Source: Coemansia sp. RSA 487
Taxonomy: Eukaryota > Kickxellomycota > Kickxellomycetes > Kickxellales > Kickxellaceae
Direction: 5' to 3'
Assembly: GCA_027577595.1 (NCBI GenBank)
Contig: JANBRJ010000029.1
Span: 62,001-126,000 of the forward strand
DNA: 64,000 nt
Shown here: positions 1-64,000 of the stretch, piece after piece
Position numbering within the stretch: position 1 is the stretch's first letter
Layout: every line of letters begins with the position of its first letter
Position numbers and translations under genes: made by a program
The notes under the pieces: model-generated
Databases searched by the model: none
The model's input: only the letters and a program-made list of their open reading frames with translations
Told to the model about the DNA's origin: nothing

Positions 1-405
1 GAATATCTAGTGGTTAACCGGGTAAACCGAGGGTTGACGGTGATTCTCTACAAATTATAAAGCCAAGAAAAAATATATAGGGGCTATAGAGAAGAAAGTC
101 CAGAGTCGAAAATATAGATAAAGCTGAAGCAAACGCATGTTGTTCTGCCACTTTCGCCCTTATTGAAAAGAAAAAAATTCATGATCCAACCAGTTCAAAA
201 AAAAAAAAAAAGTAATCCACGCCTGCATCGTTAATCCGAGATTATGCTTTTTTGGAGCGGTTTCATGTTAAGCCCCATGCCTTCAGCTCAAAGAACATGA
301 GTATTTCCATGGTTTATTTTGCAAGTCTTGGCAAGAACTGAAAGAAAAATAAGATCTGGCAAGTCCAATAAAAGACTCCAAGACACACCGCCGTCACAAC
401 ACCGT
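1..405. other. 3' flank of eL20, no gene seen
   Basis: AT-rich DNA with several A-runs, including about 15 A's near 197-211, lying downstream of the leftward eL20 gene. It probably holds that gene's 3' untranslated region and terminator. I see no coding or RNA gene here. Confidence 0.5.
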
Positions 406-1007
406 TTAGTAGAAAGTCGAGGGGCGCTTGGCAATGATGAGGGAGCGGTCGGACCTCTTGGCAGCACGGGTGTTGCGGTGGGGCAGAGGGAACTTGAGAG
501 CAGGCTGGATGAGCTGCTGGATGTAGGGGCGGCGGACGTCAGCGGCCTTAACCTCGGCAACGCGGATGATCTGCACGGAGCTGAAGCGGGCACGGTGGCG
601 GGCAGCCATGTCCTGGTAGCACGAAGTGACGGCTTCGGCGCGGGTAGTCTCACGGTACTCCTTGTACATGTTGTGGGTACCCGAGCGCGAGTCGTAGCGG
701 AGCCAGATACCAAAGTTCTTGACGGTCAGAGGCTTGGACTCGAAGATCTCGTTGACCGAGACGATCTCACCGCTGGCGCGCTTGGCCTTGTGCAGCTTCG
801 ACAGGAAGTACCAGTAGCGAGACTTGGCAACAACCTCGTTAGGCGCAAAGATGCGCATGCGGAAGAGCTTGGGAGTGGGCTCATTCTCGGTAGGCAGCCT
901 GCGGCCGATAACCTGGTACTCGTGGAGCTACAATAATAATGTCAGAAGCAGTACAACGCAGACTTTGTAATTAGTTGCTATTTCGTTCGTTATCTCACCT
1001 TCGCCGT
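406..1007 (-). CDS. RPL20: 60S ribosomal protein eL20 (L18a family)
   Basis: Structural protein of the large ribosomal subunit. The main exon (927 down to 406) encodes [14 protein letters not shown] at its start, then [18 protein letters not shown], the [11 protein letters not shown] block and the C-terminus KRPSTFY, all diagnostic of eL20/L18a. A 71-base intron (998-928) has donor gtgaga and acceptor ttgtag. The preceding exon ends in GCG AAG, so the N-terminus should read (M)[12 protein letters not shown], matching the family in position and length (176 residues). However, the codon at the expected start (1007-1005) is ACG, not ATG, in the context GCCACGG. The frame is open upstream to an ATG at 1184, but those residues do not look like eL20, and a TATA-like TATTATACA lies between. 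The true start is therefore unresolved: ACG initiation, an unseen upstream exon, or a base error. Confidence 0.9.
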
Positions 1008-1947
1008 GGCGTAGGTCAAGAGGCAAGAGGCAGCTGCAAAACAAGCAATAAACCGTATGTTGCGCGATAATAACGACTGCTGTAGCGAAATCGGCGGGCA
1101 TTGGGGTATGGTCTCGCGTTGCGCTTCATGGGTGTATAATACGATAGTACTTTTGCAACAGCAGCGATACCCCCTTTTACGCATTCAGATGGACCCGTTG
1201 CATTCTGGTGGCAAGTTCCGCTTCCTTCTGTTGGATTTGGAGTCGTGGGGCTTTGAATAAACGATTCTTGCATCGTAGAATATACAACAGTCAAGTCTCC
1301 TCCACATTTCGGCAAAGAAGGAACTGTCGTAAGTATTGCCTATACTACTGTTGCTGTTATTGCCATCAATCCCAATTAGGCTTTTCTTCGTTATTATTGA
1401 TGATTCGCAGAATCTTCGAATTCCAACAAATTCGCCAAACCCCCCCTTGCACCAATTACGCTGCTGTTATTGACATAGCTTCACATCGCTGATCTGCGAT
1501 TGATTCACATAGTCGCATCCATCGTAATACCCGAATAGCAGCACTGTCGTTATCGACTCGCATCCATCACGCCATACACGCCAGAACCACGCATCCATCG
1601 TCTCGTCAACGAAACTTACTCTTGCCATTGTGAAAACTAGAAAAATAATATTTTAATAGTGCTGTGAGGCTGAAAAGGGAGTAAACCGAATAGATGTGGC
1701 CGTTTGTGCGGATTCAATATCCACCCTCTGCAAAATCAACTGGGATTTTTCTCCTATGTTTTGTTTGAAAACAAACGCCCACAGAAGTGGGCAGTTGTTG
1801 ATCTGGTGATTACCACTCTTTGTCTGGATCACTGGTTTTAAAGAAGCTCCTCTCTTTGATCTTTCTTGTGCTTGCTTCTTTCACAATTCCAAGTTCTCTA
1901 TTTATATTTGCATTGTTGCGACTTGTTCTACTTTAATTAAATTCAAA
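1008..1947. promoter_or_regulatory. Divergent promoter region between eL20 and TRM141
   Basis: About 0.9 kb between two outward-facing genes. A TATA-like TATTATACA on the minus strand near 1140-1132 is suitably placed for eL20. A pyrimidine-rich stretch follows it on the minus strand (about 1040-1015), resembling the start regions of ribosomal protein genes. No further gene seen. Confidence 0.4.
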
Positions 1948-2775
1948 ATGGAAAGTTCATTTGTCACCGACTCACAAGACATATTGGCCAAGGACACCAG
2001 CGTGGTTCCCGAGTTTTGGCAGGAAAAGTACAAAAATGAAGCCAGCAAAAACTGGGACAAATTCTACAACCGCAACACAACAAATTTCTTCAAGGACAGG
2101 CACTGGACAGACAGAGAGTTTGAGGAACTGCGACCTGGGTATGTTTTTTCGGAGAGCAGACCTGTGCTGCTTGAAATTGGCTGCGGCGTCGGGAACTTTA
2201 TCTGGCCAATTCTTGAGCGCAACAAAGACATCCATGTTTACGCCTGCGATTTCTCGACGCGTGCCGTAAACTTTGTCAAAGTGAATGAGAACTACACAGA
2301 GGACCGCTGCAAGGCGTTTGTCTGCGATATCACACAGGATCGGCTGGCCGATACTATTCCTCCTCACTCTGTAGATATTGTCTCGGCGATCTATGTACTT
2401 TCGGCGCTACCTCCGGAAAAACAGGCTGCTGCCGTATCGAATATTGTTGAGATCCTCAAGCCAGGTGGCCGGATCCTGCTGCGGGACTATGGAATTTACG
2501 ATCTTGCCCAGCTGCGCTTTAAATCCGGCCACAAGCTAGAAAATAATTTATATGTACGCCAGGATGGCACACTGTCGTACTACTTTTCCACAGAGCGGCT
2601 TCGCGAGCTTTTTGTACAGCATGGCGGACTTGTTGAGCTCGAGAACGATTATGTTTTCAAAAAGCTTGTCAATGCAAAGATGGGCATCGATTCGGTGCGC
2701 GTATTTGCCCAGGCAAAGTTCCAAGTGCCAACAGATGCTGGTAGTATTGAAGCAGCAGCGACGACTTCTTCGTGA
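1948..2775 (+). CDS. TRM141: tRNA N3-methylcytidine methyltransferase, METTL6/Trm141-like
   Basis: Single-exon 275-residue class I SAM-dependent methyltransferase. The N-terminal NWDKFYNRNTTNFFKDRHWT block is the signature of the Trm140/METTL2/METTL6 family, which makes m3C at position 32 of certain tRNAs. The SAM-binding motif I LEIGCGVGNF lies at about residues 74-84, followed by YACDFSTRAV and the post-motif LKPGGRILLRDYGIYD. The YVRQDGTLSYYF block near the C-terminus is also characteristic. Its length and the absence of an actin-binding extension resemble METTL6 and fission yeast Trm141 (tRNA-Ser) more than budding yeast Trm140. Substrate preference is inferred. The start ATG follows an A-rich context (attcaaa) and nothing upstream extends the frame. 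Confidence 0.9.
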   Translation: MESSFVTDSQDILAKDTSVVPEFWQEKYKNEASKNWDKFYNRNTTNFFKDRHWTDREFEELRPGYVFSESRPVLLEIGCGVGNFIWPILERNKDIHVYACDFSTRAVNFVKVNENYTEDRCKAFVCDITQDRLADTIPPHSVDIVSAIYVLSALPPEKQAAAVSNIVEILKPGGRILLRDYGIYDLAQLRFKSGHKLENNLYVRQDGTLSYYFSTERLRELFVQHGGLVELENDYVFKKLVNAKMGIDSVRVFAQAKFQVPTDAGSIEAAATTSS

Positions 2776-2906
2776 AGAACCAAACATATTTCTGTTCTCC
2801 AACAATGATAGACATTTCTCCTTATTTGAAACCAGCTAAAATTAGACCGAATCTAAGAAAAATATTCAAGCGCTTAAACAGATCGAAACAAGTTAAATAT
2901 TTCTAG

Positions 2907-5825
2907 CTACTTGCTTTTGTCGGCATTACGCCAGCCGCTTGGCATAGAATCGTCCCTCACAAGCGTTTGTGTAGGCCAGTAGTGGTAACACGTCTTGACG
3001 CTGTACACCTTGCGGATCTCAAACACATCCGTCTTGATCCGAACATAAGTGCCATCGGCACACGCACGCACTGCACGCTCGAAAGAGTCAATGTCCGTTA
3101 TTTTTTCGCCATTGACGTGAGTGATCCAATTGCACGATTCCAGAGAGTACTGGCATGCCGGAGATCCGTTGGCAACATTCGTACAGTACACACCTGAAGG
3201 AACGACCCGCGTCTGCTGAAGCACAGCCTTGTGTGGTGCCTGGAATGTAGCACCTGACCAGGACACAATCTTGTTGACTCCCTTGTCATAATCCATGGTG
3301 TCGACTTGCAGAGTTATCTCCTTCTTGTCGCGCAAAACCACTATTTCCAGGTTTTGCTGTGTGTACTGAATGTTCAAATCTGAGAGCTCTCTCATGAGCT
3401 TGCCGTTGATGCTGATAATGTAGTCTAGCTCGTTGAGCACTTTGTAAGCAGTGCTGAGATTCTCCACCTTCTTAATCCGGAACACTAAGGCGGTGCTGGA
3501 CATCCCCTGTTGAAGCTCTTGCAGACGCTCGTCACTAAGACCAGCAACACGGGCGGCAATAAACGGACGTGCTTCCACCTCTACATTGAGACAGCGCAGC
3601 GCAGGGCTCATACCTTTTTGAAGTGGTGCGACAGCAGGCATGATATCGCAGACGTTAATTGCGATCTTCATATCCTTGTTATCTTCCTTCATGCAGCTCA
3701 TGTATAGGCCCTGAACATTACCCTTTTCGTCTGAAAGCAGTCCGAATCCGTGACTCTTGACGCTTTGGCTTTCCAGATGGATGACCTCGGTGTTGATGCA
3801 ACGCCATCTTGGCTCTGTCGATTCCCTAATCGACGCTGGGGCTACTCCACTAACAACCGTTTTGATGCACACGGGCCCGCCGAAACGGGACTGTGTAACC
3901 ATCCGTGTCTCGTCACCCTGCTTAAGAGGCTTTTCCGAGAGCGGCGCAGCGTATATATCGGTTGCGCCAAGGTGCTTTGGGTCGTACTGTATGATTGCAA
4001 TGTTGTGTGTCGGGTGCAAAAACAGTAGCTTTGCTGGGATGAAGACTGAGTCGGCAACTATAAGTGACAACTCACAGAGACTCACCTGCACAGTACGGCG
4101 ACTAACGATTACAAGGCCCTTTTCAGCGTCCACAACCACACCATAGCTTGACCATTCGCCATCGTAGTTGCCTTCCGTTGCAATGGGCATGTAGCAGCGC
4201 ACACGAACTATCGACCGCACAAGATCAGCCACTCCTTTTGGAACGTCGCCTTCCATTGTTGGAAACTTTACATCCGTCGGTGTTATATCGCATGGCTTGG
4301 GATAGTCTGGTATCTTTTTGCAGTCCCACAAACCAGTCTTGTCATTCCGGGTGTATATCCTTAGAGAATTCCATTGTCGCAGGATCTGTGTCAAAACGGT
4401 GTGCTTTGCGCTCTTGTCGTGGATGTAGTAAAAAACAACATTGACATATGAACGATCAGGTATTGCCTTTATCACGTCAACGAATTCGTCTACGTTGTTG
4501 ACCGGCTTGGAATCGATGCTATCAATAAGGATACCTACATTGTCAGAGAACGGCGATAGAAGAGTACCTGCAAACGCAGCATATATGCCACAAACCGGTC
4601 TGTTAAACGAGTTTGCCAGCTGATAGGAGAGGTTGTTCACAATTGTGTCGCCATAGGTAACCATTCGAGATGGAGTTATTTCGTGCATATCCTCTACAGC
4701 TACATCAACCTCGATGTCTGTTCCTCCGCGATTAACCACAAGCCTCAGTGTGTTGCCTACGTTGTCATCCAGTATCTCTTCAAGCGTGACAAAGTGTGTA
4801 ACGATTTTGCCGTTGATGCTAATGAGAATATCGCCTTCTTCGAGCCCAGCCACTGATCCAGGGCCGTTTGGAAGCACGGTGACAGCAACCAGCATTCCGA
4901 TACCTCCAGGGCGCACACGCCGCACCATGGCCTCGATCTCCTCGGGCAGCCCTAAGCGCCGGACGTCATCAAATGGAGAGTATGTAAACTTCATCTGAAC
5001 AGTGCCTCTTGGTACAGACTTTCCTTCTTTAATAAACTCGTAAGCACGCTTGACGCGATCGAGAGGCAAAAAGAAGTTTGTTGCCTCGTTTGTGCGACCG
5101 CCAGCCTGTAGCGCAACAGCATTTCCGTGGATGTCAATGACCGGACTTCCAGAACTTCCACCACTCAGGTTCGATGCTGATTGAATGTAGAACGTGTTAA
5201 AGTCGTTGTACGTGTATGTACCGTAGTCGGGGGCATTTCTGTCGATCCGGGAAATTGAGCCAGCCAGGATCGATAGCTTTTCGCCAGCATCATTACCAAT
5301 GATACGCACATCAATACCTACTCGGGCTTCTTCTGGAGCCAAAGGAATCTCGACCATCTTCATATACTTTACGCGTTTTGGATCAAACTGCAGAAATCCA
5401 AAGTCGTGGATAGGGTCGCGATAGATGCCCCTGACCTCGACTTCTTCGTGGTCATACATAATCGCTTCTCCGACGAAGGGGCCAGCTCCAACAACATGGC
5501 GGTTGGTCAGAATAATCCCCCGCTCGGCGTCGATGATGAATCCCGTTGCATTAAAGCATGTCACGTAGTCCGTGTCAAAGCTGATCGGCTGACTGGCGCG
5601 AACAGCAACAATACCGGCAAGCGCTGCCTCAGTTGCTTCCTGCCACTTTGGCACATCCCTCAGGGAAGTAACATCGCTTACAACGGCAACAGACGCATGC
5701 TCAGCATCGTGTGCAGAGTCAATGTCGTTGTTGATGTTTGGAGAGGTGAGCCCAGTGCGCCTGCGCTTTGGAAATGTCAATTGCTGTGGTGAATCAACAT
5801 CCATTTCAAGCACCTTTTCGACCAT
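2907..5825 (-). CDS. NMA111: Nuclear HtrA-type serine protease NMA111
   Basis: Single-exon, 972 residues, the size typical of the fungal NMA111/Ynm3 family (nuclear HtrA protease linked to apoptosis-like death and heat tolerance in yeast). Layout: a basic nuclear-localisation-like KRRR at about 20-23; a first trypsin-like domain with the triad His110 (TNRHVV), Asp141 (IHDFGF) and Ser225 (GGSSGSP); a PDZ-like region around 300-390; then a second protease-like domain and a second PDZ-like segment. In the second protease half the His motif has become VSRRTV and no GxSG nucleophile is visible, so it looks catalytically dead, as is usual for this family. It converges on the methyltransferase gene with about 130 bases between the stops. 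Confidence 0.94.
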   Translation of the reverse strand: MVEKVLEMDVDSPQQLTFPKRRRTGLTSPNINNDIDSAHDAEHASVAVVSDVTSLRDVPKWQEATEAALAGIVAVRASQPISFDTDYVTCFNATGFIIDAERGIILTNRHVVGAGPFVGEAIMYDHEEVEVRGIYRDPIHDFGFLQFDPKRVKYMKMVEIPLAPEEARVGIDVRIIGNDAGEKLSILAGSISRIDRNAPDYGTYTYNDFNTFYIQSASNLSGGSSGSPVIDIHGNAVALQAGGRTNEATNFFLPLDRVKRAYEFIKEGKSVPRGTVQMKFTYSPFDDVRRLGLPEEIEAMVRRVRPGGIGMLVAVTVLPNGPGSVAGLEEGDILISINGKIVTHFVTLEEILDDNVGNTLRLVVNRGGTDIEVDVAVEDMHEITPSRMVTYGDTIVNNLSYQLANSFNRPVCGIYAAFAGTLLSPFSDNVGILIDSIDSKPVNNVDEFVDVIKAIPDRSYVNVVFYYIHDKSAKHTVLTQILRQWNSLRIYTRNDKTGLWDCKKIPDYPKPCDITPTDVKFPTMEGDVPKGVADLVRSIVRVRCYMPIATEGNYDGEWSSYGVVVDAEKGLVIVSRRTVQVSLCELSLIVADSVFIPAKLLFLHPTHNIAIIQYDPKHLGATDIYAAPLSEKPLKQGDETRMVTQSRFGGPVCIKTVVSGVAPASIRESTEPRWRCINTEVIHLESQSVKSHGFGLLSDEKGNVQGLYMSCMKEDNKDMKIAINVCDIMPAVAPLQKGMSPALRCLNVEVEARPFIAARVAGLSDERLQELQQGMSSTALVFRIKKVENLSTAYKVLNELDYIISINGKLMRELSDLNIQYTQQNLEIVVLRDKKEITLQVDTMDYDKGVNKIVSWSGATFQAPHKAVLQQTRVVPSGVYCTNVANGSPACQYSLESCNWITHVNGEKITDIDSFERAVRACADGTYVRIKTDVFEIRKVYSVKTCYHYWPTQTLVRDDSMPSGWRNADKSK

Positions 5826-8767
5826 TACTTGATAAACGTCTGAGAAGCAAGCGACTATGAAAATATGCTCTACAAGAATAAACCAACAAATTCAGTGCTT
5901 GCGGTCCCGTTATAAAGTGCAGTGTTGTCGAAAAGAATAGATATGAGGTAGAAGAAATGAAAGACGATATTTTTAGATTACGTTTTTTTTCCATCAACTT
6001 TGCTTCATGAGCCTAGATCTCGTATTCTGATCTGTGTTGGAATCTGATCGGCTGCTGATTACTAAATTTTGACTGATTTAGATACCTATCATATTTGCCT
6101 TACAACGTATGGCTGGTTTGTGACTTTTGGGAGGGTTGTGTTGGATTTGATTGCAAAGAACGGACAAATAGCTGACATAGGATGTTGCCAAGTGTATTTT
6201 ACGCAAAGCATTTAGTTTTATTCTTCGAGAAAGAAAAGAGAGACGATAGCTGGCGTGGTGAATGGCCAACACAAATTGGAGAAAGTCGCCATAGAACAAA
6301 TGGCAACAATTAGACATAGCCATTTCTTTTTTGTTTTGTAAAGGTCGGGATATATTTTTTATCGATGGCACTGACGGAATTAAATATAGGAAAGCTGGCA
6401 TTTGTCATGAAACAGATGATAGCCCAGCGTGTCTTTTAATTTTACTAAATCAAGATGTATGTCTTTTTACACTGATATGCACTGTACATTTCTGACGAGC
6501 CAAACATAGCGTTGTCAAAATGAAAAGGAGTAAAAACAAAAAAGGAAAGAAAATGACAGTGCACGTTTCTTATTAGCATCCTAAAAGGAGAACGTGGTGC
6601 CTTCTAGAATGCACATTTTATCTTTGGCGTTGAATAAAGAAGGATAGTTGTGAATGGAAATGCCATCTACAACGAATCTATTGAAATCTAAGGCACGTGT
6701 ATTTTATTATATTTGGATATGTCCATTGCACGTAGAATAGATACCTTGTCAAAGGGCAATGCTGATATTTGCTTCGTGTAAAGAAAACGAAAAGATTAAA
6801 AGGAAGCCTGCTACCCAACCCGAGTTATCTCATAAGGCGGACAGTCCAAGCTATTGAAAAGATGCAAAGACAAGACTGCAACCATTCTTGGGCTTTGCTG
6901 TAGCAAAAAAATTTTAATAAAGAATAAAAACAAAAATATAGCAGCGAACTATATTTTGTGGCTCTGACGAATAAAACGAATTAAACCATAAAGAGACAAG
7001 TTTACTTTTACTTTGCCAGCTTTTCTATTTCAAACCAACGTTTAGGGTAGAAACATTGCGATTGTGTGATTGCAAGTTTTATTTTAACAATCTGCCTTGC
7101 ATTTTGTTTCTCAATGCCTGCCTATCTTACCCGCGGACAACATAACATTTAAACAAAGAAAAAGGGCGGTGGTGCAAAGAAATGGCGTTTATTGTCGTCG
7201 TACGAGCCAATGCATTCGTGGAATTATTGTAACATTCCACTCTTCCACTTCTTTGACACCTACTTCCACCTGCCAGTGTATAAAAGTACGGGGCGTTTGG
7301 TATAAAAAAGGGTGTTGTTGCGGAAAATGAAACAAAGTGCATTTTTAGCTGCGAATATCATAACCCGTTTCTTGTAGCGTATCGATTTTGTTTAGCACAA
7401 ACAAAATAGGAAAACATACTTTAGAGGAAGTCGGTGGAGAAGCAAATCTTTCAAAAGAGAAGTGCTGTTTTCAGAGAAGGAAACCCATTTCCGCACGCCT
7501 CACTCTTTTTGGTTTGCCTCAACAGCTAACTTTTGGATCTTCCCCCCCAAACATGCCTAGAAACTAAGGACGTGGGGCGCCATGAATATTGTAATGGCCA
7601 TTTACATAATGCTGCTGGGAGCATTGGCTACAGAAATGAGGCTGGACCAAATACACACGATTCTCCCATACGAATAAGTAATTGTACAGCGACGATTCCA
7701 GTCGGGCAAAATGTGTTTGGTTATTGTACCCGTTCGTCCCTCAATGCTACAACCCTGTATTGTTCGAAAGCAGACTGGGTCCATTTATGGATACAAGTTG
7801 TTTGTTTTTATTTGACTTTAACAGCACCACCCCTCCCCTCCCTCTATTCCTGCGCTCATCTCACGCGTTTGCAGCGACAAGGGGAGGAAAGGAAAACAGG
7901 AATGTGAGACGCGTCGATTATCGAACGAACAATTGCATGACACGATGGTTGCCTAACGTTTTGCTTTGCGTCCCTCCTCCTTTTGCAAACTCTGAAATAA
8001 AATAATAAACTGCAGAAATGGTCAGTATTGGCTTTTGTGATATCCGAGGTCCATTTCCAATTGTGCAAATAGAGCGGCGATCTGTCAAGCGCAAGCTCGA
8101 CACTGCGAAATGCAACCTCATGGCGATGATGGTAGACATAGAAACTAACTTGCCGACATGCAGAATAAATCACTGACGATAATTACCAACATTTTCTTTG
8201 TGTGAGAATTGCCAAAAATAAACATTCCGCACACAACTTTCCGTTTGCAGAGAGGGTGTTTTCCTTTTGAAAGATGCGGAACACTGACGATTTTTTAGTG
8301 TTTGCAGGCGAACTATTTTGTGCTTCATTGCACAAATTGGAAGCAGGACCACCCACATGTTGCCACATAGAAGCTTGTTGCCGCATTATGCGGTCATTGA
8401 AAGCCTAATAAACGCACTGCAGCTTGTCTGCACTAAATGCAAGATCACACCAAGCACACAGCAAAACAGCGATAATTTTAATGTTGTCACTTTCTAAAAT
8501 CATTGCTAAAAACTTGTCACTGAGCTGGGTTGAGAGGTAATTTTTTTGTACATTGAAAGCAAAAATTAGTAAAAAAAATCTACACTAAAACATCATCATA
8601 AATTTAGGGATGTGCGTATATGTTACAATAAAAGAAACAAAGCAACGTCGCAAACTGCGTTGGAGATTGTTTGGCTTGAGTTTGTGTGATCGTTCGTCTA
8701 TTTGACTGACCATATGGTTTCATTTTTGGAGTAATGCCGCCCAAAAAAAGCCTCGGACTTGCGCAGC
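5826..8767. other. 2.9 kb gene-poor interval
   Basis: Lies between the NMA111 start and the 3' end of the cyclin gene, so it holds the NMA111 promoter and the cyclin 3' region. It is mostly AT-rich, with a more balanced patch at about 7500-7910. Two TATA-like elements (TATAAAAG near 7277 and TATAAAAAAG near 7301) have only short frames downstream, including a 31-codon frame from 7582 that begins with a hydrophobic stretch. I could not assemble any spliced gene or recognise a tRNA or snRNA. Confidence 0.4.
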
Positions 8768-10135
8768 TCAGGTGCCATACGAGTAGATTGGAAACGAATG
8801 AGCGCCAGCAGAGCCGAGCCCGAGGCTTGGTGCGGCGTTGTAGTACAATGATGGGTATTGCGCAGCTATTGCGGCAACAGTGGCAGACATTGACGCTGGC
8901 TGCTGCTGCTGCTGCACAAACCCATGGCTGCCGTTATTAACATTGTTTCCTGGGATGGAAGGGGCTGTTGCTGCAGTCTTGTCAAAAAACCCAACATTGT
9001 AGCGGATACTGTTGCTAGGGTTGGTGCCAAAATGTTGCTGCTGAAACGCGCTGCTGTGATGGCTAGTACCATGAAGCGCAAGCCGATCGCCTTGGTTAAA
9101 TGCCAGCGGGGCGGCTGTGGCTGGAGCAATCGAGACTTGCTGATATGCGGGACATGCGCCTGAAGCAATTGCGCTGGAGACCATGTTTACCGACGGAATG
9201 CTGGCTGCTGCGGACAGCTGGTTCATCATGCTCGCGCTGTACATAGACTGCTGCTGCTGCTGCTGCTGTGGAGTGGTGCTGTAGAAAAGTCCTGACGGAT
9301 AACATGGCACAGAAAAGGTAGGTGCTTTGAAAGTAAAATCGCCATACGCAAACCCAACGCCATCTGTTGGCGGAGTGTACATCTGGGGTGCAGCAGTAAC
9401 AGAGTTTGAAGGAATGTTCAGCGACTCTACCATTGTGCGCGCCCTAGCCGCATGCAGGCTGCCGCTTCCAGAGCCTGGGACATAGTATTTTGGGTAGGCA
9501 ATAGATGGCAATGAGGGACGGGTACGCTTGGCAGGAGGAGATGGCATAAGATCCATGGGCGAGATCTCGTGATGCAGGGCCGATGTTGGGGAAGGCACGA
9601 CCTGGAAATCAGAAGGCGACGACGATACGTCTGCCAAAACCTGTGGCGCGACCAACGAAAAAGCATTACCCTTTCCTGCAGCCGAGGGCTCACCAACAAC
9701 GATTGTCTGAAGCCGATTTATCCAAGCGTTGAATTCCGGTTCTGGAACATGCAGGCGGTGGTCGAGGGCAACCAGAAACTCGCGCTGCATAATAGCAAGC
9801 TCTCTGGCCGGAAGGTGAGAAACCTCTGACCATGTCTGAGTTGTAAATGTATTGTCTTCCAGATATTTGCTTGCCAGCATCAGCGCAACAACAAACACCC
9901 GGTACTCGCTGCCGCTTCCGCCATGCAGACCCGGGAACCTCTGTTTGAACTTGTGAACATAGAGCAATGTGAGCATGACAATGGGCACTGCAATCTGGGT
10001 GGAGCGTAGCAACTCGTAGCAGAATGTCTGGAACGGCTGGAGAGATTCGCGCGTGCTGCGGGGCATCCACAATTTCCCGAATGTCCGTGCGGCTAGAAGC
10101 GCTAGCTGCTCGTTGCTCAATTTTGCAGCATCCAT
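8768..10135 (-). CDS. PHO85-type (PCL-like) cyclin
   Basis: A 455-residue protein. I chose the ATG at 10135 (MDAAKLSNEQ) because the upstream in-frame extension is a low-complexity Ser-rich stretch that runs through an ATG/ATA microsatellite, more like a 5' UTR. The cyclin box covers roughly residues 25-145: FQTFCYELLRSTQIAVPIV, the hallmark GSEYRVFVVALMLASKYLEDN, TWSEVSHLPARELAIMQREFL and LDHRLHVPEPEFNAW. This is the PCL/Pho80 arrangement, so it probably activates a Pho85/Cdk5-like kinase in cell-cycle or nutrient control. The C-terminal two thirds is disordered and rich in Ser, Pro, Ala and Gln, with a Q7 tract. It is divergent from the replication gene RPA3. Confidence 0.88.
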   Translation of the reverse strand: MDAAKLSNEQLALLAARTFGKLWMPRSTRESLQPFQTFCYELLRSTQIAVPIVMLTLLYVHKFKQRFPGLHGGSGSEYRVFVVALMLASKYLEDNTFTTQTWSEVSHLPARELAIMQREFLVALDHRLHVPEPEFNAWINRLQTIVVGEPSAAGKGNAFSLVAPQVLADVSSSPSDFQVVPSPTSALHHEISPMDLMPSPPAKRTRPSLPSIAYPKYYVPGSGSGSLHAARARTMVESLNIPSNSVTAAPQMYTPPTDGVGFAYGDFTFKAPTFSVPCYPSGLFYSTTPQQQQQQQSMYSASMMNQLSAAASIPSVNMVSSAIASGACPAYQQVSIAPATAAPLAFNQGDRLALHGTSHHSSAFQQQHFGTNPSNSIRYNVGFFDKTAATAPSIPGNNVNNGSHGFVQQQQQPASMSATVAAIAAQYPSLYYNAAPSLGLGSAGAHSFPIYSYGT

Positions 10136-10215
10136 GGCCGATATGTTGCGTCGTTGTTCAGAGAGTGTACTAAAGAAATGCAAATCAAGAGAAGAAAAAT
10201 GAGCAAGAGAAGAAA

Positions 10216-10246
10216 ATGATGATAATGATGATAATGATGATGATGA
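10216..10246 (+). repeat. ATG/ATA trinucleotide microsatellite
   Basis: About ten trinucleotide units, mainly ATG with interspersed ATA, lying about 80 bases upstream of the chosen cyclin start. On the minus strand it reads as CAT/TAT and probably belongs to the 5' UTR or promoter. Confidence 0.8.
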
Positions 10247-12039
10247 GACGGCCCAGCCAAAAACTGGTGTTTTATAAAACAAGGCAAAGAAAAATATGGA
10301 AAATAAAAAGTAAAGTGAATCAAAGGCTTAACCAGGCTCGAAAAGTGGGACGGTCTGGTGTATTTAAAGCTTTCAACAGTTATAGCACAGAAAAGGGGGT
10401 GTCACAGGGGGGAATGACTAGCCCCCCGAAATATCGACGTTCAAGAAAATGGGGCGGCGCGATGTGTGATTGGCTTTTTGGGGGACAAGAGGGGCATGAC
10501 AAACCGGGAGTGACCCGCATATACGGAAAAAGAAAAGAAATTGCAGATTTAAAAATACGCACAACCAGTAGTGGGTTGTCTCACAAACAGTGAAGGCGGC
10601 AGACAGCATATTTTGGGATTTCCATAAACGAGGCAGGAATACTTTTTCAGATGACCGAAATGGGGAGGAAAAAGGGTGAATCTCTCCTTTGATACAAACA
10701 ACCTCCACCCAGAAAGAAAAAGACAAGCGGAAACAGAGAAGTGTGGCAGCAGCAGCAAGCACTCTCTAAAGTCGACAAAGCCAAGAAAAGAATGGTGAAA
10801 AGACGCTGCGCTGATGCTGGTGACTGTAACAAGATTGCTTGGCTCGCAATCCTGGACGATTTGCACAACCATACTGCCTGCACACAAGATGCTGCTGCGC
10901 GGCGGAGACGTTGCACAGGCTTGAACAGCATGAATTTGCTATCCCGAACATTGGCCGGTTGATTGCACTGAAAGGGGGGAGTGACGAGCTGCTCTCTCTT
11001 TGGCGGATTCCAAAAACAGGAGATGCGGCAAATCTGGATAATCTTTTTGTGTCTGGGAGGATGGTGTCTTTGGGCACTTTTCAATTTAATAATAAAGCGC
11101 CGCACAAACTGCCAGCAAAAGAAAGGCAATGAAAATTTCCAATTGTGTGCAAACAACAGCAGGCGTTTAGCTGGACCTCTCCAATGGCTGCTGGCTTGCT
11201 ACCACCCGTTCGCAGCTAGCTGGCCATTTCTGCATGCTAAAAGCCTTTGTCGGCGCAGCTCTCCCCAACAGAGGTCAATCCCGCCGCAACCACGCTTTAG
11301 CGCAAATTGGCATCTGAAAGAAAACTTTAAACTCAAGAGCCTGCATATGGATGAAAGATACGTGGATGAACCCGTTGGACTTTTGGAATCTCCGCGTGTT
11401 CTGCCGCCGCCGGGCATTCTTCTGCTGTTCATCAGCACCAGCAGCACCAAATAAAACAGCAACAGCAACAATGATTTTTTGTGTAGATGAAACTTGTCCG
11501 CGCCAGATTCATATATCAAGTAAGTGGATCGCTTTTGCCTTCATCGAGGCGCGACAAAGGACAACGGTTATGCGATGCAATTGCACAAATCTAAGGAGTA
11601 TGAACGACGAATCTCCGCCATGGACACACTCATAATTCCCCATGCATATCAGCAATCAATGAGCGCCAACCGAATTGCTGTGAGAGCTGCCGCTGTTGAA
11701 CGCAGAACAAACCAATTCATTGGACAGTATAGTGGCCTAGTGGCCACCACATATTGAGAGGATATCAACAGCACTTTACCAATCCCTTGCGTCCCCTCAA
11801 CCAACGCTAGGGACAGACGCTGCCTTGTCCTTTTGCATTTTGTGTTTGTGGCGGCTGTTGGTGCATGGAAACATGGCGTGTGAGAATGATAAACATTTGC
11901 TGGTTATTTTTCAGAATTCTTTTCGCGATTACCGGATCACTGCCAATCAGCAGCACAATCAATGGCTTTTCTTTTTGCGCAGCACACAGCCCAGTCAATG
12001 AGCAGCGTGCCTGCCTTTTTCTTTTTAAGCTCGCGTTCA

Positions 12040-12045
12040 ACGCGT
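12040..12045 (+). promoter_or_regulatory. MCB-like element (ACGCGT) upstream of RPA3
   Basis: The hexamer ACGCGT is the MluI cell-cycle box bound by MBF-type factors that drive G1/S genes in yeasts. It lies 380 bases upstream of the RPA3 ATG, with a CGCGTT half-match eight bases to its left. The position before an S-phase gene is suggestive, but one hexamer is weak evidence. Confidence 0.35.
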
Positions 12046-12402
12046 TTTTTGCTGAATTGTGATTTTGGTGTTTGCTCTCTGTTCAGATCACAAAATAAAC
12101 GAAAAAGGCAAAAACAAAAACACGCAGCCCAACTCTTTCTTCCACACGCCTCTTTTTTCACACTCTTTTTCAACTGCTCTTTGTTTTTTTCTTTATCTTT
12201 GCCGTTTGTCAGTTTTATTGTTGAGCACGCTCAGAAATCGATAAATAGATCCACCAGCGTTGACAGTAAAGCCTGCGAGAAATAAAAATAAATCAAGACA
12301 CGACCGCCGCAAAATAAGACATAAAGGCGTCCACTGCTCTACTGCACATTAAAAAGCCAATATTGCGACTAAAGCAAAGCGTATTCTTGACATCAACGCA
12401 AA

Positions 12403-12424
12403 CAATAACAATAACAATAACAAC
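12403..12424 (+). repeat. AATAAC hexamer repeat abutting the RPA3 start
   Basis: Three and a half AATAAC units end exactly at the RPA3 ATG, forming an A-rich, G-free leader just before the start codon. Confidence 0.75.
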
Positions 12425-15400
12425 ATGGACAAGCCCACTCCACGCATCAGCGCCAACATGATCCAGCAGTATACGAACAGTGTTGTTCGCATTGTTGGAA
12501 AGGTGTTGCAGGTGAGTTAGTATACATTTTGCAATGCCCAAGTGACTCTCGCGTCTCTTTTTTTGTCCACAGATTTCCTGCTGGCGCTGCCATCGTTGTC
12601 GGCGGGGCTATAGAGATGAATTGCGCCTGACAGCAGTATATTTATTTGGCACATGCCACCAAGCCGGAAAACGTAAAAGTGCTTGTTCACGTTCTCCCCC
12701 TTTTTGTTTGCCTGCTTTGTTGCATGTATTCTCATGGCGTTGCCGCTTGCATGTTAATGAATGGGAAATTGCTCAAAAGGTGTCCGGCATACAGAAACAG
12801 CAGCAACAGCAGATCAGCCCAGCAAGCCATGAAATCCAAGAGCTGACAGGTTGCAGCGACAGACGTCAGCAGGAGATACGCCGCCGTCTGCAGGCTGACA
12901 CTGCCTACTGCTCTCCACAATGAGCCGGTCATTTTCGGATTATGCCCAGCACAGATCCCTCTCTCTCATCCGCTATCTCCGGATGTGGCATGCGGTCACC
13001 AATAGCCCGAAGTGGCAGCAACAGTCACTGAATGCGAATGCGTGTATATTTTATCTTGTCCTTTGGTTGGTCTTCAGCCCCTGCTACTGTTGCATTTACA
13101 TTTGCACGCGTGCGGGCGTGTGTTGCCGTATTCAGCAGTTGACATGGCGGCGGATGTGGCTCTGGCTGGGTACTTTCTTGTTTAGGTGGGATTGCGGACA
13201 AGCACCCTTGTCTCAGCACTGCTGCCATTGTTGATGTTATTTGCTGCTGCGCCTTTGGCATTCGCACGCCGGCGTCTTTAGCAAGTGTCTTTCCCTTCAA
13301 CTTTCTACAGGAACAACGATGACAATAAATGTTGCTGTTCTGTGTGCCCGCCATTTGACATTCCACAAATATACTGGTGTCCCTCTTGCATTGTCCAGGA
13401 TGATGTGTCAATGGGGGGGCCATCAGGAGCAAGCTGTGCCCATGCAATTTCACTATATTGCACTGGATCTGCACATTTACCATATATTGATTGTACAATA
13501 TCTGTTTTGCGCTAATAACTTTTTTAATCTTTTTATTTTGACATTAGGCCCAGGGAAACGGATTTGCGCTTGAAACCTCGACTGGTGGGCAAGTGGTTAT
13601 TATTCCAACAGTGGTAAGTTTTGAATGGCTTGCTCTGCTGAGCCTCCTTTTTTGCACCCACAACAAACGACGTTTGTATGCGTGTTCCCCTATGCGTGCC
13701 TGCGCGGGCCATCTTTGTTGCCGAAAAGCCAGCCGTGACGTTCTTTTCTCGCCTTGTTTCTCTCGGTTCCCTTGCCTTATCAGAAAGCGATTGTTGCAGT
13801 GCCGCTGCTCTTGCTTTGCCACTGCGCCTTGTATCCCGGCGATTCAAGCATATCGCAGTAGCATTTCGGCTGTGCGCTTTTTTGTTGGCAGCCCATTCGT
13901 TCAGCGATTAGCATTACGTATGGTTTCCGCAGTGTCAGTGTCTGCCATTACTGCGGCCCCCGTGCCGTTATGCCAAAGAAAAAGCAAAGCATCAGTTTCA
14001 TTCACTGATTGAACCAGAAAAAAGAGTGTTGGAGGAACAAGCAGCTGGCTTCTGTTGCACACCAAATCTGATGAGGGAAAAGCCTTCTCCACATTCCTCC
14101 TCTTTGCCCACATCTTCCAACCACATAAGCGAGAGAGAAAGCGAACGGCGTGTGGCTCAGTCCTGCCATTGGATGGTCAGAAACAGCATCTGCCGGAATA
14201 ATGCCCCCATGTTATTTTTGGCGAGACATTTATCGAGATTTTGTATTTTCAAATGTCTTGTCTCATTGTCTCTAGAGTTTCTATTTTATCTCCCCTTGTC
14301 CAAACCACGCCCCTTATTTTCTTTTGTCTGTCAACTCTGCATCTGTGGATGCTGATTCACGTGTGCGTCTGTCATTACATCTTTTGTTCCAGAACATATC
14401 AATCAGGCAATGCTTTTATGGCACAGTTCCCTCAGAAGCCAAGAACAGCATGTGGTTTTATTCTATCTTCATTCGCCCCTTTTCTGGGCAAGAACCGAGT
14501 GTTTTGTTGCGGCAATTGCCTTCAAAGAAAACAAACACACTCCCCCTATCCGCTGACTATACTTTGAGGATCCAATGAGTTCAGATGTTGCTATGATTTT
14601 CGCATTTATCGAATCATTTTACGGTTCAGGTGGCGCTATGCGTGTCGTTGCTGCTGCTGCGATCGCTCGCTGCGTTGGGCCCACATAAATGCGTTCCTTT
14701 TTTGCTGGCTTTGCATGCTTGCATTCCTGCGACATTCAGCATAGACGGTATATTTCCGCAATTGCGGGCATGCGGTTGCTTTGTTAGTCATTGGACCAAT
14801 TGCCAAAGGCGTGTATAGCTTCAAGCTATGGCCAAATATACGTGAAAGCTACTCGAGGTTGCCCAGCTTTGCACATGCCATTTGGATGGGGATCCTCTTT
14901 GCCTTGCATATTGCCTGTCTTGATTTGGAAGTGTCTCATGTCTGTCTTTTTGCACATTTCTTGCTGTATATCTGTGCCATATTTGCAAGCATGGTGGACA
15001 TTGCGTTTGTTCGGTTTATCATTGGCGGCAACAGAATGCATTTCCCTCTCCTTGTCTGGCGTTTGCTTGTTTGTTTTTATTCCCAAGCACTCTGCCAAAA
15101 TATTCGCAAGATTCTGGTGGTTATGTAAGACTGGCATTCGACACTAAGCTTTGTATACACTGTTGCGTTTCTATTGTGTAGGATTGCACACACAGCTCGC
15201 AATTTATCGAGGTTATTGGCAAAGTGCAAAGTGACGGTACAGTTAGCGGCTATTCTGCAGTTGACCTTTCAGATAACTTTGGTATGTATTACATGCATTA
15301 TTTTATTGTGCTGCATCCCTTTTAGCAAAAAAGACGTCTGAGGAGATCCTTGCTTTTTCATCGGCAATTCCCCTTTTCAGAAAAAATCATGCAGAGGTGC

Positions 15401-16610
15401 CTTTAATGACATAATATCTTCAATATGCCTGCTGCCAATTGTGCAAATGCCCTGCGATATTTAATATGGCATGTCTTTTTTTATTCCAACTGTCAAAGGA
15501 TGGGGAGCAGCATTTGGGCATGACTTTTGCGGGTTGGCGGTGATGGGGATCACTGTCAAGCATTCAAAGTTGCCTTGATTGGCAAGTCCAAACAAGCTGT
15601 GCATGTCCGTAGCAGCATTGCCAAGTATTATGGCAAACAAACAAACAAATTGAAAAAGCAGGGAGCTCTTGTGTCTGCAAATAATTTGAAAATGATTTTT
15701 TTTACTTATTTATCGTTCTTGTTGCTAGTGCACATAATCCCTCCCGTTGTGACGAAAAAACAAGAATGAAATCCAAAGGTGCTGCTTGCGGTTGTGTGAT
15801 GCATGAAACACTTTGTCTTGTTCTGCGTGCTTACATTCTCACCGAAGGCGCACCACTCCTGTTGCTTGTACCCTCAATGCATTGTCTGCGATGTTTCGAC
15901 AGCTGTGAGACACCAGGACACAACAACACTCTTGGCAAGGACATCGCTGCAAAACGGGCCTGGGAATCTAATTCAACTTGGCATGGCTTGCCCAATTGTG
16001 TAAAAAAATAATATTCCGTTCTCATCAGCAGACAATCCCGTTCTTCTCTCCGACTGGCCTTTACCGGCGCATCCAAACCAGTGCCAGAAGCAACAATGAT
16101 AATAACAACTGGGCGCGACATGTAGTAATCATCCTTGCTTGTGACGCGTGGATAACGATTGCCTATTTCATTTATGTCATGTCGTGCACGCTTCCTGCTT
16201 TTCGTTTTATTTTTATTTTATTTGAGATCCCTTTGTTTACAATCACAAAGCAGAGGCATATGCCGGCGGACATGCGCTCTTTCAATGCCAATCTCTGTTT
16301 GTCTGTTTGGCTGTCCGTCAGACTGCGGCTGTGCATTTGCTTTTCAACCAGAAGATTCCAACTACAGCAGCTGATGCAGGCAATCAGATTCTGGACACCA
16401 TTAGTAATCCGCCAACCAGAAAGAATATTCTTTATTTGACATGTCCAGCTGCACATCATCTGTTGAACACGCATGTATGTTTTCATGTTTACATTTATTT
16501 ACTTATTTACACGTATACCTTTTCCACTATTGATGCATGACACTGTAGATCTCCAGAAATACGGTCTCTTTGAGAAGGCAGCACATACCTGCCCCGAGCT
16601 CTTTGCGTAG
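12425..16610 (+). CDS. RFA3: Replication protein A 14-kDa subunit (RPA3/Rfa3/Ssb3)
   Basis: Smallest subunit of the single-strand DNA-binding RPA trimer used in replication and repair. Four exons: 12425-12511, 13548-13613, 15182-15281 and 16549-16610, total 315 bases, 104 residues, the same length as fission yeast Ssb3. The protein begins MDKPTPRISANMIQQY, then VVRIVGKV, the OB-fold strands FALETSTGGQVVIIP, FIEVIGKVQSDGTVSGYSAVDL, and ends FDLQKYGLFEKAAHTCPELFA. Intron phases are 0, 0 and 1. Donors are gtgagt, gtaagt and gtatgt; acceptors are cattag, gtgtag and ctgtag. The introns are 1036, 1568 and 1267 bases, so only about 7.5% of the span is coding. Identification rests on the joined exons reading through without a break and matching the family end to end. 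Confidence 0.88.
12512..16548 (+). other. Three long RPA3 introns
   Basis: Introns at 12512-13547, 13614-15181 and 15282-16548, interrupted only by two small exons. They are T-rich on the coding strand and carry many TTTGC/GCAAA-type words. No nested gene, snoRNA box pair or repeat could be established by eye. A Cys-rich open frame at 13285-13515 in intron 1 is probably chance. All other inferred introns in the window are 71-667 bases. Confidence 0.7.
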
Positions 16611-19600
16611 CTTCTATTAACTTGAAAATGTCGTGATTTTCTCGTTGAACAGCGCAGCACAGGCGCAATCACTCAAAGATAGTGCAACTGTCAAATTGTG
16701 GAGCTCGTTTTCTTTTTTTTTTTCTTTTTTAAAAAAAGCCTTTCGTTCCATGTCGGTTTGCAATCACAGAACAATTTGAACATTTTCTCCTTGTCATTTT
16801 TATTTTTCTCAAATGCATGCAGCACGTAGCACTTGGCTCATGCTGAGAATATCTTTGCTTTGCATGTATATCTTGCGTTTGACAGGAGAGTAAAATCCTG
16901 AAAACATGCAAAAGAAATCTGCCGCAAATGCTTGCGTGTTTTTGAGCACCGATGTTGTGAACAGAATGTAGAGTGGCGGGTATCATCTTGAGGAACCACT
17001 AGATCGCCATGCTTGGCATATCTTACATCTCCCTTCTTTTCCACACTCTTTCCCGAAACCCCCTTTTCCACTGCTTCTTTCTGATCCACATTGACGCAAT
17101 GCGCTTTCTATGGTGCATATACTTTATTTTTCTGGCGACAGGTGCAAGCAAAATGAGCGATCACCCGCGCATGCAAGCAGTGTTGGTACTGAGATGTGTA
17201 CCCAACATTAATATCTTTCCCCTGGCGTGTATTTTTTGTCGTTTTTTTCTCACAGAATTGTTGCATTACATAATTTGCAAAGTGATTTTCTTTGTCTGTT
17301 GACAAGTTCAATTTCAGCACCGTCTTCTCAAAAAGGCAAACATGCCTGCAAAATGAGTGCAGCGTACCACCGTCATAGTATGCAGTGCCATGTAGTTCTT
17401 TTTCTTTTTTAGTTCTCAGTTTTGACTTCATTCAATACATCAATACCAAAAGGCCGCCAGCCTCAGCATTTTAGAGCTCTGGTTGTGTGTAACATTACAA
17501 TTGTTCTTTTTGAAATAAGTCACATTATGTCTTGATGCCATAAATTGTGCTTCGGCACGCATATCATTCGGCTTCGAAAAAAAACCCAAAGAAAATGACC
17601 ACACCTGCAGTGCACAATTATATTCTCACACAGGACGCATAACCTGTGCCTGGTTTTTTGTGCAGAGCAAACATTTCAGCAGCAATAATTTATAAATTTA
17701 ATAATGGAAAATACTGGTGCAAAAATGAAAAAAGCAAAATAACAAGAAAAGAATACTAACCATTTGTCAACTAAAATACCAGCACTAACATAGCTATAGT
17801 AAAAGATGCCGCAGGAAATTAGCCCTCATCTGCTGCCACATTATCCGTGGTATTTACAAGAATACAAAAAAGATACATTGTAAATAGGCGCCTCCTTGTT
17901 TCACTCGGACAAGCAGGTGCCACAATCCCGCCACCAACGGACACACTTTGGCAGTAATGCTTTCTATCCTGCTTGTTTAAACGGAATGGGAATATGCCAT
18001 TACTCCGTCTTGTTATTTAAAACATCCAAGAAAACACCAGACCAGACTTGAATTCAAGAAGCATTGGCCTTGTGATTGGTATTGCCGTAGCATTGAAAGA
18101 ATGAACGAAACAGAAGATAGAACAAATCGTTGCTAATACAGCAGACGATTGTTTATTTATTCATCATCTCGGCTTCTTTCGTCTTTTTTCCATGAACAAT
18201 TGTTGACTAATTGTTTAGCATTTGAAGCTAAAAAATGTTTGAATTATAAAATAGCTCAGTGTTCAATGACAAAACGACAACGCAAAAGCAACTTATTGGT
18301 TTGTTTCACACGTTAATATCAATAGCAGTTGTATTTCCCGTGGCATAATAAACAGCTTTACATGCTAAGCGATCTCAATGATAGCGAAAACAAGATGTGG
18401 CTTCATATCCTTTTCTCAAGCTTCTAGAGCAAAATAGAGGAGCGGAAATGTTAGAAAAAGAAAAACACGCGAAAATGCGCCTCCTTTCCTTCAATCTCCT
18501 CGCCATCGTGAACACCATATGGTAATTTTCATATTACTCCCTGTTACATGAATCCAATGGTTTTGTCTATGTTGTGTTTTCACCTACGTCAACACCGAAT
18601 GCATTGGTTGAATCCGACAAAGAAATTATGAGGATTGGATTCATGAACCCTTCTTGGTGAATAATGCCACATTATTTCTGTCTCATTCCTCCTATTTCCC
18701 TTTTTACAAAATGCCTTCCCCAGTATACCATGTACATTAGAATATCTATTGAAATACAGGGTGTTTGTGTATTTGCAGTTGTGGTCATTTCTACCAAACG
18801 TCGTACACGTGAGGCATATGTTCGGTGAATTTATGAGTTGCAAAAAGAAGTATCGAAACTGCGGGGTTTTCAAATAGCAAACAGAATCGGAGATTCTGTA
18901 AAGTTTTTAAATGCACTATCAAAGAAAACAAGGCTCCACGTAAACAAAGTTGCGCACAAAAAGAAATTGTGGATGGCTGCAATTAAACTGCAGGATACAT
19001 TGAAAATAATGCAAATGCCACGTTTTCTATATTCCTCTCTATGTGCATATAAGATATTGACTATTATGTAATGTAGTTGCGCCCAAAGTGCTTTTCGAAT
19101 AAAACAACAGATATAGCGTGCTGTTTGCCGACATTTCCGTCAAAAAGGATAGGTCGACTACCGATATCTTGCTACGTTCTCTTTTGCACTTTCCTAAATA
19201 AAGAACCCAGCCACTTTGTCTTTTTATATCTATGTCCAACATATTCCTTTTTAAATGTGTTTAGTGATCTTTGCTGAAGAAGTAAGAAGTACCATTTCCT
19301 TTATAACCAGTGAGCCAGCAACAAACATTATTTGAATATTAGCATCACAGGAAAAGACAAAAAATAGGTTTTATAGTAGCGAAAATATAGCATTTTCTAT
19401 AATATTCATACGGTGCCAAAGCCAGTGTCACTTCAAAATCATTATCCGCTTTATTTCTCAAGTTTTTTTTATACTTGTAACACTTGGCCAAGCAAACACC
19501 ACTCGTGCCAAAAAAAAGCATCAGTCTTCAATAACCATTCAAAAAGTAAGCCTGAGAGCTTTGAAGCTGCAAGGCATTTATTGGCTAATAATTTCCTAAA

Positions 19601-19766
19601 CAAGCAAACGGGATAATCTCAACCTCAACTAACGTGTATATCCTTTAGGAGGTGTAGACGATATACTGTAAACATAATACGCACGTGTAATTTGCTTTCA
19701 TACACTCTTTTTTACTCGTATATCCTTGTGTTACTTTGTATTCTTGCAGTACTGCTGATTTAACAT
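16611..19766. other. 3.2 kb gene-poor interval before the OPT gene
   Basis: Holds the RPA3 3' region and the upstream region of the OPT transporter. It is AT-rich with many short homopolymer runs. A short inverted repeat, CATGAATCCAAT near 18548 and its complement near 18632, is the only structure I noticed. No coding exon or RNA gene could be supported. Confidence 0.4.
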
Positions 19767-22358
19767 ATGACGGAAACAGGCAGATTTTCAAAAGCCAAAA
19801 ATGACCCAAACAGTAGCACGATTTCTCTAGTGGCCAGTGCGTTGCAGGTGGCGTGCCGTGAGGTAGATGATCCTAATGCAAGGCTAAATGGGGATGATGT
19901 TTCTGGTCAACAGCCATATAATCCTGTTAGAGAGGAATTGCTAGATGCAATGAACAGCGCAACGGGCGATGCGCCAGAAAACAATGTTACTGCAAATTAC
20001 TCGGGAAGTACATGCACAGACTCGGTAGCCAGTGAAGGCAACCAGAACAACTTTGGATTAGACGAAAAATGCTTGGCAGCTGGAAAGGACAGTGGTACAC
20101 TTGACAATAACCCCAAAGAAAATAAGGACGAGTCCGAGAACAGTCCGTTCGAGGTCGTTCGCACAGCAGTAAGCAACACCGATGACGCATCAATTCCGTC
20201 AATGACATTTCGCACACATATCCTGGGTGTCTTTTTCGTGTGCCTCATTTCCTTTGTCAATCAGTTTTACTGGGAGCGCGATAACCCAATCGCTCTGAAT
20301 CTGTTGATCGTACAGCTGCTTTGCTACCCCATGGGCGTTGGCCTGGCGTGGGTGCTTCCAAAAAGAACATTGAGTTTCTTTGGGTACAGGTGGACGATGA
20401 ATCCAGGTCCCTTCACCATCAAGGAACATGTGCTGATATCGCTTATGGCAAATGCAAGCGCATTTATGGCCTTGACAGTCGATGTGTTTGCGGTGCTGCG
20501 CCTTTACTACAATCCATCATTTCCGTTGTGGACGGCCTTGTTGCTACTTCTTAGCGGTCAACTTTTCGCCTACTCGCTGGCCGGCCTAACCCGCACACTG
20601 CTTGTCATCCCAGCGCCGATGATCTGGCCGTCATCGCTTATTAACGCGTCTCTTTTCAGGACATTCCACGAAAGCCCTCTTTTTGGAAACGCTCTTACAG
20701 AGAACGAAGAAAGCGCATCGCGGCCTAGCGGCTTTAATTCTGATGCTACCGAAAGACATGCCACTGGAAAGTCAGCCATGAAGCAGCAACTACAGAAAGC
20801 TCGAGTATACTTCACCAATATGAGCCGTACGCGCTTTTTCTGGGTTTGCTTCGCGTGTAGCTTTGCGTGGTACTTTGTTCCCGGCTATTTCGTGCAGGTG
20901 CTGTCGACCGTATCGGTTATCTGTCTCATTGCGCCAAACAACCACCTGGCAAACATGCTGGGCGATGGCAAGCAAGGGTTGGGCTTGCTGGCGTTCTCTC
21001 TGGACTGGAGCGTCTTTTCCAATGCCTTTCTGAACAGCCCAATCGCCACGCCGTTCTGGGCAGCATGTAACCTGTTTATCGGTTTTGTGCTGGTATTTTG
21101 GATCGCGCTGCCAATTGCGTACTTCAACGACCTGTGGGGGTCGGCAAGGTTACCGTTGTATAGCGCCAAAGTATACACGCTTAATGGCACCGAATACAAC
21201 ATCGCTCGTATAATGCGCAGCGGCGTTTTCAATGAGGAGGCATACAACGAGTACAGCCCCTTACGTATGGCGCTTGAGTTCTCGTGGGTGTATGGCATTG
21301 GGTTTGCTGCGCTAATGTCGATACTTGTGCATATCATCCTGTACAACGGCAAAGAGATCATATCCCGAGTGCGCGAAACAAAGGCAAAGCACGACGACAT
21401 CCATGGGAAGCTGATGCTGCAGTACCCACCCGTCCGTGCGTGGTGGTACTTGGTGATGCTCATTGCCAGCTGCGCAACCGGGATTAGCGTTGGCATTGGC
21501 GCGCAAATCGGTGTTCCGTGGTGGGGATACATGCTGTCCTTTGCTATTGCCATTGTACTCGTCGTGCCGGTAGGAATAATACAGGCGATTTCCAACAGAC
21601 AACCAGCGCTGAGCATTGTTGCCGAACTTTTATCGGGAATTGTTCTGCAAGGAATCCCCACAGGATACTCGATCCTCAAGCTCTACGGACACGGGAGTCT
21701 GGCACAGGCGCTGTCGTATTCCCAGGACATGAAGTTGGCGCACTACATGAAAATACCGCCAAGGCAGGTGCTTCTTTACCAGGGCATTGGCATTGTAATC
21801 AGCGTGATCGTGCAGACATGTTTGTTCTTTTGGCTCATCGACCACATACCGCACATGTGCCGGGCGGAGGGGTATCCATGGGTCTGCCGCTCGACAAACC
21901 TTGTCTACAGTGCATCCGTCATCTGGAATCTTATCGGTCCGCTGAAGGTGTTTGGCGAGGGGTCGCCGTACAGCCCGCTTCTCTGGGGGTTTCTGTTTGG
22001 TCTGGTTCTGCCAGTCCCAGTGTTCTTGCTACAGCGGCGGTTCCCAAAGATAACATGGCTTAAGCACGTTTATATCCCCGTCATACTGTCTGGAATTGTC
22101 GGGCTTCCGCCAATGCCACCGATTGACTTTCCCATGTGGTTCCTGTTTGGCTTCATATTCAACTTTATCATCCACAGGTACTGGAACCCTTGGTGGCAAA
22201 AGTATAACTTTACACTGTCAGCTGGGCTTGACTCGGGGCTTGCACTCTCAGGAATCTTCCAGTTCATGGTGCTGGCGCAGAATGGTCTCAAATTGAACTG
22301 GTGGGGAAATCAGATAGACCGGCAGTGTCCGCTGAGTTCAAAGCCCTGGATCACTTGA
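19767..22358 (+). CDS. OPT-family oligopeptide transporter
   Basis: Single-exon, 863 residues, within the usual 750-950 range for fungal OPT proteins, which import small peptides by proton coupling at the plasma membrane. The first 150 or so residues are polar and cytosolic. After them come about 14-16 hydrophobic segments, starting at HILGVFFVCLISFVNQFYW. Family signatures: the NPGPFTIKEHVLI block, LLCYPMGVGLAW, SPYSPLLWGFLFGLVLP near the C-terminus, and the terminal WNPWWQKYNFTLSAGLDSG segment. The start is the first ATG in the frame and follows a gene-free 3 kb region. It converges on the succinyl-CoA ligase gene, with 250 bases between stops. Whether it takes tetra/pentapeptides, glutathione or metal-chelates cannot be told from sequence. 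Confidence 0.93.
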   Translation: MTETGRFSKAKNDPNSSTISLVASALQVACREVDDPNARLNGDDVSGQQPYNPVREELLDAMNSATGDAPENNVTANYSGSTCTDSVASEGNQNNFGLDEKCLAAGKDSGTLDNNPKENKDESENSPFEVVRTAVSNTDDASIPSMTFRTHILGVFFVCLISFVNQFYWERDNPIALNLLIVQLLCYPMGVGLAWVLPKRTLSFFGYRWTMNPGPFTIKEHVLISLMANASAFMALTVDVFAVLRLYYNPSFPLWTALLLLLSGQLFAYSLAGLTRTLLVIPAPMIWPSSLINASLFRTFHESPLFGNALTENEESASRPSGFNSDATERHATGKSAMKQQLQKARVYFTNMSRTRFFWVCFACSFAWYFVPGYFVQVLSTVSVICLIAPNNHLANMLGDGKQGLGLLAFSLDWSVFSNAFLNSPIATPFWAACNLFIGFVLVFWIALPIAYFNDLWGSARLPLYSAKVYTLNGTEYNIARIMRSGVFNEEAYNEYSPLRMALEFSWVYGIGFAALMSILVHIILYNGKEIISRVRETKAKHDDIHGKLMLQYPPVRAWWYLVMLIASCATGISVGIGAQIGVPWWGYMLSFAIAIVLVVPVGIIQAISNRQPALSIVAELLSGIVLQGIPTGYSILKLYGHGSLAQALSYSQDMKLAHYMKIPPRQVLLYQGIGIVISVIVQTCLFFWLIDHIPHMCRAEGYPWVCRSTNLVYSASVIWNLIGPLKVFGEGSPYSPLLWGFLFGLVLPVPVFLLQRRFPKITWLKHVYIPVILSGIVGLPPMPPIDFPMWFLFGFIFNFIIHRYWNPWWQKYNFTLSAGLDSGLALSGIFQFMVLAQNGLKLNWWGNQIDRQCPLSSKPWIT

Positions 22359-22609
22359 ATGTTTTCTTTCATTTATCTTTTTTTTTTTTTCACAGCTACT
22401 CTAATAACATCTCTCTCGTTCCGTTCAACATGTCTCAACATAAATCTTATTCTCCTCTGATCCAGAATTGCTTCCGCAGAACCACAACACAGTACAGGAG
22501 GTTGCATCTATACAAACTGCCCTTAATAAACATTATTCCTTTAGTTAAAAAAAATAAAAGGAAAAAGAGTACTTTATCTATCTCTGACAAAAAACTATTC
22601 AAGCTAGAG

Positions 22610-24572
22610 TTAAGCAATGGAGAGATTGGCATGGAGGCCAGCCTTCTGAGCAAGCGTGGTAATGTCGCTGAGCTTGACTACAAGATCGGCAGCCTTATCC
22701 AGGTCGTCGCAGGGGAAGATGGCGATTCCAGATTCGTTGATGAGCTTCTTGCCTTGCTCGACGTTGGTGCCCTGAAGACGAACGACAAGCGGAATCTTCA
22801 GATCAAGCTCCTTGACAGCATCAATAATGCCCTGTGCAACGACGTCACAGCGCATGATGCCACCAAAGATGTTGACAAGAGCTGCGGAAACGCCAGCGTC
22901 GGAGCTGATGATCTTGAAGGCTTCGCAGATCTGCTGCGCTGTGGCAGAGCCGCCAACGTCAAGGAAGTTTGCTGGCTCGCCGCCGTGCAGCTTGATGATG
23001 TCCATGGTCGACATAGCAAGCCCAGCGCCGTTGACTAGGCAGCCGATACGGCCATCCAGGCCAATGTAGTTGAGGTTCCACTTCTCGGCCTGCACCTCGC
23101 GCGGATCTTCCTGGGTCGGATCACGCAGCGAAAAGACGTCCTTCTGGCGGAAGCTGGCGTTGTCATCGAAGCCAAACTTGGCGTCCATGCACATTACCTG
23201 ATGGTCAGAGGTCTCAACAAGAGGGTTGATCTCAATCTGGGTAGCGTCCTTGGCCAGGAACAGCTTGTAGAGCTTCAGGAAGGTATCGGCGGCCTCCTCG
23301 CGGGCGTTGCCGACAAAGCCAAGCTTGTCAGCAAGGCTCTGCGCGGATTCGAGGCTAAGTCCCTTCTTGATGTCGACGGGAAGCTTGACAATGGCGTCCG
23401 GATTCTCGGCGGCAACGGTCTCGATGTCAACACCGCCTTGGGAACTGGCGACAACGACGGGGCCCTGGGTGGCACGGTCCATGAGGATCGCAAAGTAGTA
23501 TTCGCGGCGAACATACTTGCGCTCGACAATGAATACCTTGTTGCAATCTTTTCCGTGAGCACCGGTCTGCTTCGTGAATATCTTGTGGCCGAGCATCTTG
23601 CTGGCCAGGTCACGAGCCTCCTCAGGGCTATTGATGAAAAAAACACAATGTGAAGAGATAAGTCAGCACAGCAGGGATTAGCGCTCTTATCGGTTCTTGT
23701 GTAGCAAAAAAACATGGAATGGGTGCTACATGTTGTGCGTAGTTGTTTCTCTGTGAGAGCTGGTGACAGGAACATACGGATAAATAAAGCGGATGCAAAA
23801 AAAGAGGCACAAAGGACCAACTGTTGGCCAATACACGAAAGGAGGAGCCTTTGTCGGAAATGGGTTGGATGATCCAATCGAAAGGCACCAATACATACAC
23901 GTTTCCCAGCACCTAGTGTTCAGCTAAAAAAAAGTGCAACAAAACAGCAACAGCATAATAAATGCGGTTTCAGGAGGAGAAAAAAAGCTCCGAACCCTAA
24001 AGGAGAAAAAAAACAAGACTTGCCTGTAGATGGTTTTTACGCCGCCATTCAGACCGCTGTCAAAATGGCCCTTTCCACGGCCACCGGCAAGAACCTGGGC
24101 CTTGATGACCAGGTCGGAGGTACCTACACAGCCGAAGTAGAACATAAACAAAACGTCAAAAAAGCCGCTTAGCTCGCGCGTATTGGAATTAGTGACTTGG
24201 GACATTTACAGCGCCACATAGCCAATCCTCTGAAAAGAGTGACTGCTTTCGCGTATCAACGTACCTAGCTTCTTTGCAGCCTCGTACGCCTCCTCGGCGC
24301 TGGCGGCAACAGAGCCCTTGGGGACCTTGATACCAGCCTCTGACAGGAGGTTTGCGGACATGTACTCGTGGATACTCAGGTTGCGCACTTGCTGGTTCTA
24401 TCGACAACACCAAATGAAAACAAAGCAATGTTAGTCAAATTGCATTTCTGAACAGGTGAAGATTTCTGCCGTGCAATCACTGCCGTATAAATAGCAAATT
24501 GCCAATTCAAGTTCTTACCTTGGGAACCGCGCGGAGAGCGCCCTTGGACGAGTTTGCGAAGAGACGGAACAT
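22610..24572 (-). CDS. LSC2: Mitochondrial succinyl-CoA ligase beta subunit
   Basis: Beta subunit of succinyl-CoA synthetase in the TCA cycle, 434 residues from four exons: 24572-24519, 24397-24265, 24123-24024 and 23627-22610. Exon 1 encodes a mitochondrial presequence ([18 protein letters not shown]). The joins give [13 protein letters not shown], the ATP-grasp region [24 protein letters not shown], and [19 protein letters not shown]. The active-site end carries [24 protein letters not shown] and [14 protein letters not shown], all family hallmarks. Introns are 121, 141 and 396 bases. The third has a GC donor (AG|gcaagt at 24023), forced by the reading frame. ATP versus GTP preference is not determined. 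It is divergent from CAND1 across about 0.8 kb. Confidence 0.94.
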
Positions 24573-25408
24573 TGGTTTGTTTTGGTTACGTTAGAGAGTG
24601 TATCGATGCGCACAGGAACTGCAGCAAACAGAAAACAGAAAAAGAAAGTCTAAAGGAAAGCTTAAAGTAAGAAAATGAGAAAGATTGAGAGCAGAAACGA
24701 GTTTCTTGAAAAGTATTGTACAGGCGGATTTCGAGGCTTTCCACGCATACACTCCGGAGAAAAACTTCGCTGGGTGGGGTTTGCAAACCCTTGTTGCACT
24801 TTTCCACGCTGTCCTGCTCCTCTTTTCTGGCTCTGATCCGCACAGCTTTTGCAAGTCCATAATTTGTGGTCAATTATGTCGTCAGTGTCTTTTTTCTTGG
24901 CTTAAATTAGCCCTGAACAAGGCAGGATCTGTTATTGCTGCATGTTGTGCTCTGTTTTGGCTGGGATGTCTTGAATCCATCCATTTTTGTATGGTGATTC
25001 AGGGTGCTTGCGGAATGTCGCCAAATATCTGGGATCGCGCACTCTGGCTCCATTCCAGTGCAAATATCCAAGCGCACTAACAGCACGACAGGTATCACTT
25101 GCTTCTCTCGCAAAGCTGGGATATGCTCAGCTCAGATGTCAAATGTACCCTTAATTTTTGTTTGGCTGCGGGCAATTTACGCTGACGTACACGTTTCTTG
25201 TGTAGAAAAACGCCTAGCCCATTCCCATCCGTTGTCAGAAGTTCTTTTTCTCTTTCTTGCTCTTTTTGTTCTTTTTGCTCTTTCTCTCTTTTGCTTCAAT
25301 TTAGTTTTCCTTCGCTACTTTTTATTTCTACTTATACTTTATTAACAAGCTCAAGCTCAAGCGACACGCACCACCAAGAAGAACGTTTTAAATATCAACA
25401 AAACAAGC
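24573..25408. promoter_or_regulatory. Divergent promoter region, LSC2 and CAND1
   Basis: 836 bases between two outward-facing starts. Pyrimidine-rich runs (TCTTTTTGTTCTTTTTGC near 25258) precede CAND1. No gene seen inside. Confidence 0.4.
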
Positions 25409-28400
25409 ATGGGTTCAAACGAGTGTCAAAGTTTCCTGGACAAGGTAAGGCACAGCAAATATAAATAGCAATGTCTGTACCGAATCTGCTACTGGAATTT
25501 ACATCTCTACAGCTGTAGTTAGTTATTGTGAATGCCAGCAGAGTCTATCAGTGGTGCTCTGGCAAGCGAATGACGTAAGCCAAATGTGCTATTCCACACC
25601 TGCGGATGAACCATGTGTTTTTTTTCTTGTTTTGTTACAGACATCCTGGTAGACCTTGGCCGCTGTTTCCTTCGTAGTTGAATTTACCAGCTTTACAGAT
25701 GCTGTCTAATATTAAAACTATGCTGCTATTATTTACTGACGGGGCAATGTAGGTGGCTGACTCGGATGTGGACATTCGTATCGTGGCCATCACCGATCTG
25801 ATAACATCCTTAAAGGAGAAGACAGAAAACATTTCAAACGATGATGCTAGGAAGTATACGGACTCTCTTTTCAAGTGTCTTGGCGACAGCCAGAGCTACG
25901 TACAGAGCCTTTCGACCGAGTGTTTAGCTGCGTGTATCAAAGTTATTGACATTGCCATTGCGGTTGATATTGTCAGGCAGATATGCAAATACATCAGCAC
26001 CCAAACGGAAAAAGACAACCCCAGTGCCATGAGCGGTGCGCTTCGCCTATTGACTTCACGTATTGCAATGAAGCCCGACGACAAGACCTCGTTAGCACAG
26101 CTAGCTATACCCATCACCGACACGCTCAAGGGCTCATCGGCCCTAACCTCCGATGTTGTTGTTGATATCTTTACTGCCCTTATCGACGTTCTGACATACG
26201 CTGGCGCACAGATTGCCAACGACGTTGAGGCCCTAGACAGGGTACAAAGCCTGCTACTCAAGTACATCGGCAACAAGAATACCGCCATCTCACGACGGGC
26301 AGTCACTGTTCTTGGGACCTTTGTGGTCAGCGTTCCCGGAGAGCAGTCGCAAAAGGCGCTGGATGTTATCTTCCAACGCTACAACGATGCTGCCCACGAA
26401 AGCGACAGGTGCATGATGCTGCGCGTCATCGTCACAATTGCTCGCCAAAAGCCCGAACTTATAAGAGACCGTGTTAGCAGTATCATCAACGACGAACTCC
26501 AAACTGTTAACGAGGCCGACAACGAATTGCGTGTTGCTTCCTTGCTTGCATTCAAAACCTTTGTTGCCAGCACCCCTGACTTGGCAAATCTCAGATTAAA
26601 GGATATATATGACGCGGCTATCGAAGCAGCCCAGTTCGATCCTAGCTACAACTACGACGACGATGAGGATGGCGAAGACGAAGTGGATGAAATGGATACA
26701 GGCAGCGAGGACGGACTTGATGACGAGTTTGACGAGGACATTTATGAAGACAACGAAGATGTTTCCTGGGACATTCGTCTTAGTGGTGTCAAGCTCTTGT
26801 CTACCATAGCAGAGAGCGAGCTATATGCTCCTGAGACCATGGTCCAAGACATTGGGTCCTTGTTGGTTAAGCGCTTTAAAGAGCATGAGGATGTTGTGCG
26901 TGCCGAGATCCTGTTCACATATGCGAAGCTGCTAGCTACGCTTTCACGGAGAATCTCCTCGTCGCAGGAATCATCGGGTATGGATGTCGATAATGGTGCA
27001 AGCGATCTGATCAAACAGCAGATCCCACTTGCCGTGTCTTCGCTTCTTTCGTCTATCAAAGCCTATCCAAAGCATATGGAGACAAAGCAGCTGGGATTTG
27101 TGATTCTTACTCGCTTTGTTCCGCTAAGCATCGTCGCTGTTGATGGTATTCTGAGCAAGATACTGCCCTTTGTTCTTTTGACGCTCGAGACCAGCGACAC
27201 TGCTGGTACCTCCCAGGCAGCAACGACAGGCATAGTCAAGCCAAACATCAAGATCGATGCGTTGGACTTTTTGCTCGAGTATGCAAAGCGTACAGAGCTG
27301 TCTGCAGAGGCGGATGAGTTCTTGTTTGCAATCAAGGACAAGATCACGGGCGCAGCATCAAGCAACCTTGTCATGGTCCAGGCTTCGGCATACAATGCTT
27401 CAAGCGCGATTGTCAAGCTGCTTCGTTTGGCTGCTGACGCTTCTGGAAAGAAAGTTGAGCGTTATTTGAGCTGGGTCAGCGAGATTACAGAGCTGGCAAT
27501 AAAAGCGGTTGGCACCCAAGACAGTTCGCTGTATGCCACACTGTATCCATTTATAGGTGTATCTCTCCAGCAGTTTGGAGATCTACTTGACGATGCGATT
27601 ATTGGCAAGGTCCTGTTGGTTTTGACCGAGTGGAGCCAGGGCATCGAAAAGATGCAAGCGTCAATGAATGCCCTTCTCTCTGCAGTAACTAAACCCACAC
27701 ATCTCTCTGAAAAATATGTGCTTGAAATTGCACCGTCAGTGATGAGCCAGGCCAGCGAGAAACTTCAGAGCTCCAACGTGAAGTCTCAGCAGCCGGCGCT
27801 TGTGCTTATCAGGAGCCTTTCCGAGTACAACATTACCGCAGTCAACGCCTTGACGCACTCGACAGTGGCGAGAATCGTCGATATTATCAGTGCCACGCCC
27901 GAGTCGCCGCCTCTGATGGCGCTGCAGGCGTTTTCAGGAATGTGCGCACAAGTTTCAGTCGACACGATAAAGGAGATTTCGCCAAGACTCCTTGCATCCC
28001 TTTCGCTGGCAACAGTCTACGACAAGTTGAGCGCAAGTGCAATGAACAAGCTGTACAGGACTGTTGGAAAGATGTTCCCCGATGTCGTTCAGTCGTGGGA
28101 GACAATTCTTGTTGGCAAGTGGGTCACCAGCTATGTACAGTTTGATTCTCTGCGGGTTTCCAATGTGGCTGAAACTGCACAGGTGCAGAACCCAATCAAC
28201 AGGCTGCCTGTTCTGGCCAAGGGCATCATTGCATTACGTGACGGATACTGCGAGCAGAAGGGAGGATCGCTGTCGGAAAGGTTTATGCCTGAAGCCCTGG
28301 GCAAGACGCCCAAGACTGTTGAGGAAGTAGCCAACGTATGCCTGAATCTGCGTGCACTGGGTTATCTTGCCATTGGCAACATGCTCGAGGAGAACAAGTC

Positions 28401-29631
28401 GCTGTACGATCGGATATACGTGCACATACAGTCGAGCAACGCCGATATTCGCAACGAGGCAGCATTTGCACTCGGCAATTATGTGGGGGCATTCCCAAGT
28501 AACTTTGCTGGGCTCTTTGAGAGCGCGATGACAGCGGCCGCAGCCGCCTCTGCTGCAGCTGCTGACGATGGAACAGGCGGTGCTAGCGGCGTCAGCAGTG
28601 TGGACAGGCTGCAGGCCGTCAAGACAGCGATCGAGTGCACGCTGCGCAATAAGCCAGACCCGGAGACGGTAAAGGACATGTGGAGCCTGGTCTTTGATTC
28701 CGCTCAAGAAAGCACCGGACCGATGCCAGACATTCTTGCGCAATGCTTGGCAATGATTGCAGCCGGGCTTCCACAGAAGTTCATTCCGCAGCTTGCTTCG
28801 TGTATAGAGGCTAGTAGAACACAGCACGCCAAGTCCTTCTTTATCACGGCGTTCCGCACGCTGCTGGCAGACAAGAGCATAGAGGACCAGTGCGACAAGG
28901 AGATCAAGGAAGTGCTGCCTGTGGTGATGAACAGTATCAGCGACAACGACATTGACATCCGTAAGCTGAGCCTTCTGGCGCTGTACACTGTCATCCAAAA
29001 CAAGACCGATCTGTTTGATGAGCTTGCAAATACCATCCAGCCTACGCTGTTTGCGCAAACGGTGGTTGATGAGAGTCTGGTGAGGATCATCACAATGGGG
29101 CCGTTCAAGAAGCGCGTCGACGATGGACTGGAGGCCCGCAAGTGCGCGTATCAGTGCGTGCACATGCTTGTGCGCAACATGCCTGGCATGGCAGACACGG
29201 AGGCTGTAGTGGACAGCGTAATCAGAGGTGTGGCCGACGAGCAAGAGGTCCGCACTGTGGTGCAGCAAATTGTGAACGAATCGGCGACGAGCTTCCCCAC
29301 CGCATACAAGGCCCGGCTGGACGATCTTGTCGATGCCATCAGCGCAATGCAGGCAAAGAAGATCGGGAAGAACGCGGTCAAGCAGGAGATTGAGAAGCAG
29401 CAGGATATGCTCAGGCTTACAGTGGGCATTGTTCATACACTGGAGCAGATCTTCCCGAAGCAAGCAAAGGACGATGATTCCAAGTTTGGGCAGCTGGTGA
29501 AAAGCCTGGCAGACATGTCTGCCTTGTCTGCCTTGACACCGAATGCAAGCGACCTTGCTGCCTTCTACAAGGAGATCAAGTCGCCTGGTGCATTTTCGGC
29601 GGTCTCAGCAGCAAATGTGGCTATGAGCTGA
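25409..29631 (+). CDS. CAND1: Cullin-associated NEDD8-dissociated protein 1 (CAND1)
   Basis: HEAT-repeat exchange factor that binds non-neddylated cullin-RING ligases and swaps substrate receptors. Two exons: 25409-25444 (MGSNECQSFLDK) and 25753-29631, with a 308-base intron (gtaagg...tgtag), giving 1304 residues against about 1230 in animals. The join gives FLDKVADSDVDIRIVAITDL, which aligns with the animal CAND1 N-terminus. Residues about 310-350 hold DPSYNYDDDEDGEDE and a long acidic stretch ending in EDVSWDIRLSGVKLL, a very specific CAND1 signature. The rest is alpha-helical HEAT repeat. An Ala-rich insert (AAAAASAAAADD) lies near residue 930. The C-terminus with GPFKKRVDDGLEARKCAYQC matches the TIP120 domain. 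The second exon has no ATG of its own, which supports exon 1. Confidence 0.94.
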
Positions 29632-29926
29632 ATTGAGGAAAGGATAGCTTTTTTTCTTTTCCTTTTTGGCAGAATTTGATGTGGTATAGGCTGGGCCAAA
29701 GGCTCCACTCACCCGATCGATCCCCAAAACCAACGATCGCAAATTCGCCGTTTTTGTGCTGGATCAGAAATAAAAATAGCTTTTGGATATTCTTCTCTCT
29801 TGACTTTTGGTGTTATACATACTCTATTTTTACTTAAATCTGGCGATTACTTCGGGATACTCTTTATATTTGCAGCACCGATTGAAAGAACATTGGTCCC
29901 AAAGAGCAAACCACAGAGCAGATCGA

Positions 29927-30484
29927 ATGGCATCTCCGACAGCAGGCGAGACAAAGGTGCACCCGAACAAGGAGGCATTCATTGAGGGCGTCGACCACGT
30001 GCTAGCCAACTGGACAGCGCTTGAGTTGGCAGTTCAGAACGGATGGGGAGGTCGCAATACGCTAGAGAAGCGGGATAACATGGTGGACGAGATCGTCGAG
30101 TACTTTGACCGGCAGGTGCGCAAGAAGAGCACGGCTGTAGAGCCGACCGAGGTCGAGGAGCTGCTGATACAGGTGATGGATGAGGATTTCAGCGTCGTGC
30201 TTGAGGACCAGAGCGAAAAGCAGGTGGCGCTCCTGCTGTGTTCGATCTTTGCTGAGTGCAAGACAGGCAACTTTGCTACAGTCGATAAGATGGCTGAAGA
30301 GAGGGAGGCCAGAGACACTGCTGCAAGTAACGCCGCAAGTAGGTCGCAGGCGGCGCAAGGGCCGGCAGCGGCGGCTGGTGGTGGTGCACAGGACGACTCG
30401 TCGGGATCGGACGATGACAGCGATGATGATGATGATGATGATGATGAGGAAGACGAGGATGATGACATACCGATGAAGGAGTAA
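29927..30484 (+). CDS. TSR2: Pre-rRNA processing protein TSR2
   Basis: Chaperone/escortin of ribosomal protein eS26, needed for 20S pre-rRNA processing. 185 residues from the ATG at 29927 (MASPTAGETK); the upstream in-frame ATG-less stretch is not family-like. The conserved core runs from EAFIEGVDHVLANWTALELAVQNGWGG through VDEIVEYFDRQVRKK to VEELLIQVMDEDFSVVLED. The C-terminus is Ala/Gly-rich and then a run of about 30 mostly Asp/Glu residues, a typical TSR2 tail that contacts basic eS26. The GAT codon run at about 30419-30445 is a coding microsatellite. It is tandem with CAND1, about 300 bases downstream, and converges on VPS2. Confidence 0.93.
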   Translation: MASPTAGETKVHPNKEAFIEGVDHVLANWTALELAVQNGWGGRNTLEKRDNMVDEIVEYFDRQVRKKSTAVEPTEVEELLIQVMDEDFSVVLEDQSEKQVALLLCSIFAECKTGNFATVDKMAEEREARDTAASNAASRSQAAQGPAAAAGGGAQDDSSGSDDDSDDDDDDDDEEDEDDDIPMKE

Positions 30485-30672
30485 GAAAGAACAGTCGGAG
30501 AAGAAAGCCCCCTCCCCAATTTGGGTTATCTCTTTTTCGCATGTTGTATAGACAGATAAGATATTTATATAAAAACATGCACATTACATACAAAAAAGAT
30601 CAAGAGCATCTAGGCGGGACAAAATGACAATAGCAAAGGTTCGAAATGATAGAGCGAAAGCAACCAGGATGG

Positions 30673-31335
30673 CTACTCTTTGCGCAGACTATCCAAGCGT
30701 GCCTGCAAAGCAGCGTCGTCATCAAGCGCATCCTCAACGCCCTCGGCGGCAGCATGGTTTGCGCCGAGCGTCTGCGGAGTATCGCCAAGAGACTGGTTGA
30801 GCTGGAGGCCAATCTCATCGAGGACCTTCTGGACAACCATCTCGGACTCGTCCTCCTCGTCCTCCTCGGCGTCGTCCTCCATCGCATCATCAATGGCATC
30901 GTTCATCATATCCTCCTTCATATCCATGACCTCGGACTCGCGCTCAAAGTCCATCAGCACCTTCTGCATGCCGGGCAAGTTCATCGACTTGTTCATCGAC
31001 TTCATCGCATTCGTCGCGCCGCGCATCGCCATGGACATCTCCTGGTTGGAGCTCATGGTCTGCACGCGCAGCGCCACGCCCTGCAGCGACGTGCGCATCT
31101 GGTAGAACTTTTGGATGTACCGTCGTGTACGCACAAGATCTTTGGCCATCACTTTGCACGCGTTTATTTGCCCGGCTTGCGCCGTCTTCTTGATATCAGC
31201 TATCAGCTTCTTCTCTTGCACCTCCATTTTGGTGCGCTCCCGGTCGAGTTCGCGCTGCGCGCGGGTCAGCGCACGCAGGTTCTGGCGCATCTTTTCCCGC
31301 GGCGTCTGGCGCTTGCCAAAGAGAAAGTCCAGCAT
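30673..31335 (-). CDS. VPS2: ESCRT-III subunit VPS2 (CHMP2A-like)
   Basis: 220-residue ESCRT-III protein that co-polymerises with Vps24 on Snf7 filaments and recruits the Vps4 ATPase during multivesicular-body sorting. It begins MLDFLFGKRQTPREKMRQNLRAL, the amphipathic basic N-terminus of CHMP2A/Vps2. The helical core follows (ERTKMEVQEKKLIADIKKTAQ, KVMAKDLVRTRRYIQKF, LPGMQKVLMDFERESEVMDMKEDMM). Then comes an acidic linker and a C-terminal LQARLDSLRK that fits the MIM1 motif bound by the Vps4 MIT domain. Length and order are standard. It is divergent from the Mpv17-family gene. Confidence 0.95.
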   Translation of the reverse strand: MLDFLFGKRQTPREKMRQNLRALTRAQRELDRERTKMEVQEKKLIADIKKTAQAGQINACKVMAKDLVRTRRYIQKFYQMRTSLQGVALRVQTMSSNQEMSMAMRGATNAMKSMNKSMNLPGMQKVLMDFERESEVMDMKEDMMNDAIDDAMEDDAEEDEEDESEMVVQKVLDEIGLQLNQSLGDTPQTLGANHAAAEGVEDALDDDAALQARLDSLRKE

Positions 31336-32306
31336 TATGTCTTGTTTTATTTGCGCTGGTGTCGCTCGTTAAGAGAGAGGTTTGGATTGGAGGGAAATTC
31401 TTACAAGATGAAATGAATTGAAATACAAAGAAGGAAATATAAAAGGGATAAAAAGAGAGGTCAGATGTGGGCGAAAGAAGCGATATGAAAGCGTCAGCAC
31501 TTTGCCCCTTTTTATCTATGGCTAGCTCAAAGTGCCCCCGAACCCTTTTGCTGTTTCCTGTTTACTGCTGTCGATATGCCCCCACTCGCGTAGGTTAAAG
31601 TGTGAACCACCATCACCACCGCTCGAAACGCCAAGCTCCACAGCTTCCGAGCAAATGCCAGAGAATAGCAAAATGCCGACGTGGCCTTGTAAGCGGGATT
31701 CATGAGCTTGGCAGCGAAGGAAGGCTGGGCAGTGGCTTTCCGGAATGAATGGCCCTATTCCAGGCGAGCTGGCTCTATGGCGAGTCGTTGGTTCCGAGCG
31801 AACCGGTCTCTTTGCAAGCTCCAACAATGCCCTTGGCACAAGCGAGATGTGCGAACAAACTATGAAGAAGACCCCCCACGCGCCGCTCATTCTGGTCCCG
31901 AAAAGAAGTCAGAAGTCAAGCAAATGACCTGTCCACGCTTTAAATTTCCCCGCTCTTCATCTCGTCCCCCTCCCCGGAAACCACTCAACTGGCCTGTGAC
32001 GTTTGGCAATCAGGAACGGAACACAAAAAAGCCCCGCGTTATTTGCAACCTGTGCTCATAAAACCCGCACCCGCGCACTTGGTGCACCTAGCTGCACTGC
32101 GCTGCTGCCTAGAAAAGCCCTCTTTCATCTCTCCTGTTGTCACCGTTTATCTTTAACAAGCATTTGTACCTTATCTTTACAGTTTTCCACACTTTATTCG
32201 ACACGGAAGAGGTATTTGCTTCTGACACAGCACCGCATCCTTTTTAAGCGCAAAAGAGGCTTTTTTCTTACCTTGCCTAGTAAAGTAGCAAACCAGAAAG
32301 CAAAAA
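31336..32306. promoter_or_regulatory. Divergent promoter region, VPS2 and Mpv17-like
   Basis: About 1 kb, relatively GC-rich, between two outward-facing genes. Open frames of about 120 codons occur on both strands near 31520-32060, but neither has a recognisable motif and they overlap each other, so I treat them as chance. Confidence 0.4.
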
Positions 32307-32996
32307 ATGGCAGCAGCATCGACACCCGCTGGACGGCAGAACATCGCAGTTGCGCTGCTGACGGCGTACCTCACGTCGCTTGCACGGCAGCCGCTGGTGA
32401 CCAAGGCGTGCACGACAGCGACGCTCAACTTCCTGCAGGAGGAGATCGCGCAGCGGAGCTCTGGGATGCGTGCGGCAGACAATGCGCATGAGAAGAAGGC
32501 GGCGGCCCAGGGCACGCCGGTCAAGAAAAGCATTATCGAGCGCATCGTCAACAAGCGCGTGCTGCAGTTTTCACTGTACGGGCTGCTTGTCAGCGGGCCG
32601 CTGAACCACTTCCTGTACGAGCTGCTGAACAAGGTGTTTGCAAACAGGCCCAAGACCAAACTCAACACGTTTTTGGCGATTCTGGCGCAGAACATCGTCA
32701 TCTCGCCGATCCTCAACTCGGTGTTCCTGGCAGCCAACGCCGTCATTGCCGGCGAGCGCTCCATCGAGAACATCGCCGGCGTCGTGCGCGCCCGTCTGCT
32801 GGGCATGATGAAGGTGTCGTGGGTTGTGTTCCCGTGCGTGCAGCTGTTTGCCGCCAAGGCGCTGCCGCCGCTGGTGTGGGTGCCCTTCTTCAACGCCATC
32901 GCATTCACCTTTGGCACGTACTTCAACACCCAGGGCAAGATCCGCACCCTCAAGGCCAAGCGTCTCGAGGAGGACCGCGAGGACAAGCGCGACTAA
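32307..32996 (+). CDS. Mpv17/PMP22-family membrane protein
   Basis: 229 residues with four hydrophobic segments in the Mpv17/PMP22 pattern, a family of inner-mitochondrial or peroxisomal membrane proteins (budding yeast Sym1 is a member). Seen: LLTAYLTSLARQPLVTKACTTATLNFLQEEIAQ at the N-terminus, LQFSLYGLLVSGPLNHFLYELLNKV in the middle, and KVSWVVFPCVQLFAAKALPPLVWVPFFNAIAFTFGTYFN at the C-terminus, where Mpv17 proteins usually have a W-x-x-WP-x-x-Q motif. Here that motif is SWVVFPCVQLF. The Lys-rich C-terminus (KRLEEDREDKRD) resembles the PMP22 branch, so a peroxisomal location is my mild preference. Start context is A-rich (gcaaaaaATGG). Confidence 0.87.
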   Translation: MAAASTPAGRQNIAVALLTAYLTSLARQPLVTKACTTATLNFLQEEIAQRSSGMRAADNAHEKKAAAQGTPVKKSIIERIVNKRVLQFSLYGLLVSGPLNHFLYELLNKVFANRPKTKLNTFLAILAQNIVISPILNSVFLAANAVIAGERSIENIAGVVRARLLGMMKVSWVVFPCVQLFAAKALPPLVWVPFFNAIAFTFGTYFNTQGKIRTLKAKRLEEDREDKRD

Positions 32997-33158
32997 ATCC
33001 TCTCGTCCTCTTCCTCTTTTCCTGCCTTTTCAGCCTCTTTTCAGCGCACTTTTGGAATATTATTACCTTTTGCTTCAGATACTGTATTTTGCAAAACTAA
33101 TTGTGTCGAATAAGAAAAATGTATACGCTTCCTCCCTCCCCAATTGTCCAACGAGCTT

Positions 33159-36100
33159 CTAGCTCTTTGGCATATGCTGCGGTGTATCTGAGATAGGAAG
33201 CGGGGTGAGTTGCTGCTTTTTGATAGCAGAAGCCGCCATGTTGTCGCGCATCCAGTCCTTCCAGCGCATCAGCGGGACGGGCTCCAATGCCATACGCTCG
33301 TGGTCGGTGATAAACTCGGCGGCGGCTTCTTCGCGACCCATGGCGCGCGTCCTGCCCCACGAGAAGTCGTCGAAGCGCCAGAACGCATACAGCGGCATCA
33401 CTAGGTTCCAGATAGGGATCGCAGCAACGTAGATGGCCATCCAGTACACGTACGCGATCCGCTGCGTGGTCAGCAGAATCATCACGCCCTGCATCACAAA
33501 CGCCATGGCCATCAGCAGCAGGGGCAGCGACACTGGGTACCCGATGCACTCGGCAATGATTAGGTAGTAGAAGAACACGACGGACGCTGGCAGCACCACG
33601 TTTCCCACAAGGTCCATCAGAACCAGGAACTGCATCGAGCAGCAGAACGTGCCACACAGGTCGCGCACCAGCACCAGCTCCAGCAGGTTGTGGATGGTCG
33701 AGTTGATCCACCGCCGCCGCTGCGACACAAGGGTCGAGAACTTGCTGGGCACCGTGGTGCGGCAGATCGCGCGGGGCACGTAGATCAGCTTGCGTCGCGG
33801 GAATGCGCGCAGCAGCACCGTGGTCAGATAGCGGTCCTCGCCAAGCAGAAGCAGGTTCTTCTGGTGCAGCGTGTGTGTGTCGTTGGAGCTGTATGCAGCA
33901 ATGACCTCTGGCGCCACAAGCAGCGGCACCAGGGCACCGGGCTGCTGCTGCTGCTGCTGCTGTGGATTGCGTGCAAATACACGGTACATCGAGCAGCAGC
34001 CCGGAAGACAGGTCACACCGCCCCACAGCGACTCAAACGCTTTGCTCAGGTGGTGCGAGATATAGTACTCGTAGACCTGGATGCGGGTGACCCACGAGTC
34101 GCGCTTATTGGCAATGCGCGTCTCGCCGCACAGACCCATGATACCCGGGTCGCGCTCCATGGCGGCCACCAGACGCGGCATGCACTCGATGTCGATGGCC
34201 GTGTCGGCGTCGACCATTAGCACGTACTCGAACTGGTCCGGGTTGATCTGCGCCAGCCGTGACGCCGCGCAGCACAGCTCGAACTCTAGCGGCGTCAAGT
34301 GGTCGTTCATCAGAACGTTGTGTAGCCATTGCAGGATGATCAGCTGTGAATCGCGCTTGCCGCGGTTCCCGGCCTTTGCAACCCCGTTTGTGCGCTCCCA
34401 GGTCGTCCCCACCTTGATCACCAGGATGCACGGAATCGCGATGCCGTTGCCGCTGGTGTACGACCCCGAGATCACCTCGGCTGCGTTGTACTCGCGTGGG
34501 CCCTCGCCGATCGCGATGTACGGCAGCGGCGCCGTGCTACCTGGCGCGTGGCAGTCGATCATGGAGCGCAAGATGTCTGGAGTCATGCGCGCATCGTCGC
34601 CGCCGGTGGCCGGGACCTGGCCATCGGCGACGATCAGCACGACCTTTCGGGAGCGCGCGTAGTTGTTCAATGCCACCGAGTCCAGCGTCGTGCGCAGCGT
34701 CGCCTCATCCTCGTTGCAGCACGTAACGGCGACAAGCACATGCGGGACGCGCGTGGCTGCGCCGCCGTGGCAAAAGTGCTTTGTGATCTTGGCCAGCTGC
34801 AACGAGAACGCCCAGTCAAATAGCACCGCGCACGCCAGCTTGACCAGCAGCATGGCGTTGAGCACCACGGTGACGGCGATCGTGACGCCCGATGTGATAA
34901 CACACCCGACTGTGCCGCCCTCGATGCGCCCGACGCGAAGCTGCGCGTCCCAGCACGCCACCAGCTGCTGCAGCGCAGCGCTCCGCGATACTGCAATTGT
35001 TGCGTCGGTGCCCACGATGCCGCACAGCGTGTGCGTCAGCTGTTTGCCAAAGAACTCGTTGGTAGGCTCGGTGGTGTTTCTGCCAGCGTCATCTGTCGGC
35101 GGAAGATGCGACAAGTACGGCTTGAGCGAGTAGACCACTTCGTTGTACACGAACAGCTTGTCCGGTCCGCCACGGTGCCTCAGCACGTCGTCCCACTGAT
35201 ACACAACCCACTTGTTTGTGCGCAGCCGCCGCAGCGTCCTCCACGCTGCCTCTGACGCCGTGCACTGGCGCTGCGTGTCTCCGCCGAGCACGCTGTAGCA
35301 GTTGCTGGGCGACATGCCTGCGGGCCAATGCTTGCATCGCCGCGATTCCTCGGGAAATGGCGCAAACAGCGCGCTGGCGTCGCCACCGATGCTTGCGCTT
35401 GGCAGCTCGAGGCCCTCGGCGTCCTCAGGGTCCGTCACGTCGTAGATGCGGCCGCGGATGGAAGTCAGTTTTTTATGCGATGTCGTTGCGTTGGCACCAT
35501 GCTCTGTGCTCAGCGTGTGCAGCGAGACAGACTCCACAGGGTGGCACAGGAAGAACGACAGCCCGAAGGACACTAACGCTGCCAGCACCGTGATACCGAC
35601 GATGATCAGACACAGCGCGATCTTCTCGCGCCACGCTTGCCGCTTGCCTGGCGTTTCCTTGCGCAGCACCCTATGCAGCACGATGCTGGGCATCCAGAGC
35701 GTCACGAGCCGCGCGAACCACCGCCAGTACGGTCCGATCTGCGTGCTATCGTGGTACCGCTTGTACGGACTGCCAGATGCAGGCGTTGCTCCTCGGCGCC
35801 TGCCGGGCACGGTGCTCTTGGGTCGACACTGCCCGCTGGCCCGCCTCAGATGATGTTCTGTCTGGGCGGTCAGTGACGCCAGCGACGCCTCGTACCGCAG
35901 CGCTTGCTGTGTCCGTGAGTCCAGATACTTGAGAGACGCACGCGAGACCGTGTCTATGATGCGCTTGTGGATTCCTGGCAGCGGTGGTGGTCGTGGGGAT
36001 TCGCTAGTTTGCTGCTGCTGCTGCTGCTGCTGCTGGTTCTGCACCCATCCGCTCCCTGGAAGCATCGTGTTTTCGCCAAGGCTGCTCAGATGATTGCTTG

Positions 36101-37813
36101 GAGCAACAACACAGATCGGTGTGTTCAGTGGACTGTTGCTTCGTTCCCTTGGCACATTGGGCACCGTTGCTGGGCGATACTCTGCCTCTTGCCTGCGTCG
36201 CTCGAGGCGCTGGCCCTTTCTTATAATCGGTTGCTCGCTATTGTGTTTTTGTTTCGCTGGCTCAGGCACGCCAACAGCCTGGCGGTGATGATGGCGAACG
36301 GGAAGACCCGCACCGTCTCTCTTGGTATGCTGTCTTGGGACCAGCTTGTGAGGCTTTGGCGCGATATTTGCATGCCCGCCGCCAGCACGCAGCGTATCTG
36401 TGGACGGTATCTGCATTTGTGTCGTATTTGGCGGCGGATTCACCTTTGCGTTCTCCTGCCGGCGTAGCTTCTTGTGCTGCAGAATCTGTGTCTTTGGCGT
36501 AATACTCGTGAGTTCCTCTGGAATGGTTGGCAGCTCCGATAGACGTACGGGTCTGTTTGTGTTCCTTTTATGCTTACTGTTCGCGGAAGGCTGCTTTGAT
36601 TCAGGAACTGGTGGATGAGATCTGTCTGCCAACTGCATGTATGGTATAGGCGCACTGTGTCGCGATAGTGGTGTCGATGGGATTGGTGGCGGTCTCAGCG
36701 GCGTTGGAGGCACATGGCGTGCCGACTGTACCGCCGAAGATACAGGCGATAGCGCCCTCTCGATCGGCGACCTATGCACCCCAGCGCTCGACGCCGGCGG
36801 ATGTATTTGCGCTGGTGACAGCATCGCGGGCATCTGGATGCCGTCGGGCACCTTCGGGGATCGCAGCCGGTGCTCGGTGCCGCGCAACATGTCGGCGACC
36901 TCGTAGTACCCGGAATCATGGGCCAGTTCGGCCGCGCACCGCCGGGTCGTGTACTCTGTCGGTGCGCGGTCTGCTTTGCAGTCCAGAAGCTCACGGCATA
37001 TGGCCACACGCCCGGTGTAAGCGGCGTACATAAGGGCCGTCCACCCAACCTTGTCTTGCACATTGACTCCGGAGCCACCGCTGTTCAGCAACGCTGACAC
37101 TGTTTGCGTGTGGCCGCGGAAGGCAGCTAGCATCAGCGCGGTCTTCCCTGTGTTGTCGCGCATGTACAGTGCACCGGCCTTGACAGTGTGCTTGGATATG
37201 TGGAGGATCGCATCTTTGTGGCCTCGGTAAGCAGCGTAGTGCGCCGGCGTTGCGCCCTCCTTATTTTGGGCATGTGCGTGTGCCCCGGAGCTGAGAAGCG
37301 CCGCAACACACTTGCCATTTCCACGGGCCGAGGCGTAGTGCAGGGCCGTGTTTCCTCGCTCATCTAAAGCGAACAACTCATACCAGCGTGGCCAGCCTGT
37401 GTTAATATAAGGGCATGCCAGTAGTGAAGGTGCATCATGGGATTATGAAATAGCAGAGAAAACTTGCCTTTGTGGTTGATTATGTCCACGTCGTTCAGAC
37501 ATACCCAGTGGACGATGCGCACTGCATTGGCTCTGGCTGCAACCATCAGAGGTGTGCACCCGCCTGCAAAGACGGATGCGCTGCTGGTCCGCACCTCTCT
37601 GAGCTGCGAGAGAAACGCGCGCAGATCATTGTTCATACAAGCATCCAGCAACCGCTGTTGTCCTGCTTGTTGTGGTCGGTCGTGTTCGGAGTTACCCAGA
37701 AGAGTCCTATGATCCAGCATGCATTTGCTTGAATACGCAATACGGATCCCGTGCGCGTTGGAATGCGCCCGGCTGGTGCTGGCATGAGCTGAATGTACAC
37801 GACCACGATCCAT
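33159..37813 (-). CDS. Ankyrin-repeat chitin synthase, division 2, class IV-like
   Basis: Membrane glycosyltransferase making chitin from UDP-GlcNAc, 1516 residues from two exons (37813-37468 and 37363-33159). The 104-base intron has a GC donor (AAAG|gcaagt) and acceptor ctttag; this join restores the ankyrin spacing (HKDERGNTALHYA). An acceptor at 37397 would also be in frame. Residues about 85-280 are ankyrin repeats (GCTPLMVAARA, GNTALHYASARGN, GATPAHYAAYRGH, GKTALMLAAFRGH, GWTALMYAAYTGR). A 400-residue Pro/Gln-rich linker with a Q9 tract follows, then a TM segment (about 697-722), a cytochrome-b5-like region (WVVYQWDDVLRHRGG) and TM 936-964. The catalytic domain has VDAD 1166-1169, EDR 1301-1303 and QRRRW 1330-1334. 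A terminal TM cluster and SWGRTR follow. All catalytic motifs are intact. The start ATG at 37813 is my choice. Confidence 0.92.
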
Positions 37814-37935
37814 TGTATCTATCCAGTACGTGCTACCTTTTTTCGTTTGTTGGGATTTAGAAAACACAATGCTGCTTTGTCTTGAAATATAAAGGGAAAT
37901 GTTGGGAGTGCTGCTGGTGCATTTGCAGATAAGAA

Positions 37936-38221
37936 CAATCTGTGCGCACATTTGTTTGTCCTGGATCTTGTCTGCGCGACATCTTCAAACTCTATACAAA
38001 TGTCAAAGATGTGTGGAGGGAGAATAATAGGAAAACGTACCGCAAAAATAGCCACTAGTTATAGAATTTTGGTAGCATTGGATCGTGTGTGGAGGGCATC
38101 TGTTGCAGTAATCAACATTTTCCAGCACGATACATTATGTCCAAAAGCTGTTTATTCTTTTGTGGAGAAGAATGGAAAGGAAAGCACATACAAACAGACA
38201 AACAAGTGTGCGCACAGATTG
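37936..38221. repeat. 25-base inverted repeat around TGTGCGCACA
   Basis: The left arm (37936-37960) and the right arm (38197-38221) are reverse complements at 24 of 25 positions and are separated by 236 bases. Each arm contains the perfect palindrome TGTGCGCACA flanked by CAATC on one side and TTGTTTGTC on the other. Similarity stops abruptly inside the arms and no clear target-site duplication flanks them. It could be a pair of binding sites for a dimeric factor or the ends of a short MITE-like insertion. Confidence 0.85.
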
Positions 38222-38629
38222 CGTTCCTTCTCACGAAGTGCATTCGGTTTTGCCAAAACGCCACCCCGTGGAGGGGCTACGAAAGGTCAAGCTTTTGGCA
38301 AGAACGTTTGTAGGTTTCGGTGTGTTTTCTGCGAATTGATGGCCGACAGGGATATCCACGGGTATCCTGATCCGAAACTGGAAGCGGAAACGTTGCACTG
38401 GAGCAATACGAAAAGGCTCTCAAGCATGTTGAGCTTTTTCTGGAAGCAAGTCCTATTGGTAGTTTTTCTGGATGGTCTGGCTATTACCAAGATGATAAAG
38501 CTCTATCAAGTGTGGCGGTGGGACAGGTTTTGCCAGCCCAATGAGCGAATGGCGTGGGGCACCAATGATTGGCTGGTTAGGATGGAAAAAATAAGAGAAC
38601 ATGCTGTGCGTATGGACTTTTTCTTTTAA
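38000..38629 (+). CDS. Possible orphan protein in the CHS/CHS7 promoter
   Basis: An ATG-started open frame of 209 residues that does not shadow any known gene. It begins MSKMCGGRIIGKRTAK and has one hydrophobic segment (FFWKQVLLVVFLDGLAI) followed by a Trp/Arg-rich tail (VWRWDRFCQPNERMAWG). No family is recognised. A frame this long is uncommon by chance in intergenic DNA but not impossible, and codon use was not tested. The right arm of the inverted repeat lies within it. Confidence 0.22.
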   Translation: MSKMCGGRIIGKRTAKIATSYRILVALDRVWRASVAVINIFQHDTLCPKAVYSFVEKNGKESTYKQTNKCAHRLRSFSRSAFGFAKTPPRGGATKGQAFGKNVCRFRCVFCELMADRDIHGYPDPKLEAETLHWSNTKRLSSMLSFFWKQVLLVVFLDGLAITKMIKLYQVWRWDRFCQPNERMAWGTNDWLVRMEKIREHAVRMDFFF

Positions 38630-39139
38630 AAAATCTATTTTTGGCAGGTGAGTTTGGGGGGAGGGGCGAACGGAGCCACCAGCCAAAAAAAGACAGCAGC
38701 CACAGAACAGAACACACTTTTGGCACCACACAGAACAGAGACAACCAAGGGCAGCCGTGCAGCACTGCAGCCAACAAGAAAACCCAACCAGCATACATTT
38801 CTGGTCGTCACTGTGAGAAAGGGGGACATGAAATTCTTGTTGTTACTTTTTCAACTTTTTTAAACTCTGTGCCTTTCTTGTCTCTTTTTGCTTCTTTCAC
38901 TTTTTTTTGCACCTTTTCAAGCTCACTTTGCCTTTTTATACGTCCTTTCTGGCCATTTTCTGTATTCCTCCTATATCATCCCTGGTGGTCTTTCTTTTGC
39001 TGAGCAGAGGCAAAACCGCCCCCACTTGTTTCTTTATTTCTGTTGTTCAATCAACTTGCATTTGGTGAGACGCGCACTTTGCACACTTAACAAACCCCAC
39101 CCCACCCCCAAAAGGGCACTCCTGTAAACAAAGGACAAA

Positions 39140-40600
39140 ATGTACAAGTTCGGATACTACGACGAAATATGCTCGACGGTGCAGATGGCTGCGTGTCCGC
39201 TTCTGGGCGACAACCAGATCGGGTACGAGCCCAGCTGCTACGCGCGTAACATCGAGGTGCGCAGCTCGCTCATTTTCCAGACCGCCGCGCTCATCATCGA
39301 CATCATTGCGCTATTCATGACGGTCATTATGATATTCCACATTCGCTCCAAGTACACTGCTGTTGGGCGCAAGGAAATGGTTTTGTTCTTCTACCTGTAC
39401 TTCATAATGACCATCCTGGACTTTATCACAATCTCGGGAATCATTCCAATCTCCTCGGTCGTCTACCCTGTAAGTATTACTATTCTGATGGGCAAATTGA
39501 AGCAAAGAAAAATACCATTTGCGCTCAGTTACGCCTTCCTTGCTTTCTCTTTCGCTGCGTTATTTACTTTTTTTCCTCTATGGCGATGCAGCAGCCCCGG
39601 GACAAAGGGATGATAGCCATGCGCTTAAAGAGTAGGCAACGAACGACTGAGGGTGGTTGTTGGAACTTGCACACAAACAAAGGTGTTTTGTCAAAGTGAG
39701 AAATTAAACCATGACCCAACAACAACCTCTCCTCCTATTATTATCTCCCAAACTAATGTATTTTTAATATGTCATATGGTTGCCACATCTCTCTTTCTAT
39801 AGTACTTTGTTGCTGCATACCTGGGGCTCACCAGTGCCATGTGCTGGTGCCTGATGCTCAACGGATTCATCGGGTTCCAATGGTCGGAGGACGGCACGGC
39901 GTTGTCTCTGTGGACATTCCATCTAACATCGCTCCTAATCTTCGGGCTAATGTACTTTATCTCGATAGCCACGTTCAAGGAAATAACGCCGTCGTTCGAC
40001 AAGGCCCATCCGATAGGGCTGTACGTCCTGTACTTTATCTTCAACCCGTTCTGTCTGGCAGTCTACGTCGTGCTGCAAATAATCCTGGTAGTTAACACGC
40101 TGGATGAGTACTGGCCGCTAGGTAACATTTGCTTTGCGCTCATTTTCTTCATCATCGGCCAGGTCATCCAGATCTTCCTTAGTGACAAGATTTGCAATGC
40201 TATCAAGCATTACGTCGACGGCGTGTTCTTTGGTACCATTTGCACACTGCTCTCGGTCATGATGATCTACAAGTACTGGGACTCGATTACCAAAGAGGAT
40301 CTGGAGTTCAGTGTGGGTGGAAAGGGTAACGTGTGGGAAGTTAAGGAGCTTCTCAACGAGGACGATGAGTTTGCGCCGTATGCAGGCCAAGCTGCCAACA
40401 CTATTGGTCACTCAGGCGTTGCCTTTGCAAATACCAACTCGTACTACGGAGGAGGGCAGCAGCAGCAGGCTTACATGGCTCAGCAACAACAGCCATACGA
40501 CATGCCTCAACAGCAGCAGCCACCGGCGCAACATTACGCCATGTCCCAGCAGCAGCAGCAACAGCCACATTATCAGCAACAGGCGTATCCTCCCTACTAA
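39140..40600 (+). CDS. CHS7: Chitin synthase export chaperone Chs7
   Basis: ER membrane chaperone that lets Chs3-type chitin synthase fold and leave the ER. Two exons (39140-39469 and 39803-40600) separated by a 333-base intron (gtaagt...ctatag), 375 residues. Family signatures in order: IGYEPSCYARNIE, ALFMTVIMIFHIRSKYTAVGRKE, YFVAAYLGLTSAMCWCLMLNGFIGFQW, NPFCLAVYVVLQIILVVNTLDEYWPLG, and MMIYKYWDSITKEDLEFSVGGKG. About seven TM segments. Unlike most family members it carries a C-terminal tail of about 50 residues rich in Gln, Tyr and Pro with several Q3-Q6 runs. It lies head-to-head with the ankyrin chitin synthase, its likely client. Confidence 0.95.
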
Positions 40601-41080
40601 GCCAACAAGCAGATGTTTCTTTTGTTACAGCGGGAAGATGTTTCAAAGAAAGGAAGAACCAAATTTTACATTCTTTCTCTATTTACGAAAGGGTTTGTGG
40701 TTGCTGTTCAAAATGTAAACAGCTTTTCTCTTTCTTTATAACTATCACATTTTCCATCTTTTTTTGTCGAATACGAGTGGGGTTTTGTCCTTTTAGTTCT
40801 CAGTTGCATGGCAACGAAACATGGTTGCTCTGTCACTATTTTTTTTATCTATTCCTCCGTTTCTCTATTTTACTCTTTGCATTTGTTCCTCTCTTTTTAT
40901 CAGTTTCTCCCAGCAGCAGCAACAGCAACTAAATGAATAAACTGTATCGATACCTCCTTCCTCTTTGACCCTTGCTAATCTAATTCGTTTATTTTTCTAT
41001 ATACACTTTTCATTTTGCGTTTGCATTTCCACGTTCATCTCGCACACTAATAGACACAAATAGCAAGACACAGCTGACAA
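40601..41080. other. Intergenic, CHS7 to VPS53
   Basis: 480 bases holding the CHS7 3' region and the VPS53 promoter. T-rich, with a short CAGCAGCAGCAACAGCAAC run near 40911. No gene seen. Confidence 0.5.
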
Positions 41081-44000
41081 ATGGCAGAGATAAAGTTGGT
41101 GCAGAGCAGCAGCAGAAGCAGCAACAACAGCGGCAGCAACGAGACTGCTGCCCAACCACCGTCGTCGCCAAAAGGAAACGCGGAAGGTACCAAGAGGCTG
41201 GACAGATCGGAGTTCTCGGTCAGCCGGTACGTCGACCGCTTGTTTCCCGACGACGAGTCGCTCGAGAACATCGAGACGGTAAGCATGGGCATTAAGCGGC
41301 GGCACCAGACGGTAGTGCGCGAGATCCGACAAGTTGTACACGACCAGTCGACCAGCGATAACCAGCGGGGGACAACGATGCAAGGCGTCGAGGCGACCAA
41401 GGCGGCGATCGACGAGCTGTACACACGCATTTCGGAGATGCGTGCAAAGGCGCGGACCTCGGAGCGCATGGTGCTGGACATCACGCAGGACATCAAGGCG
41501 CTGGACTTTGCAAAGCGCAACCTGACGCACACGACGGCAACGATGCGCAGGCTCCAGCTGTTCATCGGATCCGTCGAGCAGTTGCGCCGGATGAAGGAGC
41601 GACGGATGTACGGCGACGCTGCCAAGCTTGTACCGGCTGTCGACGGACTGCGCGAAGGATTTGCCGGGTTCTCCAAGGTCAAGCCCGTTGCCGCGCTCAA
41701 TGAAACGGCCCGGGGCTTGCAGCGTGCGCTGGGCAGCCAAGCGTACCAGGATGTAGAGCGCGCCTTCGATGCACAGCACGGCGTGTTTACCGGCGAACAC
41801 CGCGTTGTGCACGACGCGTGCCTGTGTCTGGATGCCCTGGGCGACGCTGAGCACGCGCGCGTCATCGACATGTACTGCGAATTGCAATTGCGCTCGTATT
41901 CCGCCATCTTCCAGCTCGACGACGACGTTTCGCAGCTCGAAAACATATCGCGCCGCTATGCGTGGCTGCGCCGTATCCTGCGCAACTACACCGAGGAGCA
42001 TGCCAGCCTGTTTCCTGACCGGTGGCGGGTTGGCGAGGTGCTTAGCCGCAAGTTCTCGGTCCTTACGCGCGACCACCTAGGCGAGATCATGGCTACGCGC
42101 GACGAGATCAGCGTTGAGCACCTCATGACCGCAATGTCCGACACAATGGCCTTCGAGGTACAGTGCAACAAAAAGTTCAACATTGTCCCGCACCAGTCCA
42201 CTCCATCGCCAGAAGAGAGCGACGATGCACTGGCAAATGTGTATATCTACGAGGATAGCGGGGTAAGCGCTGAGTCATTCACTGGGCTGATATCCTGCGC
42301 ATTCGAGCCATACATGTCAATATTCATCCGTGCTGAGCGGACAAAATTCGACAAGATGGTTGCCAAGTTCCAGCAGGAGCCCGTTACCGTTGACGATGAC
42401 CCGTCGCTAACTGTGCTGTCCTCGAGCACCGACCTCCTGTACCAGTTCCGCGAGTCCCTCAGGCAGTGCGCGGCATTGTCGACAGGCCAAGCAATGGTTG
42501 ATCTGTCGCAAGTGTTCAACCAGTGTCTGTGCACCTACGCGCGCGACGTTCTAGCACACAAGCTACCGCGCATCTCCTCTTCCTCATCGTCTGCCGCTGC
42601 TAAAAACTCGCCGTCGCTGCTTGACGACCTGAAGCATGTGTGTCTTATCGTCAACACCGCCGACTACTGCGCATCGGTGGCTGGGCAGCTCGAGCAAAAG
42701 ATTGTCGAACGAGTCAATGGCGAGTTCAAAACCAAAGTCACGTTTACTGCATGCCGCGAGGCTCTGCTTACAGCCATCAACACCAGCATTCGCGTCCTGG
42801 TCTCCGGCGTTGTTGACACAATGTGTGATTCCGCATTTGCCACGCTGGCGCAGGTGCCGTGGCAGACGCTGCACATGGTCGGCGACCAGTCGAGTTACGT
42901 CATGCTCATCGTGTCTGCGATGGAGGCAGCTAGCCAGACCATCCGCCAGACCATGAGCGGCACACGCTACTTCCGCTCGTTCTGCGACAAGTTCGCCAGC
43001 AGGTTCATCGAGAAGTACGTGGGCGCCATCAACAAAGCAGGCCCTATTTCGGAGGTCGGTGCCGAGCAGCTGCTGTTGGATGCCCAAGCCCTTAAATCGG
43101 CGCTCCAGGACATGCCGATCCTGGGTGAAACAGTGGACGATAAGGAAAAGCACCATCCTCCAGCGGCGTACACGCGCATCGTTGTCCAGGGCGTTGGCAA
43201 GATCGAGGCCATACTCAAGGCCATTTTGGCACCCAGCGACCCGCCCGACGCCCTGGTCGACCGCTTCCTGCTGCTCTTCCCCGCCGCTCCCAAGGACACC
43301 TTCCAACAGATCCTCAGCCTCAAGGGCATCCGGCCGGCCGAGCACCACGTCTACTCCCGCATTCTGCGCCGCAAGCTTCGCGACGCCGACGCCGACAAAA
43401 ACGTATCTACTAGTGCTTTGGTGTCCAGAGAAGTGCCAAACGCGAACAGCGGCACTTCGGAGCCTGCTGCTTTGCAGAACGCCGTACCCGGCTCTGTAGA
43501 AGGAGGAGACTTGGGTTCCTCTAGCATGTACTCGACGCCAGAGCCCAAAGACGCCATTCCCAGACACGTCGCATACGGAATGTCCTCATCAGCACCATTG
43601 TCTTCCACCAGGCTCCACCAGCAGCTAGTGCACCAGAGATCTGGGCTGGGAAAGCACTCGCGTCTCGACAGCAATGCAAGCAGCTCCAGTAGCATGGTAT
43701 TCGGCGGTGGCAGCAGTGACAATATCAGCGGAGCAGCTATGGGCATGAGCTCTAGTACTTTTACGCAATCAATGACAGCTCGACGAGCGCTACATGCGGA
43801 TCCGCTGGGAATCACAGGTGCCGAGGGCAGCAGATCCCCAAACACAGCCCAGATCAATAGGGCTGGGAGATCCAGCGTGATGTCATCGCCAGGGGCTCGC
43901 CAGCCCACATCGTCGCTGCAGCAAATGATGTCCACGCCAGTGATTCCTTCCAACAGATCGTACACAGCGGAGGATATTGAGCAGCAGCAGCAGCAGCAGG

Positions 44001-44137
44001 CAAATGCAGAGGGTAACGACAGCACGGACAGCTCGAACTCGCCCGTGTTCGCTTCGCTCGCTGCAAATGCGACTGCTACGCGTACAAAACTCAACGAAAA
44101 CTTTCGCAAGTTCATGAACAACATGCGGCGTAATTGA
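41081..44137 (+). CDS. VPS53: GARP/EARP tethering complex subunit VPS53
   Basis: Golgi-associated retrograde protein complex subunit that tethers endosome-derived vesicles at the trans-Golgi. Single exon, 1018 residues. After a Ser/Asn-rich N-terminus comes the conserved Vps53 N domain: FSVSRYVDRLFPDDESLENIE, IDELYTRISEMRAKARTSERMVLDITQDIKALDFAKRNLT, then RRYAWLRRILRNY and LFPDRWRVGEVLSRKFSVLTR. The C-terminal helical part keeps VGDQSSYV, TRYFRSFCDKFASRFI, VGAEQLLLDAQALK, YTRIVVQGVGKIEAILKAIL and DTFQQILSLKG. The family normally ends about there (near residue 770); here about 240 residues of Ser/Gln-rich low complexity follow, including a Q6 tract. The function of that tail is unknown. Confidence 0.93.
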   Translation: MAEIKLVQSSSRSSNNSGSNETAAQPPSSPKGNAEGTKRLDRSEFSVSRYVDRLFPDDESLENIETVSMGIKRRHQTVVREIRQVVHDQSTSDNQRGTTMQGVEATKAAIDELYTRISEMRAKARTSERMVLDITQDIKALDFAKRNLTHTTATMRRLQLFIGSVEQLRRMKERRMYGDAAKLVPAVDGLREGFAGFSKVKPVAALNETARGLQRALGSQAYQDVERAFDAQHGVFTGEHRVVHDACLCLDALGDAEHARVIDMYCELQLRSYSAIFQLDDDVSQLENISRRYAWLRRILRNYTEEHASLFPDRWRVGEVLSRKFSVLTRDHLGEIMATRDEISVEHLMTAMSDTMAFEVQCNKKFNIVPHQSTPSPEESDDALANVYIYEDSGVSAESFTGLISCAFEPYMSIFIRAERTKFDKMVAKFQQEPVTVDDDPSLTVLSSSTDLLYQFRESLRQCAALSTGQAMVDLSQVFNQCLCTYARDVLAHKLPRISSSSSSAAAKNSPSLLDDLKHVCLIVNTADYCASVAGQLEQKIVERVNGEFKTKVTFTACREALLTAINTSIRVLVSGVVDTMCDSAFATLAQVPWQTLHMVGDQSSYVMLIVSAMEAASQTIRQTMSGTRYFRSFCDKFASRFIEKYVGAINKAGPISEVGAEQLLLDAQALKSALQDMPILGETVDDKEKHHPPAAYTRIVVQGVGKIEAILKAILAPSDPPDALVDRFLLLFPAAPKDTFQQILSLKGIRPAEHHVYSRILRRKLRDADADKNVSTSALVSREVPNANSGTSEPAALQNAVPGSVEGGDLGSSSMYSTPEPKDAIPRHVAYGMSSSAPLSSTRLHQQLVHQRSGLGKHSRLDSNASSSSSMVFGGGSSDNISGAAMGMSSSTFTQSMTARRALHADPLGITGAEGSRSPNTAQINRAGRSSVMSSPGARQPTSSLQQMMSTPVIPSNRSYTAEDIEQQQQQQANAEGNDSTDSSNSPVFASLAANATATRTKLNENFRKFMNNMRRN

Positions 44138-44247
44138 TAAACAGAGGCAATAACGCACTTTGTTCATTTTAAGCAGATTTTTGTAATATTAATAGGCTTT
44201 TTAAGAAGAGTCGATATGCAACAAAACGAGAAGCATCTAAACTTGCA

Positions 44248-44342
44248 AGAGAAAGAGAAAGAGAAAGAGAAAAGATATATGTAAAGCTAAAATACAAAAA
44301 CGAGGAATGGTCTTTTTGTTGTTGTTGTTGCTGTTGCTGTTG
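44248..44342 (+). repeat. Two simple repeats, GAGAAA and GTT
   Basis: A GAGAAA hexamer tract at about 44248-44274 and a GTT/GCT tract at about 44318-44342 lie in the short interval between the convergent VPS53 and cyclin genes, probably within their 3' UTRs. Confidence 0.75.
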
Positions 44343-44364
44343 CGGGTTTGTTTAGTTGTTTTGC

Positions 44365-45443
44365 TTATTTGAGATCAGACGAAGGCGAGGGGTGTATGTG
44401 TGTCATCGGAGACGCAGACGGTGCTGGTGAATAGGCAGGCGTCTGCGCAGCCTCCGCCGAATGGTCTACAACACCGCCATTACTGTGGCTGGCAGCCTTG
44501 CGTGCCTGGGCTTCGCGGGCATAGAGGCTAAGGAGCCACTGGACAATCTCGTCGACTGTGGACTTCTGGATGCCGGCCTTTTCCGCCCACACGGAGTCTA
44601 GAAGACTGGATGCAATATCGGACGTGTCTGCTGAAGACACCTTGGTTGCCAACACGACGGATGCACATGCAATTGCCTTGGGTGCGTACACCAGGCACAG
44701 TGGAAGGCGCATGCAGTCGGCGATAAAGTTCCACGCCATCTGCGTCAGGCGCCGAGGCATCGACAGCGTAGTGGCAAGATCGATTAGCGCAACGTGTGGA
44801 TGGTCGATTACCATGTCAAAGCACAGGGCCTGCAAAAGAACAACCTCCGTGCGCAGAATGACAGTGCGCCATTTCTCAAACTCGCTGGTCCCTGGCGGTG
44901 CCCGACGGTTTCCCTTGGACGCGTAGTAGACGATCACTGGGATGAAGATTTCCAGCTTGCGCAGGGACTCTTCCGCTTTGCATGCAAAGAACAGACATGT
45001 AGCGGCAATGTTCTACCGTAGCCATTCGACAATTGTGTTCTCCCCCATTTGTGAGCGTCGTTTGTATATCATACAAAGGGCACCAGACAAGACGGAGAAA
45101 AAGGACATTAATCAAACCTTTAGAATGAGTGCAAACAACAAACAAACAAGTATAACAAATGTGCGTGCTTTAGAATGGACAGATAGCACGGTGCTACGTC
45201 AATGCTTACATAGTGGTGGTACTCCTTGAGCGTATGGCGCATAAAGAAGCGGTGGAGATAGGCACACGCAGAGGCTGAGGTGATTTGTGGAAGCTGCAGT
45301 TTTCTCGATGCTGAATAGATCAGACTGCATGCCTTTGCTCTGTCCAACTCCTCTCGTTCGACGGTCCAGCCACACGAAACCGAAGGTGTACGCTTCAGAT
45401 CTTCACGCGTAAATTGCCAATCTGTACATTGCCGCTCGAGCAT
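44365..45443 (-). CDS. Cyclin K/T-like transcriptional cyclin
   Basis: Cyclin of the transcription class that partners CDK9/CDK12-type kinases (P-TEFb or CTDK-I) phosphorylating RNA polymerase II. Two exons (45443-45210 and 45012-44365) with a 197-base intron (gtaagc...ggtag), 293 residues. It starts MLERQCTDWQFTREDLKRTPS, followed by the first cyclin box LQLPQITSASACAYLHRFFMRHTLKEYHHY joined to NIAATCLFFACKAEESLRKLEIFI. Then come VVLLQALCFDMVIDHPH and the second box MAWNFIADCMRLPLCLVYAPKAIACASVVLA. The Ser/Pro-rich C-terminus is short. The sequence alone does not separate Pch1-like, Ctk2-like and cyclin K members. Confidence 0.86.
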
Positions 45444-46023
45444 ATTCCCTTATATACAAGTAAGAAAAAAGAAAGAGAAGCAAACGAAAGAAACAAAAAA
45501 CCTGCTCGTTTTCTTGGCCTTCTTTTCGCTTTTTCTATTTTACACTGACGCTGGTCGTTCTGATTTTGTTTTTCCTGTTGTCTAGAAAGAGTAGTGTGAC
45601 AAAGACTCAAAGTACGCAAAAAGTAAATAAAAGTGGCTTTAGATGCTGGAAAGAAAAAGAAATTAAAGAGTAAAAAACAGTATTGTGGAAATGACAAGCG
45701 TATTTGCAGCGTATTGTCGATACCAATGTCTAATGTCACGTAAAAGAGGATTTGCCAGAAAAGAAACTACGGCTAGAATCAAAAAAAGAAAGGCCAAAAG
45801 CAGAGATTCGAGACAAGGTACTTTGCAAAAAAAGGATAAGGAGAGAAGCGAGCGAAGAAAAGAGGGTGTGGAGTCGAAAAAGAACCACCCACCACTTTTT
45901 TCTCCAAGCTGACAAAAGGGAAGAAAAGAAAAAGCTTTTTGTCAAACTGCAGAGGAAAAAAACTGACGCGTATTTTTTTAGCTTCAGAAGTTTTGTCTTT
46001 CCCGTACCAATTTCTGCGAGATC
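45444..46023. other. Intergenic, cyclin promoter
   Basis: 580 bases upstream of the leftward cyclin and downstream of the leftward dynein light chain gene. Strongly A-rich on the plus strand with many AAAGAAA-like runs, plus an ACGCGT hexamer near 45965. No gene seen. Confidence 0.45.
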
Positions 46024-46392
46024 TTAATACACATACACAGCGAACACCACAGCCACACACCTTATCGATTCATTGGCGAACATTTCCTGAACCATTGCAT
46101 CTGACTCCGGGTCCCAGATCGTGCTTGTGCTCATCCGTGCTCCCTGCCCCTCGTTCTGGAAAATGCTAACGTTGGTCACGTACTTGTAGCGCTCCGATCC
46201 TGGCTCCTCACTCAGCCGCTTGTTTATCGTTTCGCCAATCCGCTTACTGAGCTGAGCAACCTCATCAGCCTCGTACTTGGCGCTACCCAGCTCGCTGCGC
46301 AGCACATCGCTTACAATATGCTGCGCTGCGATTGTTTGGAACTTTTGCAGCTGTCCCATGCGCGCAGTATCAGTACCGTCGGTCACAGACAT
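46024..46392 (-). CDS. Tctex-type dynein light chain
   Basis: 122 residues, single exon, matching DYNLT/Tctex-1 light chains that bind the dynein intermediate chain and cargo. Recognisable parts: AAQHIVSDVLRSEL (helix), KRIGETINKRLSE, the beta strand RYKYVTNVSIFQNEGQGARMSTSTIWDPESDAMV and the closing strand SIRCVAVVFAVYVY. Length (about 115-120 in animals) and termination right after the last strand fit the family. It is tandem with the APRT gene (leftward). Confidence 0.9.
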   Translation of the reverse strand: MSVTDGTDTARMGQLQKFQTIAAQHIVSDVLRSELGSAKYEADEVAQLSKRIGETINKRLSEEPGSERYKYVTNVSIFQNEGQGARMSTSTIWDPESDAMVQEMFANESIRCVAVVFAVYVY

Positions 46393-46678
46393 GTTTATAT
46401 CTCCCTCACTCCGTCCCTAGTGCTGGGTGTTTCTGCTTTCGATAGAAATAGTAAACGAATATCACGGCAACAAAATAGAAGCAGCAAGATAGATCTTTGC
46501 CAAAACCCCGATGCCACGCATGGATCGCAGTGACGCTCTTGCAAGTCTAACACTGCAGATATGGGTTATGTACTAGTGTGTATTGGCTTTGCTAGTAAAA
46601 AAAGATAAGAAAACTAGCCACAACAAGGGGGGAAGGGAGCCAAGGAGGTTCTGGATACTGTGTCCTCACTACCACCAC

Positions 46679-47298
46679 TCAGCACTCGATGAGCGAATAG
46701 ACAGGCGCAGTGAGCTGTTTGTGGCCCTCCAGCCCAGCAAGGCTGATGACAAACGCATCGAGAACCACGTTACCCTTGAGCTTCTTCACGAGCGTCTCGG
46801 CCGCCTTGCAGCTGCCGCCTGTGGCCAGCAAATCGTCAATGATAACAACGTTCTGCCCGGCCTTGATACCGTCCGCCTGCATCTCAAACACATCCTCGCC
46901 ATATTCCTTCATGTACGTCGCATTCACCACCTCGCCAGGAAGCTTGCCACGCTTGCGCACAGGCACAAATGCCACTCCGAGCTTGATTGCTATCAGCGGA
47001 CCAAACAGGAACCCACGTGCGTCCAGGCCAACCACCACATCGACGCTCTTGCCAAGCGCCTTGATGCGCTCGACAAAGTGGTTTGCGAGGCACTCCACCG
47101 CTTCCGGGTGCTGGAATATCGGGAATATATCCCGGAACAGAATCCCCTACATCTTCAATATCCAGCTCTTGTTAGTTGTTTGTGCTTCTCACAATGCTAA
47201 TCAAGCGCAGATCCGTTATCTTCATGCCTACTCACCTCGCTAGGGAAGTCTGGGTACTCTCTGACAAGCGCCTTGACCTGCTCGATGGTGTACGTCAT
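46679..47298 (-). CDS. APT1: Adenine phosphoribosyltransferase
   Basis: Purine-salvage enzyme converting adenine and PRPP to AMP. Two exons (47298-47236 and 47146-46679) with an 89-base intron (gtgagt...tgtag), 176 residues, against about 180 usual. Exon 1 gives MTYTIEQVKALVREYPDFPSE, joined to GILFRDIFPIF, the standard APRT N-terminal block. Then VDVVVGLDARGFLFGPLIA (adenine pocket), FVPVRKRGKLPGEV, the flexible-loop YMKEYGEDVFEMQ, and the PRPP-binding motif NVVIIDDLLATGGS, all intact. Cytosolic by inference (no targeting sequence). Confidence 0.96.
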
Positions 47299-47655
47299 GT
47301 TTTGCCCTTTTCGATAAAAAAAGTCTTTGTTCGCCAAAGTGTATGGTCTCTAAGCCAAAGAAAAGTATTTTGCACAATGGTGATGTAAAAAAATTATGTG
47401 TTTTGGAGATAAACGAAAGCAAAAGAGCAAAATATCTTTCGCAGACCAATTTTCTTTTTATCCATCAATCGGTAACACAGCACACATTTTTGCGGCTTAA
47501 TGAGCGGATCTGGAATAATATTTTTCTTTTAGAATAAAGTGATAGAATACTGAAAACCTTGAAAAGTGAAAATGAAACGCATTGTCGAAGAGTATCGACA
47601 GGCCGCTAAGAAGTTTGCATTGCCATCATTAATAACCATCCAGTAGTCAAGCAAG
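47299..47655. other. Intergenic, APRT promoter and PHD-protein 3' end
   Basis: About 360 bases, AT-rich, between two leftward genes. No gene seen. Confidence 0.5.
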
Positions 47656-50600
47656 TTAGCCATCAAAGTTGATCAATCCTTCCAGCTCCTGATCCAAAAC
47701 ATCACTGCCAGCACATGGCCAGTCCATAAAATGTCCTGCGCCAGTTCCTGAAAGGAGCTGACTGACATCTGCCTCGCTCAGTCCTGAGGTCGATGGCGGA
47801 TTCGATGCCAGACAAAAGCCGGCAGAGCTTCCAAGAACATTCGATGAAGAAGCCTGACGTTGCATCTGCATTTGGGCACTGCCATCTGCTGCGAGCTGGC
47901 TAACGCGGTTCTCTTTAGCGCCGGTAGAACGATTGCGAGCTACACCAGGCATGCCCGGTGGTGGTCTAGCTGGAGGAGGAAGATTGCTAACACCAGACAT
48001 GCCGCCAGCTGGCAAATGGACATTATTGCCCTGGCTTTCCAGGCCGCTCTCATCGTGCATCAGCGTAATAGTTGAAGATGACCCATGCTCAATCTCCACA
48101 TTAGATCCCGCGATGCGTCCAGCAAGCGAGCGTCCATTGTTAGCAAGCGGTGCGCTGATGGACGTGCCTAGAGGCATGCTAGTGCTGACATCAAGAAGAA
48201 TGTCGTCGCTGAGTATACCTCCAAGACCGCTGTCCACTCCAAGCGAGGAGTAAGGATCAGCATCGGTTCCTGGGTTGGCGCTAGCAAACGACTCGAGCAG
48301 CGCCGAAAATTCGTTGTCCACAGGCAGATCCACAAGCTCGGATAGTGGCGTGTTTGCATCGACAAATGCGTGAGGCATGCTGTTGCTGCCACCGTTTGCT
48401 TGAATTCTGGCGTTAGCAAGCGCAGCTGTGGCCACGCCTCCGACACCAGCGCTGGTTGCTATATTTCCCAAACCAAGACCCAGATCGGCAAGCGCAATGT
48501 CCAAGGAAAAGCTACTTCCCGCGCTTGCCATACTTCCTTGTCTGGACATACCATTAGCAGAAGAGCAGTTCAGCATACTGTTGATCTGTGCCAGTGACCA
48601 CTGGGGCTGTGATCCCGTAAAAAGACGAGTAAGATCCTCCATTGATGGCTGCTGTGAGCAAATCCCAGGTGCAATTGACACGGACCCCGGTGCCATGCTG
48701 TCATTGTTGTTACCGCTGTCAAACCTGGGCTTTTCGCTGAATATGCTCTCTGGCAGAGGCATCCCCAAAAAGTCTGACGAAAGCGCATCGGTATGCACAG
48801 TCTGCTGGTTGTCATTACCACTTGCGCGAACGTGGCGCCGGCGTGGAGGAGACAGTTGCGCTGGAGCATCCGCCTCGCTTTGCGCCATTCTCTGTGCAAT
48901 TGGTGACTTGCTCCGTCCTTGTGCGCTACCTTGGCGGTGGAAGCGAGTGACCTCTGCAACATCTGAAATAGACATTGTGTCTTCGCTGCCAAAATCATCA
49001 GCGTTGTTTGCCGAGCCTACCGCCTTGTTCTTGCGGCTTGGGCGTCCCCTACGCGAACGACCCTTCACCTTCAAGTTCATAGGCTCTTCCTCCGTCTCAG
49101 AACCGTCGTGGTCCGGCACACACTCAAGCAGTGTGGCAAGTCTGTGCGATTCGGGAGACATCATGCTGGCTGCGCCGTTACTGCCTAGACCAACCCTCCG
49201 CTTCGGAGTAGAGTGTCCCTTCAATGCATAGCCCTTGGGCTGTTTGTCATCGGCTGATTCAGAGCAGCGAACGCAAAAGTACTCGTTAGGCAGGTCGTTC
49301 TGGTCAACTCCAACGCATTCGATGTGCAGCCACAAAAAACAATTGTCACACTGGATCATTGGCAGGTCGTCGCGCTCCCCAACCGGATAGTCGTGGCGAG
49401 GCCCACACACGCAGTGGATAATGTGCTGTTCGCTGTCGTCTGCAGAATAAAGAAGCGCCTCAAGTCTGGACGAGCAGTGCTGCTCGTGGGATGCAAGTTT
49501 GGAATGGTACTTGTACTGCTTGCCGCAGTACTTGCACTGCGAAATCGGGCGCTTGCTTGCAGTTCCACTGGCAGCAGGCGTCGATGGTCGGCCGACTTTC
49601 TTGCTGGCCGGGCGGCCTTTCGTCGTCTGCTCGCTGACCGCGGCCTCGAAGGCAGCCTGGGCCTGGCGGACTGCACGGGTCATCTCAGAGAACCTTGACT
49701 CAGTGCGCTCAGCCTGCTCACGGCGAAGAACGTCAATGCCGTTGCTCTGCAGGTCAAAAATCCCGCGCGGGTCGCCAATGACCGGGCAGCGTGGGCCCAG
49801 AATTGGATCGCTCTCAAGAAGAGCCTCGTCGCTTGCGGGCGCACAGCTCTCGAAAACCAGCGCACGCCTTGAGGAGCGTTTGGCCGATGCGCGCTGGTAT
49901 GCCGATGCAAGCAGACCAGAGAATGCAGGCTGTGAGCGAGACACGGTGCTTGGTGGCGTTGGCTGTGCATGAGCGATTGCGTCTTTTGGGTTGGCAGATG
50001 CGCACGTGTCTGCTGTCGAAGCAGGAGTGGATGCTCCGACAATCAAGGCAATAGGCGCACCCGACCCAGGGCTCGGGCTGGTGGGGGAGACAGGAAGCGA
50101 AAGAATGTCTGGAGCACCGCTGGCCGGCAGCGCCGAAGAAGCACCAGATGTGCAAGTGCCAGACTTTGCAGAAGCAGTAACACCGTCCGCAGTAACACTC
50201 GGCGACGAGCCTAACTCTGCAGAATGTGCAGATGTCATTCTTGACGGATGCAAACCAGAAAAATCGAGTGGCTTCAGGTTGCGCTTGGGCAGGCGTCTAA
50301 GCCTCGTGCTGCTGGTACCGCTGCTGGAACCGAAGGTTGCGCGACGTAGCACATTCGCGTTGCCGCTGACGATTTTTGGTGCGATGGGCTGGAGCGGTAT
50401 GTGCAGGCGTGGCTTTTGGGCAGATTGGCTGGACTGGGGAGCTGTGCTTTCTGCAGGCTTGGATGTAGTGGTGGTTTTGTTTTCGTTGGTGCCCGAGTGC
50501 GGCAGCGGCAGGCTGTGCAAGAAGGACGAGGCGTCAGATAGCCGGGCAATATGGCGGGGATTGGATGATATCCTTTGGTGGCCGCCTGGCGAGCTGGCGG

Positions 50601-50922
50601 TGATGGCAGTGCGCCTGTGCTTGCGTTGGCTCTGCGATAGCTGCTGCGCAGTCATGTCAAGCAGCGACATCGCGGGCTTACTGTCGGAGGCGGATAGCGA
50701 GAGCTGGCTGGGACTATCCAGGCCAAAGTATGGAGGGATATTCTCCATGTTGTCCAGCGAGCGCTTGCGGGTAATCACGTCCGAGTGGCCCAGGCTGAGT
50801 CCGCCGCTGGTGAGGCTGTTGGGCAGACCATCAACGAGCCCACTGCCGCAGCTAGATAAGTCACCAGCGGTGGTTCCTGCTGTCGGTCTGCTCGATAGAC
50901 GGGAAGCAGCAGTCCTTGGCAT
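47656..50922 (-). CDS. Large C2H2/PHD-finger chromatin protein
   Basis: 1088 residues, single exon, mostly disordered (Ser/Ala/Pro-rich). It has a C2H2-like zinc finger at about 463-483 (CKYCGKQYKYHSKLASHEQHC) directly followed by a PHD finger at about 504-553 (CVCG...MIQCDNCFLWLHIECVGV...YFCVRC). The PHD finger keeps the C4HC3 ligands and an aromatic Trp before the His, suggesting H3K4me-type histone reading. AT-hook-like GRP motifs flank these (KVGRPST near 443; RRGRPSRK near 615). Near residue 50 a basic TRKRSL could be a localisation signal. I do not recognise an orthologue; a role in transcription or chromatin is inferred from the fingers. The C-terminal 400 residues are low complexity with repeated acidic/Leu patches that could act in activation. 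Confidence 0.85.
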   Translation of the reverse strand: MPRTAASRLSSRPTAGTTAGDLSSCGSGLVDGLPNSLTSGGLSLGHSDVITRKRSLDNMENIPPYFGLDSPSQLSLSASDSKPAMSLLDMTAQQLSQSQRKHRRTAITASSPGGHQRISSNPRHIARLSDASSFLHSLPLPHSGTNENKTTTTSKPAESTAPQSSQSAQKPRLHIPLQPIAPKIVSGNANVLRRATFGSSSGTSSTRLRRLPKRNLKPLDFSGLHPSRMTSAHSAELGSSPSVTADGVTASAKSGTCTSGASSALPASGAPDILSLPVSPTSPSPGSGAPIALIVGASTPASTADTCASANPKDAIAHAQPTPPSTVSRSQPAFSGLLASAYQRASAKRSSRRALVFESCAPASDEALLESDPILGPRCPVIGDPRGIFDLQSNGIDVLRREQAERTESRFSEMTRAVRQAQAAFEAAVSEQTTKGRPASKKVGRPSTPAASGTASKRPISQCKYCGKQYKYHSKLASHEQHCSSRLEALLYSADDSEQHIIHCVCGPRHDYPVGERDDLPMIQCDNCFLWLHIECVGVDQNDLPNEYFCVRCSESADDKQPKGYALKGHSTPKRRVGLGSNGAASMMSPESHRLATLLECVPDHDGSETEEEPMNLKVKGRSRRGRPSRKNKAVGSANNADDFGSEDTMSISDVAEVTRFHRQGSAQGRSKSPIAQRMAQSEADAPAQLSPPRRRHVRASGNDNQQTVHTDALSSDFLGMPLPESIFSEKPRFDSGNNNDSMAPGSVSIAPGICSQQPSMEDLTRLFTGSQPQWSLAQINSMLNCSSANGMSRQGSMASAGSSFSLDIALADLGLGLGNIATSAGVGGVATAALANARIQANGGSNSMPHAFVDANTPLSELVDLPVDNEFSALLESFASANPGTDADPYSSLGVDSGLGGILSDDILLDVSTSMPLGTSISAPLANNGRSLAGRIAGSNVEIEHGSSSTITLMHDESGLESQGNNVHLPAGGMSGVSNLPPPARPPPGMPGVARNRSTGAKENRVSQLAADGSAQMQMQRQASSSNVLGSSAGFCLASNPPSTSGLSEADVSQLLSGTGAGHFMDWPCAGSDVLDQELEGLINFDG

Positions 50923-51176
50923 ACTATAGCTGCTTAACTCTGATAAATATGGTGGTCAGTGGGTTGTGAATTGGAAATACCGAGATTCCTAGAGAGAGCG
51001 AGATAGGGAAGAAGAGGAAAGTGATGTTCGGATATAGGGTAATCAAAATAATGCAAGCAGAACAGGCACTATTTGAAAATTTTTAGATGGCAAATTTCTG
51101 AGCTGATACGCAGAGCTGCTAATTTTTTTTTTTGCAAAATACAATGTGGGAAGAAAGGAACTGGAATTGCCTGAGC

Positions 51177-51208
51177 AAATAAATAAGTAAATAAATAAAT
51201 AAATAAAC
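51177..51208 (+). repeat. AAAT tetranucleotide microsatellite
   Basis: About eight AAAT units with one GTAA interruption, in the upstream region of the C2H2/PHD gene. Confidence 0.85.
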
Positions 51209-52477
51209 AAGGAGGCGGGCTTGAAAAGAGCCCCTTTCGTGTGGGTCGAGTCAGGAGGAGTGGGATAAAAAAGCTCCTCAACAATTTCCAAGCAGCAGAG
51301 AATGGTATTAAGGGAAAAGTGATGAAGGTGGGAATGAGGGAATCTGGAGAGAAGTGGCTATCCACAGTAACGCCTTTTTGTCTGCTTGACAAGCTCAACT
51401 CTCAAGCGCTCAGGCTAGTGTCGAGAGAGTGGCTCTCTGAAAGGGAATAGGCTCTTCAATAAAAGGGTGTCAGAGTAGAGAATATGTGATCTTGGAAGCA
51501 AGAGATGAGATACGATACTTTTGAAAGAAAAGGAAAAATAGGACATTTGGTTTGGTGTCAGCAAGAAAGAGATGAGAACCTTTGCTTTTGCAAGAAAAGC
51601 TACATGAGTACTAAAGAAGGGCAAAAAACAGGAACAACGGAAACGCAAGTAAAAAAGATGGCAGAGCAACGCAAATCCATGTGCATATTAGTGCGTGCGG
51701 GCATATCTGGCAATGAATGGCTGGTGATGGTGCAAGCATTCACGATGCAAAAGAGGCCTTTTTCTTTACAAAGGCGATTTTGACGTTGTCAGCTGGACTT
51801 TGGTCACGGTCGCAAACTGAACGGTCTGTTGCTGATCTAGACGAATAGCGATCGGTGCCATGACACAGAAGAGAGCAGAAAAAGAGGGCTGATTTTTTCT
51901 CTGTTCCAGGCAAAAGACAAGTGGAAAAAAGACCTTATGACGCGTGTGCATTGGCAGCGTGTGTTTGGTGGGCTTTTCGTGTTTTGATTATCTTACCTTG
52001 TGCAGGATGTGCAGATTTGCAAGGACGGGGTGATCGAATGCAGCCTATTAATGCATTAATGGTCAGAAGCAAGTCAATCTTAAATTTCGTTCTTTGCCAG
52101 AAAGAAGCTTGTCCATGCCAGTCGCTGTGGAAAGGAAGAAAAAGCCTATCCCGTTTGGTCATCTATCTGCACAGACATTTATCTGGAACGCAGAATAAAG
52201 CATGGTACCCAAATCCAGACATGCTCTAAACGGTCTTCCTGTTGCCTGGTAAGTCGACACTGCTTCTAAACAACATTGTGCGCTACTTTAACAGACTGGC
52301 AATGCTAAAACTGTTTATATAGACATCAGACCTGGCACATACCTTTTTCTCCTGTGTTTGGCGCTAGATTGCGATGAATTATTGTTCGCTCGAACGACTT
52401 GGTTGGTTTGTCGGGCTGTGTAAGGGAGTCAAGCAAATGCTATTCAATGATATCAAATGTATTGGCAATCGCTTCTG

Positions 52478-52501
52478 TAGTAGAAGAGATAGTAGAAGAG
52501 A
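52478..52501 (+). repeat. Perfect tandem copy of a 12-mer
   Basis: The unit TAGTAGAAGAGA occurs twice in a row, followed by a partial third unit (TAGTAA). Confidence 0.8.
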
Positions 52502-53531
52502 TAGTAATCAGAACAGCTGCAGTCGATGTACGAAAAGAGAAAAAGAAAACAACAGCAATGAAGCATAGAATAGGGTATACTAATATTAAAAGTAATTTTG
52601 AAAAATGGCAGCCAAATAGCACAAGACCGAAAGAAAAGATGTATGCCCCAAATCTGCGACCAAATCTACCAGAGACGGAATGCTGAATTTATCTTGTACG
52701 CTAGCTGCTTCTTGCTTTGACTCTACTGTGCATTGACATAAAAGGTGATTATTACTTTTGGCATATACGCTCTGGTGCCTTATTTTTGTTTTTTTATGAT
52801 TTATAAAACAGAAACATCTGGCAGCATACAATGGAAACGAAGGATCGGGGCACAGTTCAAGCCATTATTCATCTGGTTCTGCTTCCCATTGTGCTAATCC
52901 AAAAAGGCTTTTTTTTAGCAGTCAGACTAGTAAACAACACTTTGTTGTTTCTTATTTTGTGAAGTTCTCCGTTCTACTAACCATCAAGCTCTCAATTACC
53001 CAACTCAGAAAGGAGGGATTGAGGGAGTGCATGAACGAGGTTTTTGAAACTGAGAAAACCAAACCATGGGCAACACGGCTCGGATACCTCAACTACGCGG
53101 CTTTCTTTGCACGAGGCTAGTAGCTTTCAAAATATATTTCGACTGTTTCTTGGCTGTGCTCCGACTTGCTTAGCCAAAAACTGTCAAGCTGGCTTTAAGC
53201 AGCTTCGTTACCAGCATTTTCCTGGCTCAGAGCTTTTTTTCATTTTTGTTCTCCCTCCTTCCCCTCTCCTTCATTTCATATTATAAACACTGCCTTTGGG
53301 TTTCGCCACCTCGTTTATCCCCCTCCCCCGAATTTGAGAAATAACAGTGTAAACAGTAGAAACAGCCCCAATGTCTGTTGCCAACTACAAATTTTGATGA
53401 CCAAAACAAACATGAAATGTCAGTCGCTGCAATAGTAAACAGGGAGTGGGTCTATTGAGAGTGTATATTTAAAGCCAGGAGTATCATAAGAGTTGTAGAA
53501 AATGAATGCTGAGATAAACGGGAAGATAAAA

Positions 53532-55148
53532 TTAGAATGGGAAGCCACCGGGACCGCCAAACTGGAATGAAAACTGCTTTCCAGAGCCTTCCTGGAAGAA
53601 GAAGGGCTTGCCTCCGCCACCTTGCTGGAATACAAATGGATTACCACCACCGAAGCCACCTTGTCCAAATGGATTTCCTCTAGCACTGCCAGTTGGATCA
53701 TTTGGATCATGGCCCTGGTCGTACTGCGCTCGCTTTTCCTCGTCCATCAAGAGCTCGTATGCCTCGTTTATTTCCGCCATCTTCTTTTCGACCTCCTCTT
53801 TCGACAGGTCACCACGATAGCGGTCAGGATGCCACTGCTGCGCCATCTTACGGTGCGCTCGCTTGATCTCTGCGCTTGTAGCATCATGCGATACGCCAAG
53901 CGCTTTGTAGTAGTCTTTGCGCTCTGCCATTCTTTTTTTGTTCTCCAGCTGCATCTGCCGCTCGCGGAAGCGCTGGTGCTGATTTTTACTGGCTCCTCTG
54001 TTCGCCATCGCACTTTCAAGCCGGCCAAATGTGCTCTTCGCTTTCTCCATATCATCCTTTTCGCACAGTGCATCAAACTCGCGGCCAAGTGCGTCAATAT
54101 CCTCCGGATCGGCAGCAAGCGCACGTTTGCAGTTGACCAGCACATGGTCCCATTTCTTTGTGTTTGAATAGCCTTCGCAAGCAATTCCAGCCAGGTACGA
54201 AGCAAGCTTTGACGGTGTGGTGGCAACACTATCCATGGCAACAATAAACTGTGTATATACGCCGTCAACTTCGTCCAGTAGGCCACCTTTCCCGCTTACA
54301 GGTGCTACAATGCGATTGCATGTGTTCCACTTTTTCTTTTTGCGATCTTCTTCGAGCCTTGTCATCTTTCGTTCGATCGCACGCAGCTGCATGTAAGTTG
54401 ACTTGCATTTCTTGTTGTCTGGATCTGATTTTAGACACATGCGTATAAACTCCATTCCGCGATCCCGCTCGTTCAGAGCAAGGAAGTGGAGATTTGCGAG
54501 CTTTTCAAGCGTCTCAAGGTCGTTGGGACTGATGCGCACGAGCCGTCCGAGATCGGCACTTGCGCCCTCAAGATCACCCGCTGCGACCCTGCATGTTGCC
54601 CTAGTCTTCAGTGGCGCGATGCACAGCGGAGAAATCTGTACAAGCTTTGTTGCTGTCTCGATGCACTCGCTATACTTTTTATCAGCAAACAACTGCTCCA
54701 GCTTCTTGCTCAGCTGCTCTGCAAGCTTGACCTTTTCATCAAGCTCCCTGAACTTATCCAGCAGCTTTTTGCTGTCTTTCTTTGTCTTGGCAACATCGCT
54801 GCTTGCGCCGTTATAGTTGCCTTCTTTGAGATAGGCCTTTGCGCGCTGGTAGTATGCCTGGTCGAAATCCGGCTTGAGTTCAATCGCTCGCGAAAAGTCG
54901 CGAATTGCCGACGCATGCTTGCTGACGGTGAGTAGCGTAGTGGCTCTCTTAAAGTATGTAAGATAGTTCTGCGGGTCCTTTTCCACAGCAGTGTCGTAGC
55001 TCCTTATCGCGTCGCTGTACTTTCCGCGCAGAAGCAACGCATTTGCCTCTTCAATGTATTCCTTGGTTGTTTTTTGTTCTGTGGCTGAAACAATAGCCAG
55101 AGAAACAAGCACTAGTAGCGCTGTACTCGCTAGAAGCGTATAGCGCAT
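53532..55148 (-). CDS. DNAJC3: ER TPR/J-domain co-chaperone, DNAJC3 (p58IPK)-like
   Basis: 538 residues from the ATG at 55148; the open frame extends four codons further but has no earlier ATG. It starts with a signal peptide (MRYTLLASTALLVLVSLAIVSA), then about nine TPR-like helical repeats (IEEANALLLRGKYSDAIRSYDTAVEKDP and LTYFKRATTLLTVSKHASAIRDFSRAIELKP are clearest). A C-terminal J domain at about 412-478 has an intact HPD at 440-442 (QQWHPDRYRG), followed by a Gly/Phe-rich tail. This layout is that of DNAJC3/p58IPK, which binds misfolded clients in the ER lumen and hands them to BiP. No KDEL-type retention signal is seen, as in animal DNAJC3. The tail contains repeated F-x-F units (PFFFQ, FSFQF). 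Confidence 0.92.
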   Translation of the reverse strand: MRYTLLASTALLVLVSLAIVSATEQKTTKEYIEEANALLLRGKYSDAIRSYDTAVEKDPQNYLTYFKRATTLLTVSKHASAIRDFSRAIELKPDFDQAYYQRAKAYLKEGNYNGASSDVAKTKKDSKKLLDKFRELDEKVKLAEQLSKKLEQLFADKKYSECIETATKLVQISPLCIAPLKTRATCRVAAGDLEGASADLGRLVRISPNDLETLEKLANLHFLALNERDRGMEFIRMCLKSDPDNKKCKSTYMQLRAIERKMTRLEEDRKKKKWNTCNRIVAPVSGKGGLLDEVDGVYTQFIVAMDSVATTPSKLASYLAGIACEGYSNTKKWDHVLVNCKRALAADPEDIDALGREFDALCEKDDMEKAKSTFGRLESAMANRGASKNQHQRFRERQMQLENKKRMAERKDYYKALGVSHDATSAEIKRAHRKMAQQWHPDRYRGDLSKEEVEKKMAEINEAYELLMDEEKRAQYDQGHDPNDPTGSARGNPFGQGGFGGGNPFVFQQGGGGKPFFFQEGSGKQFSFQFGGPGGFPF

Positions 55149-55788
55149 AGTAGTTACCACCGACTATATTCTAAAAATACTATGGCCAATCTAGCAAACA
55201 GCGCAGAGGCAGTCAAGAGCGTAAAATTCCAATTACAAATTTGCAGAATAACGGAGATAATGCATAGTAGAATGAGAAGAGAGCTGGGAAGCAGAAAATC
55301 TACAAAAAACAGTCTTGCAGAACTCCACTTTACCCCACGCACATGACACGCCTGCACATTGGCTGGGGGTACTTGGCCGCCTGCGATTGGCCAGCATTTA
55401 CTTAGACATGCTTGAATGCTTGGTGCTTCACTCCACGTGCTTTTTAGACAAGCTATTGGTGATGTCAGTCTGCTAAGGAGTATTAGAACAGACAAACCAG
55501 GTTATTTGCATAAACTGAGAGCCAAATGGCATACGCTCCTCTTGTGAAACGCCCCTGAACAAACAAATGTCATATGCGCATTAAAAACGTCACTAGTAAT
55601 CGATCCATTGTGTATCCGTGCCATTCGAATCATATGGAATGTTGGTGATATAAAAAGGTAAGAGTGTCTCTTGTTTCAAACAAAAGTGGTTGACATCAAT
55701 AGCATTTGTAAGATTTTCTGTATTCAATGTTTTTCTTTCTGTCACCACACACACACAAGCACTACTACATCTTTTTCTATTAACCGCA
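55149..55788. promoter_or_regulatory. Divergent promoter, DNAJC3-like and orphan gene
   Basis: 640 bases. Holds inverted CCAAT motifs (ATTGG near 55360 and 55389) and a TATA-like TATAAAAA at 55649-55656, about 133 bases upstream of the rightward start. No other gene seen. Confidence 0.5.
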
Positions 55789-56196
55789 ATGATCTCCAGA
55801 ATTATTACGTCTGCCGCTAGTCTGCGTACGGTTTGCGCAAGCAGCCAACGTTGTCTTATTCTTTCCTACTGCCATTTACCGCGTAACGCTGTTTCTTCAT
55901 CGGCGGTGATGGCCAGGCGCATGTACTCGCCACAGCCCAGTCCATCAAGCTCGGTTCAGACCCAGTCGAATGGCAGCGCAAAGCGCGTGACACCACAGGA
56001 ATTGCTGGACAAGAAACATCCAACTACCGAAAGCGAGATCCTTTCGTCGATGATTGATGGCGAGCTTGACTACGACACTGACATGGGCGCTGCGTCGGTC
56101 AACAATGTTACTGCTGAACAGCGTGCGAAGGCGGCCGCTCAAGCAGAAAATACCGCTCGGAAGACCATAGACAATTTCAACAAACGCCATCTGTAG
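55789..56196 (+). CDS. Small protein with likely mitochondrial presequence
   Basis: 135 residues from the ATG at 55789 (MISRIITSAASLRTVCASSQR); the frame is open further upstream but contains no earlier ATG and holds the TATA-proximal leader. The N-terminal 45 residues are rich in Arg/Ser/Ala and lack acidic residues, typical of a mitochondrial targeting sequence. A Ser/Pro/Gln linker leads to a soluble C-terminal part (RVTPQELLDKKHPTTESEILSSMIDGELDYDTD, then an Ala-rich helix ending NFNKRHL). I do not recognise the family. The good TATA box, clean start and balanced codon content make it a probable gene. Confidence 0.65.
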   Translation: MISRIITSAASLRTVCASSQRCLILSYCHLPRNAVSSSAVMARRMYSPQPSPSSSVQTQSNGSAKRVTPQELLDKKHPTTESEILSSMIDGELDYDTDMGAASVNNVTAEQRAKAAAQAENTARKTIDNFNKRHL

Positions 56197-56752
56197 AAAT
56201 TGGATGGAATAATCTATTCAAAGAAAATAAATAACAGTTTTGTTGTCTGTAGTCCCTCTAAATAAGCGTTTATCCCACCCCTGCTTATTCTCCTCCCCAG
56301 ATCAAGGAATATAAACGTAACAGTAGACTAATGTGCCCAGAAAAGCTTTACCGTTGTATATAGCGCTCCACACCTTGATCGTAACTGTCAATTATATCTC
56401 TGATGTTGACACTTTCTTATTGTCGCCAATATTTTCGAATTACAAATAAACCAATTGCTTGTTCTTTGAAAAAAAGCACATTACATTCGTTAAATAAGCT
56501 GTACTCGGCGCTTTTATTGTCCACCAAAGTCCGAGATATGTCCTCAGACCCAACGAAAAAATTCGGAGCGAAGGCTCAGTGGTGGGTGTGATCTGCACAG
56601 TCGCTGCTGCAACTGAAGCACATAAATTGCTTAAGCTGAGGAAATCTTTTCTCTATCTTCTTTATTTTACAATATTCTTCACCGAATTCTTTTCTTATCA
56701 TATATCAAGTTCTAGAACAGCTACATCGATCGAATTTTCCAAGCTATCAACC
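56197..56752. other. Intergenic, upstream of PQ-loop gene
   Basis: About 550 bases. A 17-codon ATG frame (56538-56591) could act as an upstream ORF of the PQ-loop gene. A codon-open stretch continues 5' of the PQ-loop ATG without another ATG. No other gene seen. Confidence 0.45.
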
Positions 56753-57745
56753 ATGGTTTACAACGAGGCAGCCAAAATAACCTTTGCATGGTTGGGTCTT
56801 ATTTTCTGGAGCTTTCAGCTCGCACCACAAGGCAAAGTATCTTTTATCTATCTATAGCAAAGCTACATGTGCAAACAAGTGTTGTGTGGCTTGTTGACTC
56901 TATTGACAATGTGTGCTTGACTCTTGTTTTATACGTTATTTTTCTTCTGTGAAGAACTCATTTCCTAGTGTAGCTTTTAGACCATCATCCGTTCTTTATT
57001 TGACCCATTTTCCTCTTCACCCACTGTAGCATGGCAGAATTATAAGCGCAAGTCTACCGAGGGACTTTCCGTAATAATGCTTTACCTTTGGTTTATCGGA
57101 AACATGCTCTACGGTGCTTACGCCGTAGCTGATAAGCTGTATGTTGGCTTGATTATTCAGCCACAGCTCTTTGCGCTCTTTACAATGATAAACATACTGC
57201 AGGTATACTGGTACTGCTACAAGTGGAGCATATCTGTCATTGCGCTCTCGTGCGTGCTTCTCTGCATCTTTTATGCTGGGCTGCACATCGGAATTTGGAA
57301 GGGCATTGAGCATGCCATCGACGAAAAGCAGGATTCGGCAGTGACCTTTTTGGGTATCCTGCCAGCTATATTCATTGCCGTCGGTTTTTTCCCAGAGTTT
57401 TACGTGTGCATCAAGGAAAAGTATGTTGAGATGAGCAGCTTCTTTATCCTCCTCGACACTCTGGGAGGTGTATTTAGCACGATTAGTCTGGCATTCGACC
57501 ACACCTTTGACTACGTTGCATCAATTACATACCTAATCGTTGTTCTTTTGGATCTAATTCTTGCATTGATGAAGTTTTACTTTTACATCCGACGTAAGCA
57601 AGGCAAGAGTCGTTCTGAATTGACTGACAGATCCGAAGAAAACAGCAACCAGCGCAACTCGTTTACAGCTAACGGCAAGGCAAACAGCAATGCTCAAGAG
57701 TCTAGCCACAGTTCACATGACAGCAATCTTGAGCGCGGGCTATAG
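56753..57745 (+). CDS. PQ-loop repeat membrane protein
   Basis: 264 residues from two exons (56753-56831 and 57030-57745). The 198-base intron needs a GC donor (CAAG|gcaaag) because only this join keeps the frame and rebuilds the PQ-loop signature FQLAPQ/AWQNYKRKSTEGLSVIMLYLW. The motif (Pro-Gln, then KST-GLS) defines the PQ-loop family, which includes vacuolar cationic amino-acid exporters (Ypq), cystinosin and related small-solute carriers. About seven TM segments are visible; the second repeat has GILPAIFIAVGFFPEFYVCIKEKYVEMSSFFILLDTLGG, with FP instead of PQ. The C-terminus is polar and Ser/Asn-rich. Substrate unknown. It converges on IKS1 with about 120 bases between stops. Confidence 0.85.
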
Positions 57746-57864
57746 GTATTTGTTTTAAAAGCCCAAGAAATGAACGACCAAGTCATTACGCGGCTTACGG
57801 CTCATTTTTCGCATCCAATACAAGAACTTTACAATAAACATCCTAGATTTTTAATTTTTAATTT

Positions 57865-60579
57865 TCAGCAAAAATACAAAAAGAAATATTTCCATATAAA
57901 AACTATACAGACATTCGCTGCCAGCAGGGCAAACGTAAGTCGCATAGTGGTTCGGTGTATGTCGAAAGCAGAAAAAACAAGAGAGACACCCGTCAAGTAC
58001 CAAAGACCGACTCTCTGTTCGTCACAATGTATATCCAGCGTCTGCAAAAAGTACATCTTTATCAGCATAATTGCCGTTTTAGCAATGAATGCAGATGGTG
58101 CTTCCTGATCGCTTCTGAGCTTTGTCGCTTGCATGTATTTTGGACGCTTGTGTCCGAAGGCTGTATTTGCATTTGAGACACTAGACAGGTCTAAGCGGCG
58201 CTTCGAACCAGCACCCACATTGATTTCATGGCTGTTGAAATCGTCTTCACTAATACCTAAGTTAGACTCGGCAGTTTCGTTGATTGCAGAATCTTCTGAA
58301 TCGCTGCTGCCTTCGATGTCGTTTTTCGCCTCTAGCCCGCTATCGCGTCGCCTAGATATCACAAGCCCAACACTATGCCGCCTAAACATGGTCGATAAAG
58401 GAACATTGCGCACGCTATCAATCGTACTCTCCTCTGTTCCTCTTCCGGATAGTAGAACTATAGGGAATTTAGAGGAATCGCCGGAATTTCTTGGCTCCAA
58501 GCAATACTTGCGCTTATCCTTGTCCATTCGTGGGATGCTATTTAATCTAGGTGTCATAGATCCCGGTGTATTGGTGCCGTTACTAGCCGCATCTGAGTCG
58601 TGAATCTCAAATCTGGATGCATCGTATCTGCGATTATGCCACAGGCTACGTTTTTCTGTTATCTGGTGAATAATATCGTTGATGTTTGGTCTTTTTGACT
58701 CGCTGTGATTCAATAGCTGTTGCATGATCCCTTGAAGTTCCGATGGAATATCCTCTGCATATGGCGGACGCCGAATTTTCGTATAGTCGATATGCTTGAG
58801 GCTAAGAATGTCACGACGCAGCACGTCAAGGTCGTCCACATCTACATAAGGAAGTCTGGAATAGCAGAGATAATATAAAACAATTCCAAGAGACCACATG
58901 TCTGCTTTTGTAGAGTAGCTGTCAAGGTAGCGGCCCATGCTATCAACTTCTATAAGCTCCGGAGCCATAAACTCTAGCGTTCCTGTTGCTCCCGTGCGGT
59001 TACGCTTTTCCAATTGTGACAGTATTTCACATTCGCCGAAATCGGTCAGCATAAGTCGTGGCGTTTCGCCGCTGGTTTCTTTATTGGCTGGGTCGTTCCA
59101 GTGCAGTAGTAGATTCATATGTTTGAGATCGCGATGGATAATTTGCAGCTGGTGAAGGTGTGCCAGGCCATTGCAGATGTCAGAAAAGAAAGACCATATT
59201 TGATCGATAGACAGGACCCTTGGCCCTCCATCAGAACCACCGATCTCTGCGTTTAAGGTGGATGATGGTATTGAATCTGCTATATGGCGCTTTTGCTTTC
59301 GTCTGTTCAGAATCTGCTGTTTCAGCGAAACGTTCGAGATACCCGCATCTGCTGAGTCTATTTTGGGCTCCATATATTCTTGCAGGTTGCCACCGTTTGC
59401 ATACTCCATCAATATGAAAAGACAAGGAACTCGAGGTCCAAAATTTGTCAGACCATGCATCTCAAGCCAAGAGTGCTTGTATTCGACAACGTTAGGATGG
59501 CGAAGGCTCTCAAGCAGCTTGACTTCGCGCAGCATACGCTTGAGCCAAACATGATTGTTGCCAACAGCAACCTTTTTCACCGCATAGTGGCCAAGAAACA
59601 CACCGTCTAGCACATGCTGGCAAGAAAACACAGAGCCGCGCAAACCCTTGCCAAGTTTATTTTGCTCTGTGAAAAAGCGTTCATAATAGCCCTGATTAAA
59701 CGATTTTGCCGATACTCCGTCTGTAGAAGCACTCTTTTCTTCAGCCATCGTGCGAGATTCTGATGTGGAGTCGTTAGGTACAGAAGATATAAGCATGCTC
59801 TTTTCGTTGTCGTTATCGTTGTCGTTGTCGCTTTCGCCAAGCCTCTCTTCCAATAGTTCGCTCGAAACTGCCCCCTTTATATAATCTTCTTTGGTATCTT
59901 CTAAAACATGACTCCTTTCGCCACCGATTTGAAAGTGCGAAATGTCCGGAAGGTTCTGAAGTTGTCGTTTGTAATACTTGTCATCCGAATCATAATAAGG
60001 TTGCTGATCTTCTTCAATCTTGCCGGCACTATCTTCTAGCGAAAATTGAGGTTTTTGTAATTTCAGATATCGTGCAAGTACTTTAAAATAGTCCCTGTCG
60101 GTCGTGATTGTATCGTTATGATCGGAGTAAGTCTCTGACACAACATGTGGATCCCAGCTGCTCTCAGAGTATCTGCTCAGAGGTCGTAGACACGTTGGAC
60201 AGACAGATGCTTTGCGCTCCAGCGGCTCCAGTAGTCCGCTATTACTAGTTCTGCTAGTATTTCCGCCCCTACCAACAACACGTCGCTCATCCATTTCAGC
60301 CGACTCTTGACTATGCAGAACACCAAGACGATGGGGTACAACATGTCTTACTTCGACGCCGTTATCCTCTTGGTTGTACAGAACGATCTGGCCAGTGGGG
60401 CGCTTGTACCTACACATTGTCACCAAAGCAAACAGATAAGTACAAGGTAATTAACAAGCCGTTTTTATATCCTTCATTGTACTATCGCAGAATAAACAAC
60501 ACAGGTGGGTATGTGTGGCAAAAGACGAGAGGCACACTTACAGAATAACACGCCATGGCGAGTAAGGAATGAGCTGCAT
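57865..60579 (-). CDS. IKS1: Protein kinase IKS1-like
   Basis: 860 residues from two exons (60579-60542 and 60409-57865), 132-base intron (gtaagt...tgtag). The join gives MQLIPYSPWRVILYKRPTGQIVLYN, matching the conserved IKS1 N-terminus, and a zinc-type CPTC lies at about 83-86. The kinase domain starts near 262: LGKGLRGSVFSC (P-loop), YAVKK (Lys291), FGPRVPCLFILMEYANGGNLQEY (an IKS1-specific hinge), HRD 438-440, DFG 469-471 and GTLEFMAPELIE, so it looks active. A 50-residue insert sits between hinge and catalytic loop. A DNDNDN acidic repeat precedes the domain. The last 30 residues contain a hydrophobic stretch (FALLAANVCIVFIWKYFFLYF) that could anchor it to a membrane. The yeast orthologue is poorly characterised. 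Confidence 0.92.
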
Positions 60580-60970
60580 ACTATGCACTCCGTTCTGGCT
60601 GTTTCTATTCAGAGTTGTACTGCGCTGGATAAAAAGTGTTCGCAATGACGAACTTTGCGAATGCGACCTGTGTGAATTTCGACGCTTTGTCATTACTTTT
60701 GTACAAAAAAAAAGCAATGTGAAAATAATTATTATTGCCAGAATTTTAAAAAGAGAAATGCTGTGAGACAGCGTGTTTTAGCTTGGTTTACTAAATCTTC
60801 TCAAACCCTTATCCTTGCATTTGGTGACATCACAGCCAGACAAATCGAATGATTTCTGCAAGTGCAAATAGATTAAGAACCTGTTGCTTATATCTGGGTG
60901 ATTAAAGCGAGAAACTGGCCTGTGCGCTAAAACCGGTTAATTCAGGAAGCACCTATGCACAGATCATTTT
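60580..60970. other. Intergenic, IKS1 promoter
   Basis: About 390 bases between two leftward genes. No gene recognised; one open frame on the plus strand (60569-60766) is short and motif-free. Confidence 0.5.
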
Positions 60971-61708
60971 CTACCCAAACACAACATCAGAACGCAGAAC
61001 ATATTTGTAGCTGTTGCGCAGCTCCAGAGCTTCGTGCTGCAAACAGTCCGCACCGTGCTTGTGAAGCAGAGCCAGCCCAGCCTCTGGTTTCACACTTACA
61101 GGCTCCATGCGTCTTGCATAGAAGACTGTCTCGCCTCCCGATGGCTGACCCCCGATACCGAAGCGCGGGTCATCGATCGAATTTAGGTAAATGAGCAACG
61201 TGTACTCTGTGCGTCGGCCTTTACTATCGAAAAAATAGTCGTCATAATGTTTTCCAAACCGTTGCCTTGGTCCATAGCTGTAGAGACGGATGTTTTCCAA
61301 CAAGCCGACAGGAACCCTACCGTCTGGGTGCTTCCAGTCGCTTAGCAGCTTCGCCATCCCTGTGTCCAGCCACACTCGCTGAGCGCACTCTTTGCTAACC
61401 GTGCTCCAGCGTGCATTGTTTCGGAATGCTTCGCCTCGCTTTGGAATCCCTGGCGTAGGAATGCAGTGCTCGTCAGCGATTTGAATAAACGCATCGCATT
61501 CGGCCCGATCAAAGATGCCCCGGAGTAGAAATATGTGGTTGCTGACAAGCTCCGTCACACTCAGGCCTTTCTTAGTCTTAAGAGATGGCCAGGATACGAA
61601 TGATGATGGTACAGAAGCTGCTCCTGCGACTGGTTGACTCTTGCCCCTGAGCTTTTTCGGGGGATCCAGAGCGCTGTTGAGCTTGTCTGTCTTTTTAGAT
61701 TTGCCCAT
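60971..61708 (-). CDS. 2OG-Fe(II) oxygenase, prolyl 4-hydroxylase-like
   Basis: 245 residues, single exon. After a Lys-rich N-terminus comes a 2-oxoglutarate/iron dioxygenase domain of the P4H type: LLRGIFDRAECDAFIQIA, LENIRLYSYGPRQRFGKHYDDYF with His154 and Asp156 (the HxD pair), YTLLIYLN, GGETVFY, and the distal half LALLHKHGADCLQHEALELRNSYKYVLRSDV with probable His225 and the 2OG-binding Lys235. All iron ligands appear present. No signal peptide, so it is unlike secreted collagen hydroxylases and more like cytosolic or nuclear P4H-domain proteins. The substrate is unknown. Confidence 0.87.
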   Translation of the reverse strand: MGKSKKTDKLNSALDPPKKLRGKSQPVAGAASVPSSFVSWPSLKTKKGLSVTELVSNHIFLLRGIFDRAECDAFIQIADEHCIPTPGIPKRGEAFRNNARWSTVSKECAQRVWLDTGMAKLLSDWKHPDGRVPVGLLENIRLYSYGPRQRFGKHYDDYFFDSKGRRTEYTLLIYLNSIDDPRFGIGGQPSGGETVFYARRMEPVSVKPEAGLALLHKHGADCLQHEALELRNSYKYVLRSDVVFG

Positions 61709-63190
61709 GCTCGCTCCTGCCTCTTCGCTAATGCGAGTTTATTCGCTGCGCAGTTTTGTATTCGTCGCAAGGTTTTCTTTTTCTGCCAGAAGCAGCAATA
61801 TCGACAAATTATGAAAGCAAAAATCAAAATGGAGTTTGTAGAGCTATGATTTTCATGATGCATGAATTGGTGACTAGCTGTTTCCGTTCATGGCACCAGT
61901 TTTCCTTCTAGCAAAAAGCAAATAGCACAAATGTGATTTTTGTGTATGGGAGTGGCAGGGTGAGCGAATGGCAGAACAAAGAAAAAACCGCATTGCACTG
62001 CAGAAATTTATCAATGGCCGATCGTTCATAATTTGGAAATTGCGCTGCAGAGACGGCCTCCCTCGTTGCAGAAAAGCCCAGCCAACTCCGCCAGTCACCG
62101 AGCGTTGCTCGCCTGCCGCTGGTTGCATTTGGAGTCTTGCTCAAACAAGGGTTAATTACTTTCATCGTGAAACCCGAGGGTACGAGTTTGATACCCGCCC
62201 GTCGTCAAAATTCGTTGGCCTCTAATTTGAAACGGCCATATGCAGAACTTCAATTTAAGCTCGTGTCAACTTGCGGCACTACTAAAAGCTTAATTGCCAC
62301 TGGAAATGAACAAAAGCAGCTTAGCTGTGGGTCATTTTTGTGCAAGAACAATGCAGCAGACCAAAAGCTAACACTGTCGGCATATGGTGCAAATGCCAGC
62401 TTTGAATATTTGTCGGCATTTGCAGTTTACTTTTTTGTGGATCACATTTCTGCATCTTGTGATCAACTGGTTTTTTGGAGGTTTTTGGCTTCTACAAATA
62501 CCATCACCACCAAAAGCATTTGTTTGTCACCTGTAAAAAAAACTGTTTTTCTTCTGTTCGCAAATATCCCTGTGCAAAAAGGAAAACAATTCTGTAATTT
62601 TTCTACCTGCATTGATTTTCAAGGTACTTTTTTGAAAAGGGTGCTGAGAGTGGTCTTTTGCATGAATGTTGGCACATATTGATATCTCTGACGTCAACAG
62701 CAATCCTATCTTTTCCTTTTTTAACAACCAAAGGGAACAAGAGTGATCTGCAGTTGAATTCCGTCTTTTTCGCTTGGATTGAGGCATTTTCATTTTTGCA
62801 CTTTTCAAAACAATACCCACAATTAGTTTGAATGAAAATGTTATCACTGTGAAGAATGGGGAGCCGGATTATGCACAAAACGGTCCGCCTGCAAGTTATG
62901 CAGCCAAATTTGGAAACGGACATGGACTTTTTTTTTGCTGAAATATCAATACCCAATGATTCTAATTTGTAAACAATCTCGGTATCCTTGTTGTCATGTT
63001 TGTATCTCCTCGTATGCATATGATTGTTCTATGCATATTGAAGTAGCTTTATCGTTTCTGTGTCTGCGTTTGAACCATCTGCTTGTTCCAATCTGGTGTT
63101 CACAGCCCGCAGACAATCAAGGAGCGTCCTGTACGACAATTCATAAAACAATTGTGCTCAATCTGTTCTGTTTCTACGAAAGCAATAGAA
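61709..63190. other. 1.5 kb interval with only doubtful frames
   Basis: Contains a 181-codon open frame on the plus strand (62137-62682) with no ATG until its last six codons, and a 138-codon ATG-started frame on the minus strand (63019-62603) that partly overlaps it and has no recognised motif. I cannot support either as a gene. A GGGTA/TACCC hairpin near 62190-62208 resembles a tRNA T arm superficially but no tRNA fold follows. Confidence 0.4.
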
Positions 63191-64000
63191 ATGGCCAGCG
63201 GTTACGCCGAAATGGGATTGCAGCTATGCTACGGATTGGATTCAGCTGACAGCCAGCAAATAGATTATCTACAGGCGCTATTTGGCAATGAAGGTAAGGT
63301 TCAACCAATTGCTTCTCAAGCTCCCACGCTTGAAAGGGCAATGAACATGCGGAATATGTCATGTCTTACAATTGAGTTCCAAAGTTTCAAAGAATCGTGC
63401 GTTGGGTAAAACTATCACAGGGGTTCGAGATGGGGTTTTTTTTGCTCCTTTCCTGCATTTTGCCATTTTCGGTCAATCAGTATTTGCAAAAAATTGCTTG
63501 CCTGTCTTCAACGATCGGGGATGGGTGGGTTTCCTGCATCAGCGCTGATCGCTATTTACCTTTTTGTTAGAATACATGATACATACATGGGTCTTCTGCT
63601 TCATCATTGACCAAACAAAATCAAAACAACACCAATTTTCGGCTTTTCCTTGTTTGTCTGGTATATCCACCACCAATCACTCTCTCGCCGTCTGCCTTTG
63701 TAAAAAATATAAACAATACAGTTTGTCGATCACGAACCACTAAGGCGATTATTTTAAACCTTAATTTTGGTGCCTTTCAAAGCTGCAACTCTCATATGCA
63801 TTACCGTTTGTTTTTCTCCGTGATTTCAGAACTATGTGCATATCATTATCTATTTTTAGGACAGGTGTTTTGTTTTTGGAAACTTTAGTGTTTTGGTTTG
63901 GTAATTTGAGTTGGTCATGCAAGCTGTGGTCATTTTTCGTTTCCGCCTTTTCCTTTGCAGTGGGCTATAAGCGCATTTTGATGGACCTTGAAGTCGTAAT
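63191..64000 (+). CDS. Unidentified spliced gene, cut by window end
   Basis: Exon 1 (63191-63293) begins at an ATG in A-rich context and reads MASGYAEMGLQLCYGLDSADS then QQIDYLQALFGNE. A donor gtaagg follows at 63294. An acceptor tttgcag at 63960 opens exon 2, which continues in frame as VGYKRILMDLEVV to the window edge. The intron would be 667 bases. The open frame extends upstream of the ATG, so an earlier exon is possible. I do not recognise the family from 47 residues. Confidence 0.5.

What the first reader, a model, noticed from the sequence alone, without database searches (positions are those of the whole stretch)
33159..37813. Ankyrin repeats fused to a class IV-like chitin synthase
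The protein joins about five ankyrin repeats, a long Pro/Gln linker, a cytochrome-b5-like segment and a complete division 2 chitin synthase (VDAD, EDR, QRRRW). Known fungal chitin synthases carry myosin, cytochrome-b5 or DEK-C modules; I do not know a described N-terminal ankyrin module on a Chs3/class IV-type enzyme. It could dock the enzyme to a cytosolic regulator in place of a Chs4-type activator. The ankyrin and synthase parts are in one uninterrupted exon, so the fusion is not a splicing artefact.
Basis: partly seen in the sequence, partly recalled or inferred. Interest (0 to 1): 0.75.

Follow-up and report, generated by a model that had tools for sequence, protein, structure and literature searches.

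The report
Ankyrin-tailed class IV chitin synthase
A fungal gene makes a cell-wall chitin synthase whose cytosolic tail carries a block of protein-binding ankyrin repeats, and it lies back to back with the gene for a dedicated chaperone of this enzyme type, which suggests a regulated chitin-making unit with an unusual docking module.

Summary
On the minus strand (33159-37813) one gene encodes a predicted 1516-residue protein: five Pfam-scored ankyrin repeats, a basic Pro/Gln-rich linker of about 400 residues, a membrane helix, a CHS4-domain region and a complete division 2 chitin synthase. Of two published class IV expressions, one fits exactly, one with a single substitution. The frame runs unbroken from four repeats through the synthase. 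Corrections: start codon and first repeat lie in a separate upstream exon (predicted 104-nt intron, junction not settled), and the cytochrome-b5 match is below Pfam's cut-off and lacks HPGG. New: the next gene found upstream, divergent and 1326 bp away, is CHS7, the ER-export chaperone of yeast Chs3. I favour a docking, sorting or recycling adaptor. I found no description of this layout in the open-access papers searched; fungal genomes could not be searched, so its spread remains open. New variant of a known kind, moderate interest.

The parts
37468..37813 (-). Exon 1: start codon, degenerate ankyrin N-cap, canonical ankyrin repeat 1 (residues 1-115)
   Evidence: codon score weak (0.04); an in-frame ATG further upstream cannot be excluded (ORF 37984..37364)
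37364..37467 (-). Predicted intron, 104 nt, AAAG|GCAAGT...CTTTAG| (GC-AG), phase 1; junction not settled
   Evidence: best of five models on PF12796 (by 1.3 bits), PF00023 and PF13637, but GT-AG models score 1-3 bits higher on PF13606 and PF13857
33159..37363 (-). Exon 2: ankyrin repeats 2-5, linker, membrane and synthase parts, stop codon
36864..37660 (-). Ankyrin domain, residues about 52-282 (five canonical repeats plus degenerate caps; span includes the intron)
35640..36857 (-). Low-complexity cytosolic linker, residues about 285-690, Pro/Arg/Ser/Gln rich, basic (54 K+R vs 23 D+E in residues 285-660)
35565..35621 (-). First predicted membrane helix, residues 697-715
   Evidence: hydropathy
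35355..35483 (-). Weak cytochrome-b5-like stretch, residues 743-785 (below Pfam cut-off, no HPGG)
34929..35207 (-). CHS4 domain (PF22997), residues 835-927, inferred to lie outside
33243..34745 (-). Chitin_synth_2 (PF03142), residues 989-1489, with DADT, QVYEY, EDRYL, QRRRW, SWGRTR
37814..39139 (.). Intergenic region between the divergent gene pair, 1326 bp, no clear coding signal; its one long ORF tested has no Pfam match
   Evidence: six windows of about 200 nt within it score -0.29 to 0.10 in six frames
39140..40600 (+). CHS7 chitin synthase export chaperone gene, exons 39140-39469 and 39803-40600, intron 39470-39802; 375 aa with Gln-rich C-terminal tail
   Evidence: PF12271 E 1.7e-34 (exon 1, profile 1-114) and 6.8e-71 (exon 2, profile 115-286 of 287); GTAAGT donor chosen from three in-frame candidates

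Best explanation
This is a class IV (Chs3-type) chitin synthase whose N-terminal cytosolic tail has been lengthened by an ankyrin domain and a long flexible basic linker; it is encoded divergently with the CHS7 export chaperone. Chs7 helps the enzyme fold and leave the ER; at the membrane the GT2 domain polymerises GlcNAc from UDP-GlcNAc and extrudes chitin. The ankyrin block, held on a flexible tether on the cytosolic face, most likely binds a cytosolic partner that places, retains or recycles the enzyme (sorting or docking at tips or septa), much as the myosin head does for classes V and VII. Shown here at sequence level: the fusion, the class IV signatures, the intact motifs, the CHS7 neighbour. 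Inferred from known families: topology, Chs7 dependence, catalysis. Inferred only: what the ankyrin domain does.
For: Continuous coding through domains and linker. Ankyrin and PF03142 far above cut-off. Second class IV expression of PMC4141765 exact, first with 1 of 29 fixed positions different, against 7 of 45 and 7 of 35 for two of the three class VII expressions, the latter tested as a leading part. CHS4 domain above cut-off. CHS7 is the next gene found, divergent; PMC12653383 (trafficking section read) says class V and VII enzymes do not need Chs7 whereas ScChs3 uses it, and a highlight of PMC7389182 (listing) says N. crassa CHS-4, class IV by the table in PMC12653383, depends on CSE-7. 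First predicted membrane helix at 697 puts the repeats in the part corresponding to cytosolic region I of ScChs3, which holds the exomer signal and phosphorylation and ubiquitin sites; the N-terminal region mediates oligomerisation (PMC5412288 passages), and the cytoplasmic N-terminal domain binds AP-1.
Against: No transcript, protein or fungal relative was seen. No partner is known. Sorting-like motifs in the linker are no more frequent than in shuffles. The class call rests on published expressions and Pfam, not on a tree, and one class IV expression fails strictly at one position. Hydropathy found only two helix regions before the GT2 domain, while published ScChs3 models differ in number (four helices linking the extracellular domain in an AlphaFold model; at least six in all), so the topology is approximate. 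Exon 1 has a weak codon score. The structure model of the ankyrin region failed (pLDDT 39).
Confidence: 0.6

Rival explanations
1. The ankyrin block takes the place of Chs4: it binds or mimics the activator and switches on the catalytic domain directly (first reader's idea, or an intramolecular version in which the block folds back on the GT2 domain, which is also cytosolic).
For: Ankyrin and GT2 domains are both inferred to be cytosolic and a linker of about 400 residues could reach. PMC12653383 says Chs4 probably contacts the catalytic domain of ScChs3. Chs4 is itself a repeat protein (Sel1 repeats; recalled, no call).
Against: The Chs4 site of ScChs3 is narrowed to cytosolic region III after an extracellular region, not the N-terminal tail (PMC5412288 passages). 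Presence or absence of a Chs4 gene here is untested.
Confidence: 0.15
2. The repeats are a dispensable, lineage-specific accretion with little effect on the enzyme.
For: GC3 is mostly lower in ankyrin and linker (0.51-0.78 in windows 101-700) than in the synthase part (0.75-0.89 in windows 701-1500), and the linker is low-complexity sequence.
Against: The repeats match the ankyrin consensus well (five PF00023 stretches, E 1.8e-28), with no stop or frameshift in the four repeats of exon 2; a neutral appendage would be expected to decay.
Confidence: 0.15
3. Gene-model artefact: an ankyrin gene and a chitin synthase gene abut or overlap and are transcribed apart.
For: Codon signal weakens in linker residues 301-400, where another frame scores slightly higher (-0.02 vs -0.07). 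No transcript data.
Against: The frame is open for 1427 codons (chance about 4e-32). The linker as a whole (residues 285-640) scores best in the annotated frame (0.07 vs -0.12 to -0.22 in the other five) and its synonymous-codon score exceeds all 500 mononucleotide shuffles.
Confidence: 0.07

Closest known systems
Class IV chitin synthases (S. cerevisiae Chs3, filamentous Chs4/ChsF; division 2, PF03142 with CHS4/Cyt-b5-like outer region)
   Same: Catalytic motifs, class IV signatures, CHS4 domain, broadly the helix-outer region-helix-GT2 order, association (here by gene neighbourhood) with Chs7
   Different: Cytosolic N-terminal tail of about 695 residues with an ankyrin domain, against 167 in ScChs3 (PMC5412288); Cyt-b5 match below cut-off; a short poly-Gln run within the GT2 domain
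Class V/VII chitin synthases (N-terminal myosin head, C-terminal DEK_C)
   Same: Division 2 synthase with an added N-terminal cytosolic module
   Different: Ankyrin instead of myosin head, no DEK_C, class VII expressions not matched, CHS7 next door
Chs7 export chaperone (PF12271)
   Same: Neighbour protein covers the profile almost fully (1-114 and 115-286 of 287)
   Different: Gln-rich C-terminal tail; paired head to head with its presumed client
Ankyrin-repeat membrane proteins such as NOMPC and TRPA1 channels
   Same: Among the best solved-structure sequence matches of the ankyrin region (NOMPC 5vkq first, E 5.9e-69); membrane proteins with an ankyrin stack
   Different: Generic ankyrin similarity only (262 distinct sequences at E up to 1e-12, 60 shown, many of them designed proteins); no channel domain, no sign of common origin

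Membership tests
Division 2 chitin synthase | PF03142 without PF01644/PF08407; QXXEY, EDRXL, QRRRW | tested here: met
   no division 1 domain listed at E up to 1; both division 2 expressions matched, neither division 1 expression
Class IV chitin synthase | Class-specific expressions of PMC4141765 Table 1 | tested here: inconclusive
   second exact; first fails strictly at one of 29 fixed positions (W for F/L)
Class IV chitin synthase | Position in a CHS tree | not testable with these tools
   no fungal reference sequences available
Class IV chitin synthase | Outer region with CHS4 or Cyt-b5-like domain | tested here: met
   CHS4 27.7 and 30.4 bits vs cut-off 27; Cyt-b5 itself below cut-off, and PMC4734345 (passages) says it is absent from some class IVa and IVb members
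Class IV chitin synthase | Dependence on Chs7 | not tested
   only gene neighbourhood seen
Class V/VII chitin synthase | Myosin head PF00063 and DEK_C PF08766 | tested here: not met
   neither listed at E up to 1; three class VII expressions unmatched, one of them tested as its leading part
Cytochrome b5 | Pfam match above cut-off and HPGG heme motif (motif recalled) | tested here: not met
   17.2 and 21.1 bits vs 23.7; no HPGG
Ankyrin-repeat protein | Tandem repeats above Pfam cut-off | tested here: met
Chs7 chaperone (neighbour) | PF12271 | tested here: met

The most novel reading that the evidence does not exclude
A lineage of fungi has built a compact chitin-synthesis module: a class IV synthase carrying its own ankyrin docking domain, co-expressed from one divergent promoter with its Chs7 chaperone, so that sorting and activation that yeast does with separate factors (exomer, Chs4) are partly built into the enzyme.
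Probability: 0.15. Interest if true: 0.7.

Novelty: new variant of a known kind. Interest (0 to 1): 0.45.

Why it matters
In the surveys I saw, the common added domains of division 2 chitin synthases are myosin head, DEK_C and a cytochrome-b5-like domain. An ankyrin-tailed class IV enzyme beside its chaperone gene would give a handle on how fungi with expanded and partly unclassified chitin synthases (early-diverging ones; PMC5353729, passages) place these enzymes. Any partner of the ankyrin block would be a new regulator of chitin deposition.

Tried and rejected
Relatives: two tblastn-confirmed scans of viral contigs, with exon 2 and with the catalytic core, found none; the tool drew its patterns partly from poorly conserved stretches such as poly-Gln, so these scans were insensitive. 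A degenerate-motif scan of viral contigs found nothing. The same motif in prokaryotic contigs gave 14 loci, of which 3 (L001, L010, L012) show weak GT2 similarity over the catalytic region (25-27% identity, E 6e-8 to 2e-5); not informative for a fungal class IV tree, so no tree was built.

Splice models: one search found 117 GT-AG or GC-AG pairs that keep the frame open; I compared five. A first comparison was unfair because fixed-length cuts ended at different places; repeated with a common end, PF12796 bits were GC346-AG450 47.9, GT309-AG437 46.6, GT324-AG437 46.4, GC346-AG417 43.8, GT313-AG417 43.4. The GC-AG model also leads on PF00023 (45.3 vs 44.9 for GT309) and PF13637 (36.5 vs 36.3), but loses on PF13606 (36.9 vs 38.0 for GT309) and PF13857 (35.8 vs 38.6 for GT324 and 37.1 for GT309). 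GT309 has a GTATGT donor. I keep GC-AG because it leaves repeat 1 at near full length; this is a judgement.

Linker motifs (SH3, CDK, S/T-P, dileucine, YxxPhi, 14-3-3): none above shuffles. An acidic-dileucine-like DHRTLL at residue 34 was seen, significance not tested. ORF 37886-38629 in the intergenic region: no Pfam match, codon score -0.09, rejected as a gene; but the codon test is weak, since exon 1 of the synthase gene itself scores only 0.04 and one intergenic window (38620-38818) reaches 0.10 (Chs7 exons 0.22 and 0.15). Class expressions: for class II and for one class VII row only a leading part was tested, and 2 of the 8 class III rows; class I and V have none. Organism: the gene set, introns and Chs7 say fungus; Kickxellomycotina or another early-diverging group is my guess, not tested. 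The pairing of a class IV CHS gene with CHS7 was looked for in two paper searches (20 of 37 papers listed, 5 of 5): listings and abstract starts only, no such report seen there. All 10 paper searches are used.
Full report
What is there. The minus strand from 37813 to 33159 carries one gene of two predicted exons encoding 1516 residues. Exon 2 lies in a 1427-codon open frame; at this base composition such a frame has a chance probability of about 4e-32. The ankyrin region scores PF12796 E 6.8e-25 in exon 2 alone and E 9e-57 with five PF00023 stretches in the spliced first 290 residues. The synthase scores PF03142 E 5.7e-188 over profile positions 25-527 of 527. QVYEY (1211), EDRYL (1291), QRRRW (1330), DADT (1167) and SWGRTR (1450) are intact.

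Is the fusion real? Four canonical repeats, the linker and the synthase share one exon. With codon usage trained on other genes of the window, the annotated frame is best of six in 13 of 15 windows of 100 codons, tied in one (601-700) and second in one; the last is inside the linker (residues 301-400) and is the weakest spot of the model. The linker as a whole (285-640) scores 0.07 against -0.12 to -0.22 for the other five frames, and its synonymous-codon score exceeds all 500 mononucleotide shuffles. The first methionine of the exon 2 frame is residue 183 of the spliced protein, inside the repeats, so exon 1 is needed for a whole ankyrin domain unless translation starts at a non-ATG codon. 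Exon 1 has a weak codon score (0.02 for residues 1-100; 0.04 for the exon). My preferred junction is AAAG|GCAAGT...CTTTAG|ATGAG, a GC-AG intron of 104 nt. Of five junctions compared it leads on PF12796 by 1.3 bits and on two more ankyrin families by less, and is beaten by GT-AG models on two others. Only cDNA can settle this; all five leave exon 2 from the DERGN residues onward unchanged.

Which class? PMC4141765 (Table 1 read in its section) gives class-specific expressions. The second class IV row matches exactly; the first differs at one of 29 fixed positions. Two class VII rows (one cut to its leading part) differ at 7 of 45 and 7 of 35 positions; none of the three class VII rows matches. 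No myosin head or DEK_C is listed at E up to 1. The CHS4 domain passes its cut-off (27.7 and 30.4 vs 27 bits); Cyt-b5 does not (17.2 and 21.1 vs 23.7) and HPGG is absent. I therefore call it class IV-like; a tree could not be made.

The neighbour. Divergently, 1326 bp upstream, lies CHS7 (PF12271; exon 1 E 1.7e-34, exon 2 E 6.8e-71), with a GTAAGT...TATAG intron chosen from three in-frame candidates. Between the two genes I found no clear coding signal, though the codon test is weak. PMC12653383 (its trafficking section read) states that ScChs3 leaves the ER with Chs7, while class V and VII enzymes do not need it; a highlight of PMC7389182 (listing only) says N. crassa CHS-4 depends on CSE-7. 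The neighbourhood thus supports the class IV call and suggests co-regulation through a shared promoter region; the latter is inference.

How it may work. Hydropathy gives a first membrane helix at 697-715, then the region with the CHS4 domain, a second hydrophobic region near 946-970, the GT2 domain and C-terminal helices. This is broadly the Chs3 order, but published ScChs3 models differ in helix number, so the topology is approximate. In ScChs3, experiments place residues 1-167 in the cytosol; this part holds the exomer signal and phosphorylation and ubiquitin sites, and the N-terminal region mediates oligomerisation, while the Chs4 site is narrowed to a cytosolic region after an extracellular one (PMC5412288, passages). 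PMC12653383 adds AP-1 binding at the cytoplasmic N-terminal domain. By position, then, the ankyrin block extends the trafficking and docking tail, not the Chs4 site. My preferred reading is a docking, sorting or recycling adaptor, comparable in role to the myosin head of classes V and VII. No partner is known and linker motifs are not enriched over shuffles, so this step is inference.

What is known. Surveys and reviews of fungal chitin synthases (PMC5353729, PMC5122149, PMC4734345, PMC4141765, PMC12653383; passages, plus one whole section each of the last two) describe PF00063, PF00173, PF08766 and division 1 domains; the word 'ankyrin' does not occur in the held main text of these five. In PMC8778642 it occurs 11 times and in PMC4471660 4 times; in the passages shown (12 of 17 places; 10 of 10) it does not concern a chitin synthase. 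PMC5353729 mentions 14 further rare domains in a supplementary table that I could not read. The paper searches showed 40 of 75 papers, 10 of 10 (8), 30 of 765 (15), 7 of 7 (16), 20 of 20 (42), 2 of 2 (43), none (48) and 1 of 1 (49); no title or abstract start shown describes the fusion, and most of these papers I saw only as listings. This is weak evidence of novelty, since genome databases may already hold such proteins as unreviewed annotations.

Verdict. It is a new variant of a known kind of enzyme, of moderate interest, raised somewhat by the CHS7 pairing and limited by the absence of comparative and transcript data.

Noticed in passing
39140-40600 (+): CHS7 export chaperone gene (PF12271) divergent to the chitin synthase, with a Gln-rich C-terminal tail partly coded by an imperfect 39-bp repeat (40481-40572, 2.6 copies).
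   Followed up: yes
30676-31368 (-) and 41078-44137 (+): Nearby genes include an ESCRT-III Snf7-family protein (PF03357) and Vps53 of the GARP complex (PF04100), both endosomal traffic factors; possibly coincidence, but Chs3 recycles through endosomes.
   Followed up: partly
36010-36035 and about 33942-33962: CAG-type triplet runs coding poly-Gln, one in the linker and one inside the GT2 domain between QVYEY and EDRYL (seen, not listed by the repeat finder); possible length-variable sites.
   Followed up: no
37364-37467: Possible GC-AG intron inside the ankyrin domain; use of GC donors elsewhere in this window was not checked.
   Followed up: partly
2910-5891 (-): Protein with trypsin-like peptidase and PDZ domains (PF13365, PF12812), resembling the fungal Nma111/HtrA type (name recalled).
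   Followed up: no
53535-55163 (-) and 57868-60450 (-): A TPR-DnaJ protein and a protein kinase, the latter with a hydrophobic C-terminal stretch seen by eye, lie about 2.7 kb apart with a PQ-loop gene between; they resemble DNAJC3/P58IPK and an eIF2-alpha-kinase-like protein (names recalled).
   Followed up: no
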